DNA from: Chrysogorgia sp. JL179-B06
Taxonomy: Eukaryota > Cnidaria > Anthozoa > Scleralcyonacea > Chrysogorgiidae
Assembly (NCBI GenBank): GCA_035772405.1
Contig: JAYKKM010000439.1
Span: 5,222,001-5,286,000 of the forward strand
DNA: 64,000 bases
Reading direction: 5' to 3'
Below the pieces are notes generated by a model, which worked only from the letters and a program-made list of their open reading frames with translations, ran no database searches and was not told the origin of the DNA. Every line of letters starts with the position of its first letter. Within the stretch, counting starts at the first letter, position 1. Made by a program: the position numbers and the translations under genes. Shown one piece after another: positions 1 to 64,000 of this stretch.

Positions 1-699
1 GCGTGTCAGCATGTCGGTCTATTCCTGAATGCTCCAAAGACGAAATACATGCACTTAAATCCCACTTCGGTCACACAGCTCTTCTCTTCTGATGGTTCTC
101 CAATCGATCTTGTCCAGGACTGCAAGTATTTGGGTGGTTATACCGACTCTGGGTATGATATGAGCACAAGAATTGGTCAGGCCTGGAGCGCGATCAACTC
201 ACTGCAAAAGGTTTGGCATGCATCGATCAAGAAAGAGACCAAGACAAAAGTATTCAAGGCTTCAGTCGAAACAATATTACTCTACGGCTCAGACTCATGG
301 ACGTTGAATGTTGTGCATTCGAAGAAACTAGACGGAACGTATACAAAAATGCTACGCGCGGTGTACAACATATCATGGCGAGAACACTCTACTAACAACT
401 CTCTCTATGGTTCTCTACCGCGTATATCCACGGTTGTGAAACGCCGTCGCGCTTGGCGCTTGCAGGTCACGTATCCCGCCATGATGAGCCTGCTGGTAAA
501 CTACTCCTCTGGTCACCAGAAGCGAAACGTCGAGTCGGAAGACCGTACATCACAATCAAGACGCTGTTGGAGAAGGACACTGACCTATCGGGACTGGATT
601 GAGGGAACGAGGATCCTGGTGCACAAACTACGTGAATGCTTCACCTTTGCCACAAGGCATCGGATGACTCAAGTCAAGTCAAGATTTACAAATTTTTAG
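1..699 (+). pseudogene. Non-LTR retrotransposon reverse transcriptase, C-terminal fragment
   Basis: The reading frame from 49 has the C-terminal connection region of a LINE reverse transcriptase: a CKYLGGYTDSG motif, then ETILLYGSDSWTL, then a KLDGTYTKMLR block and a LYGSLPRIS segment. These follow the YADD palm in many animal non-LTR elements. The palm, with its catalytic Asp pair, would lie left of the window. Near position 460 the family-like sequence moves to another frame (GHVSRHDEPAGKLLLW), so a one-base shift has broken the ORF. I read it as a 5' truncated, dead copy. The clade is uncertain (RTE- or CR1-like). Confidence 0.7.
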
Positions 700-1562
700 T
701 TTTGACTCTATTTGATAAAATAAGAACCTATACTTTAAAATTTTAGCCTAAAACAGGTTCTTAAAATCTAGGTTCTTATACGCGGGTTTTTACTGTGTTT
801 TAATTGTGTTAATAGTTTTATGGATAGTAAATAATCATCTAACTACCCATAAAACGTGGAGAAATAACGATATTGAGAAATAACGCTGCCGCCAGAAGTG
901 GGTGTTAAAATCCGCGCGGTCGAGAATAAAATGATGTTGGATGAAAGTTTGATCTAAGTCAAACATTCCCCCCCCCCCCCCCCCAACAAAGGTTAGAATT
1001 TTCAATTTTGCTGTGTAAATGCTGAAGCACAACAGGAGTGCTTCCAACAATGTGGCGATTAAATAGAACTTAACAACTAATCATATCTAGACACCTAGAA
1101 AATCATTTTAGTTCCAAAATGTTTGAAGTAATCGATATTTTGTCTTCACAACTGTTATCCAAATTGTTAAGCGGAAAAAAATTGGAAAGACGAAGATATC
1201 AATAAGCTCATGATATGTTATGAAGCCTTGCCTATAGGACACAGTTAGTGAATAATATCACCAGACAAAAATTTGCAGCAATTAAGGATGTTGCAGAAGG
1301 AATTTTGAAAGAGGAATGTCAATGGAATACTATCCGTGCACAGTTCAGTGGAGAGCTAAACATGGTAAAGAAGAAGAATCTGGTAAGAAAATTAACGAAC
1401 ACCGAATATAGCGATGGATGACTTCTCAATAATGTTTGTGCGGTTGTAGCCACATTATACCAACATTGCTATTTACAATATTGGCCGATATTGTAGAACA
1501 ATGCTCGTACGTTAAGCCCCAGGTTTAGTTATCCTTTTTGCTATCGTTTTTGTGTCTATAAT
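700..1562. other. Non-coding stretch with a poly-C tract
   Basis: No supported gene. A poly-C run lies at about 967-984. A short plus-strand stretch around 1262-1420 reads openly (RQKFAAIKDVAEGILKEE) and could be an exon or a decayed repeat, but I do not recognise it. Confidence 0.5.
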
Positions 1563-1566
1563 TTAA

Positions 1567-2003
1567 AGGGGAACAATACCCCCAAAATAAATTACTTTTA
1601 AATAAACAGCTTTAAGTATAATGTTTAGAAATATTAATAGTTTTACGGTATCTGCTCTTGTACTTGAGAAATAACGTTTTCATTCTCGTATTTTATGCTT
1701 CTGGACGCGCCATTTTCGAGTTTGCTCGACGGCTCGGACTCGAGGTCCAGCGGGGGTTTCTTTTCAATTTTGACGTCACTTGAGTGCAAGGAACAAAAGA
1801 CAAGCACTAAATGACGTCAAAATCGAAAAGAAGACCACCGCTGTACATCAATCTTGAGTGGTCGAACAAACTAGAAAATGGCGGGGTGAAAACGTTATTT
1901 CTCGAGTACAAGAGCAGATAGCGTAAAACTATTAACATTTCAAAACATTATAGTTAAAGCCCATTTATTTCAAACTAATTAATTTTTTGCGTACAGTTCC
2001 CCT
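1567..2003. mobile_element. Foldback MITE with TTAA target duplication
   Basis: A 437-bp element starts aggggaac and ends gttcccct, with TTAA directly outside both ends (1563-1566 and 2004-2007). The arms are long imperfect inverted copies: for example, an arm segment with tttacggtatctgctcttgt on the left returns inverted as acaagagcagatagcgtaaa on the right, and both arms carry a tgacgtca motif. TTAA sites are typical of piggyBac and Kolobok transposons. It has no coding capacity, so it is non-autonomous. Confidence 0.75.
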
Positions 2004-2251
2004 TTAAAAGATTAATCTTTGGTTTCCAGCGAGACCAAAAAGGCTAATTTACAGACTTAATTTGCTCGCCATTGTGAAAGGTGTCTATTATATGAAAGGG
2101 GTCTATGCTGCTGGGTCACTAAAGTGGATCCTAAGAGGCCTACACTAAGGAAAGAGCTGTATCTATGATTGGTGGTATATCTTAATTGTGTATAAAACCT
2201 TTTTCTAGTGCTGTACAATAGCATTGCATGAACCTTAAACTGTCAGCTCAC

Positions 2252-2459
2252 CAGCACGTTTTCTTCTTCTATCAACTGGGAACGTTTCGTCTCCTACTAA
2301 AAACTCTTTGTAGTCATCAAACTTCTCTGCATTAAATTCAAAAGTAATGTACGGCTTGCCCAGTGTTCGGTTGTTATAATATGTTGTTATCTTCAGTGCG
2401 GCGTTCGGTAGTGGTTCCTCTTCACCATTTTTATCCAACTTTATCTCCAACACAATGAT
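2252..2459 (-). CDS. Exon of a receptor-type tyrosine phosphatase-like protein, membrane-proximal ectodomain
   Basis: The minus-strand exon lies between an acceptor (tttaccag, ending at 2460) and a donor (gtgagc, starting at 2251). It reads IIVLEIKLDKNGEEEPLPNA, then KPYITFEFNAE and FLVGDETFPVDRRRKRAG. LAR-type receptor phosphatases have this pattern after their last FN3 domain: a YxIxVxxL strand, a PYI(A)xxF motif and a GD-containing turn. It is the most 3' exon seen of the FN3 gene to the right. Joined directly to the 21958-22248 exon it would be out of frame, so an intermediate exon must exist. The RRRKR cluster could be a proprotein cleavage site (inference). The family call is moderate because no phosphatase domain is in the window. 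Confidence 0.6.
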
Positions 2460-2731
2460 CTGGTAAATACTTGGTAAGAACAAAAAGGTTAATATAATGG
2501 TTATTATTATAATTACGATGAATTTGTAGAAGTATATACAGTATGCTAGCTCAGATAAATAAATTGACACATCAAAAATAAATTCACACAATAAATTGAC
2601 AATCTTCGAGCTAGTATCACTTGAGTTAAATAATAGAATATGTTTGGTCGGGTCTCTATAACGTGATCAAAACCAGAGTGACGTAATAAAAACAGGAGAG
2701 AAGTGTAGGAGAAGCACCGCGAGGAAAACCC

Positions 2732-2780
2732 GCGAGGCGGAAAACCCGGAAAACCCCTCATCGCGGGTTTTCCGCCTCGC
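2732..2780. repeat. GC-rich hairpin beside the telomeric repeat
   Basis: The 17-base arm gcgaggcggaaaacccg returns as cgggttttccgcctcgc after a 15-base loop. It stands out as GC-rich in AT-rich surroundings and lies 25 bp from the interstitial telomeric repeat. Confidence 0.7.
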
Positions 2781-2805
2781 CGGATTTCCGCCCTTCGCTG
2801 CTAAA

Positions 2806-2857
2806 TTAACCCTAACCCTAACCCTAACCCTAACCCTAACCCTAACCCTAACCCTAA
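2806..2857. repeat. Interstitial telomeric repeat (CCCTAA)n
   Basis: About eight uninterrupted CCCTAA units, i.e. TTAGGG on the minus strand, the telomere unit of vertebrates and many early-branching animals. It lies inside an intron of the FN3 gene, so it is not a chromosome end. Confidence 0.9.
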
Positions 2858-3123
2858 GGCTACACTCAACAGTTTCAGAGTTCTCCTTCAAACTCTTTCT
2901 CGTGTTTGCATCAGGCTATGCTAAAAATGCAGAAAAAGGGTTCTTTTTCTTAAATATTACCTCACGTCAGAGTTGCTGTACTTTTCCAATGTAAAAGGTA
3001 TCGTTGTCTTGGTTATATCAACTATAGCTAAAAAGAAGATGGAACATATCTATATATTTACATATCTATATATTTACATATCTATATACTTACTTATGTA
3101 TGTATATAAGCTGTACTGGTGAG

Positions 3124-3171
3124 CTACACTGATGAGCTACTGCTGTGGTACGTCGAAACACGTGTCTGTAG
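3124..3171 (+). ncRNA. Hammerhead ribozyme, type I, variant stem II
   Basis: Order seen: stem I strand ctaca, core ctgatga, an imperfect stem II (gctac paired to gtacgtc with a bulge), gaaa, the self-complementary stem III cacgtg, the cleavage triplet gtc, and the stem I partner tgtag. Stems I and III match the copy at 20930. Stem II is longer and imperfect, so activity is uncertain. A second copy begins 214 bp downstream. Confidence 0.55.
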
Positions 3172-3337
3172 ATTGAATTATATATTGAACTACATGTATG
3201 TATATTGAAAAATTCAAGGCCTTCTGGCTGCAATTGAACCCGTTGTTCTGATCGCCGGTGCTATTCCACAAGCGGTTGTCAATGACGATATCGCAAGTGT
3301 ATAATAGTCAAGCCAGACTCGTCCAGATTGTTCCAAG

Positions 3338-3376
3338 CTACACTGATGAGCTGTACAGCGAAACATGTGTCTATAG
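3338..3376 (+). ncRNA. Hammerhead ribozyme, type I, second copy
   Basis: ctaca, ctgatga, stem II gctgtacagc, gaaa, stem III catgtg, then tctatag. One stem I pair is lost (tatag instead of tgtag). The core is intact. It lies 214 bp after the first copy and is followed by a (TA)n tract, as expected of retrozyme-like tandem monomers. Confidence 0.5.
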
Positions 3377-3410
3377 AATGAACTATATATATATATATAT
3401 ATGTGTGTAG

Positions 3411-3511
3411 TATTTAAAACACGAGAAGGAGCGTTTTATCATATTTAAAATGCGAGCGCGCAGCGCGAGCATTTTAGATATGATAAAACGCGAGTTCGAG
3501 CGTTTTAAATA
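3411..3511. mobile_element. Short palindromic MITE
   Basis: About 100 bp folding on itself: gcgttttatcatatttaaaa and its inverted partner ttttagatatgataaaacgc flank a gcgagcgcgcagcgcgagc centre, with outer atttaaaac and gttttaaat. It has no coding capacity. Confidence 0.6.
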
Positions 3512-3741
3512 GCTTCAAAAACAATTGATTGTAATCACTAGGGAGTGTACTGGTTTTTATTTTCTATTAGAGGTAAATTGGGTTGATGTATGAAATGCAA
3601 ATTACCAGGAATTTTATATAAAGTTCGTAAAGACTTTATATAATTTTCATACTGATTAGTATTCATGGAATTTTATCAGGTATAAAAGAAATACGGAAAT
3701 GTGATTGGACAATTTGGTTAATGAATATTAATGAGTTTTTG

Positions 3742-3743
<2 letters not shown>

Positions 3744-3774
<31 letters not shown>
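3744..3774. repeat. (TA)n microsatellite
   Basis: A pure TA run of about 31 bp followed by a T tract. Confidence 0.9.
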
Positions 3775-3784
<10 letters not shown>

Positions 3785-3785
<1 letters not shown>

Positions 3786-4117
3786 TGTTATGAGGATTAT
3801 GAACTCGGGTGGTGAATAATAATGATTTTTAAATGGCTACTCCGAGTGACGAACCATACCGGACAAGTAGAGAAAACTCTACTTGACCCGGCTGGGATTC
3901 GAACCCGCGACCTTCGGTTTGCTAGTCCGACGCTCTACCGACTGAGCTACAGGTCAAGTTGGGAGCAGGTGGTAGTAGAAACAGATACTAGTTTCATCAA
4001 TATCTTGACAAATAGTTTTTATACATATATATTTAATGTTATGAGGATTATGAACTCGGGTGGTGAATAATAATGATTTTTAAATGGCTACTCCGAGTGA
4101 CGAACCATACCGGACTT
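3785..4117. repeat. Duplicated segment flanking a tRNA-like sequence
   Basis: About 82 bp starting taatgttatgaggattatga is present at about 3785-3866 and again at about 4035-4117 as a direct repeat. The tRNA-like sequence lies between the copies. Confidence 0.7.
3884..3956 (-). tRNA. tRNA-like sequence, probable pseudogene or SINE head
   Basis: On the minus strand 73 bases begin tgacctgtagctcagtcggt and end ccgggtca. The A box (tagctcagtcgg) and B box (ggttcgaatcc) are intact and the acceptor arm pairs over 7 bp. The anticodon loop CTAGCAA would give AGC (Ala). The T stem pairs poorly, the first anticodon-stem pair is A-A, and a tRNA-Ala should begin GG. It is also embedded in a repeat. I read it as a tRNA-derived repeat rather than a functional gene. 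Confidence 0.45.
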
Positions 4118-4165
4118 ATGTTATATCCGCTCTACTTCGGTATTGAGCACTCTACACTCGATACT

Positions 4166-4318
<153 letters not shown>

Positions 4319-4458
4319 GTGTAGGTTTTGGTCTACGAAATGCAAAGAGTGCTCAACAACATATAGTTAGAGCAAATAATAGATTTTCGCTTACCTCAAA
4401 ACTGGTCTGCTACAACTTGTTTCATCTGTAAAAGAATCTTCACTGCCTGAAGAAGTCA

Positions 4459-4499
4459 CTGCCTGAAGATTCTTTTACAGATGAAACAAGTTGTAGCAG
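4459..4499 (+). ncRNA. Hammerhead ribozyme of the Penelope-like element
   Basis: ctgc (stem I), ctgaaga (core CUGANGA), stem II ttcttttacagat (a U-U closing mismatch, then tct/aga), gaa, stem III aca-agt-tgt, the unpaired A at the cleavage site, and gcag (stem I partner). All core positions fit a type I hammerhead. The weak first pair of stem II recurs in all copies. Confidence 0.55.
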
Positions 4500-4518
4500 A
4501 CCAGTTTTGAGGTAAGCG

Positions 4519-5041
<523 letters not shown>

Positions 5042-5767
5042 TTTCAGGAATCTGCACCCTTATATCAGAACGCGCTTAGGCACAGCAACTTTAATCATGA
5101 ACTTAGCTACACTCATGATACACCGCAACGACCACGTAGGAATAGGCAACGCAATATCATTTGGTTCAACCCACCATTTAGCAAGAGTGTCAGCACTAAC
5201 ATAGGACGTAATTTCCTTAGCCTAATTGACAAACATTTCCCTCCGCACCACAAGCTCCATAAGATTTTTAACAGAAATACAGTTAAAGTAAGTTACAGCT
5301 GCATGAACAATGTTAAGTCAATAATCACTAAGCACAATGCACGCATAGCTAGGAACATCAAACCGCAGGATAGGGACGCTTCTAATTGCAGTTGTAGAGA
5401 GAACACCATTTGCCCGCTTCAAGAACAATGCATGACTAGAGACATAGTATACAAAGCAACAGTGACAGTAAACATCACAAACGAAATAAAACACTACATT
5501 GGTATGACTGCAACCACATTCAAAGAGCGATTGGCCAACCACACTAAATCTTTTCAACATAAAAAGCATGAAAATGACACCGAACTTTCGAAATATATTT
5601 GGACATTGAAAGAAAACAATAAAGATTTCAGTATTAATTGGCAAATTCTAAAACATTCTATTTCGTACACAGGAGGATCAAAACGATGCAATTTATGTTT
5701 AGAAGAAAAATTTTGTATTTTAAAAGAAAAAATAAGAATAGTTTACTCAACAAAAGAGCGGAAATAA
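5042..5767 (+). pseudogene. Penelope-like protein, C-terminal part with GIY-YIG endonuclease
   Basis: The frame gives the linker RNIIWFNPPFSKSVSTNIGR and HKLHKIFNRNTVKVSYSCMN, then a CxC..C..C cluster (CSCRENTICPLQEQC). After this comes a GIY-YIG nuclease core: DIVYKATVT, HYIGMT with FKERLANH, and ELSKYIW. This order is diagnostic of Penelope-like retroelements. In an intact element a reverse transcriptase of several hundred residues would precede it, and that is absent here. The natural C-terminus appears intact (STKERK then stop). I class it as a truncated copy. Confidence 0.8.
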
Positions 5768-5972
5768 TTTCACAGTGTCGTCATCGTAATAAATTTCGCG
5801 TAATCAACGCAAACAAAGCCATGACCTCATGCTTTGTCCCCCACATACGCCCCCACTTTCCGGCAGAAAGCCTATAAATAAGCGGTCATCCCTTTCGATA
5901 TTGTCACTGCCTGAAGATTCTTTTACAGATGAAACAAGTTGTAGCAGACCAGTTTTGAGGTAAGCGAAAATC
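5671..5972 (+). repeat. Right inverted arm of the Penelope-like element
   Basis: It contains the last codons of the GIY-YIG protein, the 3' untranslated region and a hammerhead fold. It pairs with 4739-5041. Confidence 0.85.
5907..5947 (+). ncRNA. Hammerhead ribozyme of the Penelope-like element
   Basis: Same core and stems as at 4459, placed about 140 bp downstream of the GIY-YIG stop codon, i.e. in the element's own sense strand and 3' region. Confidence 0.55.
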
Positions 5973-6035
5973 TATTATTTGCTCTAACTATATGTTGTTG
6001 AGCACTCTTTGCATTTCGTAGACCAAAACCTACAC

Positions 6036-6118
<83 letters not shown>
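6036..6118. repeat. (TA)n microsatellite
   Basis: About 83 bp of TA between the Penelope-like end and a SINE fragment. Confidence 0.9.
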
Positions 6119-6119
<1 letters not shown>

Positions 6120-6237
6120 TGCAACTGGTCCCGGTTTGGTCTTAAAATGTATGTATTCCAACACTCGAAATTTTCCTTCACCATAAATCATTTCAACATG
6201 TAGTTTGATCGAGTGAAATGCCAAATATTACCTATAA
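6119..6237 (+). mobile_element. SINE fragment, 5' truncated
   Basis: It holds only the non-tRNA body (starting gcaactggtcccggtttggt, ending aaatgccaaatattaccta). The full copy at 6290 repeats it nearly exactly. Confidence 0.75.
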
Positions 6238-6289
6238 TATACCCAGAATCTTATCCCGGCATTACCACCATATATACAGAACTCGTGAC

Positions 6290-6506
6290 TAGGCTCTCGG
6301 CAACGGCTTCCGTAGCTCAGTGGTCAGAGCACTGCACTAGCAATCGCAGGGTTGCGGGTTCAATTCCAGCCGGAAGGCCGTTAAGTTGCATTTTTCGCAA
6401 CTGGTCCCGGTTTGGTCTTAAAATGTATGTATTCCAACACTCGAAATTTTCCTTCACCATAAATCCTTTCAACATGTAGTTTGATCGAGTGAAATGCCAA
6501 ATATTA

Positions 6507-6510
<4 letters not shown>
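6290..6510 (+). mobile_element. tRNA-derived SINE, full copy
   Basis: The head (from about 6308) has an A box (tagctcagtggtcag) and a B box (ggttcaattcc) with matching ends cttccg and cggaag. The body with cgcaactggtcccggtttgg follows, then a TA tail. Copies at about 31.6 and 31.9 kb show the same head-body order. A SINE is transcribed by RNA polymerase III from the internal boxes and moved by a partner LINE, which I cannot identify. Confidence 0.75.
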
Positions 6511-6550
<40 letters not shown>

Positions 6551-6555
6551 ACAAC

Positions 6556-6860
6556 AGAGAACGTATTATAAAAGATGTTTTGTACTCTCTCTCAGCTAAA
6601 TTAAAGGTTTCCTTGGAGTTGAAAGATGAGCAATATTCTACAATTGATAGTTTGCTTAACGGAAACGACGTTCTAGCGGTATTACCGACGGGATACGGGA
6701 AAAGCCTTATCGACTTTTGGTTCTCATAAGTAAGATCGAAAAAGGCCAACCATGGGCCAACCGACTTCTGGTCTCGCTGTATGTCCTCTTAGAAGTATTG
6801 TAGACGACCAAGTTGAAGAGCCTAAGGCGTAGAGGTTTCAGTGTTTTCTTCGTACTCATA
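6556..6860 (+). pseudogene. RecQ-like DNA helicase fragment
   Basis: Reading from 6556 gives LKDEQYSTIDSLLNGNDVLA followed by VLPTGYGKSLI, the Q-like motif and Walker A (motif I) of RecQ-family helicases. The frame stops at 6729. A second piece at about 6780 reads CPLRSIVDDQVEE, matching the next conserved block (PLxSIxxDQ). Frame changes and stops show it is dead. Such RecQ-like copies are common in cnidarian genomes, perhaps as parts of mobile elements (inference). Confidence 0.7.
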
Positions 6861-7469
6861 GGAATTAGCTTCGCAATTTATAATATATGTTGACAGTTAG
6901 TAAAAGGGTCAAATTACGGAATGTTCCATCATAATATACAATTGCTTCGTTCTATTTTAAAACCCCATTTAATTTGATAACTATCGACAAGTACACACAA
7001 TATAAACATTCGACATTATATTTAAAGAGATTTTTAGAGCAACCTGGTTTGTATTTCTGCCTTTAAATGCGGTTTCAAAAGTGGACGGGCATTCTATAAT
7101 TGCTCCAAACCTTGCACTATCGACAGAATTTCACCCTTTAGATTTTTAGATGGCATAAATAGATTTTCTGTTGATATGGACTTCAAAGTATCACCGTACA
7201 TGACGTTCAATGACACTTTACATCATATACAGTAGCCGTTTTCTCCCCCCGAACATGATTTTATCGATATTTTTTTAACAACCGACATGCTGTCAAAGTC
7301 TCAAAGAACATAAACACTAGCCTGCGTTCAACGCGTTCGCAATAACTTCCGGTTCGCGCTAATTGGCTAATTTTTTACAGCACGTTGATGGAGCACTTTG
7401 AGGGCGGGAAGCAAAGTTGTGTGGGATGCGTGCAGGCTCTCCCTCCCCAATTTTCCGCCCTCTGCTCCC
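6861..7469. other. Intronic non-coding stretch
   Basis: No gene recognised. It becomes more GC-rich towards 7400-7469, just before the transposon. Confidence 0.5.
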
Positions 7470-7475
7470 CGGGAG
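7470..7475. repeat. Left target-site duplication cgggag
   Basis: Six bases directly outside the left terminal repeat, identical to 20476-20481 outside the right one. Confidence 0.9.
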
Positions 7476-7538
7476 TATGGGGCGCCAAGTGTTACTTTAT
7501 TATTTAGCGTAAATAGTGTCACTTTTTCCTGATTTATT

Positions 7539-8037
7539 TGGTTATATCAAATAACCAAATTTACTGAGATAGTTTAAGTTGGTTATATCAAATAACCAAT
7601 TCAATGCTATTTGGTTATTTCAAATAACCAATGTTTAGGACATGGCTTAATTTGGTTATTTCAAATAACCAACTCAATGCGATTTGGTTATATCAAATAA
7701 CCAGTTCTCCCGCGTTGGTTATTTCAAATAACCAATGTTGATGAAATTTGGTTATATCAAATAACTGCTGATTTAAGTTGGTTATATCAAATAACCAATG
7801 TTTATGACATGGCTTAATTTGGTTATTTCAAATAACCAAGTCGACGCGATTTGGTTATATCAAATAACCAAAATAATTTCGTTACACTTGGCACACTGAT
7901 TTAAGTTGGTTATATCAAATAACCAAAATAATTTCGTTACACTTGGCGCACTGATTTAAGTTGGTTATATCAAATAACCAAAATAATTTCGTTACACTTG
8001 GCGCACTGATTTAAGTTGGTTATATCAAATAACCAAA
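7539..8037. repeat. Subterminal palindrome array, left
   Basis: Thirteen copies of GGTTATATCAAATAACC or GGTTATTTCAAATAACC, alternating with short spacers, one of them with a mutated end. The last ones sit in 55-bp tandem units that also contain cgttacacttggc, an inverted echo of the element's tip (gccaagtgttac). Such subterminal motifs usually bind the transposase (inference). Confidence 0.85.
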
Positions 8038-8059
8038 ATAATTTCGTTACACTTGGCAC

Positions 8060-8139
8060 ACATGAGGTCCAAAGGTCATTCAGAGGAGAATACGATCACG
8101 TGACTCTCTTCGTTAGCGCGCCTTTTCCAACTCTCCGTC
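8060..8139 (+). promoter_or_regulatory. Probable promoter of the integrase gene, with palindromic E-box
   Basis: A CACGTG E-box at 8097-8102 lies 38 bp before the start codon and is conserved in the other arm. No TATA box is obvious. It is placed between the palindrome array and the ATG, so transposase binding could regulate it (inference). Confidence 0.4.
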
Positions 8140-11100
8140 ATGGCGAACACACCGAATAGAAACGTTCTCGCAAGATCTTTGACAGAGGCAATTGGCAGAG
8201 CAATCAACCTAACTTTAAGTGCTACAGAGGTAAGTGTTCCTCTCATAAACAAAAGTTTTGCGCCGTTCTCCACTTCAGTTGGCTAATTTGATATTCATTA
8301 ATCCAACTTTGTCGAGCATGTTTATAATGAGTTATGAAGGATTATTCGCTCTCATTTCGTTTCTCATGACGTTTGTTATAGTTACCAGCGCAAGAAAGTG
8401 CTGCTGCTAATGGGCAAGAAAGTGCTGCTGCTAATGGGCAAGAAAGTGCTGCTGCTAATGGTATTAACAACACGGTGAGCAGTTATTTCAAATTAATGAA
8501 TATAATTCAAGGCAGTGTGACCGGTAAAAATTACCAAATTTGGCAAAAAATTACTACATCATAACCCCCCCCCCCCCCCCCCCCCCCCTAAATGGTGAAA
8601 ATAACGTCGTAATGTGAACATTTTCTACAAAATTAATGTCAAAATTTACAGATTAAGTTATTAACATTAACATTAACAGAAATAGGAAATTAAGAAAACA
8701 AAATAACAAATGCAAGACATATGATCGTAGAATCTTTGAAATAATATAATCATTGCTCCAAGCTGTATAGTTGTTAGCATCCTCATGCGGCGCATCGCCA
8801 TACACTGCCTCAACATTAGCATAAATGCTGTACTTCTCAGTGACAATAAATTAGAAATCATGAAAATTTCAAAAAATTACCAATATTTTACCAAAATTAC
8901 CAAAAATTACCAAAGTAATTACCACAAATTTTTAATTACCAAAATTTTCCAAAAATGTTGAAAAATTACCAAAAGTAATTTAAATTACTACGTCTGGTCA
9001 CATTGATTCAAGGTCTATGTTCAAGGCAATCCGTAAATGACATCCCCTCAGTCTTTGTCTTGTCACAAAGCACACAGAGGGGAGGGGTACCATAATAGCA
9101 TACAAAGAGGGGGGGGGAGGGTGTGAAAAATTGCCGAAATTTTGCGTGCGTACTACAGAAATAGTGTTGTGTATAAAACATTGGTATTGCAGAAGACTGG
9201 GTAAGAGTTCCTCTATTAAACGGTTGACACCTATATTTAGCGGACACTAAATAAATCTCCAAAGGTGTCTGTTTAATACAGGTTTGTCTGTAGCAAAATA
9301 AGTTGGGGTCCTTTCTCATGCTGGAGTCCCAGTGCAATTTACCCCAGTTGCCTCTCCTCTGGCCAGGCCTACAGACAGGAAGTAACACCCTAAACATTTT
9401 AAGGGGAAATAAAAACTAGAATGTATGTTTTGTTGAAGCAATTTGCTATATGCAAGTGTTTTTATCATCATTGCCAATGAAGAGATCCAAAAATTAGCTA
9501 CTGTACGTATATGTGTATACATGAAAAAGTAACAGTATACATGAAACAACCCTTTCCTCCCTGATGTTGCCAGTTAAAATTTTATTCTGACTAACATTAA
9601 CAATCCGTTGATTTTGGAGCAAGGGCTAATCCAGCCTCATTTTGCAGGGGAGGTGCAGATTTCCCAGGGGGGTGCAGATGAATGGCTTTAACTTGTATTA
9701 GTGCTAACCATATTTGGAAATTTAATTTAGTAAGACAGATTTAATATTAGAGCTGCTCAATTGCCAAACATATCATTCATCACAGAAAGTGATCGATCTT
9801 TCCCTGCCTGTTCACTCCGTCAGAGAAAAATTTTGTTTGATGATAGAATACCTCAAGTTTTGTCTGTTTTCTTTCATATACTGAAGATTATACTATAAAT
9901 TTAACTTACCATGTACTGTACTTTCATGTGTAGGATTCCACCCTGGATATTGATTCAATTGAAAGGTATGTAATATGTTTATTGATGTACAGTAATTGGG
10001 ATTAATGCATGGGTTTAATAATATTAATTTTATAAATGCATTGTCGGGACTCTTGACTTTAGATATTTAGAAATATTTTTTGCTAATTTAGCCCCTAAGC
10101 GAGGAAAATGGTGTTTGGATATCAGAGTGAAAATCTAATCAATATAGTGAACTTGCAGCTTGATTTTCTTTCCAATTCAGAGTAATGTGTTAAACCTTGG
10201 CTCAAACACTTATTATATGGTTTATTCCAGACACTTATTTCAAACACTTATACAGATGGTTTATTCCAGGACAAAATTTTGTTGGACATATTTGGTTCCT
10301 ACAATATTTAATTTTAACAGTAATTTTGACTAAGGGATTTACATCAGTAAAACAAGTTCTACAATAACTATACATGTTTATGTCTCCTTTTCAGCAATAA
10401 CCATTCCCGAAAAGCTGGTAGACCTAAAAAAATCATTCCAAAGAATCATTTAGAAAATCTTCTTAGACTTAAAGTTCCGATTGCTAGCATTGCAAGGCAA
10501 TTTGGATTGTCAAGACGAATAGTATACAGATGCATACAAGAGCATGGACTTAACTATTCCAGGTTTTCTGATGAGTCCCAACCAGAAATTGAAAGAGCCG
10601 TGGTGACTGCAAAGCAGAAACACCCAAATTCTGGAGAAGTCATGATCCAGGGACACCTTGCATCAGGTGGACTGCATGTCCAAAGAAACAAGGTACGAGA
10701 AGCAATCCATGCTGTAGATCCTGAGGGCGTTCAAGAGAGAAAACAGAAGCCGATTAAACGCCGGGTTTATTCAGTCCCATGCCCCAATTATGTGTGGCAC
10801 ATAGATGGGAATCACAAACTTGTCCGTTGGAGGTTTGTGGTCCATCACGGTATTGATGGTTTCAGTAGATTGGTGGTTTTTGCACGTTGTTCTCCAAATA
10901 ATCGAGCAGCCACAGCCCATTCAGTGTTTTTGGAAGCACTTCCAAAATATGGCAGGCCACTCAGGGTAAGAACAGACCACGGTGGTGAAAATGTGGATAT
11001 ATGGCGTGATATGATTGCTGCAAGGGGTGAAGCAAGTAAGCCTGTGCTTGTTGGCAAGTCAGTACATAACCAGCGCATTGAGAGGCACAACCGTGCACTC

Positions 11101-11559
11101 AATGAACAAGTCATGTCCATGTTCAGAGGTGAATTTTACCAGCTGGAGAGTGAAGGTGTTCTGGATGTTAATAACGATACAGACATACTGTGCCTCCATT
11201 ATGTCTACTTACCTCGCATTAACCAAGTGCTTGATGAATTTGTTGCTGCCCACAACCATCATAAAATTTCTACTGAGAAGAATAAAACACCAGAACAGTT
11301 GTTCTGGTGCAATGTACGTTTGGCTGACTATCATCTTGGTGTTTTACCAGAACATGCCCATCAACCAGACATGAATGAGCTGATGACAAGGGATTTGCCA
11401 CATGTTTCGGTTGCTGAGACACCTAATCCATTAGATGAAAATATTTTAGGTGAACTTGGTCAACTACTTGGGTCTTTGTCAGGTGTTGAAGGCATGCTTG
11501 CCTATCGGCAAGTTGTTCAATTTGTTGGGCAGCGCATGCTTAGCAATGCAAATAATTAA
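8140..11559 (+). CDS. IS3-like DDE integrase (transposase), four exons
   Basis: Exons 8140-8229, 8382-8474, 9934-9965 and 10395-11559 have GT-AG introns and phases 0, 0 and 2, giving 459 aa. The start is the ATG at 8140, conserved in both arms. After a low-complexity segment (QESAAANG repeated three times) comes a basic helix-turn-helix region (about residues 73-120: HSRKAGRPKK, IARQFGLSRRIVYR). The integrase core follows, with Asp209 in WHIDGNH, Asp266 in RTDHGGEN and Glu301 in NQRIERHNR, a DD(34)E spacing as in IS3 and retroviral-type integrases. It should cut and join the element's ends in the nucleus. It converges on the HECT gene. A hAT MITE sits in intron 2 without touching the exons. 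All catalytic residues are present and no stop interrupts the frame, so it may be active. Confidence 0.88.
8513..9005. mobile_element. hAT-type MITE inside the transposon's left arm
   Basis: It begins cagtgtgacc and ends ggtcacattg, with the 8-bp duplication attcaagg at 8505-8512 and 9006-9013. The right arm lacks it, which gives an empty site. It contains a poly-C tract and many aaattacc units. hAT elements have 8-bp duplications and CAGNG tips. Confidence 0.85.
9052..9933. other. Intron 2 of the integrase gene, remainder
   Basis: AT-rich intron sequence with two G-rich stretches (about 9079 and 9110). No further gene seen. Confidence 0.6.
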
Positions 11560-12255
11560 AAGAACAGTAATATATTTTTAAATTATTGTATTATGCTTAT
11601 AATCTATAATATATCAAGGGTTTGAATACATAATAAATCAGTACTGTTTTTTGTTTTTCCAGGGTTATGAGCTGATGATATAAAAATGCCATGTTTGCTG
11701 GCACATGCTACTTCAACTGTGATCAAATCGTTCTAAGGCAGTTGATAAGCAAATTTGTTTTGATAACATATACATTATATTAACATTGTTGTAATACTTG
11801 TTGTTTGTTTATTGTACAAGCTGGATAGTTGGAAAAATTCAGAAAAGCTTTTTTCCTGATTTATTCCAACAAACCCAGCGTACAACAAACAAAAATTATT
11901 ACTGACATCAACATGCAAGTCCTGAAACAAAATGTTTTATATTGTTGGATTTGTTTTCAATTTGTTTTCGTTGCTGATAAAACTGCCTATAACAACTTAT
12001 GTTTAAAATGCGTGGTTACAATTTGATTTGCAAGTTCAATGTCTCAAATTCTTATAGATTGAATTCTTTTTTACAACCAATTGCAACAAATAACAAGAAC
12101 AAGAATTTGGAAACAGTGCAATATAAAAAATATGGAACCAAATTTTTTAATAAGAGGCCTCCATGCATGTGAATCATGTGATTACATGCACTGCAGGTGA
12201 TGTGAACAATGTGATGGTTGTTAGTACAGCTCAAACTCTGTTTAATAGTGTCAGT
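11560..12255. other. Intergenic region between convergent transposon genes
   Basis: AT-rich and without supported ORFs. It should contain both polyadenylation sites: aataaa-like motifs occur on the plus strand (ataataaatca at about 11629). Confidence 0.5.
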
Positions 12256-15200
12256 TTATGCAACACCAAAGGTTGGTGAGTTTTGAATAGCATCATCCAT
12301 GTAATATTTGAATGTTTCGTATGAAATTTCATCAGTGATTACATTATGAAGTGGGAGAAACAACACATTTCCACAGGTGTTACTCCTAGGGCGCACATCA
12401 TTCCAGAATTGAATAGTTGGGCCAGGCTGAAACCCGAGAGGAGGGATTTCACTTGCTCCCGTTGCAAATACTAGAATGTTCTCCAGTGTCATTCCAGATT
12501 CTGTTCCCGTACAATCTAAAAAATAGAATGTCAAATCAGTTATTCATGATGTCAAGCCATGCTGAAACAGATCATTTAACAAATTGATCTTTCTCAATAT
12601 ATGAACAAACCGAAATCCAACCCTAACCCAAATCCTAACCCTAAAACCAACTTGGGTTGATGCTATAATAATTTTAAATTTCGGTTGCTCATATCGAGAA
12701 AGGGCCCAAATTGTACTAAGACCCATTCACAAGGAGGGACCTGCAAAGACAGAGTTATAAATACATAATTTGGCTCTCACTAGGTTAACCTCAGTATTTG
12801 AACATTATTAAAACCAGGTGTCAAAGGGAGCATCGACACTATTAGGACCAATTTAGGTATTACTGTACCCTGGCATTCTTGCAGATAATCTCGCCAATGC
12901 ATGATAATTAACTCTTCTCTTTCTCTTTGTCTGGTACCTTCTTCTGAATAGACAGGTGTGAAAGTGACATTAACAATTCCAGAAGTTAGTGATATTGTAT
13001 TGTGGCAAAAGCATCCATGAAATAGGTTAGGATGCTTTTTCAGGAGGTGAATAATATTCAATGTTGCCAGACCCTCCTTGAATTGCTCGAGAGCGGATCG
13101 CATCTTGTCAATTACAAAGAAATGACATAATTCTTTCAATATGAGATCTCGGTTGTCAAACTTTGGAAGACCTGTGTACCCAGCTTGTCCAAAGCAATCA
13201 ATAGCAGCATCAGAGCTCGCTACTTCAATAAATGATGATTCATCTTTGCAACTAGAAATCTATATTGAAATTCATTAAAAATTAAAGTTTTAAAAGTTAT
13301 GATAATGTATCCATTCTAGTCATGCCTACTATTGCATTGGCTTAACTACAAGTACAGTATTATAATAGTATACAGTCAGGTACTGTTGATACACATTGAA
13401 ACATGTTACACAATAAATTCTCCTCTTCACTTACTGTAGGACCAGAACGAATGTTACCACAGTAAATTTTTATTTTTGGTATTTGAATTTGGTGGGATTC
13501 TTATTACATAAAATGTGGCTCATGACCGAGTCTGGAACATACAGTACACACCCTTGCAGTTGCTTGAAGATACGAATTTTATCTTCTTGTGGTAAAAATA
13601 ATATTTTACTCATTCGTAAAATATTGTTTTCACCACTCAATACAATACATATCTTCGCACCACCATGTAATTTCCTCTATACCTGTACAGTATATTAATG
13701 GCAATAAATTGAAAAAAAACAAAAAAACATTTTTTCTTGGCAAAGGCCAGCTTATTGGATTCTGTACTAGGGGAAATGCAGCAGTATAGGAAGCAGAGTG
13801 GAGGGTGCGACACCCCCCAAGTATTGTCTTATTTGTTCGAGTTGCTTGATTTCAGTCAGCACTCGTCAGCTAAATAAATTTCACATGATGTAAATATATT
13901 TTACGATTATGGTGTTATATTGCATTATACTCATTCACTCGTCAGCTTGATCACGCTTTTCGATGAGAGTGATGTAATTTATTAATTTATACCATAAAAT
14001 TGCTTGAAAATCATGAAGTTGTTAGCCTTTGTTACCTGCAGTCCTTACAGACTTACATGTACGTATTGTAATTATTGTCACGTCTATTGTGCCTTTAATC
14101 GTGTTTCCATGAAGCCTGTAACTTAAGGCAAGTTTTTTGCACATCTACTGTAGGGTGATCTAGCTGACTAGCTCAGAGTTTTAGTTGCATGCTATCGAGT
14201 GATTTCAGTGGTATTTTTCCATACCAAATTGGTGCTAACACTGTCTTGTTTTGACTAAGTATTGCATCAATGTACATGTAAACCGTTATAAGTTAAAGTT
14301 AGAACTGTTGGTTTTCTATTATCTGTATACAGTATAGTCATGATTCTCACGTAGAATGTGGTTTTTCGGGTGAATTTCCATATAAAATACCGAAATGACG
14401 TCATATGGACTATCGGTAGTAAAAGTCAAAATTAAAATCAACTGTTCTTAAATAAAACATTATAGTTGGTAAAAGGATTAGGGTAAGGTTTGGGTTAGCC
14501 ACTATGTTTTAAATTTGGGGATATTCATATGGAAATTGAGCCAGTTTGTCACTGTTATTGGAAATAAATGTTTTGTGGCTTTTCGGAGTATGATAGAAAA
14601 TTAAAACATCAAATTTATATATTTGTACAATGGAACATAGGTACACAAGTAGTATTTTTTAATATAAAGTATGAAATGGTGAGACAAATAAACAGAACTG
14701 AGGTTTTTGTGACAGTTGGCCGAATTGAGTGTACACCCCCTGCAAAACAATCTATCTGAGTATGGCCCTGATAGGAAGGAATAGGTTTATGTTTATTCCT
14801 ACCTGTTGCAAAACATCCTTAATGGTAACATCATGAACATCATCGATCCCAGGGTTGCATTTATTTTCACCACGGACGAAAAAGTCATACATACATTGCG
14901 CAAGGCAGTGGCCAACTCCTCCACCGTTGCACAAAGAAATAGCCAATAGTTTTCCACAAAGATTATACAAATTTCTCCTCTTTGCTGAAAAAATAATAAT
15001 TTTTTGGATGTACAATTAGAACATGCTACTGTAAATAAGAAATGTTCCCGTTGAGTTTTAGAAGCTCTTGTGGAATTTTTAGAGAACTTGAAATTGTGTG
15101 TTAACACCTGTTCCGCCCTGTGGGCTTGCAGTTATCCCACTTAGCTTTCATTTATTGTTTGTGCCAACTTCCACTCGTACTCCTATAACTACTGTACATG

Positions 15201-18200
15201 GAAACACGAGAAAATGTTTTCTACTATATTTCTGAAATATACTACGAATCTAATTTTACAAAAGAAATGCATCATACTAAGTCATTGTTTGGTCTTAGAT
15301 GAAGTAATTAACTTGTCTTGACCTCCATAAACATGCACACATATACAGTAACCTACAGTATTCACATAACATGGAAAACAGGCTCACACTTAAATGTACA
15401 GTGTATGTGTACTGTATGTTAAATTTCACAGCTAAAATTAAGATCAAATTACAACATACAGTACAGTACCTTCTTGGTTTAAAACAATTACTTTGTTGTT
15501 TCCTGGTCCCCCAAATCCATTTGACATGAACATGCCACTTACTGCAAGTCGAAGAAATTCTCGGGTTGGACCACCAAGGTCCACTGCACCTTCACTTGAA
15601 CCGAGTTCATCTGCAAATCTTACAGAGAGTGGGAGAGATGGTTGAAAATTAGGTCGTCCAATTTTTCTTATTCCATCTACAAACACATGTTTCCGTCGAA
15701 CATTGATGATGTTTTTGGACACTTCTAAGTCAGATGCTTGTCCTGCCATCACTTCTTTAACATGTTCACCCAGAACATGCTCCAGTGTCTCACTTTCTTC
15801 TTCACAGCAACTGTAAGGGAAGTAGGTAAAAATCAAAGAGTTGTTAAAATATGAAATAACAAAGTTTTTGCTTTATTAGTTTAGCACCTCAACACAGCAC
15901 TTACATTGCTTGGGTGGTTAAACTGTTTTCTATTGCAGTCTGTAGTTCTTGATCGTTTTCATCATCGCTTACTTCAATTGGATTTGATGGGAGCAAACCC
16001 AAGTATGACCTACAAATGCAGTCAGAACAAAATATAGTAATATGAGGACAAGATGTATGATGCCCATATCACTATTTTTAGGTTAGAAAGAAAGGTTCTG
16101 TAAATAAATGTTTTGTTGTCAACAAGATTTTCCATCTTGTGACGTCACAGCGCAAATTATATAAAGCATAATAATTCAAGAACAGGACAACATATAAAAA
16201 GCATATAAAAGCCATTTTTCATCATTTTAAGTGCCATTTCAAACGTAAAAAAACTGGGGCGAATTTTCATTTTATAGACACTTTAAAGGCACCACATCAA
16301 TATAATGATACCGGTAAAGAGCCTCCATGAAAGTGATCCCATGGTGGGGATAAATGCCACAGCATAAATGAATAATACTAATATTTCAGTTAGTATTACA
16401 GATTTCGATTTATCTTTCCACAGTTGAGATAATGTAGTCTTTTTGTTTCATAAAAATGTGCCTCCATTTTGGTCACACCCAATCCCATGCTCATTCGACC
16501 TATTTTTCGTTTGGAGTAAACACACTCCAAAATACAGTAACTATGAATTTAAAAAAAAAAGTGCATACATGTACAGTATATATATATATATATTTTATCT
16601 ATGAAAACACAGCATATACTGTGGTATTTAATTGTTAATGTATAGCACCTGTACGACGTGCTCTCTCCAGAATTGAATGTTGTGGTTGCTATGGAAGAGA
16701 TGCTAGATCCATGTGGTGCTTGGGAATATATTATTGATGGTGAATCAGGCTGTGAACCAAGATTTTCCATTGATGTTGTTGCAGATGGAGAAGGAATGGT
16801 AAGTGTATGTACAGACCCAGAATTGCTATCCGCTGTCGATGGAAAACCTGTTTGTGATCCAAAAGTATCAGCATCCTGTTCGTCCTAGAAATAATTTGAA
16901 CAAAATGAGACAAGTGAAGTCTCTCATTGTTGTGTTTGAAAAGCAGTTAAGTGGATTGACTTGAGATTGAGCTTGAATGACCCAAATCTGCTTTATGTAA
17001 TTAACAGGGCCTTGCAGTAACCAGGCATGCCAGGGATCATTTTCAGCAATCCAGGGATTACAGTATTTTACTGAAATCTGCCAGACTCTTTAATCCCGTG
17101 CCTTTACCTAGGAACCACCCTCTTTTATTTTAATTTTGTCATATACAGTATACTAGGGTACTGTACCTGTACAAATATACTTAAGCATACATTAATTACC
17201 TGCCCCTGATGTACTGTATAAAATTATACTGTAGGTAAAGTGAGAACTGTTAACATTGTTTTTACTCCTAATCCCAACCAAAACCCCTAACCTCATAACA
17301 TTTAATCCAACCCAACCCCTAAAAACAAAAAAATCTCCATAAACATAAAGTGATTAATAATACCTTTGTCCTCCATCCGAAAGATAAAGCAAAATTGTAA
17401 ACTAGTACTACTGCAATCCTAATTAAAGAAACTTGCCCTTGTCTGAGAAACCACAAACTACAGCAAATAATCTATCTCACAAGCTATGGGTTAACATACC
17501 TGTATTTGTATCTCATTCAAATCATTTCCTTTTCGATCAACAGGGTTAATTTTCGCCAACAAATAAAGACAACCTTGTGAGCACAAAGATATGACTTCAG
17601 GTGCATTCCAGATAAACGACCGGGAAGTGTTTGGGATAGACAGTTTCTTTGTGCCAGGCATAATACTAAAATAAATAGTCTACTGTTAATTATCATATCA
17701 CATAACAGTTTTACAGCAAGAACCTAAAAACGATGTGCCACTCATATTGAATACTACATCAATGTATACCAAAACTGTAGCTACATGTAGCTTTAATAAC
17801 TGAAATTGTGAATGGCAATTAAGCATTAAAGCAGCAATGTTTCAATGTTAAAAACAGACTATACGCTGCAATATTACTGACATTTTAGTAATTAAAACTA
17901 TCAGAGACTCATGGGCAATTCCATGCTTAAATGTACTTTTTATGATTTCTTAAGTTAAGAAAAAGCCCTTAGTGGTTAAGGAAATGTTATCCTCTTTATG
18001 CTTTTCACTTTTCAGCTATAAAAATGTCTAACTTTATTGCCAATCCCCTATCAAATTGGGTAACTTTGGGACCAAATATTAATAAAGAAGAAAATGAGAC
18101 AAAGATGTAACAGTATGGCTTCTGTGCAATGTCTGTTAAACACAAATTTGTTATTTATTTAAAAAAAAAATAAAATTTATCCAACATGTTACCGTACCTT

Positions 18201-19835
18201 AAAAAGTCAAATGATAAAATTTCTCCTTCAGGGAGATTAAAAGCTTTTGAGAAAACACTGGAAATTTCTCGAATAACCTCTCCAACTTTCCACGCAGAGT
18301 TTATCGACACTTTTCCAATTAAGCCCATTTCTGCCAATTGAGCTCTTTTGCCTCCTCTTGGTATGGGAATATCTGTCATATCTTCAATAGGCAATAGGCA
18401 TACAACATCTTTTGTGTAAACCTTTGAAGCTTTGGGCTGGCACGTAACAGATCTTTTTCTTTTTACTGGTCCCAATGGAAACATTCCTCCTAGTACTGAT
18501 GGGAGGGGAGTCTGCAGGAGAAAACAATATGTCCCAGTTTATTAAACACACTGCACAATAACATCAGCACATTAACATTTAACTTATACCCTACGTCCAC
18601 CCTCCTTCTATCTCTTCAATCTAATGGTTACATACCTGCTTGTTTTAGCATAACTGTACATACAGTACCTAATGATTGACAATACAAGTACATTTGCTAC
18701 TGCACATTATCTTACCGGTTGGGTACTAGTTGTTCCATCTGCCCGAATTGTTGATTGTCTGAGCGGTGTTTCATGTGATGTACTGCGCATTGGTGGCATT
18801 GACTGAATACAAGAAAGATGAAAGAAAAATAATAATTTGGTTAAGAATGTGTGTGGTTAGCTGAAAGTTTGTCATGCTAATTTCTTTGCTAATTTCTTTG
18901 CTTCTTTTTCTTTGGTAGTTCAATCACTTAAGCGCAGTTATTTGTGTGACTAATTACCATGTCCATTGCAATTTAATATTGCTCAGATTTGGCACTATTA
19001 ATTTCTTTCATTGGAGTTTTTCAGCTTACAGAAACTATTAGAGATACCACAATTACAAACTATTATTTATTGAGTTTGTTCTAAATTTCTAGTTTTTAAT
19101 TTCCCTTTTTAATTTTTATGTACAGAAGGGCATTTGTCAAAAAGCATTTTACTTCCAGATCAGCACGAGAAAGGCCCCCAATTAATTAGCTATGGTATTT
19201 TAATATACGAGAATAAAGCCAGCCCGGTATATGCCTGAGGGGATGTTAACAAAAGTCATTTAGTATTTACGGATTGGGTTGAATTTCCATATAAAATCCC
19301 GAAATGACGTCACATAGACTATCGGTAGTAAAAGTCGAAATTAAAATCAGCTGTTATTTCTAAAATAAAACATTATCGTAAGAGTTAGGGTTAGTATATA
19401 TTAGGTGGAGGGTTAGGGTTAGGATTAGGGTAAGGTTTGGGTTAGCCACTATGTTTTAAATTTGGGGATATTTATATGGAAATCGAGCCACGGATTGCCT
19501 TGAATTATATTCATTAATTTGAAATAACTGCTCACCGTGTTGTTAATACCATTAACAGCAGCACTTGCTTGCGCTGGTAACTATACAAACGAAATGATAG
19601 CGAATAATCCTGTATAAGACAACGTGGCTTATTAACCGTGGTTCCATTCATTAACATGCTCGACAAAGTTGGATTAATGAATATCAAATTAGCTAACTGA
19701 AGTGGAGAACGGCGCAAAACTTTTGTTTATGAGAGGAACACTTACCTCTGTAGCACTTAAAGTTTGGTTGATTGCTCTGCCAATTGCCTCTGTCAAAGAT
19801 CTTGCGAGAACGTTTCTATTCGGTGTGTTCGCCAT
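12256..19835 (-). CDS. HECT-type E3 ubiquitin ligase carried by the transposon, eleven exons
   Basis: Exons in transcript order: 19746-19835, 19536-19580, 18716-18802, 18198-18511, 17500-17665, 16649-16884, 15905-16009, 15470-15810, 14803-14984, 12869-13259, 12256-12515. All introns are GT-AG, every phase matches, and the total is 738 aa. Residues 1-45 come from the right terminal repeat and nearly match the integrase N-terminus. A Ser/Thr-rich region follows, then a UIM-like motif (about 327-343, ENDQELQTAIENSL). The HECT domain runs from about 410: VRFADELGSSEGAVDLGGPT, later GKLLAISLCNGG, then IPPLGFQPGPTIQFW and the catalytic Cys700 in NTCGNVLFLP. It should pass ubiquitin to substrates through Cys700. 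HECT proteins resembling G2E3 are abundant in fish and cnidarian genomes, and this shows one as transposon cargo. Its role in transposition is unknown. Confidence 0.85.
14369..14542. mobile_element. MITE with ggtgaatttccat ends, copy 1
   Basis: The ends ggtgaatttccatata and atatggaaattgagcc are inverted. The interior has cgaaatgacgtca and atcggtagtaaaagtc. It lies in the intron between HECT exons 9 and 10. The flanks ggtttttc and agtttgtc may be a decayed 8-bp duplication. Confidence 0.65.
19277..19489. mobile_element. MITE with ggttgaatttccat ends, copy 2, intact duplication
   Basis: 213 bp, with acggattg directly on both sides (19269-19276 and 19490-19497). The left arm of the host transposon shows the empty site (caatccgtaaat). 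The interior includes ttagggttaggat stretches that resemble telomeric repeats. Confidence 0.85.
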
Positions 19836-19916
19836 GACGGAGAGTTGGAAAAGGCGCGCTAACGAAGAGAGTCACGTGATCGTATTCTCCTCTGAATGAC
19901 CTTTGGACCTCATGCG
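19836..19916 (-). promoter_or_regulatory. Probable promoter of the HECT gene, with palindromic E-box
   Basis: Inverted copy of 8060-8139. The CACGTG lies at 19873-19878, 37 bp before the ATG. Both genes probably share regulation. Confidence 0.4.
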
Positions 19917-19937
19917 CGCCAAGTGTAACGAAATTAT

Positions 19938-20412
19938 TTTGGTTATTTGATATAACCAACTTAAATCAGTGCGCCAAGTGTAACGAAATTATTTTGGTTA
20001 TTTGATATAACCAACTTAAATCAGTGTGCCAAGTGTAACGAAATTATTTTGGTTATTTGATATAACCAACTTAAATCAGTGGTTATTTGATATAACCAAA
20101 TCGCGTCGACTTGGTTATTTGAAATAACCAAATTAAGCCATGTCATAAACATTGGTTATTTGATATAACCAACTTAAATCAGCAGTTATTTGATATAACC
20201 AAATTTCATCAACATTGGTTATTTGAAATAACCAACGCGGGAGAACTGGTTATTTGATATAACCAAATCGCATTGAGTTGGTTATTTGAAATAACCAAAT
20301 TAAGCCATGTCCTAAACATTGGTTATTTGAAATAACCAAATAGCATTGTGTTGGTTATTTGATATAACCAACTTAAACTATCTCAGTAAATTTGGTTATT
20401 TGATATAACCAA
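19938..20412. repeat. Subterminal palindrome array, right
   Basis: Thirteen GGTTATTTGATATAACC or GGTTATTTGAAATAACC motifs in inverted order relative to the left arm, including the same single degenerate copy (agttatttgatataacc). Confidence 0.85.
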
Positions 20413-20475
20413 ATAAATCAGGAAAAAAGTGACACTATTTACGCTAAATAATAAAGTAACACTTGGCGCCCCATA

Positions 20476-20481
20476 CGGGAG
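20476..20481. repeat. Right target-site duplication cgggag
   Basis: Identical to 7470-7475. Confidence 0.9.
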
Positions 20482-20542
20482 AGCCGGGAGATATATATAT
20501 ATATAGTAAAAAAGTAGAGTGCTGCGTAGACAGTGTTTTGAA

Positions 20543-20675
20543 TATATAGCAAAGTGAAAAGGTGGTAAACTGCCAATAATTTAGTGACGAGATACTGACG
20601 TTTCGAGAAGGGCTCCGCTCGAAACGTCAGTATTTCGTCACTAAATTCTTGGCAGTTTATCACCTTTTCACTTTG

Positions 20676-20683
<8 letters not shown>
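20543..20683. repeat. Near-perfect 141-bp palindrome
   Basis: tatatagcaaagtgaaaagg returns as ccttttcactttgctatata. The centre is ctgacgtttcgagaagggct facing its own inverse (ctcgaaacgtcag). It ends in (TA)n. It looks like the tail of a Penelope-like or retrozyme element joined head to head. Confidence 0.75.
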
Positions 20684-20926
<243 letters not shown>

Positions 20927-20929
20927 AAG

Positions 20930-20971
20930 CTACACTGATGAGCTGTGGAACAGCGAAACACGTGTCTGTAG
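20930..20971 (+). ncRNA. Hammerhead ribozyme, type I, consensus copy
   Basis: ctaca (stem I), ctgatga (core), stem II gctg-tggaa-cagc with the canonical G10.1-C11.1 pair, gaa, then a-cacgtg-t forming a very short stem III, c as the cleavage nucleotide, and tgtag closing stem I by 5 bp. Every conserved core base of the hammerhead is present. Stem III is self-complementary without a real loop, as in retroelement and satellite hammerheads that work best as dimers. It lies between (TA)n tracts. Confidence 0.75.
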
Positions 20972-20976
20972 ATATT

Positions 20977-21097
<121 letters not shown>

Positions 21098-21099
21098 GT

Positions 21100-21139
21100 C
21101 TGTCTGACGATCGCGTAAGCGTGAAACTCGGAGTAACAG
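21100..21139 (+). ncRNA. Hammerhead ribozyme, Penelope type, third variant
   Basis: ctgt, ctgacga, tcgc-gtaa-gcgt (U-U first, then three GC pairs under a GTAA loop), gaa, act-cgg-agt, a, acag. It has the same layout as the copies at 4459 and 5907 but different stem sequences, i.e. compensatory differences, which argues for a conserved fold. Confidence 0.55.
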
Positions 21140-21160
21140 CAAAGTGATGTCTTGTCTTTG

Positions 21161-21194
<34 letters not shown>

Positions 21195-21282
21195 GTGTAG
21201 GTTTTGGTCTACGAAATGCAAAGAGTGCTCAACAACATATAGTTAGAGCAAATAATAGATTTTCGCTTACCTCAAAACTGGT

Positions 21283-21323
21283 CTGCTACAACTTGTTTCA
21301 TCTGTAAAAGAATCTTCAGGCAG
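21283..21323 (-). ncRNA. Hammerhead ribozyme of Penelope-like terminal segment, minus strand
   Basis: Same 41-base fold as at 4459. Confidence 0.5.
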
Positions 21324-21327
21324 GTCA

Positions 21328-21368
21328 CTGCCTGAAGATTCTTTTACAGATGAAACAAGTTGTAGCAG
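21328..21368 (+). ncRNA. Hammerhead ribozyme of Penelope-like terminal segment, plus strand
   Basis: Same fold, facing away from the minus-strand copy only 4 bp to the left, so a transcript could form a long hairpin instead of two ribozymes. Confidence 0.5.
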
Positions 21369-21391
21369 ACCAGTTTTGAGGTAAGCGAAAA

Positions 21392-21392
<1 letters not shown>

Positions 21393-21460
<68 letters not shown>
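21393..21460. repeat. (TA)n microsatellite
   Basis: TA run after the Penelope-like segment. Confidence 0.9.
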
Positions 21461-21465
<5 letters not shown>

Positions 21466-21957
21466 GGTTGTTGTGTTCATGATAAACATGAAGTTATTGT
21501 ACTCGCGGCGTGAAAGTAAACCATACCTGGTAGAATAAGCAGGATAAAAGTATAGCATAGCAATAGAACTATACAGTATGGGACATAGTGGATCCATACT
21601 GAATCTAATCCTAACCGTAATCTTAACCTAATCCTAGCCCTAATCCTAACTACGGATCGACAATATCCCATATTGATAAGATGGAGTAGTTATAGAGAGC
21701 TAAGCCACGAGTTCGGTATAATTGGTGTTGGTAACGCAGGTTAATTATATGGATTTATTGAAGTTCAATATCGGCATTCACATTACAATTACATTTCGTA
21801 TACTGAACTTCAATAAATTCATACATTACCGGTACTATAGTATACCAAAAAGATATAACATTCAAAATTTACCTTAACAACACTTCTATATTGATAATTT
21901 ATATTGTGCATGTTTAAATGGTTCAATCTATCTAAAGTGCACGCATCAAGAACTTAC

Positions 21958-22248
21958 ATGGTTTCGTTGTAAACATGATTTTCTCACTTGCGTCTCCTTT
22001 TCCCTTGGAATTATTTGCTAATACCTGCACAAAATACGTGGTATTTTGCTTTAGCCTGTCAAGCTCCACTTTCTCTTTGGTATTATCAACAGTCTTAGTT
22101 TTAGTTTCCCCGCCTCTTTCTTGGTAAATCACTTGATACGAAATCTTACTGGCTCTCCAATCAATTTTCTTTATACGATTCCATGTTACAGAAGCTCGAT
22201 ATGGACTAATAGCAGACGCACTGACTTCCGTAGGAATAGAGTTAGGTT
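21958..22248 (-). CDS. FN3 domain exon, complete domain
   Basis: A 97-codon symmetric phase 1-1 exon (acceptor tttccag, donor gtaagt) holds one whole fibronectin type III domain: PTEVSASAISPYRASVTWNR at the start, an ISYQVIY strand, the LDRLKQNTTYFVQVLANNS strand and FTTKP at the end. Unlike its neighbours it has no internal intron. The next visible exon (2252-2459) is out of frame with it, so a linking exon is unidentified. Between them lies the 13-kb transposon. Confidence 0.85.
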
Positions 22249-22767
22249 CTGGAAATAAAAATAAACACACTCTTATCAATGATGTATGAAATAACGTCGG
22301 AATTATTGTTTGCTAAGCCATACATGGCTATTTCTTCGGATACAGAATATTAAATATTTATGGACAGAATTACTGAAAGGTAAGACTAATTAATGTTCCT
22401 TTGTTTTTTGTTCCTTTGCTATTTCATTTCCTTTGTTTTTAAGAAAGAACGTGAATGCGCGGCTAGAACGCAAGTGTCCATTATCTGTCTGATGCATTTC
22501 AATTTCACAATCACTGTAATCTTCGTAAGGGCAGATACGTGGAAAATTATGCCATTGTTTATTTTTATGAGTACTATAAAGTGGTTCGTCATTGTCATCA
22601 AACAAGATCTGCCAGAGATCATGTTTTATTTTCTCTTTCCAACATGAAGAATACTCTCAGTTATAGGACTTTTCTTTTATTCACAACGACAGCTACTGTA
22701 TAGGCACGAGTATTTTTTACTATACAAAACAAAAATAACAATCACACAAAACTTTTCATAGTCTTAC

Positions 22768-22860
22768 TTGCTTCTCCAGTGTCGCAAGTTAGATTTTTAG
22801 GACGTCCGAAATCCACATTTGTACGGGCAACGACGGACAGGGCATACCGTGTATAAGGTT
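22768..22860 (-). CDS. FN3 exon, second half of a domain (pairs with 25111-25323)
   Basis: 31 codons between tatag and gtaag: EPYTRYALSVVARTNVDFG is the F-strand tyrosine corner and G strand of an FN3 fold. Joined to the preceding exon, it makes one domain. Confidence 0.85.
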
Positions 22861-23278
22861 CTATAAAAATACAAGGATTTAAAATAATCATTGTTGCCTA
22901 TTTCATTCAAATAGCGGTAGATTAGTAGAATAGTGAGACAGACTAAGCATGTGGGATTAGAAATTGATTGTTAGACGCATGCGCTCAGACAATCCTACAT
23001 CCAGTGGGCTGGTACGAGGGCAATGTATTTGTTCGTCAATCCCTTGTATTTGCTCGTAGGCCACTTCCTTATATGGAATACGTACTACAGGTAGAAGTAC
23101 ATATGAATAAGTTGCGTTACTCTTAAATTGCTCCCCAAAATAGGGGAGTGGATGTGCTGGGGGCTAGGTATGGCCTGAAAAACAGCAGGAGCAGGAGGGT
23201 TAGGACCTTTGTTGTTTTGGGGTCGCTTACAATCCAATTAACTAGGAGGCTGGTACGAATTAGGTGCAATGTGTCAGC

Positions 23279-23383
23279 TATTTGCGCGTTAATTCACTCT
23301 ATTTGCGCGTTAATTCACTCTATTTGCGCGTTAATTCACTCTATTTGCGCGTTAATTCACTCTATTTGCTCGTCAATGCCTTG
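23279..23383. repeat. 21-bp tandem repeat
   Basis: Four exact units of tatttgcgcgttaattcactc and a diverged fifth (tatttgctcgtcaatgcc). A related single unit lies near 23027. Confidence 0.9.
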
Positions 23384-24038
23384 TATTTGCGCCTCCTTAT
23401 AAGGAATACGTACTAGATGCCCCTATCAACTTATCAGACAACTCAAAAATACACTTTTTGGCTATATTTCGCACATGTGTCTTTGTAGTCGCTATCCTCG
23501 TATAGCAGCAAATCGTTCGTTAACATTTTGCTTGACGAGACTACTCACAAAGCTGTTTGGAGCATTGTGCAGATTCAAAGACGCTTGCTAAAATGATAGT
23601 GGTGATTGTAAATATTAGTCACAAGTATCAAAGGTACCCGAGTTGACTTGTCTTACGAGATATTTCCAAAAGAAACAATTAAAGAGGCAGGGAGATGAGA
23701 AGTAATAGTTCTAACACGAGTAAGCATTCTTCCTCGAGGTGTAGCCGAGTTTTTTAACCGGTTTGTCCGTATTTAGAAATCAGACTGGGATGAAGAATTA
23801 CGAGTGTTAGAATTTGCTTCTCAAACAAATCCACATTTCAACTGAAAATCGAGATTAAAGTTGGGGGAAATTCGGCTTTTATCTTCCTCTTATTTCTAAA
23901 TACTGATTATAAATATTAATTTCTTTTGAATTTTCTTCATGAAAGGAACCCAGTTTCGTAAGTAATATACTTGTGCTGGTTTGCCGACACTCTCGAGGCT
24001 CAGAAATACAGTATCATCTCAGTAAACGTTATACTTAA

Positions 24039-24510
24039 AGAGTGAGTGTCAACCGTGATGCACTGATGGCTCGGTCGGCCATTTTTCGAAGCACGAAATT
24101 CACTTGGTGGACTCATCCGTAAATATCTTGTCAATCCTTGATATAAATGATCCACTTTGTATTCTAATTGAAAGAAAACATACCTTACAAAGTAATTATT
24201 TTTGCATTTTTCACAAAACTCAACGTTTTCTTGACTTTCGTTTCAAATTATGTAAGCCTTGACTGACGTGAAGCGTGAAAGACCAAGTGAGGAGGTTCAA
24301 AGAAAAAAAAATCAGGTTCTGAGTGGACGTATTTGGATTGTAGATAAACTAGAACGCCTCCATAGGGTTTTCTGAGAAGACTTGGCGAATTTCCGGAGTA
24401 TTTACCACGTCAAGTTGGCAACGAAGCACTTCAAAACAACTTTGTTATCGTACGAAAAGATAAACACAAACGCGCAATATACGATGGTTGACACTCTCTC
24501 TATAAAAAAA
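24039..24510. mobile_element. MITE of the agagtgagtgtca family, decayed copy
   Basis: It starts ttaa then agagtgagtgtcaaccgt, and returns inverted at about 24485 (ggttgacactctctct). The interior is similar to the element at 35859 (tcaatccttgatataaatga). The right TTAA is lost. Confidence 0.65.
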
Positions 24511-24625
24511 TAAAGTTAGCTTGTTAAAATCCAGCGTCAATGCTACTTTATTTGTTCTTTCGGCATTTAAACATCTGCATTTGTGTTTACGGGTTGATTC
24601 GAGTACAGTTGATCCCAAACAGGTG

Positions 24626-24856
24626 CAAAAATCTGTTATTACAGTGCAAAAATCTGTTATTACAGTGCAAAAATATGTTATTACAGTGAAAAAATCTGTT
24701 ATTACAGTGCAAAAATCTGTTATTACAGTGCAAAAATCTGTTATTACAGTGCAAAAAATCTGTTATTACAGTGCAAAAATCTGTTATTACAGTGCAAAAA
24801 TTTGTTATTACAGTGCAAAAACTTGTTATCACAGTGCAAAAATCTGTAATCACAGT
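24626..24856. repeat. 21-bp minisatellite
   Basis: About eleven units of gtgcaaaaatctgttattaca with few changes. The 21-bp period keeps frames open on both strands, but this is not a gene. Confidence 0.9.
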
Positions 24857-25110
24857 CTCGAACATTTTCCTGTATATTACTAATAAGTAATAGTATGATT
24901 TCTCGTGCAATTTACGACCTCAAATAGCACTCGTTCTTCGGACTCGTGCTACTTTGATAGTCTTTGAAAAACTCAGTCGTGCGTGTTTTTTCCAAATTGT
25001 ACTCGAAATCATACTATTACCTATATAAAACGCAAAAACAAAAACTATGAACACTTGTCAGCGCAATCTATGAAACAGAATGTTTGATCTTTATAACTGT
25101 TTTTTCTTAC

Positions 25111-25323
25111 CCAGATGTTGGATGGTAGAATTCTTATCCACTATAGACATAAAGTCTTTCTTTCCCTTCTTTCCTGATTCTTCATTTTTATTTTTTATTT
25201 TTTGCCAAGATATATTGTATCCACGAATAATTCCATTAGGATCACTTGGTTCAAACCATGTGACGTTTAAAATCTCTTCAAGTTCAGGATTAACGCAAGT
25301 CACATTCGTTGGTTCACCAGGCC
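25111..25323 (-). CDS. FN3 exon, first half of a domain
   Basis: 71 codons between attacag and gtaag: GEPTNVTCV, then LNVTWFEPSDPNGIIRGYNI, the A-B strands and the WxxPxxPNGxIxxY motif typical of FN3 domains in receptor phosphatases. It pairs with 22768-22860. Confidence 0.85.
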
Positions 25324-25537
25324 CTGTAATGAATTACAAATTGATCACACAATGGTATGTGATTTAGCATTTATTGGGTTGCAAATATGCAGACAAATGA
25401 AGGGTGCGCAATTAATTTCCTGAAAATAAATGATTGGATTGCGTGCTGACGAAAATAGGGTTCGAAAAAAAATGGGGTTAGCTTACGTCCAACTTCTTAC
25501 GATAGTAACCAATGGCCTAATTCATATATGATTTATG

Positions 25538-25540
<3 letters not shown>

Positions 25541-25574
<34 letters not shown>
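25541..25574. repeat. (AAT)n microsatellite
   Basis: About eleven AAT units at the 3' end of a LINE fragment, a position where such elements often end. Confidence 0.85.
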
Positions 25575-25575
<1 letters not shown>

Positions 25576-25579
25576 GTAT

Positions 25580-26420
25580 CAGGCATGGAGTTCCACAGTT
25601 GGAGCAGCTACTTGGAATGCCCTATGTCTGTAACTCTTAGGTACAATGAGCAAATGCTGTGATGCCGCTCTTAGAGAGAGTCTAGGTCTGTAACTACTTA
25701 AAAGATATTTTATATATACTGCAGGTACCTGGTTATTATAAGTAATGGGCTTTATAAGTAATTAATAAAATCTTTTTGGCCCTAACTTTCAGCCAATGGC
25801 AATACACGTATCGCGATTCCCGCAAAACGCAAGTTCTCGCGGGATTTCTGGTAGGGATAATACTCCTATCAAATATCCCGCGCATTGATTGCGAGAAGGT
25901 GCGGTAAAATCTTGCGTTTTGCGGGAAACGCAATACGTGTATGGAAGACGTTTTAATATAGGAGTAATGTGGTCGTTCGACTTTGCTCTGACGACAAGCC
26001 TTGCTGCAGTGTTCTGTACACGTTGGAGTTTATCAACTTTTGTTGCTGGCAGTCCAAACAAAAAATTCTGTTACATGAGTCAAGCTTCGACGTGATAAAA
26101 GCATGTACCAGACGTTTGCAGTCAATTCTTCCTCTCTCTGCCAGAGATTCTGACTGGGATGTTTTACTTTCCCAAGAGCGTATTGACTAGACAGCCAGAG
26201 CGGCTTATTGTAGATATTACGAAACTTGAGAGCTGCAGAAATTCTAGAATCAAACTTGCAACTAGCCTCAGCACATGACAGCGATTTTCCGATATATAGA
26301 AACTTGTCTTTTTTGCAGGTCTGACTATACCAGCCGTCCTCTTGTGTCCAGTAGTGTAGGTTCTGGATTGGGAAGAACATCAGAGAAGAGAGCGAAGTAA
26401 GCCGGCAGGGTAAGAGCTGC
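25580..26420 (-). pseudogene. Non-LTR retrotransposon 3' fragment, split by a MITE
   Basis: Minus-strand pieces in changing frames give YIGKSLSCAEASCKF, then LVHAFITSKLDSCNRIFCL, then KLQRVQNTAARLVVRAKSND, and near 25600 AFQVAAPTVEL. This is the order at the C-terminus of CR1/L2-like reverse transcriptases. Stops and frameshifts show it is dead. Confidence 0.75.
25802..25942. mobile_element. Palindromic MITE inside the LINE fragment
   Basis: The ends atacacgtatcgcgattccc and gggaaacgcaatacgtgtat are inverted, and the next 15 bp also pair (cgcaaaacgcaag with cttgcgttttgcg). Confidence 0.6.
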
Positions 26421-26699
26421 ATCGAACAGCAAAGCTACGACCGTAGCTCCATGTTTTTGTTGCTTGACGGATCGGCTATATTGCGATTTGCGAATAAGCT
26501 CCATGTGCCCTAATCATGGTTGACAGTTTCAGTTGGAAAACGGGTTCACGGTAAGTTTAATGTGTTTTATATGTGTTATAAACTCTGTGAGAAAATTCAT
26601 GATCGAACGTTTTTTTCCTTATATCGATTGACACTTGATGATTTTGTTTGATTGACAGCTCCTTAATTGTGTTCCACTGGTTGAGCAGGATATAAGACT

Positions 26700-27213
26700 T
26701 TAGTATCAACCAAGTAGTGGTCTATTACAAATTCGGCATTCTGATTGGCTGAGCTACTCACTGTCTATTGGTGATAGACCACTAGTAGCATTATCCAATC
26801 ACAAACCTTCTTATGCTGGAATATTCCTAACCTGACCAATCAGAAGCCACGACATATTCACGCTGCAAGCAAAACCTGGAATCTAGTCCAAACATGGCGC
26901 CCGCTAAAATTTATAAACGAGTGATGAAATCATGAAAACCATGTGAAAACATTGGCCCAAAAGTAATGGAAAATTGTTCATTTTGACATTTTCGAATAAG
27001 AAAATGATTCGCTTATGCCTATGGAGTATATCTACACCAAATTTGAAGCAAAGTAATTACAATCTCGTTTTTTGTGAGCGATTGTTTATCATGTGCCATC
27101 GAGCAACTCTACATTTTGAATGGGGAGACTTCTACAAACAAAAAGGTAAAACTATTTAAAAATGTTCGATAAGACTTTTTTACGTTAAAGAAAGGTTGTT
27201 TATGGTTGATACT
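26700..27213. repeat. Probable MITE with ttagtatcaacc ends
   Basis: ttagtatcaacc at 26700 returns as ggttgatactaaa at 27201. Inner palindromes around 26723-26790 (gtggtctatta facing tgatagaccac) resemble other foldbacks here. Boundaries are uncertain. Confidence 0.4.
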
Positions 27214-27925
27214 AAAACATTCTAAGACATCGCCCTCGTTGTCTATGAGCAGATAGTCAACTCGGGCTTCGCCCTCGTTGACTATCTGTTCATAGACAAC
27301 TCGTTCTCGTTGTCCAATTGTTAAATAGTCTGATTTCCGTATATCCTTTCTTATCGCTTATTGTTTTCCTTAGCATTTGAGGGAGACATTTCTTTGCATT
27401 TGAAGTTTATAACATATGATAAACAAGACAAAACACATTCAACTTGTCGTGAACTCGTTCCCAACATGAAACTGTCGGCAAAGATCAGGGCATGCATATG
27501 AAGCCAACTCGCAAACTCGCATGCTAGACAAACTGCACACCTTCAAATTGGCTGATCGATAACTAAACAGCACTAAGTTTGACCTATACTGTAGACCAAA
27601 CACAACGGATTAGTTGATACGTCTATATTAAAATAAATACAGTGCGATAAAAATAGGACAAAAAGGCTGAGAGCGCATAACACACGTCCTTCCGCCATTT
27701 GGGCTGCACATTGCCGGAATGGAATGGACTGTGAGTGCAGCTAATTAATTTCGCTTGAAAATTTTTAAAAAAAGGTGTGAAGTGTTGTTTTGTTAGCAGA
27801 AAGACGCGGGTACAACCTTTGGAAGGGCGTATTTCCAATATTTGGAAGAGAATAAAACCTTGATTTTACAGTAAACGTTTTGGAGAGTAAAATAAACTAG
27901 CATAAATGAAAAAGAGTAGACTCAC

Positions 27926-28015
27926 TGTCCTCGTGCGTTCTAGCACTCGTTTCTTGAACTTTTCCATCTTTTATTGTCTTTGCTCGTAGATTAATTTTGT
28001 ATTTACTGTAGGGAT
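27926..28015 (-). CDS. FN3 exon, second half of a domain (pairs with 31189-31401)
   Basis: 30 codons between ctacag and gtgag: PYSKYKINLRAKTIKDGKV, the tyrosine-corner half of an FN3 domain. Phase 1 at both ends. Confidence 0.85.
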
Positions 28016-28165
28016 CTGTAGTCATATAAGTGCAATATATTATTACAGGTATTATATTGTTTACTAGTAATCAAGGGTAATACTTTCTAAATGTACAGAT
28101 TGAACAAACTAGACTAAAGTGCAACTAACCCTTATTCCGATATACCTTTTTAAAATCTATTTAAC

Positions 28166-28992
28166 AATTAGTCACTGAAGTCGAGGTGACTATCGTTGAA
28201 TATTTACCGAGCCGCGAAGCGGCGAGGTAAATATAACGTGACTAATTGTTTTAGTATAATTTCAGGCTTGAACTGAATATTCAATTTAGAAGTTTTAAAC
28301 AGACAGTTTGAACTGTGTTATGCTCGATGTTTTCTTCACGCTTGAAAGCTTTCAAAAACACACTAACGATCAAAACGGACGTAAAAATACAAATAATTAT
28401 ACGATAAACAACTTCCTTACCCTTAGACAGTTCTATCTTGAGAGAAATCTGATATATACAATGTCTTTATGCTAAGTTTTTGAGCCTTTTCGACGATTTT
28501 TTAGTAATATAGTCGCCATTTTGAAAAAAAAATCGTCATGTTTTAGAAAAGACTGAAGAAGGGACTGGAACGAATAAATAGTCTGGTTACAAAAAGCACT
28601 TTTTCGAGAATGATTTCTAGTAAAGTGATAACCAAGTAAGTAATAAAGTGATGATTTACTAGCCAGTCAGCCAATCAGAGCTCGTTTAAGCTCGGAAATT
28701 ATACTAAACCACATTAGTATAATTTCTGAGCTTAAACGAGTTCTGATTGGCTGATTGGCCAGTAATGGTAGTTCACTGAGTAATGGTGACTATTTTGTTC
28801 AAGCGTGAAGAAAACATCGAGCATAACATAGTTCAAACTGTCTGTTTAAAACTTCTCAATTGAATATTCAGTTCAAGCCTGAAATTATACTAAAACAATT
28901 AGTCACCTCAGTCTCGGTGATTATCGTTATATTTACCTCGCCGCTTTCGCGGTAAATATTCAACGATAGTCACCTCGACTTCAGTGACTAAT
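28166..28992. mobile_element. 827-bp foldback element
   Basis: The arm starting aattagtcactgaagtcgag runs about 190 bp inward and returns inverted, ending ctcgacttcagtgactaatt. Between the arms is a second palindrome at about 28663-28765 (gctcgtttaagctcggaaat facing atttctgagcttaaacgagt). No ORF is recognised. Target duplication not resolved. Confidence 0.75.
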
Positions 28993-29733
28993 TACTCGGG
29001 CTAATGTGGGAGCACAAGTCTTAATTTCGGGGCCAAATCTGTTTTTTTCTTATTTTTTGGTGCAACGAATTTGCATTTTTGCACAATTTACTTCCGGTGA
29101 CTATTTGCACTTACGCCATTAGCCTACCGCAGTTGAGCGTAAGATTTATAACTGGTGAATTTATATAAAGTAAGCACTTACAAAACCTACCAACATCTCG
29201 CCCAAATGTAAAGCTGGTCCAAAAGAAACAACTCACAGAACCGTGGACGAAACGTCAACATGCACAGTTTGGTTTCACAGAGCCTACTCGTTTCAAGGCA
29301 ATGCAAGCGAATTAAAGCGATTTCGGACTTTCTTTTATTGTCAATGAAACAGTCGCAGTCGGAAAAGCTTTACGAGACCTGTAAACCCGCAAACCATTGC
29401 AAAGATTCTCTCCAAGATGAGCGAACACAGGTGAGAGATCAATCATGAAGACGGAATGGACAGCCAAAGGACAGGGAAATATTATACTGTGTTGACATTT
29501 ATCCGTGAAACTCCGTAATATTTATCATTATAAAACGTTGTGTTTTTGTCCGATTTAAATCAATTCTATATCGAAATGATCACTTGAATCTGGCGAATCG
29601 AACGCTGTAGGTTTCGTCTACTTAAATTGTGAAGATCAGATGTTATATGAGAAAACGCGTAAGTACCCAAAGTACCCAAAACTCGTCTTTAAAATCAAAA
29701 ATTAATTAAAAATTAATAAAATAAAAAAAAACC
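28993..29733. other. Intronic stretch without recognised features
   Basis: AT-rich. A 62-codon ATG frame at 29260 has no family signal and I do not call it a gene. Confidence 0.5.
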
Positions 29734-29953
29734 TAAAAATCAACGGCAAGGTATACGAAACATATTTGTTACGAAATTACATCGGTTTAATGGTCATTAA
29801 AGCATTAAATCATCGGGTAAACCGGTAAACGTCGAATAGATCATGAAGCCATGATCTATTCGACGTTTACCCGATGATTTAATGCTTTGATGACCATTAA
29901 ACCGATGTAATTTCGTAACAAATATGTTTCGTATACCTTGCCGTTGATTTTTA
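29734..29953. repeat. 220-bp near-perfect palindrome
   Basis: The arms of about 95 bp start taaaaatcaacggcaaggta and end in the inverse. They differ by one substitution and an 8-bp insertion (ccggtaaa) in the left arm. The centre is gatcatgaagccatgatc. No coding content. Confidence 0.85.
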
Positions 29954-31188
29954 TATAAGTTTTGACACACGAAGACCTTCAATCGAACAGATATTAGCAA
30001 AAATAGCATTGCCGTGGCGGTGTTGTTTACATTAAATTTCGTCTGCGTGTCAGGCGTTCTCTATTGGGGGGAGGGATACGCCTGATTTTTCTTCGTCTCC
30101 CTCATCAATCTTGCATATTCGCTCTCACAGTTCTAGCCCAACTCTAGGTAACTACATTTCTTTTAAACCTTTCCCACTTCTTTAAACGAGCGCTGCACAA
30201 GGCCTTCAGTGCCTGATTACAGTAGCTCGAGTAAACGCCTGGACAGGCGTCTTGTTGTTAAATAGAAGATGATTGAAAAAGGAAATTTTTTAATCGGTAC
30301 TATTTGATTATAGACATTTGAATTGTCACTTTGGAGCTCCTGGACGGTAGTTTTTAACTTGTTTTAACTTTGCCCGGTTTGGAACATTTTGACTACTCTG
30401 AGGGCTATTTTGACCGAATTCGAAGGGGCGAAAAAAAACCATTTTTCCGTAGAACCTTACAGATTTGCTAGGATATTTGTTATCTATTATATATGAATAG
30501 GTTTAGTTTCACTTTAATAAGGAATTATTATATAGTTTTTGGTTCTTTTCTTTATAGATTTTAACGTTATTTTGTATTACGAGGTTTAATTTTACTTGTT
30601 TATTTTTAACTACGACTTCCGTAGTCTTGGTTAACGCTAAAAGCCAAGATTCGTGACGGCGACCACTGAAATACAAAGGTATTATTTTTGTTTCACAGGA
30701 ATCAATATATCCTCAAAGCTTTTAAACTAGCCAAACAAATCAACAACATATTGTTAGATAAGCAGATTATCAAATATGCTCAATCGGGAGACAGGTACTC
30801 GCACGAGTTAAAATCTCGCACAAGTCAAGTTCTCCAGTTGACGCTAAAGGCGCGTTTACACAGGCTATTTTTGCTGATATTTTTCTCTTTTTAACAGATG
30901 TGATCGAATGGATTGTCTTACGAATGTATTGAACCATTTGTGCGGATCTATGACGTTGAATACTTTAGATAGTCATCCACTACTAACATACGTCAGGGTC
31001 AGAAAAGTCGCAGCAAAAATCGCACGTGTAAACGGGCCTTAAAATTGGCTAATAATAAAAAGATTCTCTTTATATCACTCTTGGGAAAATTCTGTAATTT
31101 AATGTCTTTGCTTGGAATGGGATCGAATTTCAATTCCGTTGGGTCCCGTTCTCAGATGAATTATAATAAGTAACAGGAAAGTACTTAC
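29954..31188. other. Intronic stretch without recognised features
   Basis: AT-rich. A minor plus-strand ORF at 30688 has no family signal. Confidence 0.5.
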
Positions 31189-31401
31189 ATAGTCCCTTGA
31201 TGGTATAATTAACGACAACACCGAGGACAGTGCTATTAAATTGAGAGTCATTAATCTGTTTCATTTTATCGTCCTCTATTATTTTCCATTTTAATACATA
31301 TCCAGTTATGATCCCATTAGGATCAGTAGGAGGGCTCCAGGTTACAAGAAGTGTTGTAGAGGATGTGTTACGAGCAACGAGGTTATGGACAACATTGGGC
31401 G
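31189..31401 (-). CDS. FN3 exon, first half of a domain
   Basis: 71 codons between ttttag and gtaagt: VTWSPPTDPNGIITGYVLKW is the conserved FN3 core. It pairs with 27926-28015. Confidence 0.85.
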
Positions 31402-31559
31402 CTAAAAGAAAAATAGACCATCACGTTGTGGGATACCATGCACCGTCTTATTCATGTATATCCAGTTATGATCTCATTAGAATCAGTAGTAGGGCACCAG
31501 GTTATAAGGAGTGATATGTGTGTGTACAGTATGTATATATATACTATACTATTTACTAG

Positions 31560-31795
31560 GCTCTTGGCAACGGCTTCCGTAGCTCAGTGGTCAGAGCACT
31601 TCAGTGCTCAGAGAACTGCACTAGCATCGCAGGGTCGCGGGGTGAATTCCAGCAGGAAGGCCTTGAAGTTGCATTTTTCGCAACTGGTCCCGGTTTGGTT
31701 TTAAAATGTATATATTCCAACACTCGAAATTTTCCTTCACCAAAAATCCTTAGAACCTGTAATTTAATCGAGTGAAATGCCAAATATTACTTATA
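31560..31795 (+). mobile_element. tRNA-derived SINE, second full copy
   Basis: Head with tagctcagtggtcagagcac, carrying a short internal duplication (cttcagtgctcagag), then the same body as at 6290. It ends at aaatgccaaatattac next to TA. Confidence 0.75.
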
Positions 31796-31802
31796 TATAT
31801 TG

Positions 31803-31990
31803 AAAGGATTTATGGTGAAGGAAAATTTCGAGTGTTGGAATACATACATTTTAAGACCAAACCGGGACCAGTTTACCCTGGGTGCCAGAGGTTCTTCCGA
31901 AAAATGCAACTTCAAGGCCTTCCGGCTGGAATTGAACCTGCGACCCTGCGATGCTAGCGCAGTGCTCCGACCACTGAGTCACGGAAGAGC
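31803..31990 (-). mobile_element. tRNA-derived SINE, inverted copy
   Basis: Reverse complement of the family: body first (aaccgggaccagttt), then the tRNA-like head ending cactgagtcacggaag. It forms an inverted pair with the copy just to the left, and a (TA)n follows. Confidence 0.75.
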
Positions 31991-32128
31991 ATATATATAT
32001 ATATATAGTAAGGCAGGTTAAATAATTGTCGATTTATTCTATAACGTGGTTAGATGATATGTAAAATGTTAATAAAAGTTGATATGCTGATATGTGGACA
32101 GGTCTAATATAAAAATAATTAAACTCAC

Positions 32129-32221
32129 CAGACTGATTGGTCCTTTCTTTTACAAGAACACGAGCTCCTTCGCCAACGCTTGTGAATGCAGATACATTAA
32201 TATAATAAATACTGTATGGCT
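32129..32221 (-). CDS. FN3 exon, second half of a domain (pairs with 33907-34119)
   Basis: 31 codons between tttag and gtgag: EPYSIYYINVSAFTSVGEG. Phase 1-1 when joined to its partner. Confidence 0.85.
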
Positions 32222-32528
32222 CTAAACATTTAAAAAATATCACAGGTTTCACCAAGCAGCTGAATAAAAATTAACATATGTACATACATGTACACGCAAA
32301 AATAAATAATAAATATCTCCAAAATATAAATAATTTTGTTAGTTGTATTTATTACAATACATTTTTGCAATTGTGAGAATTCTTTAAAAATTCATTAATA
32401 ATTCGAAGCACTCGGCTATCGCATTGTGTTGTAAAGCCCTACTGCTATAAAACGTACAGTAGAAGTGATTTTTATTGATTCACACCTTTTTCATAATTTT
32501 ATAAAAAAATAGTCACAAGAGCAACATT

Positions 32529-33086
32529 CAGGGGCGTAAATGTGGGGGGGGGGGGTGTGGGGGGGGTGGTACACCCCCCAGACACATGCTCCAGTCGGTC
32601 TAAAAATGAGGGCAGTCGGTCTCAAAATTATGCATCGTTTAATTAGATGCAATTCTAACAGTGACCGATTGACCGACTAAATATTTTCGGAGACCGACTT
32701 CAATCATGGCAAGAAATTAAGATTATGATGAGCGCTATTTCAATTGGAGTTTACTCGTAAATCGTATTATCGTAATACCGGTAATTATAGACTAATAGTC
32801 TACAATATATTTCGCTGAGTCGAAAATCCCGCTTCAGCGACTGTTGGAAAGCGTTCTTCATCATTAAAATATGCTCGCGGCCTTTAAAATATGCATGCGG
32901 TATTATAATTTGCTTCGAATGTTAAGTCTGCTGTATTTAGCCTTACTTGATTAAATTTATATTATTATCACTGTCATACGGATAATCAGTCATACAACGA
33001 ATTTCGGCTGTATTTACGTATCATTGATTAGTCGGTCTCATTTTGAAACTACACCCCCCCAGCCAAAATTGATATGTACGCCCCTG
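32529..33086. mobile_element. hAT-type MITE with intact 8-bp duplication
   Basis: It starts caggggcg and ends cgcccctg, with gcaacatt at 32521-32528 and 33087-33094. G- and C-rich runs lie just inside each end, and a gtcggtct motif repeats inside. No ORF. Confidence 0.88.
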
Positions 33087-33906
33087 GCAACATTCACCAG
33101 AGCCTGTCTCAGTCGCGAATTCAGTTTTTAACTGCAAAATTGATTATCAAACAATTATTATTATTTCCGTGACGAACCGCTGAGAATCAATTGTAAGTTT
33201 GCGGGCGGTATATAGTAATCGAGGAAATAATTTCTTCAACCTTACTCATTAACTATTTGTTCGTCTGCAAACAAATGATTCTTAGCGATTGCTGACGGAA
33301 CCCGTGCGACGGAGAGCACAAAACAATTAATCAACAACGTTTCCTGACTGGCTCATACATTACTTCTTTTCACGGGCTGTATTACATTATTTGTAAAAGG
33401 TGAGTTTAGATTAACCTACAAACAGGCTTTTAGCCAGAATTTCAAAACTGGCCGTTCAAAAATTTTTGTCGGCGTGGCCGTGAGCAAGTGAACTTATCAA
33501 ACGTATTGAACAGCGGTTTTATTAAACAACGTTTTTGCTACTTCATGTTAGATCATATACATATACGTTAAAGCGATCCGCAATCAATGGTCATATCTGC
33601 ATGTTCTTGACAAAAATTAGTAACGAAACAAACACAATAGCTAAAATAAACAGCTGCAGCTAATATAAATCAAGAAACATTAAGGGGGAAACCTGTAAGT
33701 TGAAAATATTTTGCTTAGGCAATCCGTGGTCGTCAATACGATAAGTGTCCGTCCAAAATTCCGATTTCTCAAAAGTGGCCGGCTGTCTTGCTAAAAGCCT
33801 GCCTACACATCAGTATATAAGATATTTTATTAAACTTCAGACTTTTTGTAAGTCTAAATTTTAAGAAGTAGAACCTAAATGGAAAAAATCGTATTGAATA
33901 ACTTAC
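33087..33906. other. Intronic stretch without recognised features
   Basis: AT-rich sequence after the MITE duplication. No supported feature. Confidence 0.5.
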
Positions 33907-34119
33907 CTAATTCTTTGATAGTATACACTCTATGAGAGTGGGATAAAAAGTGAGATTCAACACTTCCGTTAGTCGAAGCATTGTTATCGTCTAGCACTAG
34001 CCTCCACGATATTCGATATTTTTGTATTATTCCGTTAGGATCCCGCGGTGGACTCCATCGAACTACGATAGTTGTTGAAGAATTCTTACTTCCGGTAACG
34101 TTAGACGGTTGACCAGGAT
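33907..34119 (-). CDS. FN3 exon, first half of a domain
   Basis: 71 codons between ttacag and gtaagt: PGQPSNVTGSKNSSTTIVV, then RWSPPRDPNGIIQKYRISW. It pairs with 32129-32221. Confidence 0.85.
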
Positions 34120-34214
34120 CTGTAAGGACCATGATAAGGAGAATTGATATAAATGACAAAAAAACAACTTCAATGGCGATTTTTATATTAAATAATAATG
34201 ATAATAATGAAATA

Positions 34215-34637
34215 TACCGTATTTCCTCTAGTAAACGCCTAGCCTCAAATAAACGCCTCCCTCTATTAAACGCCACACACATCAGAGCGGCGTTTATTAG
34301 AAAAAATACAGAAAGTGCAATATCGTTTTGTTCCTGTTTTGTTATTTGTTCCACAAAACATTTGAGAACACTTTAAAGCCTACACAGTGTGGCTTCATTG
34401 TCGAAGTGATGTAAACAACTCAGTTTAAACTAGCCATTGTTAAAGTTAAATAAAGTAAAGTAATAATAAAAGTAAAAACGAAAAAAGAACTCGACCAACA
34501 TCCTTCTTATCCGGACCTCGCGCTCGGTAAATCACATATTGTTTAATAAACGCCTCCCTCTAAAAAAGGACCCCTCTAATAAACGCCGCATCAAATTGTT
34601 CCAAAATTTAAGATTGTTTATTAGAGGAAATGCGGTA
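34215..34637. mobile_element. MITE with taccgtatttcctcta ends
   Basis: taccgtatttcctcta at the left returns as tagaggaaatgcggta. Several taaacgcc units lie inside near both ends. TA flanks both ends, so the insertion may be TA-specific. Confidence 0.6.
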
Positions 34638-34789
34638 ATATAACACCACACTAAACTACACCACACCACGTAACGTAATTACGTAACATAACGTAATGTA
34701 ATATATGATAATGTAATGTAAAATATAATATATATAATATTATACTCCAACTGTAAATTGTCCAATCAGAGAGCTAGGTTTGTACCACG

Positions 34790-35784
34790 TGATACCAGCT
34801 CCAATCACTTACTTGGCAAACCTCAGTTTACAATCATCTCTATTTCCAACATCAGAGAAAATCGCGAAGATTACGCCAGTGTACAAATCACCGATATCTA
34901 TACTTCCGGTGTTTTCTAAGGACCTAGAATCAAACGACCTTTTCTCTCCCTATCAGTTTGGGTTTCGCCGTGGCAGATCAACACAGCATGCTGTAACTTA
35001 TCTCACAGATAAAATTCGAAAATATTGACAAAGGTTATTGTTCAGGAGCGGTTTACATTGACCTAAGAAAAGCCTTTGATACTGTTCGTCATGCAAATCT
35101 ATTGGGAAAATTGTCAAGTTATGGGATTCAAGACCAGGAGTCGTTGTGGTTACATGACTATCTTTTTAATAGATCGCAATATGTGAACTTCGACGGTTGC
35201 ACCTCAAATATGGAAAAGGTCACCATTGGAGTGCCCCAGGGTTCCATACTGGGTACTTTACTATTCGCATTACTGATCAACGACATCCATCTAACGCTGA
35301 ACAAAAGCAACATACTCCTTTACGCAGATGACACCGTCATCTACTATGCCGATGCGATGTGGAAATGATCTTGAACACAGAATTAAACTGTTTGGCCAAA
35401 TGTTTGATGATAATAACCTGATTATAAACATCAAAAAAGGGAAAACAGAATTTGTTCTCTATGGTTCCAGTAAAAAGTTACAAACCCAACCCAATATACA
35501 AATTAAAATTAACAATACCACTGTCAACGAAGTAGAGGGATATAAATATCTTGAAGTCTTTTTAGACAACCATCTATCACTCCAACGATATGCACAGGAC
35601 ATGTACAAAAAAGAACACAAGAGGAAATAACTCCTTAATTAAACTCCCAAAAGCAAGGAAAGAGGCAGGCCGGAAACGTTTTGCTGCCCAAGCTGCCTTA
35701 ATTTATAATAATTTGACTAAAGACATTAGAGATGAGAAAAGCCTTTTAAATTTTAAAAAGAAAGTGGGACTACTTAAATTTTAA
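34790..35784 (+). pseudogene. Non-LTR reverse transcriptase, frameshifted and internally deleted
   Basis: Three frames in order carry SPYQFGFRRGRSTQHAVTYL, then AVYIDLRKAFDTVRH (shifted), then GVPQGSILGTLLFALLIND with LLYADDTVIYYA (the catalytic YADD) and YKYLEVFLDNHLSL. A C-terminal block (KRFAAQAALIYNNL) follows with a clear deletion before it. The palm motifs survive, but frameshifts and missing thumb sequence make it dead. Confidence 0.8.
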
Positions 35785-35858
35785 CATACATATGGAACAA
35801 CAACTCTTAGCTCTATTCTTATATATTTTATATTTTTTATATTCTTTGAATTTCTTAA

Positions 35859-36514
35859 AGAGTGAGTGTCAGGGTAGTGCTTTGCGCGCTTGTTTTCTTC
35901 TTGGCGGCCATTTTATGGGACGCCTATTTCAGTTCACAAACGAATCCGTCGATATTTGATCAATCCTTCTTATAAATTATCCATTTTCAAGTTTTCTATG
36001 AAGTAAATATACCTGAGTGATCAATTATTGTGATATTTTTCGTAAAATTTATCATTTACTATAGTAATCTTTTCGATACACAGAAGCTGCTACGAGCGCT
36101 TCGCCTCCGAAGCGTGGAAGACCGGGTTATGCTGTTGAAACAGCGCGAATAAGTTTGCGAATGGAAGTGTTTGATGAGTGACTAGTAAAGAAATATATTT
36201 TGTTTCTTCTGATGTTTTGTTCATTTGAATTTGCAAAGATTCAGGAACTAAAGCAATCCGGGCCAGCTTGTTCGTCAGAAACGGCGTTGTGCGTGGCCCG
36301 CAGTGGTTCACAAACAAGCGAAGCGCAACTGTTCAAATCGTCTTGAACATTAACTTCATAACGCCCCGAATCAGGATCGGACTCCAATTTCAACATTTCC
36401 AAATAAATCTAGAGTTCACATGCAAATTATAGTTCTAACGATGCGATGCACTGCAATCAATTCGTATGAAAACAAAAACACAAGCGCGCAAAGCACTACC
36501 CTGACACTCACTCT
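35859..36514. mobile_element. Foldback MITE with TTAA target duplication, agagtgagtgtca family
   Basis: 656 bp between TTAA at 35855-35858 and 36515-36518. The inverted ends are about 35 bp long (agagtgagtgtcagggtagt and its inverse). The interior shares sequence with the copy at 24039. Confidence 0.8.
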
Positions 36515-36518
36515 TTAA

Positions 36519-36916
36519 CTTTTAACTTATTGTATTATCATGCTTAATACGTATTCTTATTCTTATTTAAATAGTACATAGTCTAATTAATTAACAGGTC
36601 CTCCATTGATACCAGAAATTTTAATTCTGAATGAGCCAACCTGTATAAATATTAGTTATTATTATTATCATCGAATTGCCCCACCCCGTGGCATTCGAGC
36701 TAAAATACCACGCTACATTAAATACACATGCCAATTATGGCTAAGGAAGCAGGAGACCTTCCACTCGCAGAATTCGACGAAATATTACCCCTTAGGATGA
36801 TATATCATCCATGTGGTTAATATTTCCTCGACTACATCTTGCTCCGTGTCCATACATGATAAATATGATATACGTGATGTAAGGTAATTTTATGTAATAA
36901 TAATAAGACCACATAC
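36519..36916. other. Intronic stretch
   Basis: No supported feature. An ATT run lies near 36650. Confidence 0.5.
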
Positions 36917-37009
36917 GTGTTTCACTGGTACGACGACTTTCAGCTGCAGCTGAGCCATTTCCAGCGTTAGTAATGGCGTTCACAGAGACATTGTAAATAG
37001 AATAGGGTT
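36917..37009 (-). CDS. FN3 exon, second half of a domain (pairs with 37826-38047)
   Basis: 31 codons between cttag and gtatgt: EPYSIYNVSVNAITNAGNG. Donor gtatgt. Confidence 0.85.
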
Positions 37010-37149
37010 CTAAGAAATTCAAAATACAAATTAAAAGTTCTCCCGTCAGATATTGACGGCTGATCATATAGAGTCAGTTTGTCGATGCAGTAGCTCAATA
37101 AGAATAGACTGGTTTCTGGTGCTTTTCACAGAATCACATATAAGGGTTT

Positions 37150-37337
37150 TATAGACCTCTTTCATAATGGCGGATAGTCTAAATATTCTTATATATGCAT
37201 GCCAATTAGCATTTCTGGCCTTGTTACAAAGCAAAGATTATTTGGAATTACAGATACACGAACGAAGTCAGAAAGACTAATTTAAATGAATATAAAAAAA
37301 TATTTAATTTGGGTGCCATTATGAAAGAGGTCTATAA
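37150..37337. mobile_element. MITE with TA-type flanks
   Basis: tatagacctctttcataatg returns inverted as cattatgaaagaggtctata, 188 bp in all. Confidence 0.65.
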
Positions 37338-37387
37338 TGTAACAAGATTTCAAGTGGTATCATAGTGTACTTATTGTTGTTAATGTG

Positions 37388-37458
37388 AAAATCGTTTGTA
37401 TTTGTTTTGGGACCGCAGTACAATTACTGCGTTCCCAAAACAAATACAAACGATTTTT
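37388..37458. repeat. Perfect hairpin of about 30-bp arms
   Basis: aaatcgtttgtatttgtttt then gggac, a short loop, and the exact inverse (gtcccaaaac is gttcccaaaac, one slip). Confidence 0.75.
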
Positions 37459-37825
37459 ACAAACGCATTAGCTATTACAGTTATCCAGCATGTTGAATTA
37501 ATGTCTGTAAATCATGTCTGTAATATATATACCATGGAAATGCTAATAAATAAATAGATAAAAAATAAATAAATGGCGCGTGAGCGGTTTTGACATATGC
37601 TACGTCTCAAGATATCACCATTAATACTAGAACTAGGCACTGATGGTATTGCAAAGTTTCAATCTTGTAGTTTGTTTGGTGATTCTCAAATACAAGTATT
37701 GCGCTTTGTTCTTTACAAAATTTTATGCTAAAATGTCTTTATATTCTCACAATCGCTGCTGCAAATAGAATACACGTTCACGTTTTGAAAGATATGAGTT
37801 GACATCATAATCAGAAACATCTTAC

Positions 37826-38047
37826 CCAGACCACCGATAACCAAGAATGTTGCGTGTTCATCTTTAATAAACTTTTCACTTAATTCACCAATTTGATTGA
37901 TTGGTTGATTTAGATCATTTTTTATTAACCGCCATTTAACATAGTATCCTTTAATAACACCGTAAGTATGATTTGGACGTGTCCACGTTATGTTAAGTTG
38001 TTCAGAAGACACGTTCGTTAGGTTGATGATAATTGGGGGACCAGGAA
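37826..38047 (-). CDS. FN3 exon, first half of a domain
   Basis: 74 codons between ttttag and gtaag: VPGPPIINLTNVSSEQLNIT, then GVIKGYYVKWRLI. It is slightly longer than its sister exons. It pairs with 36917-37009. Confidence 0.85.
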
Positions 38048-38218
38048 CTAAAAAAGAAACAAAAACAAATACATAAATAAACAGATAATTGATAAAACCA
38101 ATTGTTGCTCAAACGGGAAGAGAAACGGTACAGGTATAAATGGAAAGAAAAAATATGATGGAAGAAAAAATGATGTCGTCTACCAGATACTTTTAGACAT
38201 ATAATTATTCAACATTAC

Positions 38219-38314
38219 CATCTTCATCTGTTCTAAACTCTTGTTTTGATGTATTCTGTCCTTCTCCTATTATAGTCGAGGCGCTTACTTGAATCTCATA
38301 CCAACTGTACTTTT
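38219..38314 (-). CDS. FN3 exon, second half of a domain (pairs with 44130-44339)
   Basis: 32 codons between caacag and gtaatg: EKYSWYEIQVSASTIIGEG. The Tyr-corner tyrosine and the following pattern are conserved. Confidence 0.85.
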
Positions 38315-38734
38315 CTGTTGTAATAAAAAAACGAGAATTTGATTTACTGGCAATTTTGCAACAACCGATTTTAATAATTGTTTTACTATTCAATTTTTAA
38401 CATCTTTATTTTCTAATTATATAATTTGCAAAGCAATATTTTCTGAGATGGAGGTTACTATACGCACGCCAACGGTATTATTTGTAAAAAATCAACGTTT
38501 GATATCTTATTTATATCGTATTGTTTGTAGACAGTTACTTAGGCTGACATATGCTAGGAGGAAACGAGATTATATCCTAGTAGTAGATTATACCCTAGTA
38601 TTATATCTTAATACTTCCACTGACTCATTTTTCCAGAATTATATGATTTTTAAAATTATTTTGGGGGTGTGACACCTCCATACCTCACCCCAATACCGAC
38701 ACCCCTGTAAAAGCTGAATAGGCACGACCGTTAA

Positions 38735-39560
38735 AGTACCTATGTCAAGGTCAGGGATTTTGCATATTATATTTGGGTTATTCTAAAGAAAATTTGTAAT
38801 ATATCTTCTCAGACGAAAGTCTCATCTTCATGGACGTTTTCGCTCTCGGAGTTGGACTGGTGATTACTGGTGAGAGAATGGCGTTTGGTACCGGACATCA
38901 TATTGAGAATTCTCAAAGAAGAACAACAATAGAGTTAAAGACTCGTGTGCTCTCTTTCCGCGAAATGCTTTGTACATTTTGATTTAAACATTTAGTGGAG
39001 CAATGTCATCGAGCTTTTCCGAATTAAATGACAGCGGGTACATGATGGAAGTCGACGACGACGCAGTTGTGTCAACAAAACCCTTCGCAACACAGAATAC
39101 AGAACAGTGGACACCATACGAAGGCGAACCTGTCGCCGACCTGTTGCAGACTGGATCGCGAATTATAACGAGATTACATCGGCGACAGGTTCGCCTTCGT
39201 ATGGTGCCGACTGTTCTGTATTCTGTGTTGCGAAGGGTTTTGTTGACACAACTGCTTCGACTTCCATCATGTATTTAACTAGGAAAATCTCGATGACAAT
39301 CCAAGAGAGATTCTGAGCACTATATCAGCACAAGAGTCTTTAGCTCTGTTGTTGATGTCACTTGCGGCGCCAAACGCCATTCTCTCCGAACAGTAGTCAC
39401 CAGTACTTTCCATCTCACGGTAAAAGACAAAAATGGGCAAAATAGCCAACTTCGAGAGTGAAAAAGTCCATGATGATGAGATTTTCGTCCAACAAGATAT
39501 ATTACAACTTTTCTTAGAATAACCCAAATATGCGAAATCCCTGACCTTGATATAGGCAAT
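38735..39560. mobile_element. Foldback element with TTAA duplication and a nested palindrome
   Basis: 826 bp between TTAA at 38731-38734 and 39561-39564. The outer arms are about 200 bp each (agtacctatgtcaaggtcag and inverse). The centre (about 39036-39275) is another palindrome, whose left half reads openly from ATG at 39003 (MSSSFSELNDSGYMMEVDDD). The right half is its inverse. The centre looks like two head-to-head copies of a 5' exon from an autonomous relative (inference). Confidence 0.75.
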
Positions 39561-39653
39561 TTAATCTACACGCCATATTCACAAAACATCATTAATTTCC
39601 TGTAATTCCAAACGTTAATTAGCAACATTTCTCATTTTGCATTCGTTATTTGA

Positions 39654-42600
39654 AAATTAGTTCAGTTACTGACTTTATTAGTCATATTATAATTTCAAAA
39701 TTAGGTCAGTTACTGAATTTCATCAGTCATTTTTATAGTTCAATATTAGTTGAGTTAATGACTTTTATTAGTTCAACATTAGTTCAGTTACTGACTTTTA
39801 TTAGTTCTTTTATTAGTTCAACATTAGTTCAGTTACTGATTTTATTAGTTCTTTTATTAGTTCAACATTAGTTCAGTTACTGACTTTTAGTAGTTCTTTT
39901 ATTAGTTCAACATTAGTTCAGTTACTGATTTTATTAGTTCTTTTATTAGTTCAACATTAGTTCAGTTACTGACTTTTAGTAGTTCTTTTATTAGTTCAAC
40001 ATTAGTTCAGTTACTGACTTTTATTAGTTCTTTTATTAGTTCAACATTAGTTCAGTTACTGACTTTTATTAGTTCTTTTATTAGTTCAACATTAGTTCAG
40101 TTACTGACTTTTAGTAGTTCTTTTATTAGTTCAACATTAGTTCAGTTACTGACTTTTAGTAGTTCTTTTATTAGTTCAACATTAGTTCAGTTACTGACTT
40201 TTAGTAGTTCTTTTATTAGTTCAACATTAGTTCAGTTACTGACTTTTAGTAGTTCTTTTATTAGTTCAACATTAGTTCAGTTACTGACTTTTATTAGTTC
40301 TTTTATAAGTTCAACATTAGTTCAGTTACTGACTTTTATTAGTTCTTTTATTAGTTCAACATTAGTTCAGTTACTGACTTTTAGTATATAGTTCTTTTAT
40401 TAGTTCAACATTAGTTCAGTTACTGACTTTTAGTAGTTCTTTTATTAGTTCAACATTAGTTCTGTTACTGACTTTTATTAGTTCTTTTATTAGTTCAACA
40501 TTAGTTCAGTTACTGACTTTTAGTAGTTCTTTTATTAGTTCAACATTAGTTCAGTTACTGACTTTTATTAGTTCTTTTATTAGTTCAACATTAGTTCAGT
40601 TACTGACTTTTATTAGTTCTTTTATTAGTTCAACATTAGTTCAGTTACTGACTTTTATTAGTTCTTTTATTAGTTCAACATTAGTTCAGTTACTGACTTT
40701 TAGTAGTTCTTTTATTAGTTCAACATTAGTTCAGTTACTGACTTTTAGTAGTTCTTTTATTAGTTCAACATTAGTTCAGTTACTGACTTTTATTAGTTCT
40801 TTTATTAGTTCAACATTAGTTCAGTTACTGACTTTTAGTAGTTCTTTTATTAGTTCAACATTAGTTCAGTTACTGACTTTTAGTAGTTATTTTATTAGTT
40901 CAACATTAGTTCAGTTACTGACTTTTAGTAGTTATTTTATTAGTTCAACATTAGTTCAGTTACTGACTTTTAGTAGTTCTTTTATTAGTTCAACATTAGT
41001 TTCAGTTACTGACTTTTATTAGTTCTTTTATTAGTTCAACATTAGTTCAGTTACTGACTTTCAGTAGTTCTTTTATTAGTTCAACATTAGTTCAGTTACT
41101 GACTTTTAGTAGTTCTTTTATTAGTTCAACATTAGTTCAGTTACTGACTTTTATTAATTCTTTTATTAGTTCAACATTAGTTCTGTTACTGACTTTTATT
41201 AGTTCTTTTATTAGTTCAACATTAGTTCAGTTACTGACTTTCAGTAGTTCTTTTATTAGTTCAACATTAGTTCAGTTACTGACTTTTAGTAGTTCTTTTA
41301 TTAGTTCAACATTAGTTCAGTTACTGACTTTTATTAATTCTTTTATTAGTTCAACATTAGTTCTGTTACTGACTTTTATTAGTTCTTTTATTAGTTCAAC
41401 ATTAGTTCAGTTACTGACTTTTAGTAGTTCTTTTATTAGTTCAACATTAGTTCAGTTACTGACTTTTAGTAGTTCTTTTATTAGTTCAACATTAGTTCAG
41501 TTACTGACTTTTAGTAGTTATTTTATTAGTTCAACATTAGTTCAGTTACTGACTTTTAGTAGTTATTTTATTAGTTCAACATTAGTTCAGTTACTGACTT
41601 TTAGTAGTTCTTTTATTAGTTCAACATTAGTTCAGTTACTGACTTTTATTAGTTCTTTTATTAGTTCAACATTAGTTCAGTTACTGACTTTCAGTAGTTC
41701 TTTTATTAGTTCAACATTAGTTCAGTTACTGACTTTTAGTAGTTCTTTTATTAGTTCAACATTAGTTCAGTTACTGACTTTTATTAATTATTTTATTAGT
41801 TCAACATTAGTTCTGTTACTGACTTTTATTAGTTCTTTTATTAGTTCAACATTAGTTCAGTTACTGACTTTCAGTAGTTCTTTTATTAGTTCAACATTAG
41901 TTCAGTTACTGACTTTTAGTAGTTCTTTTATTAGTTCAACATTAGTTCAGTTACTGACTTTTATTAATTCTTTTATTAGTTCAACATTAGTTCTGTTACT
42001 GACTTTTATTAGTTCTTTTATTAGTTCAACATTAGTTCAGTTACTGACTTTTAGTAGTTCTTTTATTAGTTCAACATTAGTTCAGTTACTGACTTTTAGT
42101 AGTTCTTTTATTAGTTCAACATTAGTTCAGTTACTGACTTTTAGTAGTTATTTTATTAGTTCAACATTAGTTCAGTTACTGACTTTTAGTAGTTATTTTA
42201 TTAGTTCAACATTAGTTCAGTTACTGACTTTTAGTAGTTCTTTTATTAGTTTCAACATTAGTTCAGTTACTGACTTTTAGTAGTTCTTTTATTAGTTCAA
42301 CATTAGTTCAGTTACTGACTTTTAGTAGTTATTTTATTAGTTCAACATTAGTTCAGTTACTGACTTTTAGTAGTTCTTTTATTAGTTCAACATTAGTTCA
42401 GTTACTGACTTTTAGTAGTTATTTTATTAGTTCAACATTAGTTCAGTTACTGACTTTTAGTAGTTCTTTTATTAGTTCAACATTAGTTCAGTTACTGACT
42501 TTTATTAGTTCTTTTATTAGTTCAACATTAGTTCAGTTACTGACTTTTAGTAGTTCTTTTATTAGTTCAACATTAGTTCAGTTACTGACTTTTAGTAGTT

Positions 42601-44107
42601 ATTTTATTAGTTCAACATTAGTTCAGTTACTGACTTTTAGTAGTTATTTTATTAGTTCAACATTAGTTCAGTTACTGACTTTTAGTAGTTCTTTTATTAG
42701 TTCAACATTAGTTCAGTTACTGACTTTTATTAGTTCTTTTATTAGTTCAACATTAGTTCAGTTACTGACTTTCAGTAGTTCTTTTATTAGTTCAACATTA
42801 GTTCAGTTACTGACTTTTAGTAGTTCTTTTATTAGTTCAATATTAGTTCAGTTACTGACTTTTATTAGTTCTTTTATTAGTTCAACATTAGTTCAGTTAC
42901 TGACTTTTAGTAGTTCTTTTATTAGTTCAACATTAGTTCAGTTACTGACTTTTAGTAGTTATTTTATTAGGTATTAGTTCAACATTAGTTCAGTTACTGA
43001 CTTTTAGTAGTTATTTTATTAGTTCAACATTAGTTCAGTTACTGACTTTTAGTAGTTATTTTATTAGTTCAACATTAGTTCAGTTACTGACTTTTAGTAG
43101 TTCTTTTATTAGTTCAACATTAGTTCAGTTACTGACTTTTAGTAGTTCTTTTATTAGTTCAACATTAGTTCAGTTACTGACTTTTAGTAGTTCTTTTATT
43201 AGTTCAACATTAGTTCAGTTACTGACTTTTAGTAGTTCTTTTATTAGTTCAACATTAGTTCAGTTACTGACTTTTAGTAGTTATTTTATTAGTTCAACAT
43301 TAGTTCAGTTACTGACTTTATAAGTTCTTTTATTAGTTCAACATTAGTTCAGTTACTGACTTTTAGTAGTTATTTTATTAGTTCAACATTAGTTCAGTTA
43401 CTGACTTTTAGTTGTTCTTTTATTAGTTCAACATTAGTTCAGTTACTGACTTTATAACTTGTTTTATTAGTTCAACATTAGTTCAGTTACTGACTTTTAG
43501 TAGTTCTTTTATTAGTTCAACATTAGTTCAGTTACTGACTTTTAGTAGTTCTTTTATTAGTTCAACATTAGTTCAGTTACTGACTTTTAGTAGTTCTTTT
43601 ATTAGTTCAACATTAGTTCAGTTACTGACTTTCAGTAGTTCTTTTATTAGTTCAACATTAGTTCAGTTACTGACTTTTAGTAGTTCTTTTATTAGTTCAA
43701 CATTAGTTCAGTTACTGACTTTTAGTAGTTCTTTTATTAGTTCAACATTAGTTCAGTTACTGACTTTTAGTAGTTCTTTTATTAGTTCAACATTAGTTCA
43801 GTTACTGACTTTTAGTAGTTCTTTTATTAGTTCAACATTAGTTCAGTTACTGACTTTTAGTAGTTCTTTTATTAGTTCAACATTAGTTCAGTTACTGACT
43901 TTTAGTAGTTCTTTTATTAGTTCAACATTAGTTCAGTTACTGACTTTTAGTAGTTCTTTTATTAGTTCAACATTAGTTCAGTTACTGACTTTTAGTAGTT
44001 CTTTTATTAGTTCAACATTAGTTCAGTTACTGACTTTCAGTAGTTCTTTTATTAGTTCAACATTAGTTCAGTTACTGACTTTTAGTAGTTCTTTTATTAG
44101 TTCAACA
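39654..44107. repeat. 45-bp satellite array, about 97 copies
   Basis: The unit contains agttcttttattagttcaac followed by attagttcagttactgactt. Sequence variants (agtagttc, attagttc, agtagtta, cagtagttc, attaattc) make a higher-order pattern: variants at 41160 and 41340 recur at 41790 and 41970, i.e. a 630-bp (14-unit) duplication. The left 150 bp is degenerate and the rest very uniform. The array ends about 20 bp from the splice donor of the exon at 44130. Confidence 0.95.
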
Positions 44108-44129
44108 TATCGAAAAAAATCACTCTTAC

Positions 44130-44339
44130 CAAGATCAGAGAGTAGAATATTGAGATGACTCGTCTTTTCAACTTTCCACTTCTCTCCAGACACAGTTTCG
44201 TTATTATCATCTCTTATTTTTTTATAATAAATGGCATAATCAGTAAGAACTCCATTTGGCCATTGTGGTTCATCCCATGTCACGTTTAATTCCGTGGAGG
44301 AAAGATTGAACGCATTAACATTGAGAGGTACAGATGGTT
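44130..44339 (-). CDS. FN3 exon, first half of a domain
   Basis: 70 codons between ttctag and gtaag: EPSVPLNVNAFNLSSTELNV, then PNGVLTDYAIYYKKI. It is flanked by the satellite on the 3' side and an (AAT)n tract about 57 bp upstream of its acceptor. It pairs with 38219-38314. Confidence 0.85.
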
Positions 44340-44394
44340 CTAGAACGAATACAAATATATATTCATTATTGAAAAACCAAAATGGTCTCAAAAC

Positions 44395-44396
<2 letters not shown>

Positions 44397-44463
<67 letters not shown>
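44397..44463. repeat. (AAT)n microsatellite
   Basis: About 22 units. On the transcribed strand it is a T-rich (ATT)n tract close to an intron 3' end. Confidence 0.9.
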
Positions 44464-44617
44464 GTGGCATGAAAATAGAACAGAATAAAACATTTCTAAC
44501 ATACGGTGCTCAATATACTACAATATTTACAAATACAACAGACATAACTAATACACTATATATACAGTGGGACTAATAATGTGAAGTAAACTAATTAAGT
44601 TGAAATACATTTACAAT

Positions 44618-46140
44618 TCAATAAAATTTACAGTTGAAGCAAAATAGGTATTCTAGATGGTCAATACAAGTTAGTTTTTGAAGAAAGTAATTACGGAGTT
44701 TGCGTTTAGTGGTGCATGTAGTTATTCTTAAAGAAGCATCGGAAGTAGATGCAGGTAACATCGCGAGCTGTTTACAATTAGTGTCTAAGGCGTTAAAAAG
44801 AATAGAGAGGCGCTGTAGCGAAATGTACATTTACCAAAATCAGTACGCGCGGGTTATAAGGCAGCTTAAGATCATATACGCAGGCTATAGTACGAGAGTG
44901 TTGTCGAGTGGCTGATAGGAAATTGAATTAGTACATTAAATAGAAGAAGCTTCCTTAACTTAATCAAACACTGGAATCCATTTTAGCTTGGAGAAAAGCA
45001 GAACAGAATTAGTAGAATAGTCAGCCGAGTATTTTAGCATGCAGGACTTGCTCAATTTCTTTGCTGTTTAATGTGACTGAGAGAGATTGATCAGAAATTT
45101 ATCTTAACTTTTGGAAAGAATGGATGAGCATGGCTTTGGTCTTCGATGTGTTAACCTGTTTTGTTGGGCCCAAGCTGAGAGATCATTGGCAACAAGATTG
45201 AGATTTACACGTAAATGATGAATAGAAGAGCCTGTTGTTAGTATAGTGCATTGTCGTCTGCAAACATTGTAGAATTTGAGTGTGGTAGTTGAGAAGGAAG
45301 ATCATTTACAAATAATATGAAAAGAAGTGGGTAACAGGAAGCATAGCAGACAACGTACCTTTAAAGGAAGTGCTTTGGCAGCGATTTCTAAAATAAGAAG
45401 TAAACCACTCCAACACTATAGTGGAGAAGAGCCATGACTTCTTAAGCTTAAGATACGATGGTCAACAAAATCAAAAGCCTTCTTAAAGTCAATAAGAAGA
45501 AGTCCGTTTAATAATTTTCCTCTGAAATTGGGAGAATAGAAAAGGTGGTATTTGGCGGAAGCTTAGTAGAAACAAAATTCGTAAGGTAATCCCAGTTAGG
45601 GTTACTACTGTAGAAGAATTATTAATTTTAACAGAGTCTGTGATGTTCGCAAAGTGCTCATTAAACAGGTTAGCAATAGGGTAAGGGAGCAATGTTACGG
45701 ATTATTTAACAGAGATTTTTTACTAAAGGAAATAGACAGACAGACAAGGAAGCTACCATTTATAAGTGCTTCATCCAAGAGATGATGTGGAAGAGGGTAT
45801 ATTGGAAGAGGGTTGAAGGAGGTAAAGGACTGTAGAGTGTGGAGGATGTTGTAGAAATTAAGAAATATAGCCTAGGACACTACCTATACAAGACAGAGGA
45901 AGAGTTTTTGAAGGAGGTTAAGAAAGAAAACATTTTTAAGGACGAGGAAGACCCAAAAGAAAGGAAGAAAACCATCACAAACAGAAGAAAAGAAAGGTTC
46001 CTTGAAAAATGATACATCCTGTATTTTGGAAAGGAACAAACGAGGTAAGGGATGAGAAGCAACGTGGCAATGGTTAAGGAAACAGGCGCGGCGGAAGTAT
46101 TTTAGTAATTTTTTTTGGGTCTTTTCATGCGCTTTAAGGG
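44618..46140 (-). pseudogene. Decayed non-LTR retrotransposon reverse transcriptase
   Basis: Minus-strand fragments in several frames read FNEHFANITDSVKI, then LLIDFKKAFDLVDHRILSLR (the first palm motif) and STMFADDNALYYTN (the palm YADD site, with F for Y), then an RLSILFNALD segment. The order fits a LINE in minus orientation. Many stops. Confidence 0.65.
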
Positions 46141-47325
46141 TGATCGTTGTAAAGTTAGGATCCCTATTTATACCCTCATAGAACCGACGATGACGTTATC
46201 TATTAACAAGATGCAAATAAGCTTCTAGTAATAAACAACCGTTATCGCGATTCAATGGGGCGTGGGCGCTATCGATATGGCGCTATCGATATGGGCTACA
46301 GTGTGCACAGAACGTACGGATTTTACTATGAAGGCGCCTACCTGTACAATCTACTGCCGCTATCAATCCTAAGCTTGTTGTTTAACTACCTTTAAACGTT
46401 TATCCTTTATTTGTATACTTGAACTTTTATATATATATATATTTGTATGATCTTTTTGCATGTAGACTTATACGACTCATTTGGCAAACAGTGTGTTTAC
46501 ACTGAAACGACAATCCTATATAAATATTCTGTAAATAAAAAGTATACTCTACACGTTTCCTGCGTTCTTCCTCAACTGATGCAGTATTTAACTTAAGGTG
46601 GCTCGATAGTCTAATTCATGCGAGATTGTATTTTTCCGCATAGAAATGTTTGTAAAGTTTTATACCATCAAAGTTTACCTGAGCGGAGAAATCGTGTTTC
46701 CAATAAATCCAGAAAACTAATTTGCATAAAATCTGCCGCTTATCATAAACACAATTTCTCTAGATATACAAATGCTACAAGTGTGAAACGTTTCAATAAT
46801 CAAAACCACCGCTAGAGCTCTGCAATGAACCAAAATAAAGCTCAGGTCTGCATTACAAAACCTTTTATGGGGGAAAATGGATATAGCACCTTTCAATTTG
46901 TGCACAGATGCTAAACTCGTGCTTTACAGATAAGTTTGAAAAATACATTAAAATATATCGCTTTATAGGAAAGCGTTTTGTAATTGAATTGGAAAGTTTT
47001 TATTTATTATTTTCTAATTTTTTTTCTGTAGTTTAATCATTGTATACTATATTGTTTAATTTTACTCCTAGTGTTGAAGAATAGGAAATAACAATGTTTA
47101 TTATATACCAAGAGTCAAAGTTCCCTTTGTCATTGGTCGAGAGTGTATCACGTGAAAGTGACGAAATTTAGCTGTTTCCCCCGCAATCTGAGAGGGCAAT
47201 AATATGTTGTCGACCGCTTTTACAAATAACAATATTATTTTTTAGGAACTACGTAAAGGAAATATGTCATAGAATATCTTCCGTGTTCTAGTTATAAAAG
47301 TAACCTGTAAACATAACAAAGGGGG
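46141..47325. other. Intronic stretch without recognised features
   Basis: AT-rich, with a short duplicated ggcgctatcgatat near 46270. Small ORFs here have no family signal. Confidence 0.5.
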
Positions 47326-47602
47326 TTGGTTATTGGTGTCATTGGTGTTATTGGTGTCATTGGTGTTATTGGTGTCATTGGTGTTACTGGTGTCATTGGT
47401 GTCATTGGTGTTATTGGTGTCATTGGTGTCATTGGTGTCATTGGTGTCATTGGTGTTATTGGTGTCATTGGCGTCATTGGTGTTATTGGTGTTATTGGTG
47501 TTATTGGTGTCATTGGCGTCATTGGTGTCATTGGTGTCATTGGTGTCATTGGCGTCATTGGTGTTATTGGTGTCATTGGTGTTATTGGCGTCATTGGTGT
47601 TA
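47326..47602. repeat. 9-bp minisatellite, left of the LINE
   Basis: Units of attggtgtc and attggtgtt with rare attggcgtc. It is the same array as at 50918-53101, separated by the LINE. Confidence 0.95.
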
Positions 47603-47745
47603 ATAATAATAATAATAAACTTTATTAGACACAGAATTTAAACAGTTTACACTGATTTCCATTAAGCTGTGTATGTAAATTATCCTAAACTAACTAAATA
47701 CAAAATTCAAAGATCAGAAAGATAAGCATGCAAAATAATCAAAAC

Positions 47746-49065
47746 TTATGTTGAAATATAACACCAATAGTTTCTTTTGAAACAAGTAATAGAATCAGAG
47801 TCTTTGATGATAGAAGGTAGGCTATTATAAAGTTTGGCAGCAGAGAAAATAAACGACCTATAACCAGATTTAGAAGAGATATTTGCAAGGTGTAAATTAT
47901 GCCTGTTTCTAGTATTATAGTTATGTATATCTGAGTTGCGAAGAAATATATTCTTGAGGTATGACGGGCAAAGCGCATTCAAACATCTAAATACGGTAAC
48001 ACATTTATGATATGACCATCTAGCATCAAGCGTTACCCAACTTAACTGCTTAAAAAGAGTAGCAGAACGTTCTTCCCTAGTTCTCTTCATTAAAATGATG
48101 CGAGCGCCTCTCTTTTGAAGCTTCGATAATCTATTCAGACTTGTTTGGTCAGCATTTGACCAAATAATGTCACAATAATCATATAAAGGCTGAATCAATG
48201 TGCCATGTATATACCTGGCAACATCTGTACTAAGATATTTTCTAATTCTTCTAAGTACACCTAATCTCTGTGAGATCTTAGAACTAATATAGTCAATATG
48301 ATTTTTCCAGCTGACCGAAGAGTCAAATACTAATCCTAAGTATTTAAAAGAATCAATATGCTCGAAAAAATTGGATGAAATAGATAAGAGAAGTCTAGAA
48401 ACATTAGATAAACGTTTTTTAGTTCCAAATAACATGACTTTAGACTTATTGCAGTTGACAATTAACTCATTATCGATAAACCAGGAATTTAGCTGATTAA
48501 GATCCGATTGTAAGACAGATTCAATTTTTTGTACATCTTTATGTGCAAAAAAAATAGCAGAATCGTCAGCATATAAAGCGACTTTACTCTGATGAATATT
48601 GAGCGGTAGATCATTAATAAATATTATAAATAAGAGAGGACCAAGCACAGAGCCCTGGGGAACTCCTAAAGATAAATCCATAGCATCTGACAAGGCACCA
48701 TTAACTATTACAGACTGCGTTCTATTACTTAAATAATTATCGAACCAGTTCAAAGATGATCCTCTGATACCCAAATTATTTAGTTTGTTCTTCAAGATGG
48801 CATGATTAATGGTGTCAAATGCCTTGCTTAGGTCAAGAAATACTGCTCCAATCAATTTCTTATCATCAATGTTTCTTAAGATAAAATCTGAAACATCTAA
48901 AAGGGCTGATGAAGTAGAGTGTCCTGCTCTAAAACCAGATTGAACAGGTGAGAGTAAATTGTTTTCAGTAAGATGTTTATAAATCTGTGTATGAACAGCA
49001 CGTTCGAATATTTTCATCACCACCGGAATAACTGATATCGGTCTGTAGTTATTTGGATCAGACAA
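47746..49065 (-). pseudogene. LINE reverse transcriptase domain
   Basis: An intact frame of about 440 residues: SDPNNYRPISVIPVVMKIFE, SGFRAGHSTSSALL, AVFLDLSKAFDTINH, GVPQGSVLGPLLFIIFINDL, KVALYADDSAIFF (catalytic YADD), FKYLGLVFDSS, then the C-terminal connection (RLSKLQKRGARIIL) and SAAKLYNSLP. These are CR1/L2-group motifs. The protein would start upstream in the endonuclease frame, where the sequence IVTPLHKSG precedes this ORF in frame, so the split from the endonuclease is a mutation. Confidence 0.85.
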
Positions 49066-49091
49066 CGAACCACTTTTGTGTAGAGGTGTTA

Positions 49092-50909
49092 CTATAGCAG
49101 TTTAAACAGGTTAAATATGTAGGTCAGAGGAGATGCCAGTACGTTAGCTCCGTCCTTAAGCATTCGTGTATGTATATCCTTCAATCCAGACGCTTTTTTA
49201 ACGCATAACAAGGACAGATATTTTTGTACGTTATCTATTGAAATATCCTTAAATTCAAAATCAGGAATCTCTTGACCATCAAGAACATTTGGAGTCCCGA
49301 ACAATGAATCAGATTGTTGTCTGGGATTTAACAAACGCTTAGTAATCGAAGTAAAGAACTTATTGAAAGCATTTGCTATCTCAAAGTTATCATTATAAGT
49401 ACAGCCATCAAGTTCGATGTGTTGTATAGCTGTTTTATTCTTCTTCGGAATTAATTTTCGGATAGTAGACCACAATTTACCGGGATCATTTTTATTATCT
49501 TGAAGCAAATCATTAAAGTAATGACTCTTGGCAAGTTCAATAAGTCTTGTGACTTTATTTCTTTGATTTCTATATAAGTTCCAATCCTCTTCCAATTTGT
49601 ATTTGACTGCCTTGCGTTTTGATAGATCGCGCTGTTTCATGGCTTGCCTGATTTCATCTGACATCCATTCTGGTTGTTTGCTACGTACCCTAATTTTATG
49701 CAGTGGTGCGTGTATATTCCCAATTTCTTTTATTAATAGTTCCATAATAGACCAGGCATCATCAGGACTGTCAAATAAGTAAACAATATCCCAAGGTTGA
49801 TTTCGCAAGTCAGTTAAGAAGGACGTTGATTTATAATTTTTAAAACTACGGATGTTAATCACTTTGGGCCTGGATTTGGGCACCTTGCATGATCTATTGC
49901 AATAAACTAAGTAATGGTCACTTAGTGAGAGATTCACGACACCCGAATTTGTTACGCGATGAATAGTATTTACGAAGATCAAATCGATGATTGATGAAGA
50001 ATTCGCAGTGACCCGAGTAGGTTCGTTAATCAGTTGTTTCAATCCCAAATCACTCATTAATTTCAAAAATTCCTTACCCTTTGGACAATGGATGTCACAG
50101 TTGAAATCACCAAGCAAATATACTTCAGAATCATCAAAGTCTAATAAATCCAAACAACTAAGAAATTGTTGGTAGAAATCAGCTTTGTCGGGTGGACGAT
50201 AGACAGATGCGATTAATAGAGGCCGGCTTTGTGGAAATTTTAAATTGCACAACACCATTTCAATATCCTTGTAATCACTTGATAGTAAAACACGATCAAA
50301 CAAAAGATGATCGTGTAAGTATAAAGCAGTTCCGCCGCCATTACGATTTCTATCTCGTCGTTCAATGTTGAAACCAGTAATCTCAACTTCTTCATTTGAT
50401 ATAGCTGGATCCAACCAGGTCTCACTCAAAGCTACAATGTCAACTTTATTTGTACCAACAAACTCCCGCAATTCCTCAATGTTTTTAAGCAGGCTTCTGA
50501 TATTCAAATGAACTATTTTTAAACCTTTTAGTCGTTTCAGCTGAGTAACTCCTGATATAACGGGAGAATCAAATTCGGATGAATTTGAGTCTGAATGAGA
50601 CGGACCAGGGTTCAGATCAATATCATTCGATAATAACAGGATAACGCTGAATAGGTATCTATCCAAAGAGACCGGGGTACAAGCGAAAGTTGCCACATTA
50701 CTTCGACGAACTGCTCTTGCATGATTCAGTGCTTGATAGTTTATTCGTGTAAACTTGGCCAAAACTTCCTGCCCACAACGAGAAATGGACCCAGTAGCTG
50801 ATTCATAGGAGCAATATGTACCATCAATATCAATAAAGTAAATAGAACTTGAAAGTAAACGAATTAAACAGCATAAATTGAGAGCGAGCAAGATACCTCT
50901 TACCGCCAT
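49092..50909 (-). pseudogene. LINE endonuclease and linker domain
   Basis: The ATG at 50909 starts [20 protein letters not shown], then [11 protein letters not shown], a marker of CR1-group ORF2 proteins. The APE-type nuclease follows: [49 protein letters not shown] and [10 protein letters not shown], with the catalytic Glu, Asp and His present. The linker ends [11 protein letters not shown], where about 35 bp seem to be missing before the RT frame. A longer frame continues 5' into the minisatellite only because 9-bp units keep frame. Confidence 0.82.
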
Positions 50910-50917
50910 GCCTACGA

Positions 50918-53101
50918 GAGGTGTTATTGGTGTCATTGGCGTCATTGGTGTCATTGGTGTCATTGGTGTCATTGGTGTCATTGGTGTTATTGGTGTCATT
51001 GGTGTCATTGGTGTCATTGGTGTCATTGGCGTCATTGGTGTCATTGGTGTCATTGGTGTTATTGGTGTCATTGGTGTCATTGGTGTCATTGGTGTTATTG
51101 GTGTCATTGGTGTTATTGGTGTCATTGGTGTTATTGGTGTCATTGGCGTCATTGGTGTCATTGGTGTTATTGGTGTTATTGGTGTTATTGGTGTCATTGG
51201 TGTTATTGGTGTTATTGGTGTCATTGGTGTCATTGGTGTTATTGGTGTCATTGGTGTCATTGTTATTGGTGTTATTGGTGTCATTGGTGTCATTGGTGTC
51301 ATTGGTGTTATTGGTGTCATTGGTGTTATTGGTGTTATTGGTGTTATTGGTGTCATTGGTGTCATTGGTGTCATTGGTGTTATTGGTGTCATTGGTGTCA
51401 TTGTTATTGGTGTTATTGGTGTCATTGGTGTTATTGGTGTCATTGGTGTCATTGGTGTTATTGGTGTCATTGGTGTCATTGGTGTCATTGGTGTTATTGG
51501 TGTCATTGGTGTCATTGGTGTCATTGGTGTTATTGGTGTCATTGGTGTCATTGGTGTCATTGGTGTCATTGGTGTTATTGGTGTTATTGGTGTCATTGGT
51601 GTTATTGGTGTCATTGGTGTCATTGGTGTCATTGGTGTTATTGGTGTCATTGGTGTATTGGTGTCATTGGTGTTATTGGTGTCATTGGTGTCATTGGTGT
51701 TATTGGTGTTATTGGTGTCATTGGTGTCATTGGTGTTATTTGTGTCATTGGTGTTATTGGTGTTATTGGTGTTATTGGTGTCATTGGTGTCATTGGTGTT
51801 ATTGGTGTCATTGGTGTCATTGGTGTTATTGGTGTCATTGGTGTTATTGGTGTTATTGGTGTCATTGGTGTTATTGGTGTCATTGGTGTCATTGGTGTTA
51901 TTGGTGTTATTGGTGTCATTGGTGTTATTGGTGTCATTGGTGTTATTGGTGTTATTGGTGTTATTGGTGTCATTGGTGTCATTGGTGTCATTGGTGTTAT
52001 TGGTGTCATTGGTGTTATTGGTGTCATTGGCGTCATTGGTGTCATTGGTGTTATTGGTGTCATTGGTGTCATTGGTGTTATTGGTGTCATTGGTGTCATT
52101 GGTGTTATTGGTGTCATTGGTGTTATTGGTGTTATTGGTGTCATTGGTGTTATTGGTGTCATTGGTGTCATTGGTGTTATTGGTGTTATTGGTGTCATTG
52201 GTGTTATTGGTGTCATTGGTGTTATTGGTGTTATTGGTGTTATTGGTGTCATTGGTGTCATTGGTGTTATTGGTGTCATTGGTGTCATTGGTGTTATTGG
52301 TGTCATTGGTGTTATTGGTGTTATTGGTGTCATTGGTGTCATTGGTGTTATTGGTGTCATTGGTGTCATTGGTGTCATTGGTGTTATTGGTGTTATTGGT
52401 GTCATTGGTGTTATTGGTGTCATTGGTGTTACTGGTGTTATTGGTGTCATTGGTGTTATTGGTGTTATTGGTGTCATTGGTGTTATTGGTGTCATTGGTG
52501 TTACTGGTGTTATTGGTGTCATTGGTGTTATTGGTGTTATTGGTGTCATTGGTGTTATTGGTGTCATTGGTGTTACTGGTGTTATTGGTGTCATTGGTGT
52601 TATTGGTGTTATTGGTGTCATTGGTGTTATTGGTGTCATTGGTGTTACTGGTGTTATTGGTGTCATTGGTGTTATTGGTGTTATTGGTGTCATTGGTGTT
52701 ATTGGTGTCATTGGTGTTACTGGTGTTATTGGTGTCATTGGTGTTATTGGTGTTATTGGTGTCATTGGTGTTATTGGTGTCATTGGTGTTACTGGTGTTA
52801 TTGGTGTCATTGGTGTTATTGGTGTTATTGGTGTCATTGGTGTTATTGGTGTCATTGGTGTTACTGGTGTTATTGGTGTCATTGGTGTTATTGGTGTTAT
52901 TGGTGTCATTGGTGTTATTGGTGTCATTGGTGTTACTGGTGTTATTGGTGTCATTGGTGTTATTGGTGTTATTGGTGTCATTGGTGTTATTGGTGTCATT
53001 GGTGTTACTGGTGTTATTGGTGTCATTGGTGTTATTGGTGTCATTGGTGTTATTGGTGTTATTGGTGTCATTGGTGTTATTGGTGTTATTGGTGTCAGTG
53101 T
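50918..53101. repeat. 9-bp minisatellite with 72-bp higher-order repeat
   Basis: About 240 units of attggtgt plus c or t. From about 52427 to 53075 a rare ttactggtg unit recurs every 72 bp (8 units), nine times. Open frames on both strands result from the period and are not genes. Confidence 0.95.
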
Positions 53102-53421
53102 GAGTTAACGAGTGAGTTATAATGAAATGGGAGTTATAAACCGTATACATTAAACGCATTGAAAGAATACAGTCCCAAGTATCTTGAATCAACGAGCCAG
53201 CACGAGCGCGATCTGCAAATTTAACAGTTAAAAACTATTTAAATTCCCTTTGTCAAACGCCATTGGCCATCTTTATGCGAATAGCCGATAAGATATAAAT
53301 TAAGATATTATCATCATCATTATTAATAAAATACTTGTTGACATATGCAACTGTGGTGTCGGTTATTATTGTTAGTTTAACCCTCAATCACTTTCATTTG
53401 CTAGCATTCACAAAAACTTAC

Positions 53422-53511
53422 TGTCTTGCTTTGTTCTGACTGTTTCTATTGCTTTCTTCCCGAGGTATATTGTTCTTGCTCTAATCGTTACTTCGTACAT
53501 GCTATAAGGTC
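53422..53511 (-). CDS. FN3 exon, second half of a domain, most 5' exon seen
   Basis: 30 codons between ttccag and gtaagt: GPYSMYEVTIRARTIYLGKK. Its partner exon lies upstream, beyond 53511. I find no convincing one up to 64000, so it is either missed or outside the window. Confidence 0.8.
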
Positions 53512-53898
53512 CTGGAAAAAATACAATTTAGAATTTAAAAAAGAAATAGAAAAAATGTAAAAGGAAAGCAAAAGAAAAACAAAAATTATGACATCAGAAT
53601 AAAGGAAATGAAATAAGAAATGAAGAATTAAAAATATATTGCCTAATGAATATATACCGTAATAAATTAATACCGTATATAACACTAAAAGTTTTAAATA
53701 ATTTTTTGAGTTTTAAATCGTTATTTGGCTTCCAGTTCCCAAATGGTGTACTGATTTATTTGATAATTTACTGAAAAATTAACTGACGAGAAGCGACGAT
53801 AAGCTGATCTACGAGAAAAATGAAAACTACAGTAGTCCATAGCCCTGTTAAAATATTTCTAAAAACACATACCAGGGTTTTGAAGTCCGTGAAAATGA
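53512..53898. other. Intronic non-coding stretch
   Basis: A-rich, no feature. Confidence 0.5.
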
Positions 53899-54108
53899 GT
53901 TAAAGTTTGGGTGAAGTTGCAAACAAATACCGAAATGACGTCACATAGACTATCGGTAGTAAAATTCGAAATTAAAATCAGCTATTATTTCGAAAATAAA
54001 GCATTATCGTAAGAGTTAGGGTTAGTATTAGGTGTAGGGTTAGGGTTAGGATTAGGGTTATGTTGGGGTTAGGACTATGTTTTAAATTCGGGATATTTAT
54101 ATGAAACG
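53899..54108. mobile_element. MITE of the ggtgaatttccat family, copy 3
   Basis: It shares cgaaatgacgtcacatagac, the internal ttagggttaggat stretch and actatgttttaaatt with copies 1 and 2. Ends are decayed. Confidence 0.65.
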
Positions 54109-54199
54109 TCAGCCCAAAGTTTCAGGGAAGCAAAGTACCAGCTTCGTACCCATGCGCCTGTTTTGCTTTGCGCGGGGAGAAACGCCGTGCAAACGGTCG

Positions 54200-54504
54200 G
54201 CGTTAGATCATATAGAGTTAACGTATAGTCCACGTCTTTGGGACGATGCTTTTTTAGTATAACCATAGAAAATAATCAGCCGGGGATAGGAAGACACTTA
54301 AGGCGGGGGGTTAGAAAACTCATTAGGCGGGGGGTTAGAAAACTCATTAGGAGGGGGGTAGGGATAGAAAAAAACTCATTAGGCGGGGGGTTAGAAATCT
54401 CATGGGGTTAGTGGTTATTTACATGGTTAAGTAGCGCTATGGTTATACTAAAAAAACATCGTCCCAAAGACGCGGCTGTACGTTAACTTTATATGATCTA
54501 ACGC
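54200..54504. mobile_element. 305-bp foldback element with internal G-rich repeats
   Basis: Arms of about 65 bp start gcgttagatcatatagagtt. The loop has four units of about 28 bp containing aggcggggggttagaaaact. Confidence 0.75.
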
Positions 54505-55750
54505 AGACCCGTGCAAACCGGGGTCACATCTACGCGCGCGTCACGCGGCGGGTAGCAAAATAAGCGCCTGGGTACGATATATAAAAAGTACATAAAAAAT
54601 GCAGTAGTCAGATCAAGCTTTATTTTTGGTCTCTGTGATCCTTTGCAAAACAGAAAACCGAAGCCAGCGTAGCCTCGAGTCAGCATCTTTTACACGGTGT
54701 GTAACCTTGTGATTGCCGGTGAGACAATATAGGTTCGATTCCTGTACGGGACTCAGAATAATGTTTCTGAGGAGCTTGACGATCGTCCACATATCGTCGG
54801 TGTTATATAAATGAACCCAACTTTCTTCTCAATTCTTAAAATACGGGTTTGTTTGAGATGTTATATCAAGCACTCGTAAGGGTGTTTTATCGGTTTTTGA
54901 ATAAATAATGAAACACTTTGATATAAAAATAGTCAGCTTCTCGAAGTTTAATTTTGGGTAGCTGGCTAGGCATCCGCTCCCTGCAGGTTCTAGGGCGAGC
55001 GTTCTAATCCCGCCCGGAGTAGAGAGCCATTTATTTATACGCGAATTGACAAGGCGAAAGAAATCTTTCCTGTACAGGAAATGACTCGTGCTTGCTGTTG
55101 GTGTACGAAACCTAGGCGCACCATAACAATCTTATTTAATTGAGCTCGAAATTTAAATAAGATGATAGTTCACGAGCGCGAAGCCCGAGTTAACTATTCG
55201 CCTCATAACAATTAGAGTAATCAGTAATTGTTTTAGTAAAAACTAACTTGTGTTCGTTATTTCGTCAATATTATTTCAAAAAACAAGACATAAGCATTGT
55301 TTTTGGCGAAAAACTCATCCTTTAATATAAAAAAAAAACAGTACAACATATGGACTGCTTTTTGGTAAAAGATGAAAATATTTGGCATTATTTATTAGAG
55401 AAAATGATTTTCTTTTATAATAATACAGTCTTTGGATAGTTACATTAACGTCAGGAAATTTTCTTAAAAGGAAGTGCAACCCAGTATACTCTAGGACTGG
55501 AACGATAACTCGGGATTGAATTTTGAAGCCAGTATGGAGGCTGATATGTAGGTATGCCACAGTCTTTTTTAGTAGACCGTGTGATAGAGAAATTGAATAT
55601 AGGTTGTAAAAAACAACAATAAGGCAAAAAATAAAAATATATCACGCTATTTCAAGTTTAGATTTATTGCCAGTTCGCACTATGTAATTTCAATGATGAA
55701 ATAGCCAGTAAAAGCACGAAATACAGGAAAGATTAACCCACAAATGAATG
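54505..55750. other. Non-coding stretch with tRNA-like fragments
   Basis: A B-box-like ggttcgattcc lies at about 54732 and a second tRNA-like piece at about 54960-55020 (ggctaggcatccgc, ctaatcccgcccgga). Neither folds convincingly. A hairpin with gagcgcgaagcccgagtt is at about 55165. Confidence 0.4.
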
Positions 55751-55890
55751 TTAACATTTTCGTTCACCTTACTTACCCGTTTGGTTGGTTAGGTGTAAGC
55801 TGTTGGCCGAGGGGGCCTTGGACTGGAGCGAGTAGTGGTACTTGGATTCAGGTTAAGATCCAACCAGGTGGTATCTTGAACTGACCACCC
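55751..55890. repeat. 140-bp direct repeat, copy 1
   Basis: Identical or nearly so to 56160-56299 (starts ttaacattttcgttcacctt, ends ctgaccaccc). The 409-bp offset could be a solo or mini retroelement, or a duplication. Confidence 0.85.
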
Positions 55891-55980
55891 CCTCGGGACA
55901 GGTTACACCTTCACACCAATAAATTGGTGGAAATTTGACTTACTGTTCTTTGTAGATTTGATTACAGGGAGGGATGGTGG

Positions 55981-56055
55981 GTTTGCGATTTCGTGGAGCT
56001 CTTGATAATGCGTGACACCGCTATTCAAGCAAGTGCGCTAATGAAGTGCGCAACA
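55981..56055. repeat. 75-bp segment shared with 63311-63386
   Basis: It starts tttgcgatttcgtggagctc and reappears at 63311 with one or two changes. Confidence 0.85.
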
Positions 56056-56159
56056 GTTCGTGCCAGTCTCCAGGCCTGCTCCCCTCACCACGTGCTTGCC
56101 TCGATCGTATGCGGCGCGCGGTTACCTAGCTGTTAACCTTGGTTATTGCATAACCTCAC

Positions 56160-56299
56160 TTAACATTTTCGTTCACCTTACTTACCCGTTTGGTTGGTTA
56201 GGTGTAAGCTGTTGGCCGAGGGGGCCTTGGACTGGAGCGAGTAGTGGTACTTGGATTCAGGTTAAGATCCAACCAGGTGGTATCTTGAACTGACCACCC
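56160..56299. repeat. 140-bp direct repeat, copy 2
   Basis: See 55751. The 33-bp satellite begins about 90 bp later. Confidence 0.85.
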
Positions 56300-56388
56300 A
56301 AAGTGATGCGGAGTATCACCCTTCCAAGTACCGATAAGAGCTCTTTACTGTTTACAACGAGGTTACGGTGGATGTTCCAGATGAAGTG

Positions 56389-58455
56389 GTATCTCGTTGG
56401 GTAGCATACCCAGATACATTGGTGCAACTGTGGGTAGCATACCCAGATAAATTGGAGCATCGTTGGATAGCATACCCAGATAAATTGGAGCATCGTTGGG
56501 TAGCATACCCAGATAAATTGGCGCATCGTTGGGTAGCATACCCAGATAAATTGGCGCAGCTGTGGGTAGCATACCCAGATAAATCGGAGCATCGTTGGGT
56601 AGCATACCCAGATAAATTGGCGCAACTGTGGGTCGCATACCCAGATAATTCGGAGCATCGTCGGGTAGCATACCCAGATACATTGGCGCAACTGTGGGTA
56701 GCATACCCAGATAAATTGGAGCATGGTTGGGTAGCATTCCCAGATAAATTGGAGCATCGTTGGGTAGCATACCCAGATAAATTGGCGCATCGTTGGGTAG
56801 CATACCCAGATACATTGGCGCAACTGTGGGTAGCATACCCAGATAAATCGGAGCATCGTTGGGTAGCATACCACCCAGATAAATTGGAGCATCGTTGGGT
56901 AGCATACCCAGATAAATTGGAGCATCGTTGGGTAGCATACCCAGATACATTGGCGCAACTGTGGGTAGCATACCCAGATAAATTGGAGCATCGTTGGGTA
57001 GCATACCCAGATAAATTGGAGCATCGTTGGGTCGCATACCCAGATAATTTGGAGCATAGTTGGGTAGCATACCCAGATAAATTGGAACATCGTTGGGTAG
57101 CATACCCAGATAAATTGGAGCATCGTTGGGTAGCATACCCAGATAAATTGGAGCATCGTTTGGGTAGCATACCCAGATAGATTGGCGCATCAGTGGGTAG
57201 CATACCCAGATAAATTGGAGCATCGTTTGGGTAGCATACCCAGATAGATTGGCGCATCAGTGGGTAGCATACCCAGATAAATTGGAGCATTGTTGGGTAG
57301 CATACCCTGTGTGGTTATATACCCAGATAGATTGGCGCATCAGTGGGTAGCATACCCAGATAAATTGGCGCATCAGTGGGTAGCATACCCAGATAAATTG
57401 GCGCATCAGTGGGTAGCATACCCAGATAACTTGGCGCATCAGTGGGTAGCATACCCAGATAGATTGGCGCATCAGTGGGTAGCATACCCAGATAGATTGG
57501 CGCATCAGTGGGTAGCATACCCAGATAAATTGGCGCATCAGTGGGTAGCATACCCAGATAAATTGGCGCATCAGTGGGTAGCATACCCAGATAAATTGGC
57601 GCATCAGTGGGTAGCATACCCAGATAGATTGGCGCATCAGTGGGTAGCATACCCAGATAAATTGGCGCATCGGTGGGTAGCATACCCAGATAAGTTGGAG
57701 CATCGTTGGGTAGCATACCCAGATAAATCGGAGCATCGTTGGGTAGCATACCCAGATAAATTGGAGCATCGTTGGGTAGCATACCCAGATAAATTGGAGC
57801 ATTGTTGAGTAGCGTACCCAGATAAATTGGAGCAGCGTTAGGTAGCATACCCATATTAATTGGAGCATCGTTGGGTAGTATACCCAGATAAATTGGCGCA
57901 TCATTGGGTAGCATACCCAGATTAATTGGAACATAAATTGGAGCATCATTGGGTAGCATACCCAGATTAATTGGAACATAAATTGGAGCATCATTGGGTA
58001 GCATACCCAGATTAATTGGAACATAAATTGGAGCATCATTGGGTAGCATACCCAGATAAATTGGAACATAAATTGGAGCATCATTGGGTAGCATACCCAG
58101 ATTAATTGGAACATAAATTGGAGCATCATTGGGTAGCATACCCAGATAAATTGGCGCGTTGTTAGGTAGCATACTCTGAAAAATTGGCGCATCGTAGGGT
58201 AGCATACCCAGATAAATTGGAACGTCGTTGGGTGGCATACCCAGATAAATTGGAGCATTGATGGGTAGAATACCCAGATAATATAGGCGCATCGTTGGGT
58301 ATAGCCTGCCCAGATAAATTGGAGCATCGTTGGGATAAATTGGAGCATGGTTGGGTAGCATACCCAAATAAATTGGAGCATCGTTGTGTTGCGTATAGCA
58401 CGCCAAGATATATAAATTGGAGCATCGTTGTGTGGCGTATAGCACACCCAGGTAA
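56389..58455. repeat. 33-bp minisatellite, about 60 units
   Basis: The unit is ttgggtagcatacccagata followed by aattggagcatcg. Each unit has a tgggt-agcat-accca hairpin. Sub-blocks differ: gcgcatcag units fill 57300-57680, and 57910-58140 has a longer compound unit with ttggaacataaattggagca. A 33-bp period leaves long open frames on both strands, which I do not call genes. Confidence 0.95.
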
Positions 58456-59174
58456 ATTGGCGGCGCCCTAGCACGCCATTGTAGCAACGCTCATGCAGAG
58501 CCGCGATATACTTTACAACCTTAAAATCTCCTGCACAACGCGCATATATATTGCTATCGTGTTGTGGTTCTGTTAACTTGTTGGTGTAACCGCTGACCTA
58601 TAATGTGTGCAGTAGTGTGACTGTTTCTATTTCCTCGCCATTTTCGAAGAAAGTCAATTGCAATGCTGATATAAAAGTTAAATGGTAACTATTTTAAACA
58701 TGACTTATAGAAAACTCCCACCATTTTTGTGCGTTATATTGACAAAAGCTTTTACCTCGTTGGGCGCAGCAACCGTCTTTAAAGGACCCACATTCCACCT
58801 CTTAGGAAGACAAAAACATCGAGTAATCGAAGTAAATTAACCGTCTGGCGTCAGACAGAGTAAAATCGTCTGGCGCTCTCGCCCAATGAGACTATTTGAC
58901 ACTTGGTTGACACTTGGTATGTAATAATAATAATAATATATATTTTCGTCGCCACAATTCATAAAGGCCTATTGTCCAAAACCAAGCTTGATTTCAAATT
59001 CATTTTTTGACAAGATTCCCACAGCGCTGGGATTGGCGCAGACACATGTACGCATATAGCGGACCTTTTGTTAGGTGTCAAATTGTTCGCCACGCCTTCC
59101 AATATGGTCGGAAGTGGTCGATATAAAGCCCTAGTGTCTTAATTAAGTGGTCCGGGATACCAGCTGCGACCGCC
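58456..59174. other. Non-coding stretch
   Basis: An (ATA)n tract lies at about 58922. No gene recognised. Confidence 0.5.
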
Positions 59175-59191
59175 GTCGTCGTGGGGTAAGG

Positions 59192-59437
59192 ATAAAACGC
59201 GGAAGCGGAATAGCGGAATGGCGGAAACGGAATGGCGGAATTTGGAATAAAACGCGGAATATGGGATAAAACGCGGAATATGGGATATAACGCGGAATAT
59301 GGAATAAAACGCGGAATTTGGGATAAAACGCGGAATATGGGATAAAACGCGGAATATGGGATAAAACGCAGAATTTGGGATAAAACGCGGAATTTGGGAT
59401 AAAACGCGGAATATGGGATAAAACGCGGAATTTGGAA
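59192..59437. repeat. 19-bp tandem array, left arm of the Mutator-like element
   Basis: About 12 units with aatatggg or aatttggg variants. Inverted partner at 61553-61732. Confidence 0.9.
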
Positions 59438-59701
59438 TAACATTTATTTTTACAGGAAGAAACTAATCCTATGTATGTTGAAGGAAACTCGTCGGAACGC
59501 GGGATTGGGCGATCCTCCATCTCCATATTACAACAACATCCCAGAATCTGCAAACGCAATGATTAAGCGCGGAGTTAATTTTAAAGAAAGCGAGATGACC
59601 AATGATAGAGCACGTTGCTTCTGCGTCAGAGAGAAGATGTAGAATCTGCTACAATAAACAAGGGACCGTACCATTTGGCGGCAAAGTTTTAATCTTTCGA
59701 G

Positions 59702-60760
59702 GTGCAACAAAGCAGGTGGTTTAAGATGAGCGCGAAGCAACGAGACACACATCTGAAGAGATTCCACGAGGCAAAAATGTCGGAAACGACGGGTGACGAC
59801 GATATTTCATCGAACAGTGTTTCACAGGCAAGCAGATCCTCGATGGTACATGTTCGTCTCTCCGCCGATTTGGTAGGTTCAGGTGTTAAATCAGCTCCCG
59901 CAGTCATGCTACGTTCCATATCAGATGAGGCAGAGAAGCTGTTAAATAAAGAAGGATCGGTTGTACGTGCACCCGGATCAACCGAAAGCCATACATCGGT
60001 AAAGCCTCATTATGTAACTTTATCGAAAAATGGTAAATTGTCCTAACTGGAAAGCTTCGAAGATTTGCGCCCATGCTGTGGCTGCTGCAGAAAAGTCTGG
60101 CATTACATCCAATTACATCAAGTGGATTCGAGAGAAAGGTCCTGCCAAGTGCCAACATCAATATAACAGCCCTGATGACGTTTGACAGCAGCAACGGTAC
60201 TGGTAAAAAGGGTGGCAAAGGATCCACAGCAAGGAGAAAGGGAGGAAGAACTGCACAACAACCACCCGCTACTACTGTAGTTGATCGCCCCGGATTTATG
60301 TCAACATCATCCCCTTCAGATGTTCAAATTCAAGCTCGAACTGTTGCATCAACAACGTTTTTTCAGGCGCCAGTGTCAACGGTACCGTTACTACCGCAAC
60401 CTATGCCGTTCCCCGCCCTTGTAAGATCTATAAATCCTGCAGTGGGGACATTTGTCCTTAATCTATTACAATTTTGCCCTCCCTTGGTTCGTTCTTGTTA
60501 TGGGTGCTCACAGTCCTTAAAACCCGGAGGTGTCATCGCCAAACCACCGTACGATATGTCGATCATTACTCGAATGAATAGAGGCTTCCGAGCGACGCCT
60601 GGTGGAGAGATGATGTGTTCAAAGAGTCAAATGTGTATTTTCATGTGCATTTGAATTGCATCAGGATGAAACAGCCTTATTTCAGTCCACAGAGGTTGTA
60701 CCCAACTGGCTAATTCCTTCCTTAACGCCGGCACATTTGCGTTTTTTAAGAGAGTTTGGT
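59702..60760 (+). pseudogene. Mutator-like transposase C-terminal remnant
   Basis: Frame 1 (59702-60046) reads KQRDTHLKRFHEAKMSE and later PHYVTLSKNGKLS. It then shifts to WKASKICAHAVAAAEKSG, the CxH end of a SWIM zinc finger, and shifts again (60073-60654) to NINITALMTFDSSNGTGKKG and FVLNLLQFCPPLVRSCYGCS with SLKPGGVIAKPPYDM. Similar protein tails occur in cnidarian repeats (recollection). The DDE core is missing, so this is a deleted, frameshifted copy. Confidence 0.65.
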
Positions 60761-61552
60761 TTACCAGTATAATTCATATTAACTTCGTCGATAAGTCGAC
60801 GTCAATGCGACTTCGTTTTATGTGACAAATTTAATTCAGGCGAATTTAATGGTTTGCACAAACAAATAACTAGAAATGCGCTGGAACGAGAAGACTAAAA
60901 CTACAAAAATTAATTTAAGAGCACTGGAAATTTATGCTTTTAATTTAATGTGACGTTGACGTATTCGTCTGAATTAAATGCGACGATTGTGCGACGAGTA
61001 TAACCAAAAGTCTGGCGTCGAGATAAAAATGTCGAGAGTTAATGTCGCCAATGTTAAGCGCAATTGTACTTGGAGGTGATGTTTTGCGTTGGAAGGCAAT
61101 ATGGTAGACTCATCATCTCATATTATACTTTCATAACAAAAGGGGATGCACAAACTGAAAGTGCCGTGTTACAACCATTATTATTTATCTTATATCGGGA
61201 TTAAAAAGGGAACTAGTCGGGCTTAATTATTCGTTTACACTGTATTGGCAAATATTACAATTCAACTATATAGCACTTTACGCCATAATTAGATTAAGTT
61301 TAACAAATAAACTCGATGGTGACAGACACATAACAGATTTTCTTTAATAAGACTACTTTACATACAGGCAGGCCAGACGTGTACTCCGCCTTTAGATTAA
61401 TTTAAAAATATAATATTTTTCAAATTATAACCGAATTCTTATTCAAATCCTTATTCAACTGTCATATTTATTACCAACCCGCACAACCTAATCAAAAGGT
61501 GGAGTACAAGTCTGGGCCGCCTATGCTTTACATGCTTTCATTGTATTATTGT
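60761..61552. other. 3' part of the Mutator-like element, non-coding
   Basis: AT-rich. gtcgacgtcaatgcgacttc near 60797 and similar gcgac words recur. No ORF. Confidence 0.5.
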
Positions 61553-61732
61553 CCCAATTCCGCGTTTTATCCCCAATTCCGCGTTTTATCCCCAATTCCG
61601 CGTTTTATTCCCAATTCCGCGTTTTATCCCATATTCCGCGTTTTATCCCATATTCCGCGTTTTATCCCATATTCCGCGTTTTATCCCATATTCCGCCATT
61701 CCGTTTCCGCCATTCCGCTTCTGCGTTTTATC
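61553..61732. repeat. 19-bp tandem array, right arm of the Mutator-like element
   Basis: Units ccaattccgcgttttatcc and ccatattccgcgttttatc, inverse of the left array, fewer copies. Confidence 0.9.
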
Positions 61733-61889
61733 CTTACCCGTCGTCGTGGCGCCTATACGGAAACTACTAGGCCCTGAGTAATTATTTTGCCTTTTAATTT
61801 AATCGTGGAATGTTGTACTTAGCCATGCAATGAATTCGTCCCGTGTCAGAGGGAAACCATTTCCCTGTAAAATAAGGGGCCTGGCTTGT

Positions 61890-62345
61890 TACCGCGACCA
61901 CACATGCGTGCGAGTGAGATCTACCAACATTGGCAATGCGATAGCAAAGGAACATCGAGATCAAACGACTGAAAGCAACACGATGCGCTGGCAAATGGAC
62001 ATCGCGATTTCGCTACTGAGGGCGACAAACTGCGATAGCAAGTGGATATCGAATTTGGCGACATTTCGTGGCAATGTGTTAGCAAATAAATCGAGAATTA
62101 GCGACTGAAAACCACACACGGCGATAGGTAGCGTGATATGTTAGCGACTGAACCATACACACTGCGATAGCAAATGAATGTCGACTGTGAGCAACAGCTA
62201 GCGACTGCAGGCAACACTAGTTGCGATAGCCAAAGAATATAGAATTCGGCGACATTGGCCAAGCGATAGCAAATGAGTGTCGATTTAAGTGCAGGAGCGA
62301 CAGCTATATATAGCGACTGAAGGCTAGTATACACTGCGAGATACC
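61890..62345. repeat. Degenerate tandem repeat, unit about 60-70 bp
   Basis: The words gcgatagcaaatgaatgtcg and tagcgactga recur about seven times with variable spacing. Confidence 0.65.
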
Positions 62346-63310
62346 GTCGTTATTAAGCTATGATCGAAAGGGAAAGATAGACCATAGATGAGCCGCTACC
62401 AATTCGGTTTGCATGTGCTTCCTGTGAATGAGGCCAAAGTGAATAATTTGGAACCGTGGTGTTTTGATTGCCAAGAATTCTGACTCTGTTTCTATTTCGT
62501 GCGCGAGTACTCGTCTATCACCTCGGGCAGCTTACCATTGGATTGTCCCTGTGTGAAAGCCGACTATAACACCTTCGCATATTCCGGTGATCCAAATATC
62601 TAAAAAGGTTGGAATGCTGCCGAAATAGCGTGTAAGTTGTCCAACGTTTCGAGCGAGGGACCCTCGTCCGAGAGTGAAACATAAAGTGAAATAAAAATCG
62701 AGTAAACCCAGGCCAAATAAGCCAATCAGGAACGAGAAACATAATTATAGCTTTGGCGCGGTCCGGATGTGCGAGTAATTGCGTTTCTCGATTGTTGATT
62801 TACTGGTGTGTGCGCCAAAGAGTGCGCGGAGAGTGCCAATTGAGAACTACAAGTAATGTTAGTGTTAATGTTTTCGGGGTGATTGTGCCGTTGACCGTTT
62901 ACTGCGTTGATCTAGGTTGCTGCGCAAATGGGAGAGGCGTTCCGGTGACCTTTTTTGTTTGAAGGTAGAACCTGACGTGGAATGGACATCGACTCGTGAT
63001 GGTCTCTGATTCGAGTGAAACCACTGCATCTGTCCAGGCGTTTTCACCGTCCGATGCAGCATTGGCGACCCTGGGCCGATGCTGGGCCATCACCCGTAGT
63101 TGCGCGAAACCTCGGGGCAAACAGCCTACCTGAATGTGCGCCGGGAGTTCCTGTTGTATGTCTTGTCGTGGTTGGACCTCCTTTGTCCTTGCTTGGTTGT
63201 GACTCGGTTCTCCTAGCTGTTCCAATTGGGCAACTTGGATGAGACTGAGGATGGTGGCGCAGTGGTGCACTGACTTTTTCGAACGTCTGAACCATGGGAA
63301 TTCATAGGGA
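62346..63310. other. Unassigned region of more balanced base composition
   Basis: From about 62,640 the sequence is clearly richer in G and C. A plus-strand frame from 62999 (MVSDSSETTASVQAFSPSDA) is open for about 44 codons, but I recognise no family. It precedes the segment shared with 55981, so it may belong to one repeat family. Confidence 0.4.
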
Positions 63311-63386
63311 ATTTGCGATTTCGTGGAGCTCTTGATAATGCGTGACCCCGCTATTCAAGCAAGTGCGCTAATGAAGTGCGCAACAG
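63311..63386. repeat. Second copy of the 75-bp segment at 55981
   Basis: Starts tttgcgatttcgtggagctc and ends gcgcaaca. Confidence 0.85.
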
Positions 63387-63430
63387 GGTTGGTAGGTCCT
63401 GCGCATGCTCGGAGCCAAATAGCTATCAAA

Positions 63431-63510
63431 AAGAGGCCAAAATCTAGCAAAAGAGGCCAAACTACAATTTTTCTAAAGAGGCCAAAAAAAAAGCTAAAAG
63501 AGGCCAAATT
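63431..63510. repeat. Short tandem aaagaggccaaa units
   Basis: Five aaagaggccaaa words with 3-15 bp spacers. Confidence 0.8.
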
Positions 63511-64000
63511 AAATTGCAAACTCGTGCCCAGGAATTTTTTTCCCTCGATGGAGCTCTTACGGTGTCAGCAAAAAGAGGTTAACCGAATGATTTTGAATGG
63601 TGGTGTAACGCTCATTGGGCCGTAGGGTTAGTTCAATAAAACAAATAAAGCAAAAGTTATTCTTATTAGTTATTGACATTGACCAGTTTTATTCATATAG
63701 CTAATGTGTTGACTACTTGACTAGTGTGCACTTGCTACCGCATGACAAGCTACCTCTGTCTCTCTGAGTCAATAGATATAGTTTTTAATTCTCTTTATCC
63801 TTCTCGCAATCGTACATATTTTTCGTGGTAAACAACTCAAGCATTCGCTTAGTTGTCACAAAGTTTATGCAGCAGTTCTCCGAGAATTGAAGCTTGCAGC
63901 GAATTCGAATGATCGCATCCAGTACCTCTAATCCCATCCGATTTCACGTGTGATTCGATCATTCACTCACGGGAAAGGTTTTCCGTGCGTTTGCTGACAT
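63511..64000. other. Unassigned right end
   Basis: No supported feature. Gene models running off the right edge cannot be excluded. Confidence 0.5.

Follow-up and report, generated by a model that had tools for sequence, protein, structure and literature searches.

An IS3EU-type DNA transposon of Chrysogorgia sp. JL179-B06 carrying a convergent HECT ubiquitin ligase gene and a repeat-encoded N-terminus predicted for both of its proteins

According to the available part of an account of the IS3EU/GingerRoot superfamily (PMC10045372), these elements encode a DDE integrase-like transposase, possess TA..TA termini and are usually flanked by 6-bp duplications. The fungal TET-carrying families of the same superfamily have TAYGG..CCRTA termini and 6-bp duplications, and the accessible sections of their description (PMC12730594) place a second enzyme gene, encoding an alpha-kinase, opposite the transposase. 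In analogy to these elements, positions 7476-20475 of the window (the whole 64,000-nt stretch of Chrysogorgia sp. JL179-B06 DNA that was analyzed) represent an IS3EU-type transposon of 13,000 bp, in which a HECT ubiquitin ligase gene lies opposite the transposase. The earlier note on this DNA had described a single mobile unit of "IS3-type", which is correct if understood as the eukaryotic IS3EU superfamily. The element is delimited by the following features:

7470..7475, left target-site duplication CGGGAG (direct read of the flank)
7476..8514, plus strand, left terminal inverted repeat with the tip TATGGGGCGCC (repeat blocks I1, I2, I12, I15, I22 and alignment), containing a palindrome array, the presumed promoter and transposase exons 1 and 2
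7539..8035, left-repeat array of 12 palindromes GGTTATn1-7ATAACC, candidate binding sites
19496..20475, minus strand, right terminal inverted repeat (repeat blocks and alignment)
20476..20481, right target-site duplication CGGGAG (direct read of the flank)

The perfect duplications and perfect tips claimed previously were recovered, with CGGGAG on both sides and a perfect inversion over the outer 52 nt; the detected 53-nt arms (7475-7527 and 20424-20476) include one flanking base per side. TATGGGGCGCC starts both ends and satisfies the TA..TA as well as the TAYGG..CCRTA termini. The inverted repeats extend far beyond the tip, over about 1 kb of interrupted blocks at 95-100% complementarity, and GGTTATn1-7ATAACC palindromes occur 12 times in the first 1000 bases of the element, 12 times in the last 1000 and not at all in between. 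The exact 17-base tip is present 111 times in the genome versus none for the reversed control, and among the best 100 of these 111 places 21 inward-facing pairs less than 20 kb apart and no outward-facing pairs were found. Because of these counts and the exclusively inward pairing, chance can be ruled out for the element ends.

Duplications of 6 bp were observed at nine independent sites, i.e. the window element and 8 others in the same genome, those at C399 and C395 being read by eye. TATGGGG termini were found at C165, C70, C231, C5 and C202, while C47 and C395 (TATGAGG) and C399 (TATGAAC/TATGGAAC) keep TA..TA and do not show TAYGG at each end. The expectation that an unoccupied site reduces to a single duplication held for the relative C202, whose clean empty sites retain a single GTCAAA. 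For the window element the fit is weak: paralogous empty copies carry CGGGAG in five of six cases and CAGGAG in one, and the right-flank similarity stops 4 bases past the duplication (10 bases of flank in total).

The transposase gene consists of four exons:

8140..8229, plus strand, exon 1, repeat-encoded N-terminus common to both proteins, MANTPNRNVLARSLTEAIGRAINLTLSATE
8382..8474, plus strand, exon 2, inside the repeat, three 24-bp tandem units
9934..9965, plus strand, exon 3
10395..11559, plus strand, exon 4, HTH and DDE core (rva_4)
10804-10806 (D209), 10975-10977 (D266) and 11080-11082 (E301), plus strand, DDE codons, positions counted by hand

As claimed, this integrase gene is uninterrupted, since its 1380 nt (459 aa) are open to the terminal stop. 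The protein is of the DD34E type (D209, D266, E301) and its core matches the retroviral-integrase fold; Pfam reports rva_4 with E 6.1e-70, and rve with 5e-6, which lies under the curated cut-off of that family. Convergent to it runs the HECT gene:

19746..19835, minus strand, exon 1, repeat-encoded N-terminus common to both proteins, MANTPNRNVLARSLTEAIGRAINQTLSATE
19536..19580, minus strand, exon 2, inside the right repeat
18716..18802, minus strand, exon 3
18198..18511, minus strand, exon 4, part of the folded N-terminal domain (alignment with P0001)
17500..17665, minus strand, exon 5
16649..16884, minus strand, exon 6, linker
15905..16009, minus strand, exon 7, UIM-like motif DDENDQELQTAIENSL, seen by eye
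15470..15810, minus strand, exon 8, in which the HECT domain begins
14803..14984, minus strand, exon 9
12869..13259, minus strand, exon 10
12256..12515, minus strand, exon 11, predicted catalytic Cys700 (codon 12373-12375, counted by hand)

The earlier description of an uninterrupted 11-exon gene proved accurate: the 2217 nt (738 aa) are open, all ten introns follow GT..AG and the phases close. The HECT domain, the sole Pfam domain in the window ligase and in P0001, is complete with both lobes, and Cys700 of the C-lobe is the predicted catalytic residue. Inspection by eye shows the UIM-like motif, which had likewise been pointed out, in the window ligase and in P0001-P0003, whereas Pfam UIM is absent at E<=10. 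In the structure model a folded N-terminal domain is predicted at about residues 105-223, and the VIA and Foldseek lists are dominated by HECT. The exon ends predicted for the window ligase (residues 74, 178.7, 312.7, 347.7, 461.3, 522 and 652.3) lie near the ends of the tblastn blocks at C165 (73-178, 178-248, 314-346, 352-462, 462-523, 519-652 and 653-738), except for block 178-248, which overruns 234.

Exon 1 of both genes sits in the inverted repeats, as does exon 2 in the window element. As these repeats are mirror images, ligase and transposase begin with the same short piece, a feature which the earlier note had overlooked. Matching first frames were found in both repeats of all nine elements examined in this genome, and we infer that the repeat-borne frame of the relatives is spliced to both genes. 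At C70 the helix motif of the shared N-terminus is not evident, and at C395 no GT follows the chosen end of the frame. Furthermore, an octocoral relative at 45% identity has the same common start, the ligase/transposase pair of Dendronephthya being identical in 52 of 53 N-terminal residues. Such a repeat-encoded N-terminus represents an unusual tie between an accessory enzyme and a transposase. The sharing of the exon may simply follow from the retention of promoters in the repeats.

With respect to the claim that the HECT gene is regular cargo, 10 loci with high score and no stop within the match were picked from 104 transposase matches, and the HECT gene was present at all of them, with the catalytic Cys kept in each; since the loci were selected for score and open match, 10/10 is not an unbiased rate. 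They correspond to 8 sites in the same genome because C70/C518 and C5/C391 have flanks in common. C47 is an inverted-duplicated and rearranged near-copy of C395. Among the matches listed, a convergent transposase lies within 15 kb of 19 of the 25 exon-type HECT loci, again in agreement with a regular gene of this lineage; the locus list omits C202, C5, C391, C47 and C395, all HECT-positive when examined. A fixed genomic place of the HECT gene on its own, which the earlier note had considered, left no sign, and 6 of the 25 listed exon-type loci have no listed transposase nearby. The HECT and transposase distances co-vary across loci in a comparison that omits the rearranged C47 and includes C5 with only 253 HECT residues. 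The HECT gene of C70 groups with C202 and its transposase with the window element; hence, the association of the two genes is not invariable.

Both genes seem to be under purifying selection of about equal strength, as judged from dN/dS values between the window element and its closest examined copy of 0.118 for HECT (593 codons) and 0.111 for the transposase, which represent one pair with a partly saturated dS of 1.4-1.7. The other computable values are 0.21 (C202 HECT), 0.27 (C47 transposase) and 0.26 (C395 transposase), dS being not computable for most other pairs. Two stops lie within the matched HECT blocks of C202. Owing to the co-occurrence at 10/10 loci and the similar dN/dS of the two genes, we conclude that the HECT gene is no chance passenger.

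On the basis of the sequence we consider it very probable that the locus is an autonomous IS3EU-type cut-and-paste unit whose ligase plays an accessory role. Each of the long inverted repeats would hold one of two mirror-image promoters, from which its two own genes are transcribed convergently, the transposase would excise and insert the unit by 6-bp staggered cuts, and either the ligase or the transposase may bind the palindrome arrays. Through their common N-terminal helix the two proteins would meet in one complex, and ubiquitination of a nuclear target by the ligase would result in higher transposon fitness. The prospects appear evenly balanced that this target is a host protein repressing or packaging the element and not the machinery of the transposon itself. 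We lean against the alternative that the transposase or the strand-transfer complex, brought to the ligase by the common helix, would be its substrate, for post-insertion turnover or copy-number restraint. The shared N-terminal frame in the nine elements and in Dendronephthya links exactly these two proteins and their distances co-vary, but the need for a promoter alone would also give a shared exon, and a self-limiting gene is harder to retain in a selfish element.

DNA transposons pick up host genes, and HECT genes are frequent among host genes. From this the ligase gene could be regarded as a neutral passenger, caught by chance and useless to the element; yet this is very improbable, being contradicted by selection and recurrence, namely the low dN/dS across 593 codons, the Cys kept at every locus, the fact that HECT adjoins the transposase not only in the window but also at 8 independent sites, and the octocoral relative with the same shared start. 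A transposase-only element next to an unrelated HECT gene of the host, which repeats happen to enclose or which was misassembled, appears more remote still: the assembly does contain duplicate sites (the C70/C518 and C5/C391 flanks) and the inverted-duplicated C47, but the 6-bp duplications at nine sites, the clean C202 empty sites and the recurrence in a second species contradict such a coincidence. For the preferred accessory role, the maintenance of the ligase under transposase-like selection suggests an active manipulation of host protein turnover, as practiced by many viruses; HECT and transposase profiles run against viral_contigs gave 22 and 4 pattern matches, respectively, none of which was confirmed.

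The earlier note had furthermore proposed that such elements explain orphan G2E3-like HECT genes in fish, which was not supported in this form. A HECT profile search scored 7997 candidates, 79 of them at E<=1e-10. None of the fish matches could be paired by eye with the contig of a fish transposase (120 of 1529 transposase matches listed), and among the matches listed no fish HECT had an N-terminus in common with a transposase. Apart from the Dendronephthya pair, comparison of the 79 HECT N-termini with the 120 listed transposase matches returned six weak matches, which were judged chance (7-20 residues, E 0.012-0.031); the 7-residue match of P0144 and P0113 (Brienomyrus) is too short to count. 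The claim is weakened also by the 19 listed single-frame HECT loci of the Chrysogorgia genome, for none of which a transposase is listed at a distance of up to 15 kb. For anthozoans, the transposon is a possible source of HECT genes labelled "G2E3-like".

This label does not express a membership, since the transposon ligase carries no N-terminal PHD-like fingers: PF13771 and PF13832 are both present in toad and sturgeon G2E3 and both absent from the window ligase and P0001. The HECT domain of vertebrate G2E3 resembles that of the transposon ligase, scoring 230-259 bits against the transposon HECT profile, compared with at most 59.7 bits for PDB HECTs (54 sequences at E<=0.01), a set which lacks some host HECT families; the front half of G2E3, absent from the transposon ligase, matches PHF7 with 254 bits. 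In the tree, G2E3 groups with the transposon HECTs with support 100/100, apart from an outgroup that comprised solely AREL1 and RSP5; with these outgroups G2E3 was not placed inside the transposon HECTs, and a topology with G2E3 outside all others was not rejected (p-AU 0.328). Six rows were removed from the final tree as long, short or duplicate (P0187, P0195, Xenia P0176, P0186, C5 and one of two identical Haliotis); with these rows included, C5 falls outside the anthozoan group. Most fish members of the HECT group are at best putative transposon genes. The available portions of the literature let G2E3 arise only after chordates and echinoderms had split (Marin, PMC2837046) and report that it is the principal ubiquitin ligase for histone H3K14, seeding pericentromeric H3K9me3 (PMC12920882). 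Tentatively, and with a slight inclination to doubt, we suggest from these comparisons that the HECT half of vertebrate G2E3 may descend from such a transposon ligase, fused to a PHF7-like PHD protein. If so, the transposon ligase itself may work at the level of chromatin to control how the element is silenced, and vertebrates would have domesticated a weapon of a transposon as a writer of heterochromatin. The element makes the origin of G2E3 a testable question.

The MuDR transposase of maize belongs to another superfamily than IS3EU. Like the element described here, MuDR has two convergent genes with promoters and start sites in or next to the inverted repeats; in the accessible part of its account (PMC3440606) the function of mudrB is given as unknown and no coding exon common to its two proteins is described. 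Within the IS3EU superfamily, the available IS3EU/GingerRoot text (PMC10045372) mentions neither HECT or ubiquitin nor a repeat-encoded common N-terminus, and a literature search for IS3EU together with HECT, with Repbase entries outside its scope, found no paper. The fungal IS3EU accessories are TET/JBP dioxygenase and alpha-kinase according to the sections available (PMC12730594), whereas here a HECT ligase is found in an animal genome. RAG-like transposons, as far as their accessible description goes (PMC7204232), are likewise animal DNA transposons with convergent catalytic and accessory genes, but their accessory is RAG2-like and has no place in the ubiquitin system. Transposon-borne enzymes of that system are represented by the Helitron-encoded VTD/OTU deubiquitinases (PMC9741609, available part), which remove ubiquitin and reside in rolling-circle elements, while the Chrysogorgia transposon combines a predicted ubiquitin ligase with a cut-and-paste element.

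The transposon in the window is an element of 13,000 bp, running from 7476 to 20475 and flanked on both sides by CGGGAG, whose ends form inverted repeats of ~1 kb with perfect outer 52 nt and inner blocks that are 95–100% complementary. The palindrome GGTTATn1-7ATAACC occurs in 12 copies per repeat, and no copy was found between the outer 1000-base stretches. Among eight relatives examined in the same genome, three carry this palindrome at both ends (C165, 6 + 6 copies; C231, 11 + 12; C202, 7 + 8) and five lack it (C70, C5, C47, C399 and C395). The window element contains two genes:

Plus strand, 4 exons: transposase gene, 459 aa.
Minus strand, 11 exons, convergent with the transposase: HECT gene, 738 aa.

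The transposase combines a weak helix-turn-helix match with a Pfam rva_4 integrase core (E 6.1e-70) that has the DDE residues D209, D266 and E301, the last two separated by 34 residues. In the 738-aa protein the HECT domain occupies the C-terminal end (residues 452–737, E 1.4e-9) and includes Cys700. Two HECT gene introns each harbor one copy of a shared repeat (14365–14543 and 19274–19490, blocks of 91% and 97%), reflecting either later insertions or an internal duplication.

Both window proteins start alike (MANTPNRNVLARSLTEAIGRAIN-L/Q-TLSATE) because exon 1 of each gene lies within the repeats; exon 2 of both genes is also located within the repeat. A matching first reading frame was present in both repeats of all nine elements examined (DNA identity 90–100%); in eight of them a GT donor comes next at the point chosen, C395 being the exception. 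For the relatives we infer that this repeat-borne frame is likewise spliced to both genes. The first-frame sequences vary by lineage while a short helix pattern reappears in them (LARSLTEAIGRAI, LARSISSAIERAV, LSRTISEAVSRAI, LGRIVANAVSNFL), from which the first frame of C70 deviates. The soft coral Dendronephthya gigantea has a HECT protein (P0001, annotated as G2E3-like) and a transposase (P0082) that agree at 52 of the first 53 residues; each is encoded on a contig of 2,314,301 bases, presumably the same one. P0001 is 45% identical to the window HECT protein across 55% of the query, P0082 is 48% identical to the window transposase, and a structure model of P0001 predicts, with modest confidence, a helix at residues 6–20.

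The pairing of both genes was analyzed across the genome (G000; 781 Mb, 522 contigs), in which the window transposase gave at least 104 matches (103 of 1549 candidates scored). Ten transposase copies, chosen for a good score and a stop-free match, were taken with 20 kb around each. HECT exons were located downstream of the transposase and inside the inverted repeats in all ten, which represent eight sites since the pairs C70/C518 and C5/C391 have common flanks. Gene order was plainly convergent in nine of the ten; the exception, on C47 (L042/L043, C47:6714903-6734902), is a 16-kb element with the exact duplication TACCCT, whose inverted repeats of 3.5 kb take in the transposase gene at both ends and which carries HECT pieces on both strands. 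It is an inverted duplication of one half. The whole HECT protein gave at least 65 matches (61 of 1149 candidates scored), those listed comprising 25 exon-type and 19 single-frame (intronless) loci. A convergent transposase was found within 15 kb at 19 of the 25 exon-type loci listed and at none of the 19 single-frame loci among the matches listed, which omit some loci whose fetched sequence carries HECT, absence from them thus being weak evidence. The single-frame loci, with 27–33% identity to the transposon ligase (e.g. C263:3848786-3849922 and C56:702299-703528), may be retrogenes, parts of another HECT-bearing element or domesticated copies.

An exact search with the 17-base tip returned 111 copies (reversed control: 0). 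Among 100 tip places listed, 21 inward pairs and no outward pairs were found within 20 kb; 15 of the inward pairs span 1.4–3.5 kb and are non-autonomous, MITE-like elements, one spans 8.4 kb and five span 10.3–16.4 kb. Thirteen of these 100 tips cluster within 130 kb at G000:C421:1,081,000-1,211,000, in what looks like a nest of complete and non-autonomous copies.

Exact 6-base duplications flank the elements on C165, C70, C231, C5/C391, C202 and C47, as well as those on C399 and C395, where they were read by eye from the boundaries; the duplication of C518 has one mismatch. When the flanks of C202 were joined via a single GTCAAA, four other, unoccupied places, each 360 bases long, matched all 360 bases at 99% and two further ones matched at 91%, and the occupied C202 site itself matched in halves (1–180 and 174–360) ~10 kb apart. 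The host repeat around the window element has six unoccupied copies, five reading CGGGAGAGCC and one CAGGAGAGCC, in which right-flank similarity stops after AGCC; these copies are consistent with a single-duplication empty site without being decisive. The left flank itself (6976–7475; copies L046–L051) belongs to a repeat for which ~40 matching copies were scored genome-wide and which terminates in a GC-rich hairpin (GCAGGCTCTCC..GGGAGAGCCTGC), and a stretch at ~6670–6710 resembles by eye a RecQ helicase Walker A motif (LPTGYGKS). Further features of the window are:

3882–3957, 6306–6379 and 31916–31988: three tRNA-like stretches, two of which were called tRNA-Ala; that at 6306, whose anticodon loop is irregular and whose downstream tail is also found near 6120, resembles a tRNA-derived SINE.
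33878–34372, minus strand: fibronectin type III ORF (PF00041, E 2e-9).
47749–49101, minus strand: reverse transcriptase ORF of a LINE-like element, 451 aa (PF00078, E 7.5e-39).
56260–58600, both strands: long tandem repeats with several open frames (APIYLGMLP / WVAYPDKL repeats).

Selection was estimated by the Nei-Gojobori method for the window element and C165, its closest fetched copy, yielding dN/dS values of 0.118 over 593 HECT codons and 0.111 over 417 transposase codons, which are rough because dS is 1.4–1.7. For most other pairs dS was not computable; three gave 0.21–0.27 (HECT of C202, transposases of C47 and C395). All ten related HECT loci retain the catalytic Cys, and two stops were counted in the matched blocks of C202 HECT, where one block may overrun the exon. 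Across nine elements, transposase and HECT protein distances correlate (r 0.66, p 0.0009). The one clear departure is C70 (L028/L029), whose transposase groups with the window element and whose HECT groups with C202, a mismatch that points to an exchange of halves between element lineages. In the HECT tree a protein from the octocoral Xenia, which fills half of the columns, falls together with the window element and C165, and that of Dendronephthya with C395 and C47, indicating at least two element lineages common to this genome and octocorals, a pattern compatible with vertical descent as well as with horizontal transfer.

A profile of the transposon HECTs scored 258.5 bits with sturgeon G2E3 and 229.8 bits with toad G2E3, and at most 59.7 bits among the 54 PDB sequences with E ≤ 0.01. 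With toad G2E3 as query, PHF7 was matched over residues 10–290 (254 bits) and no HECT was found in PDB at E ≤ 0.01. G2E3 clusters with the transposon HECTs, apart from AREL1 and RSP5, with a support of 100/100, and an alternative tree placing G2E3 outside all others was not rejected (p-AU 0.328). In a passage from Marin (PMC2837046), the table row has G2E3 only in the last (human) column and the text lets it arise after the chordate/echinoderm split. Taken together, profile scores, PHF7 match, tree and reported origin make it plausible that the G2E3 HECT is a domesticated transposon HECT. According to a commentary (PMC12920882), G2E3 is the principal ubiquitin ligase for H3K14 and guides H3K9me3.

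A full-text literature search for IS3EU and HECT together returned no papers; a Repbase entry may exist. Broader searches of titles and abstract openings yielded none describing a HECT-bearing transposon. Helitrons are deubiquitinase carriers according to the excerpt of PMC9741609. Termini, duplication length and transposase of the window element all fit IS3EU as described in the excerpts of PMC10045372 and PMC12730594. The latter also describes fungal TET-carrying IS3EU elements with an alpha-kinase gene opposite the transposase and a TET/JBP gene in between, and by this gene content accessory enzymes are already known in the IS3EU superfamily.
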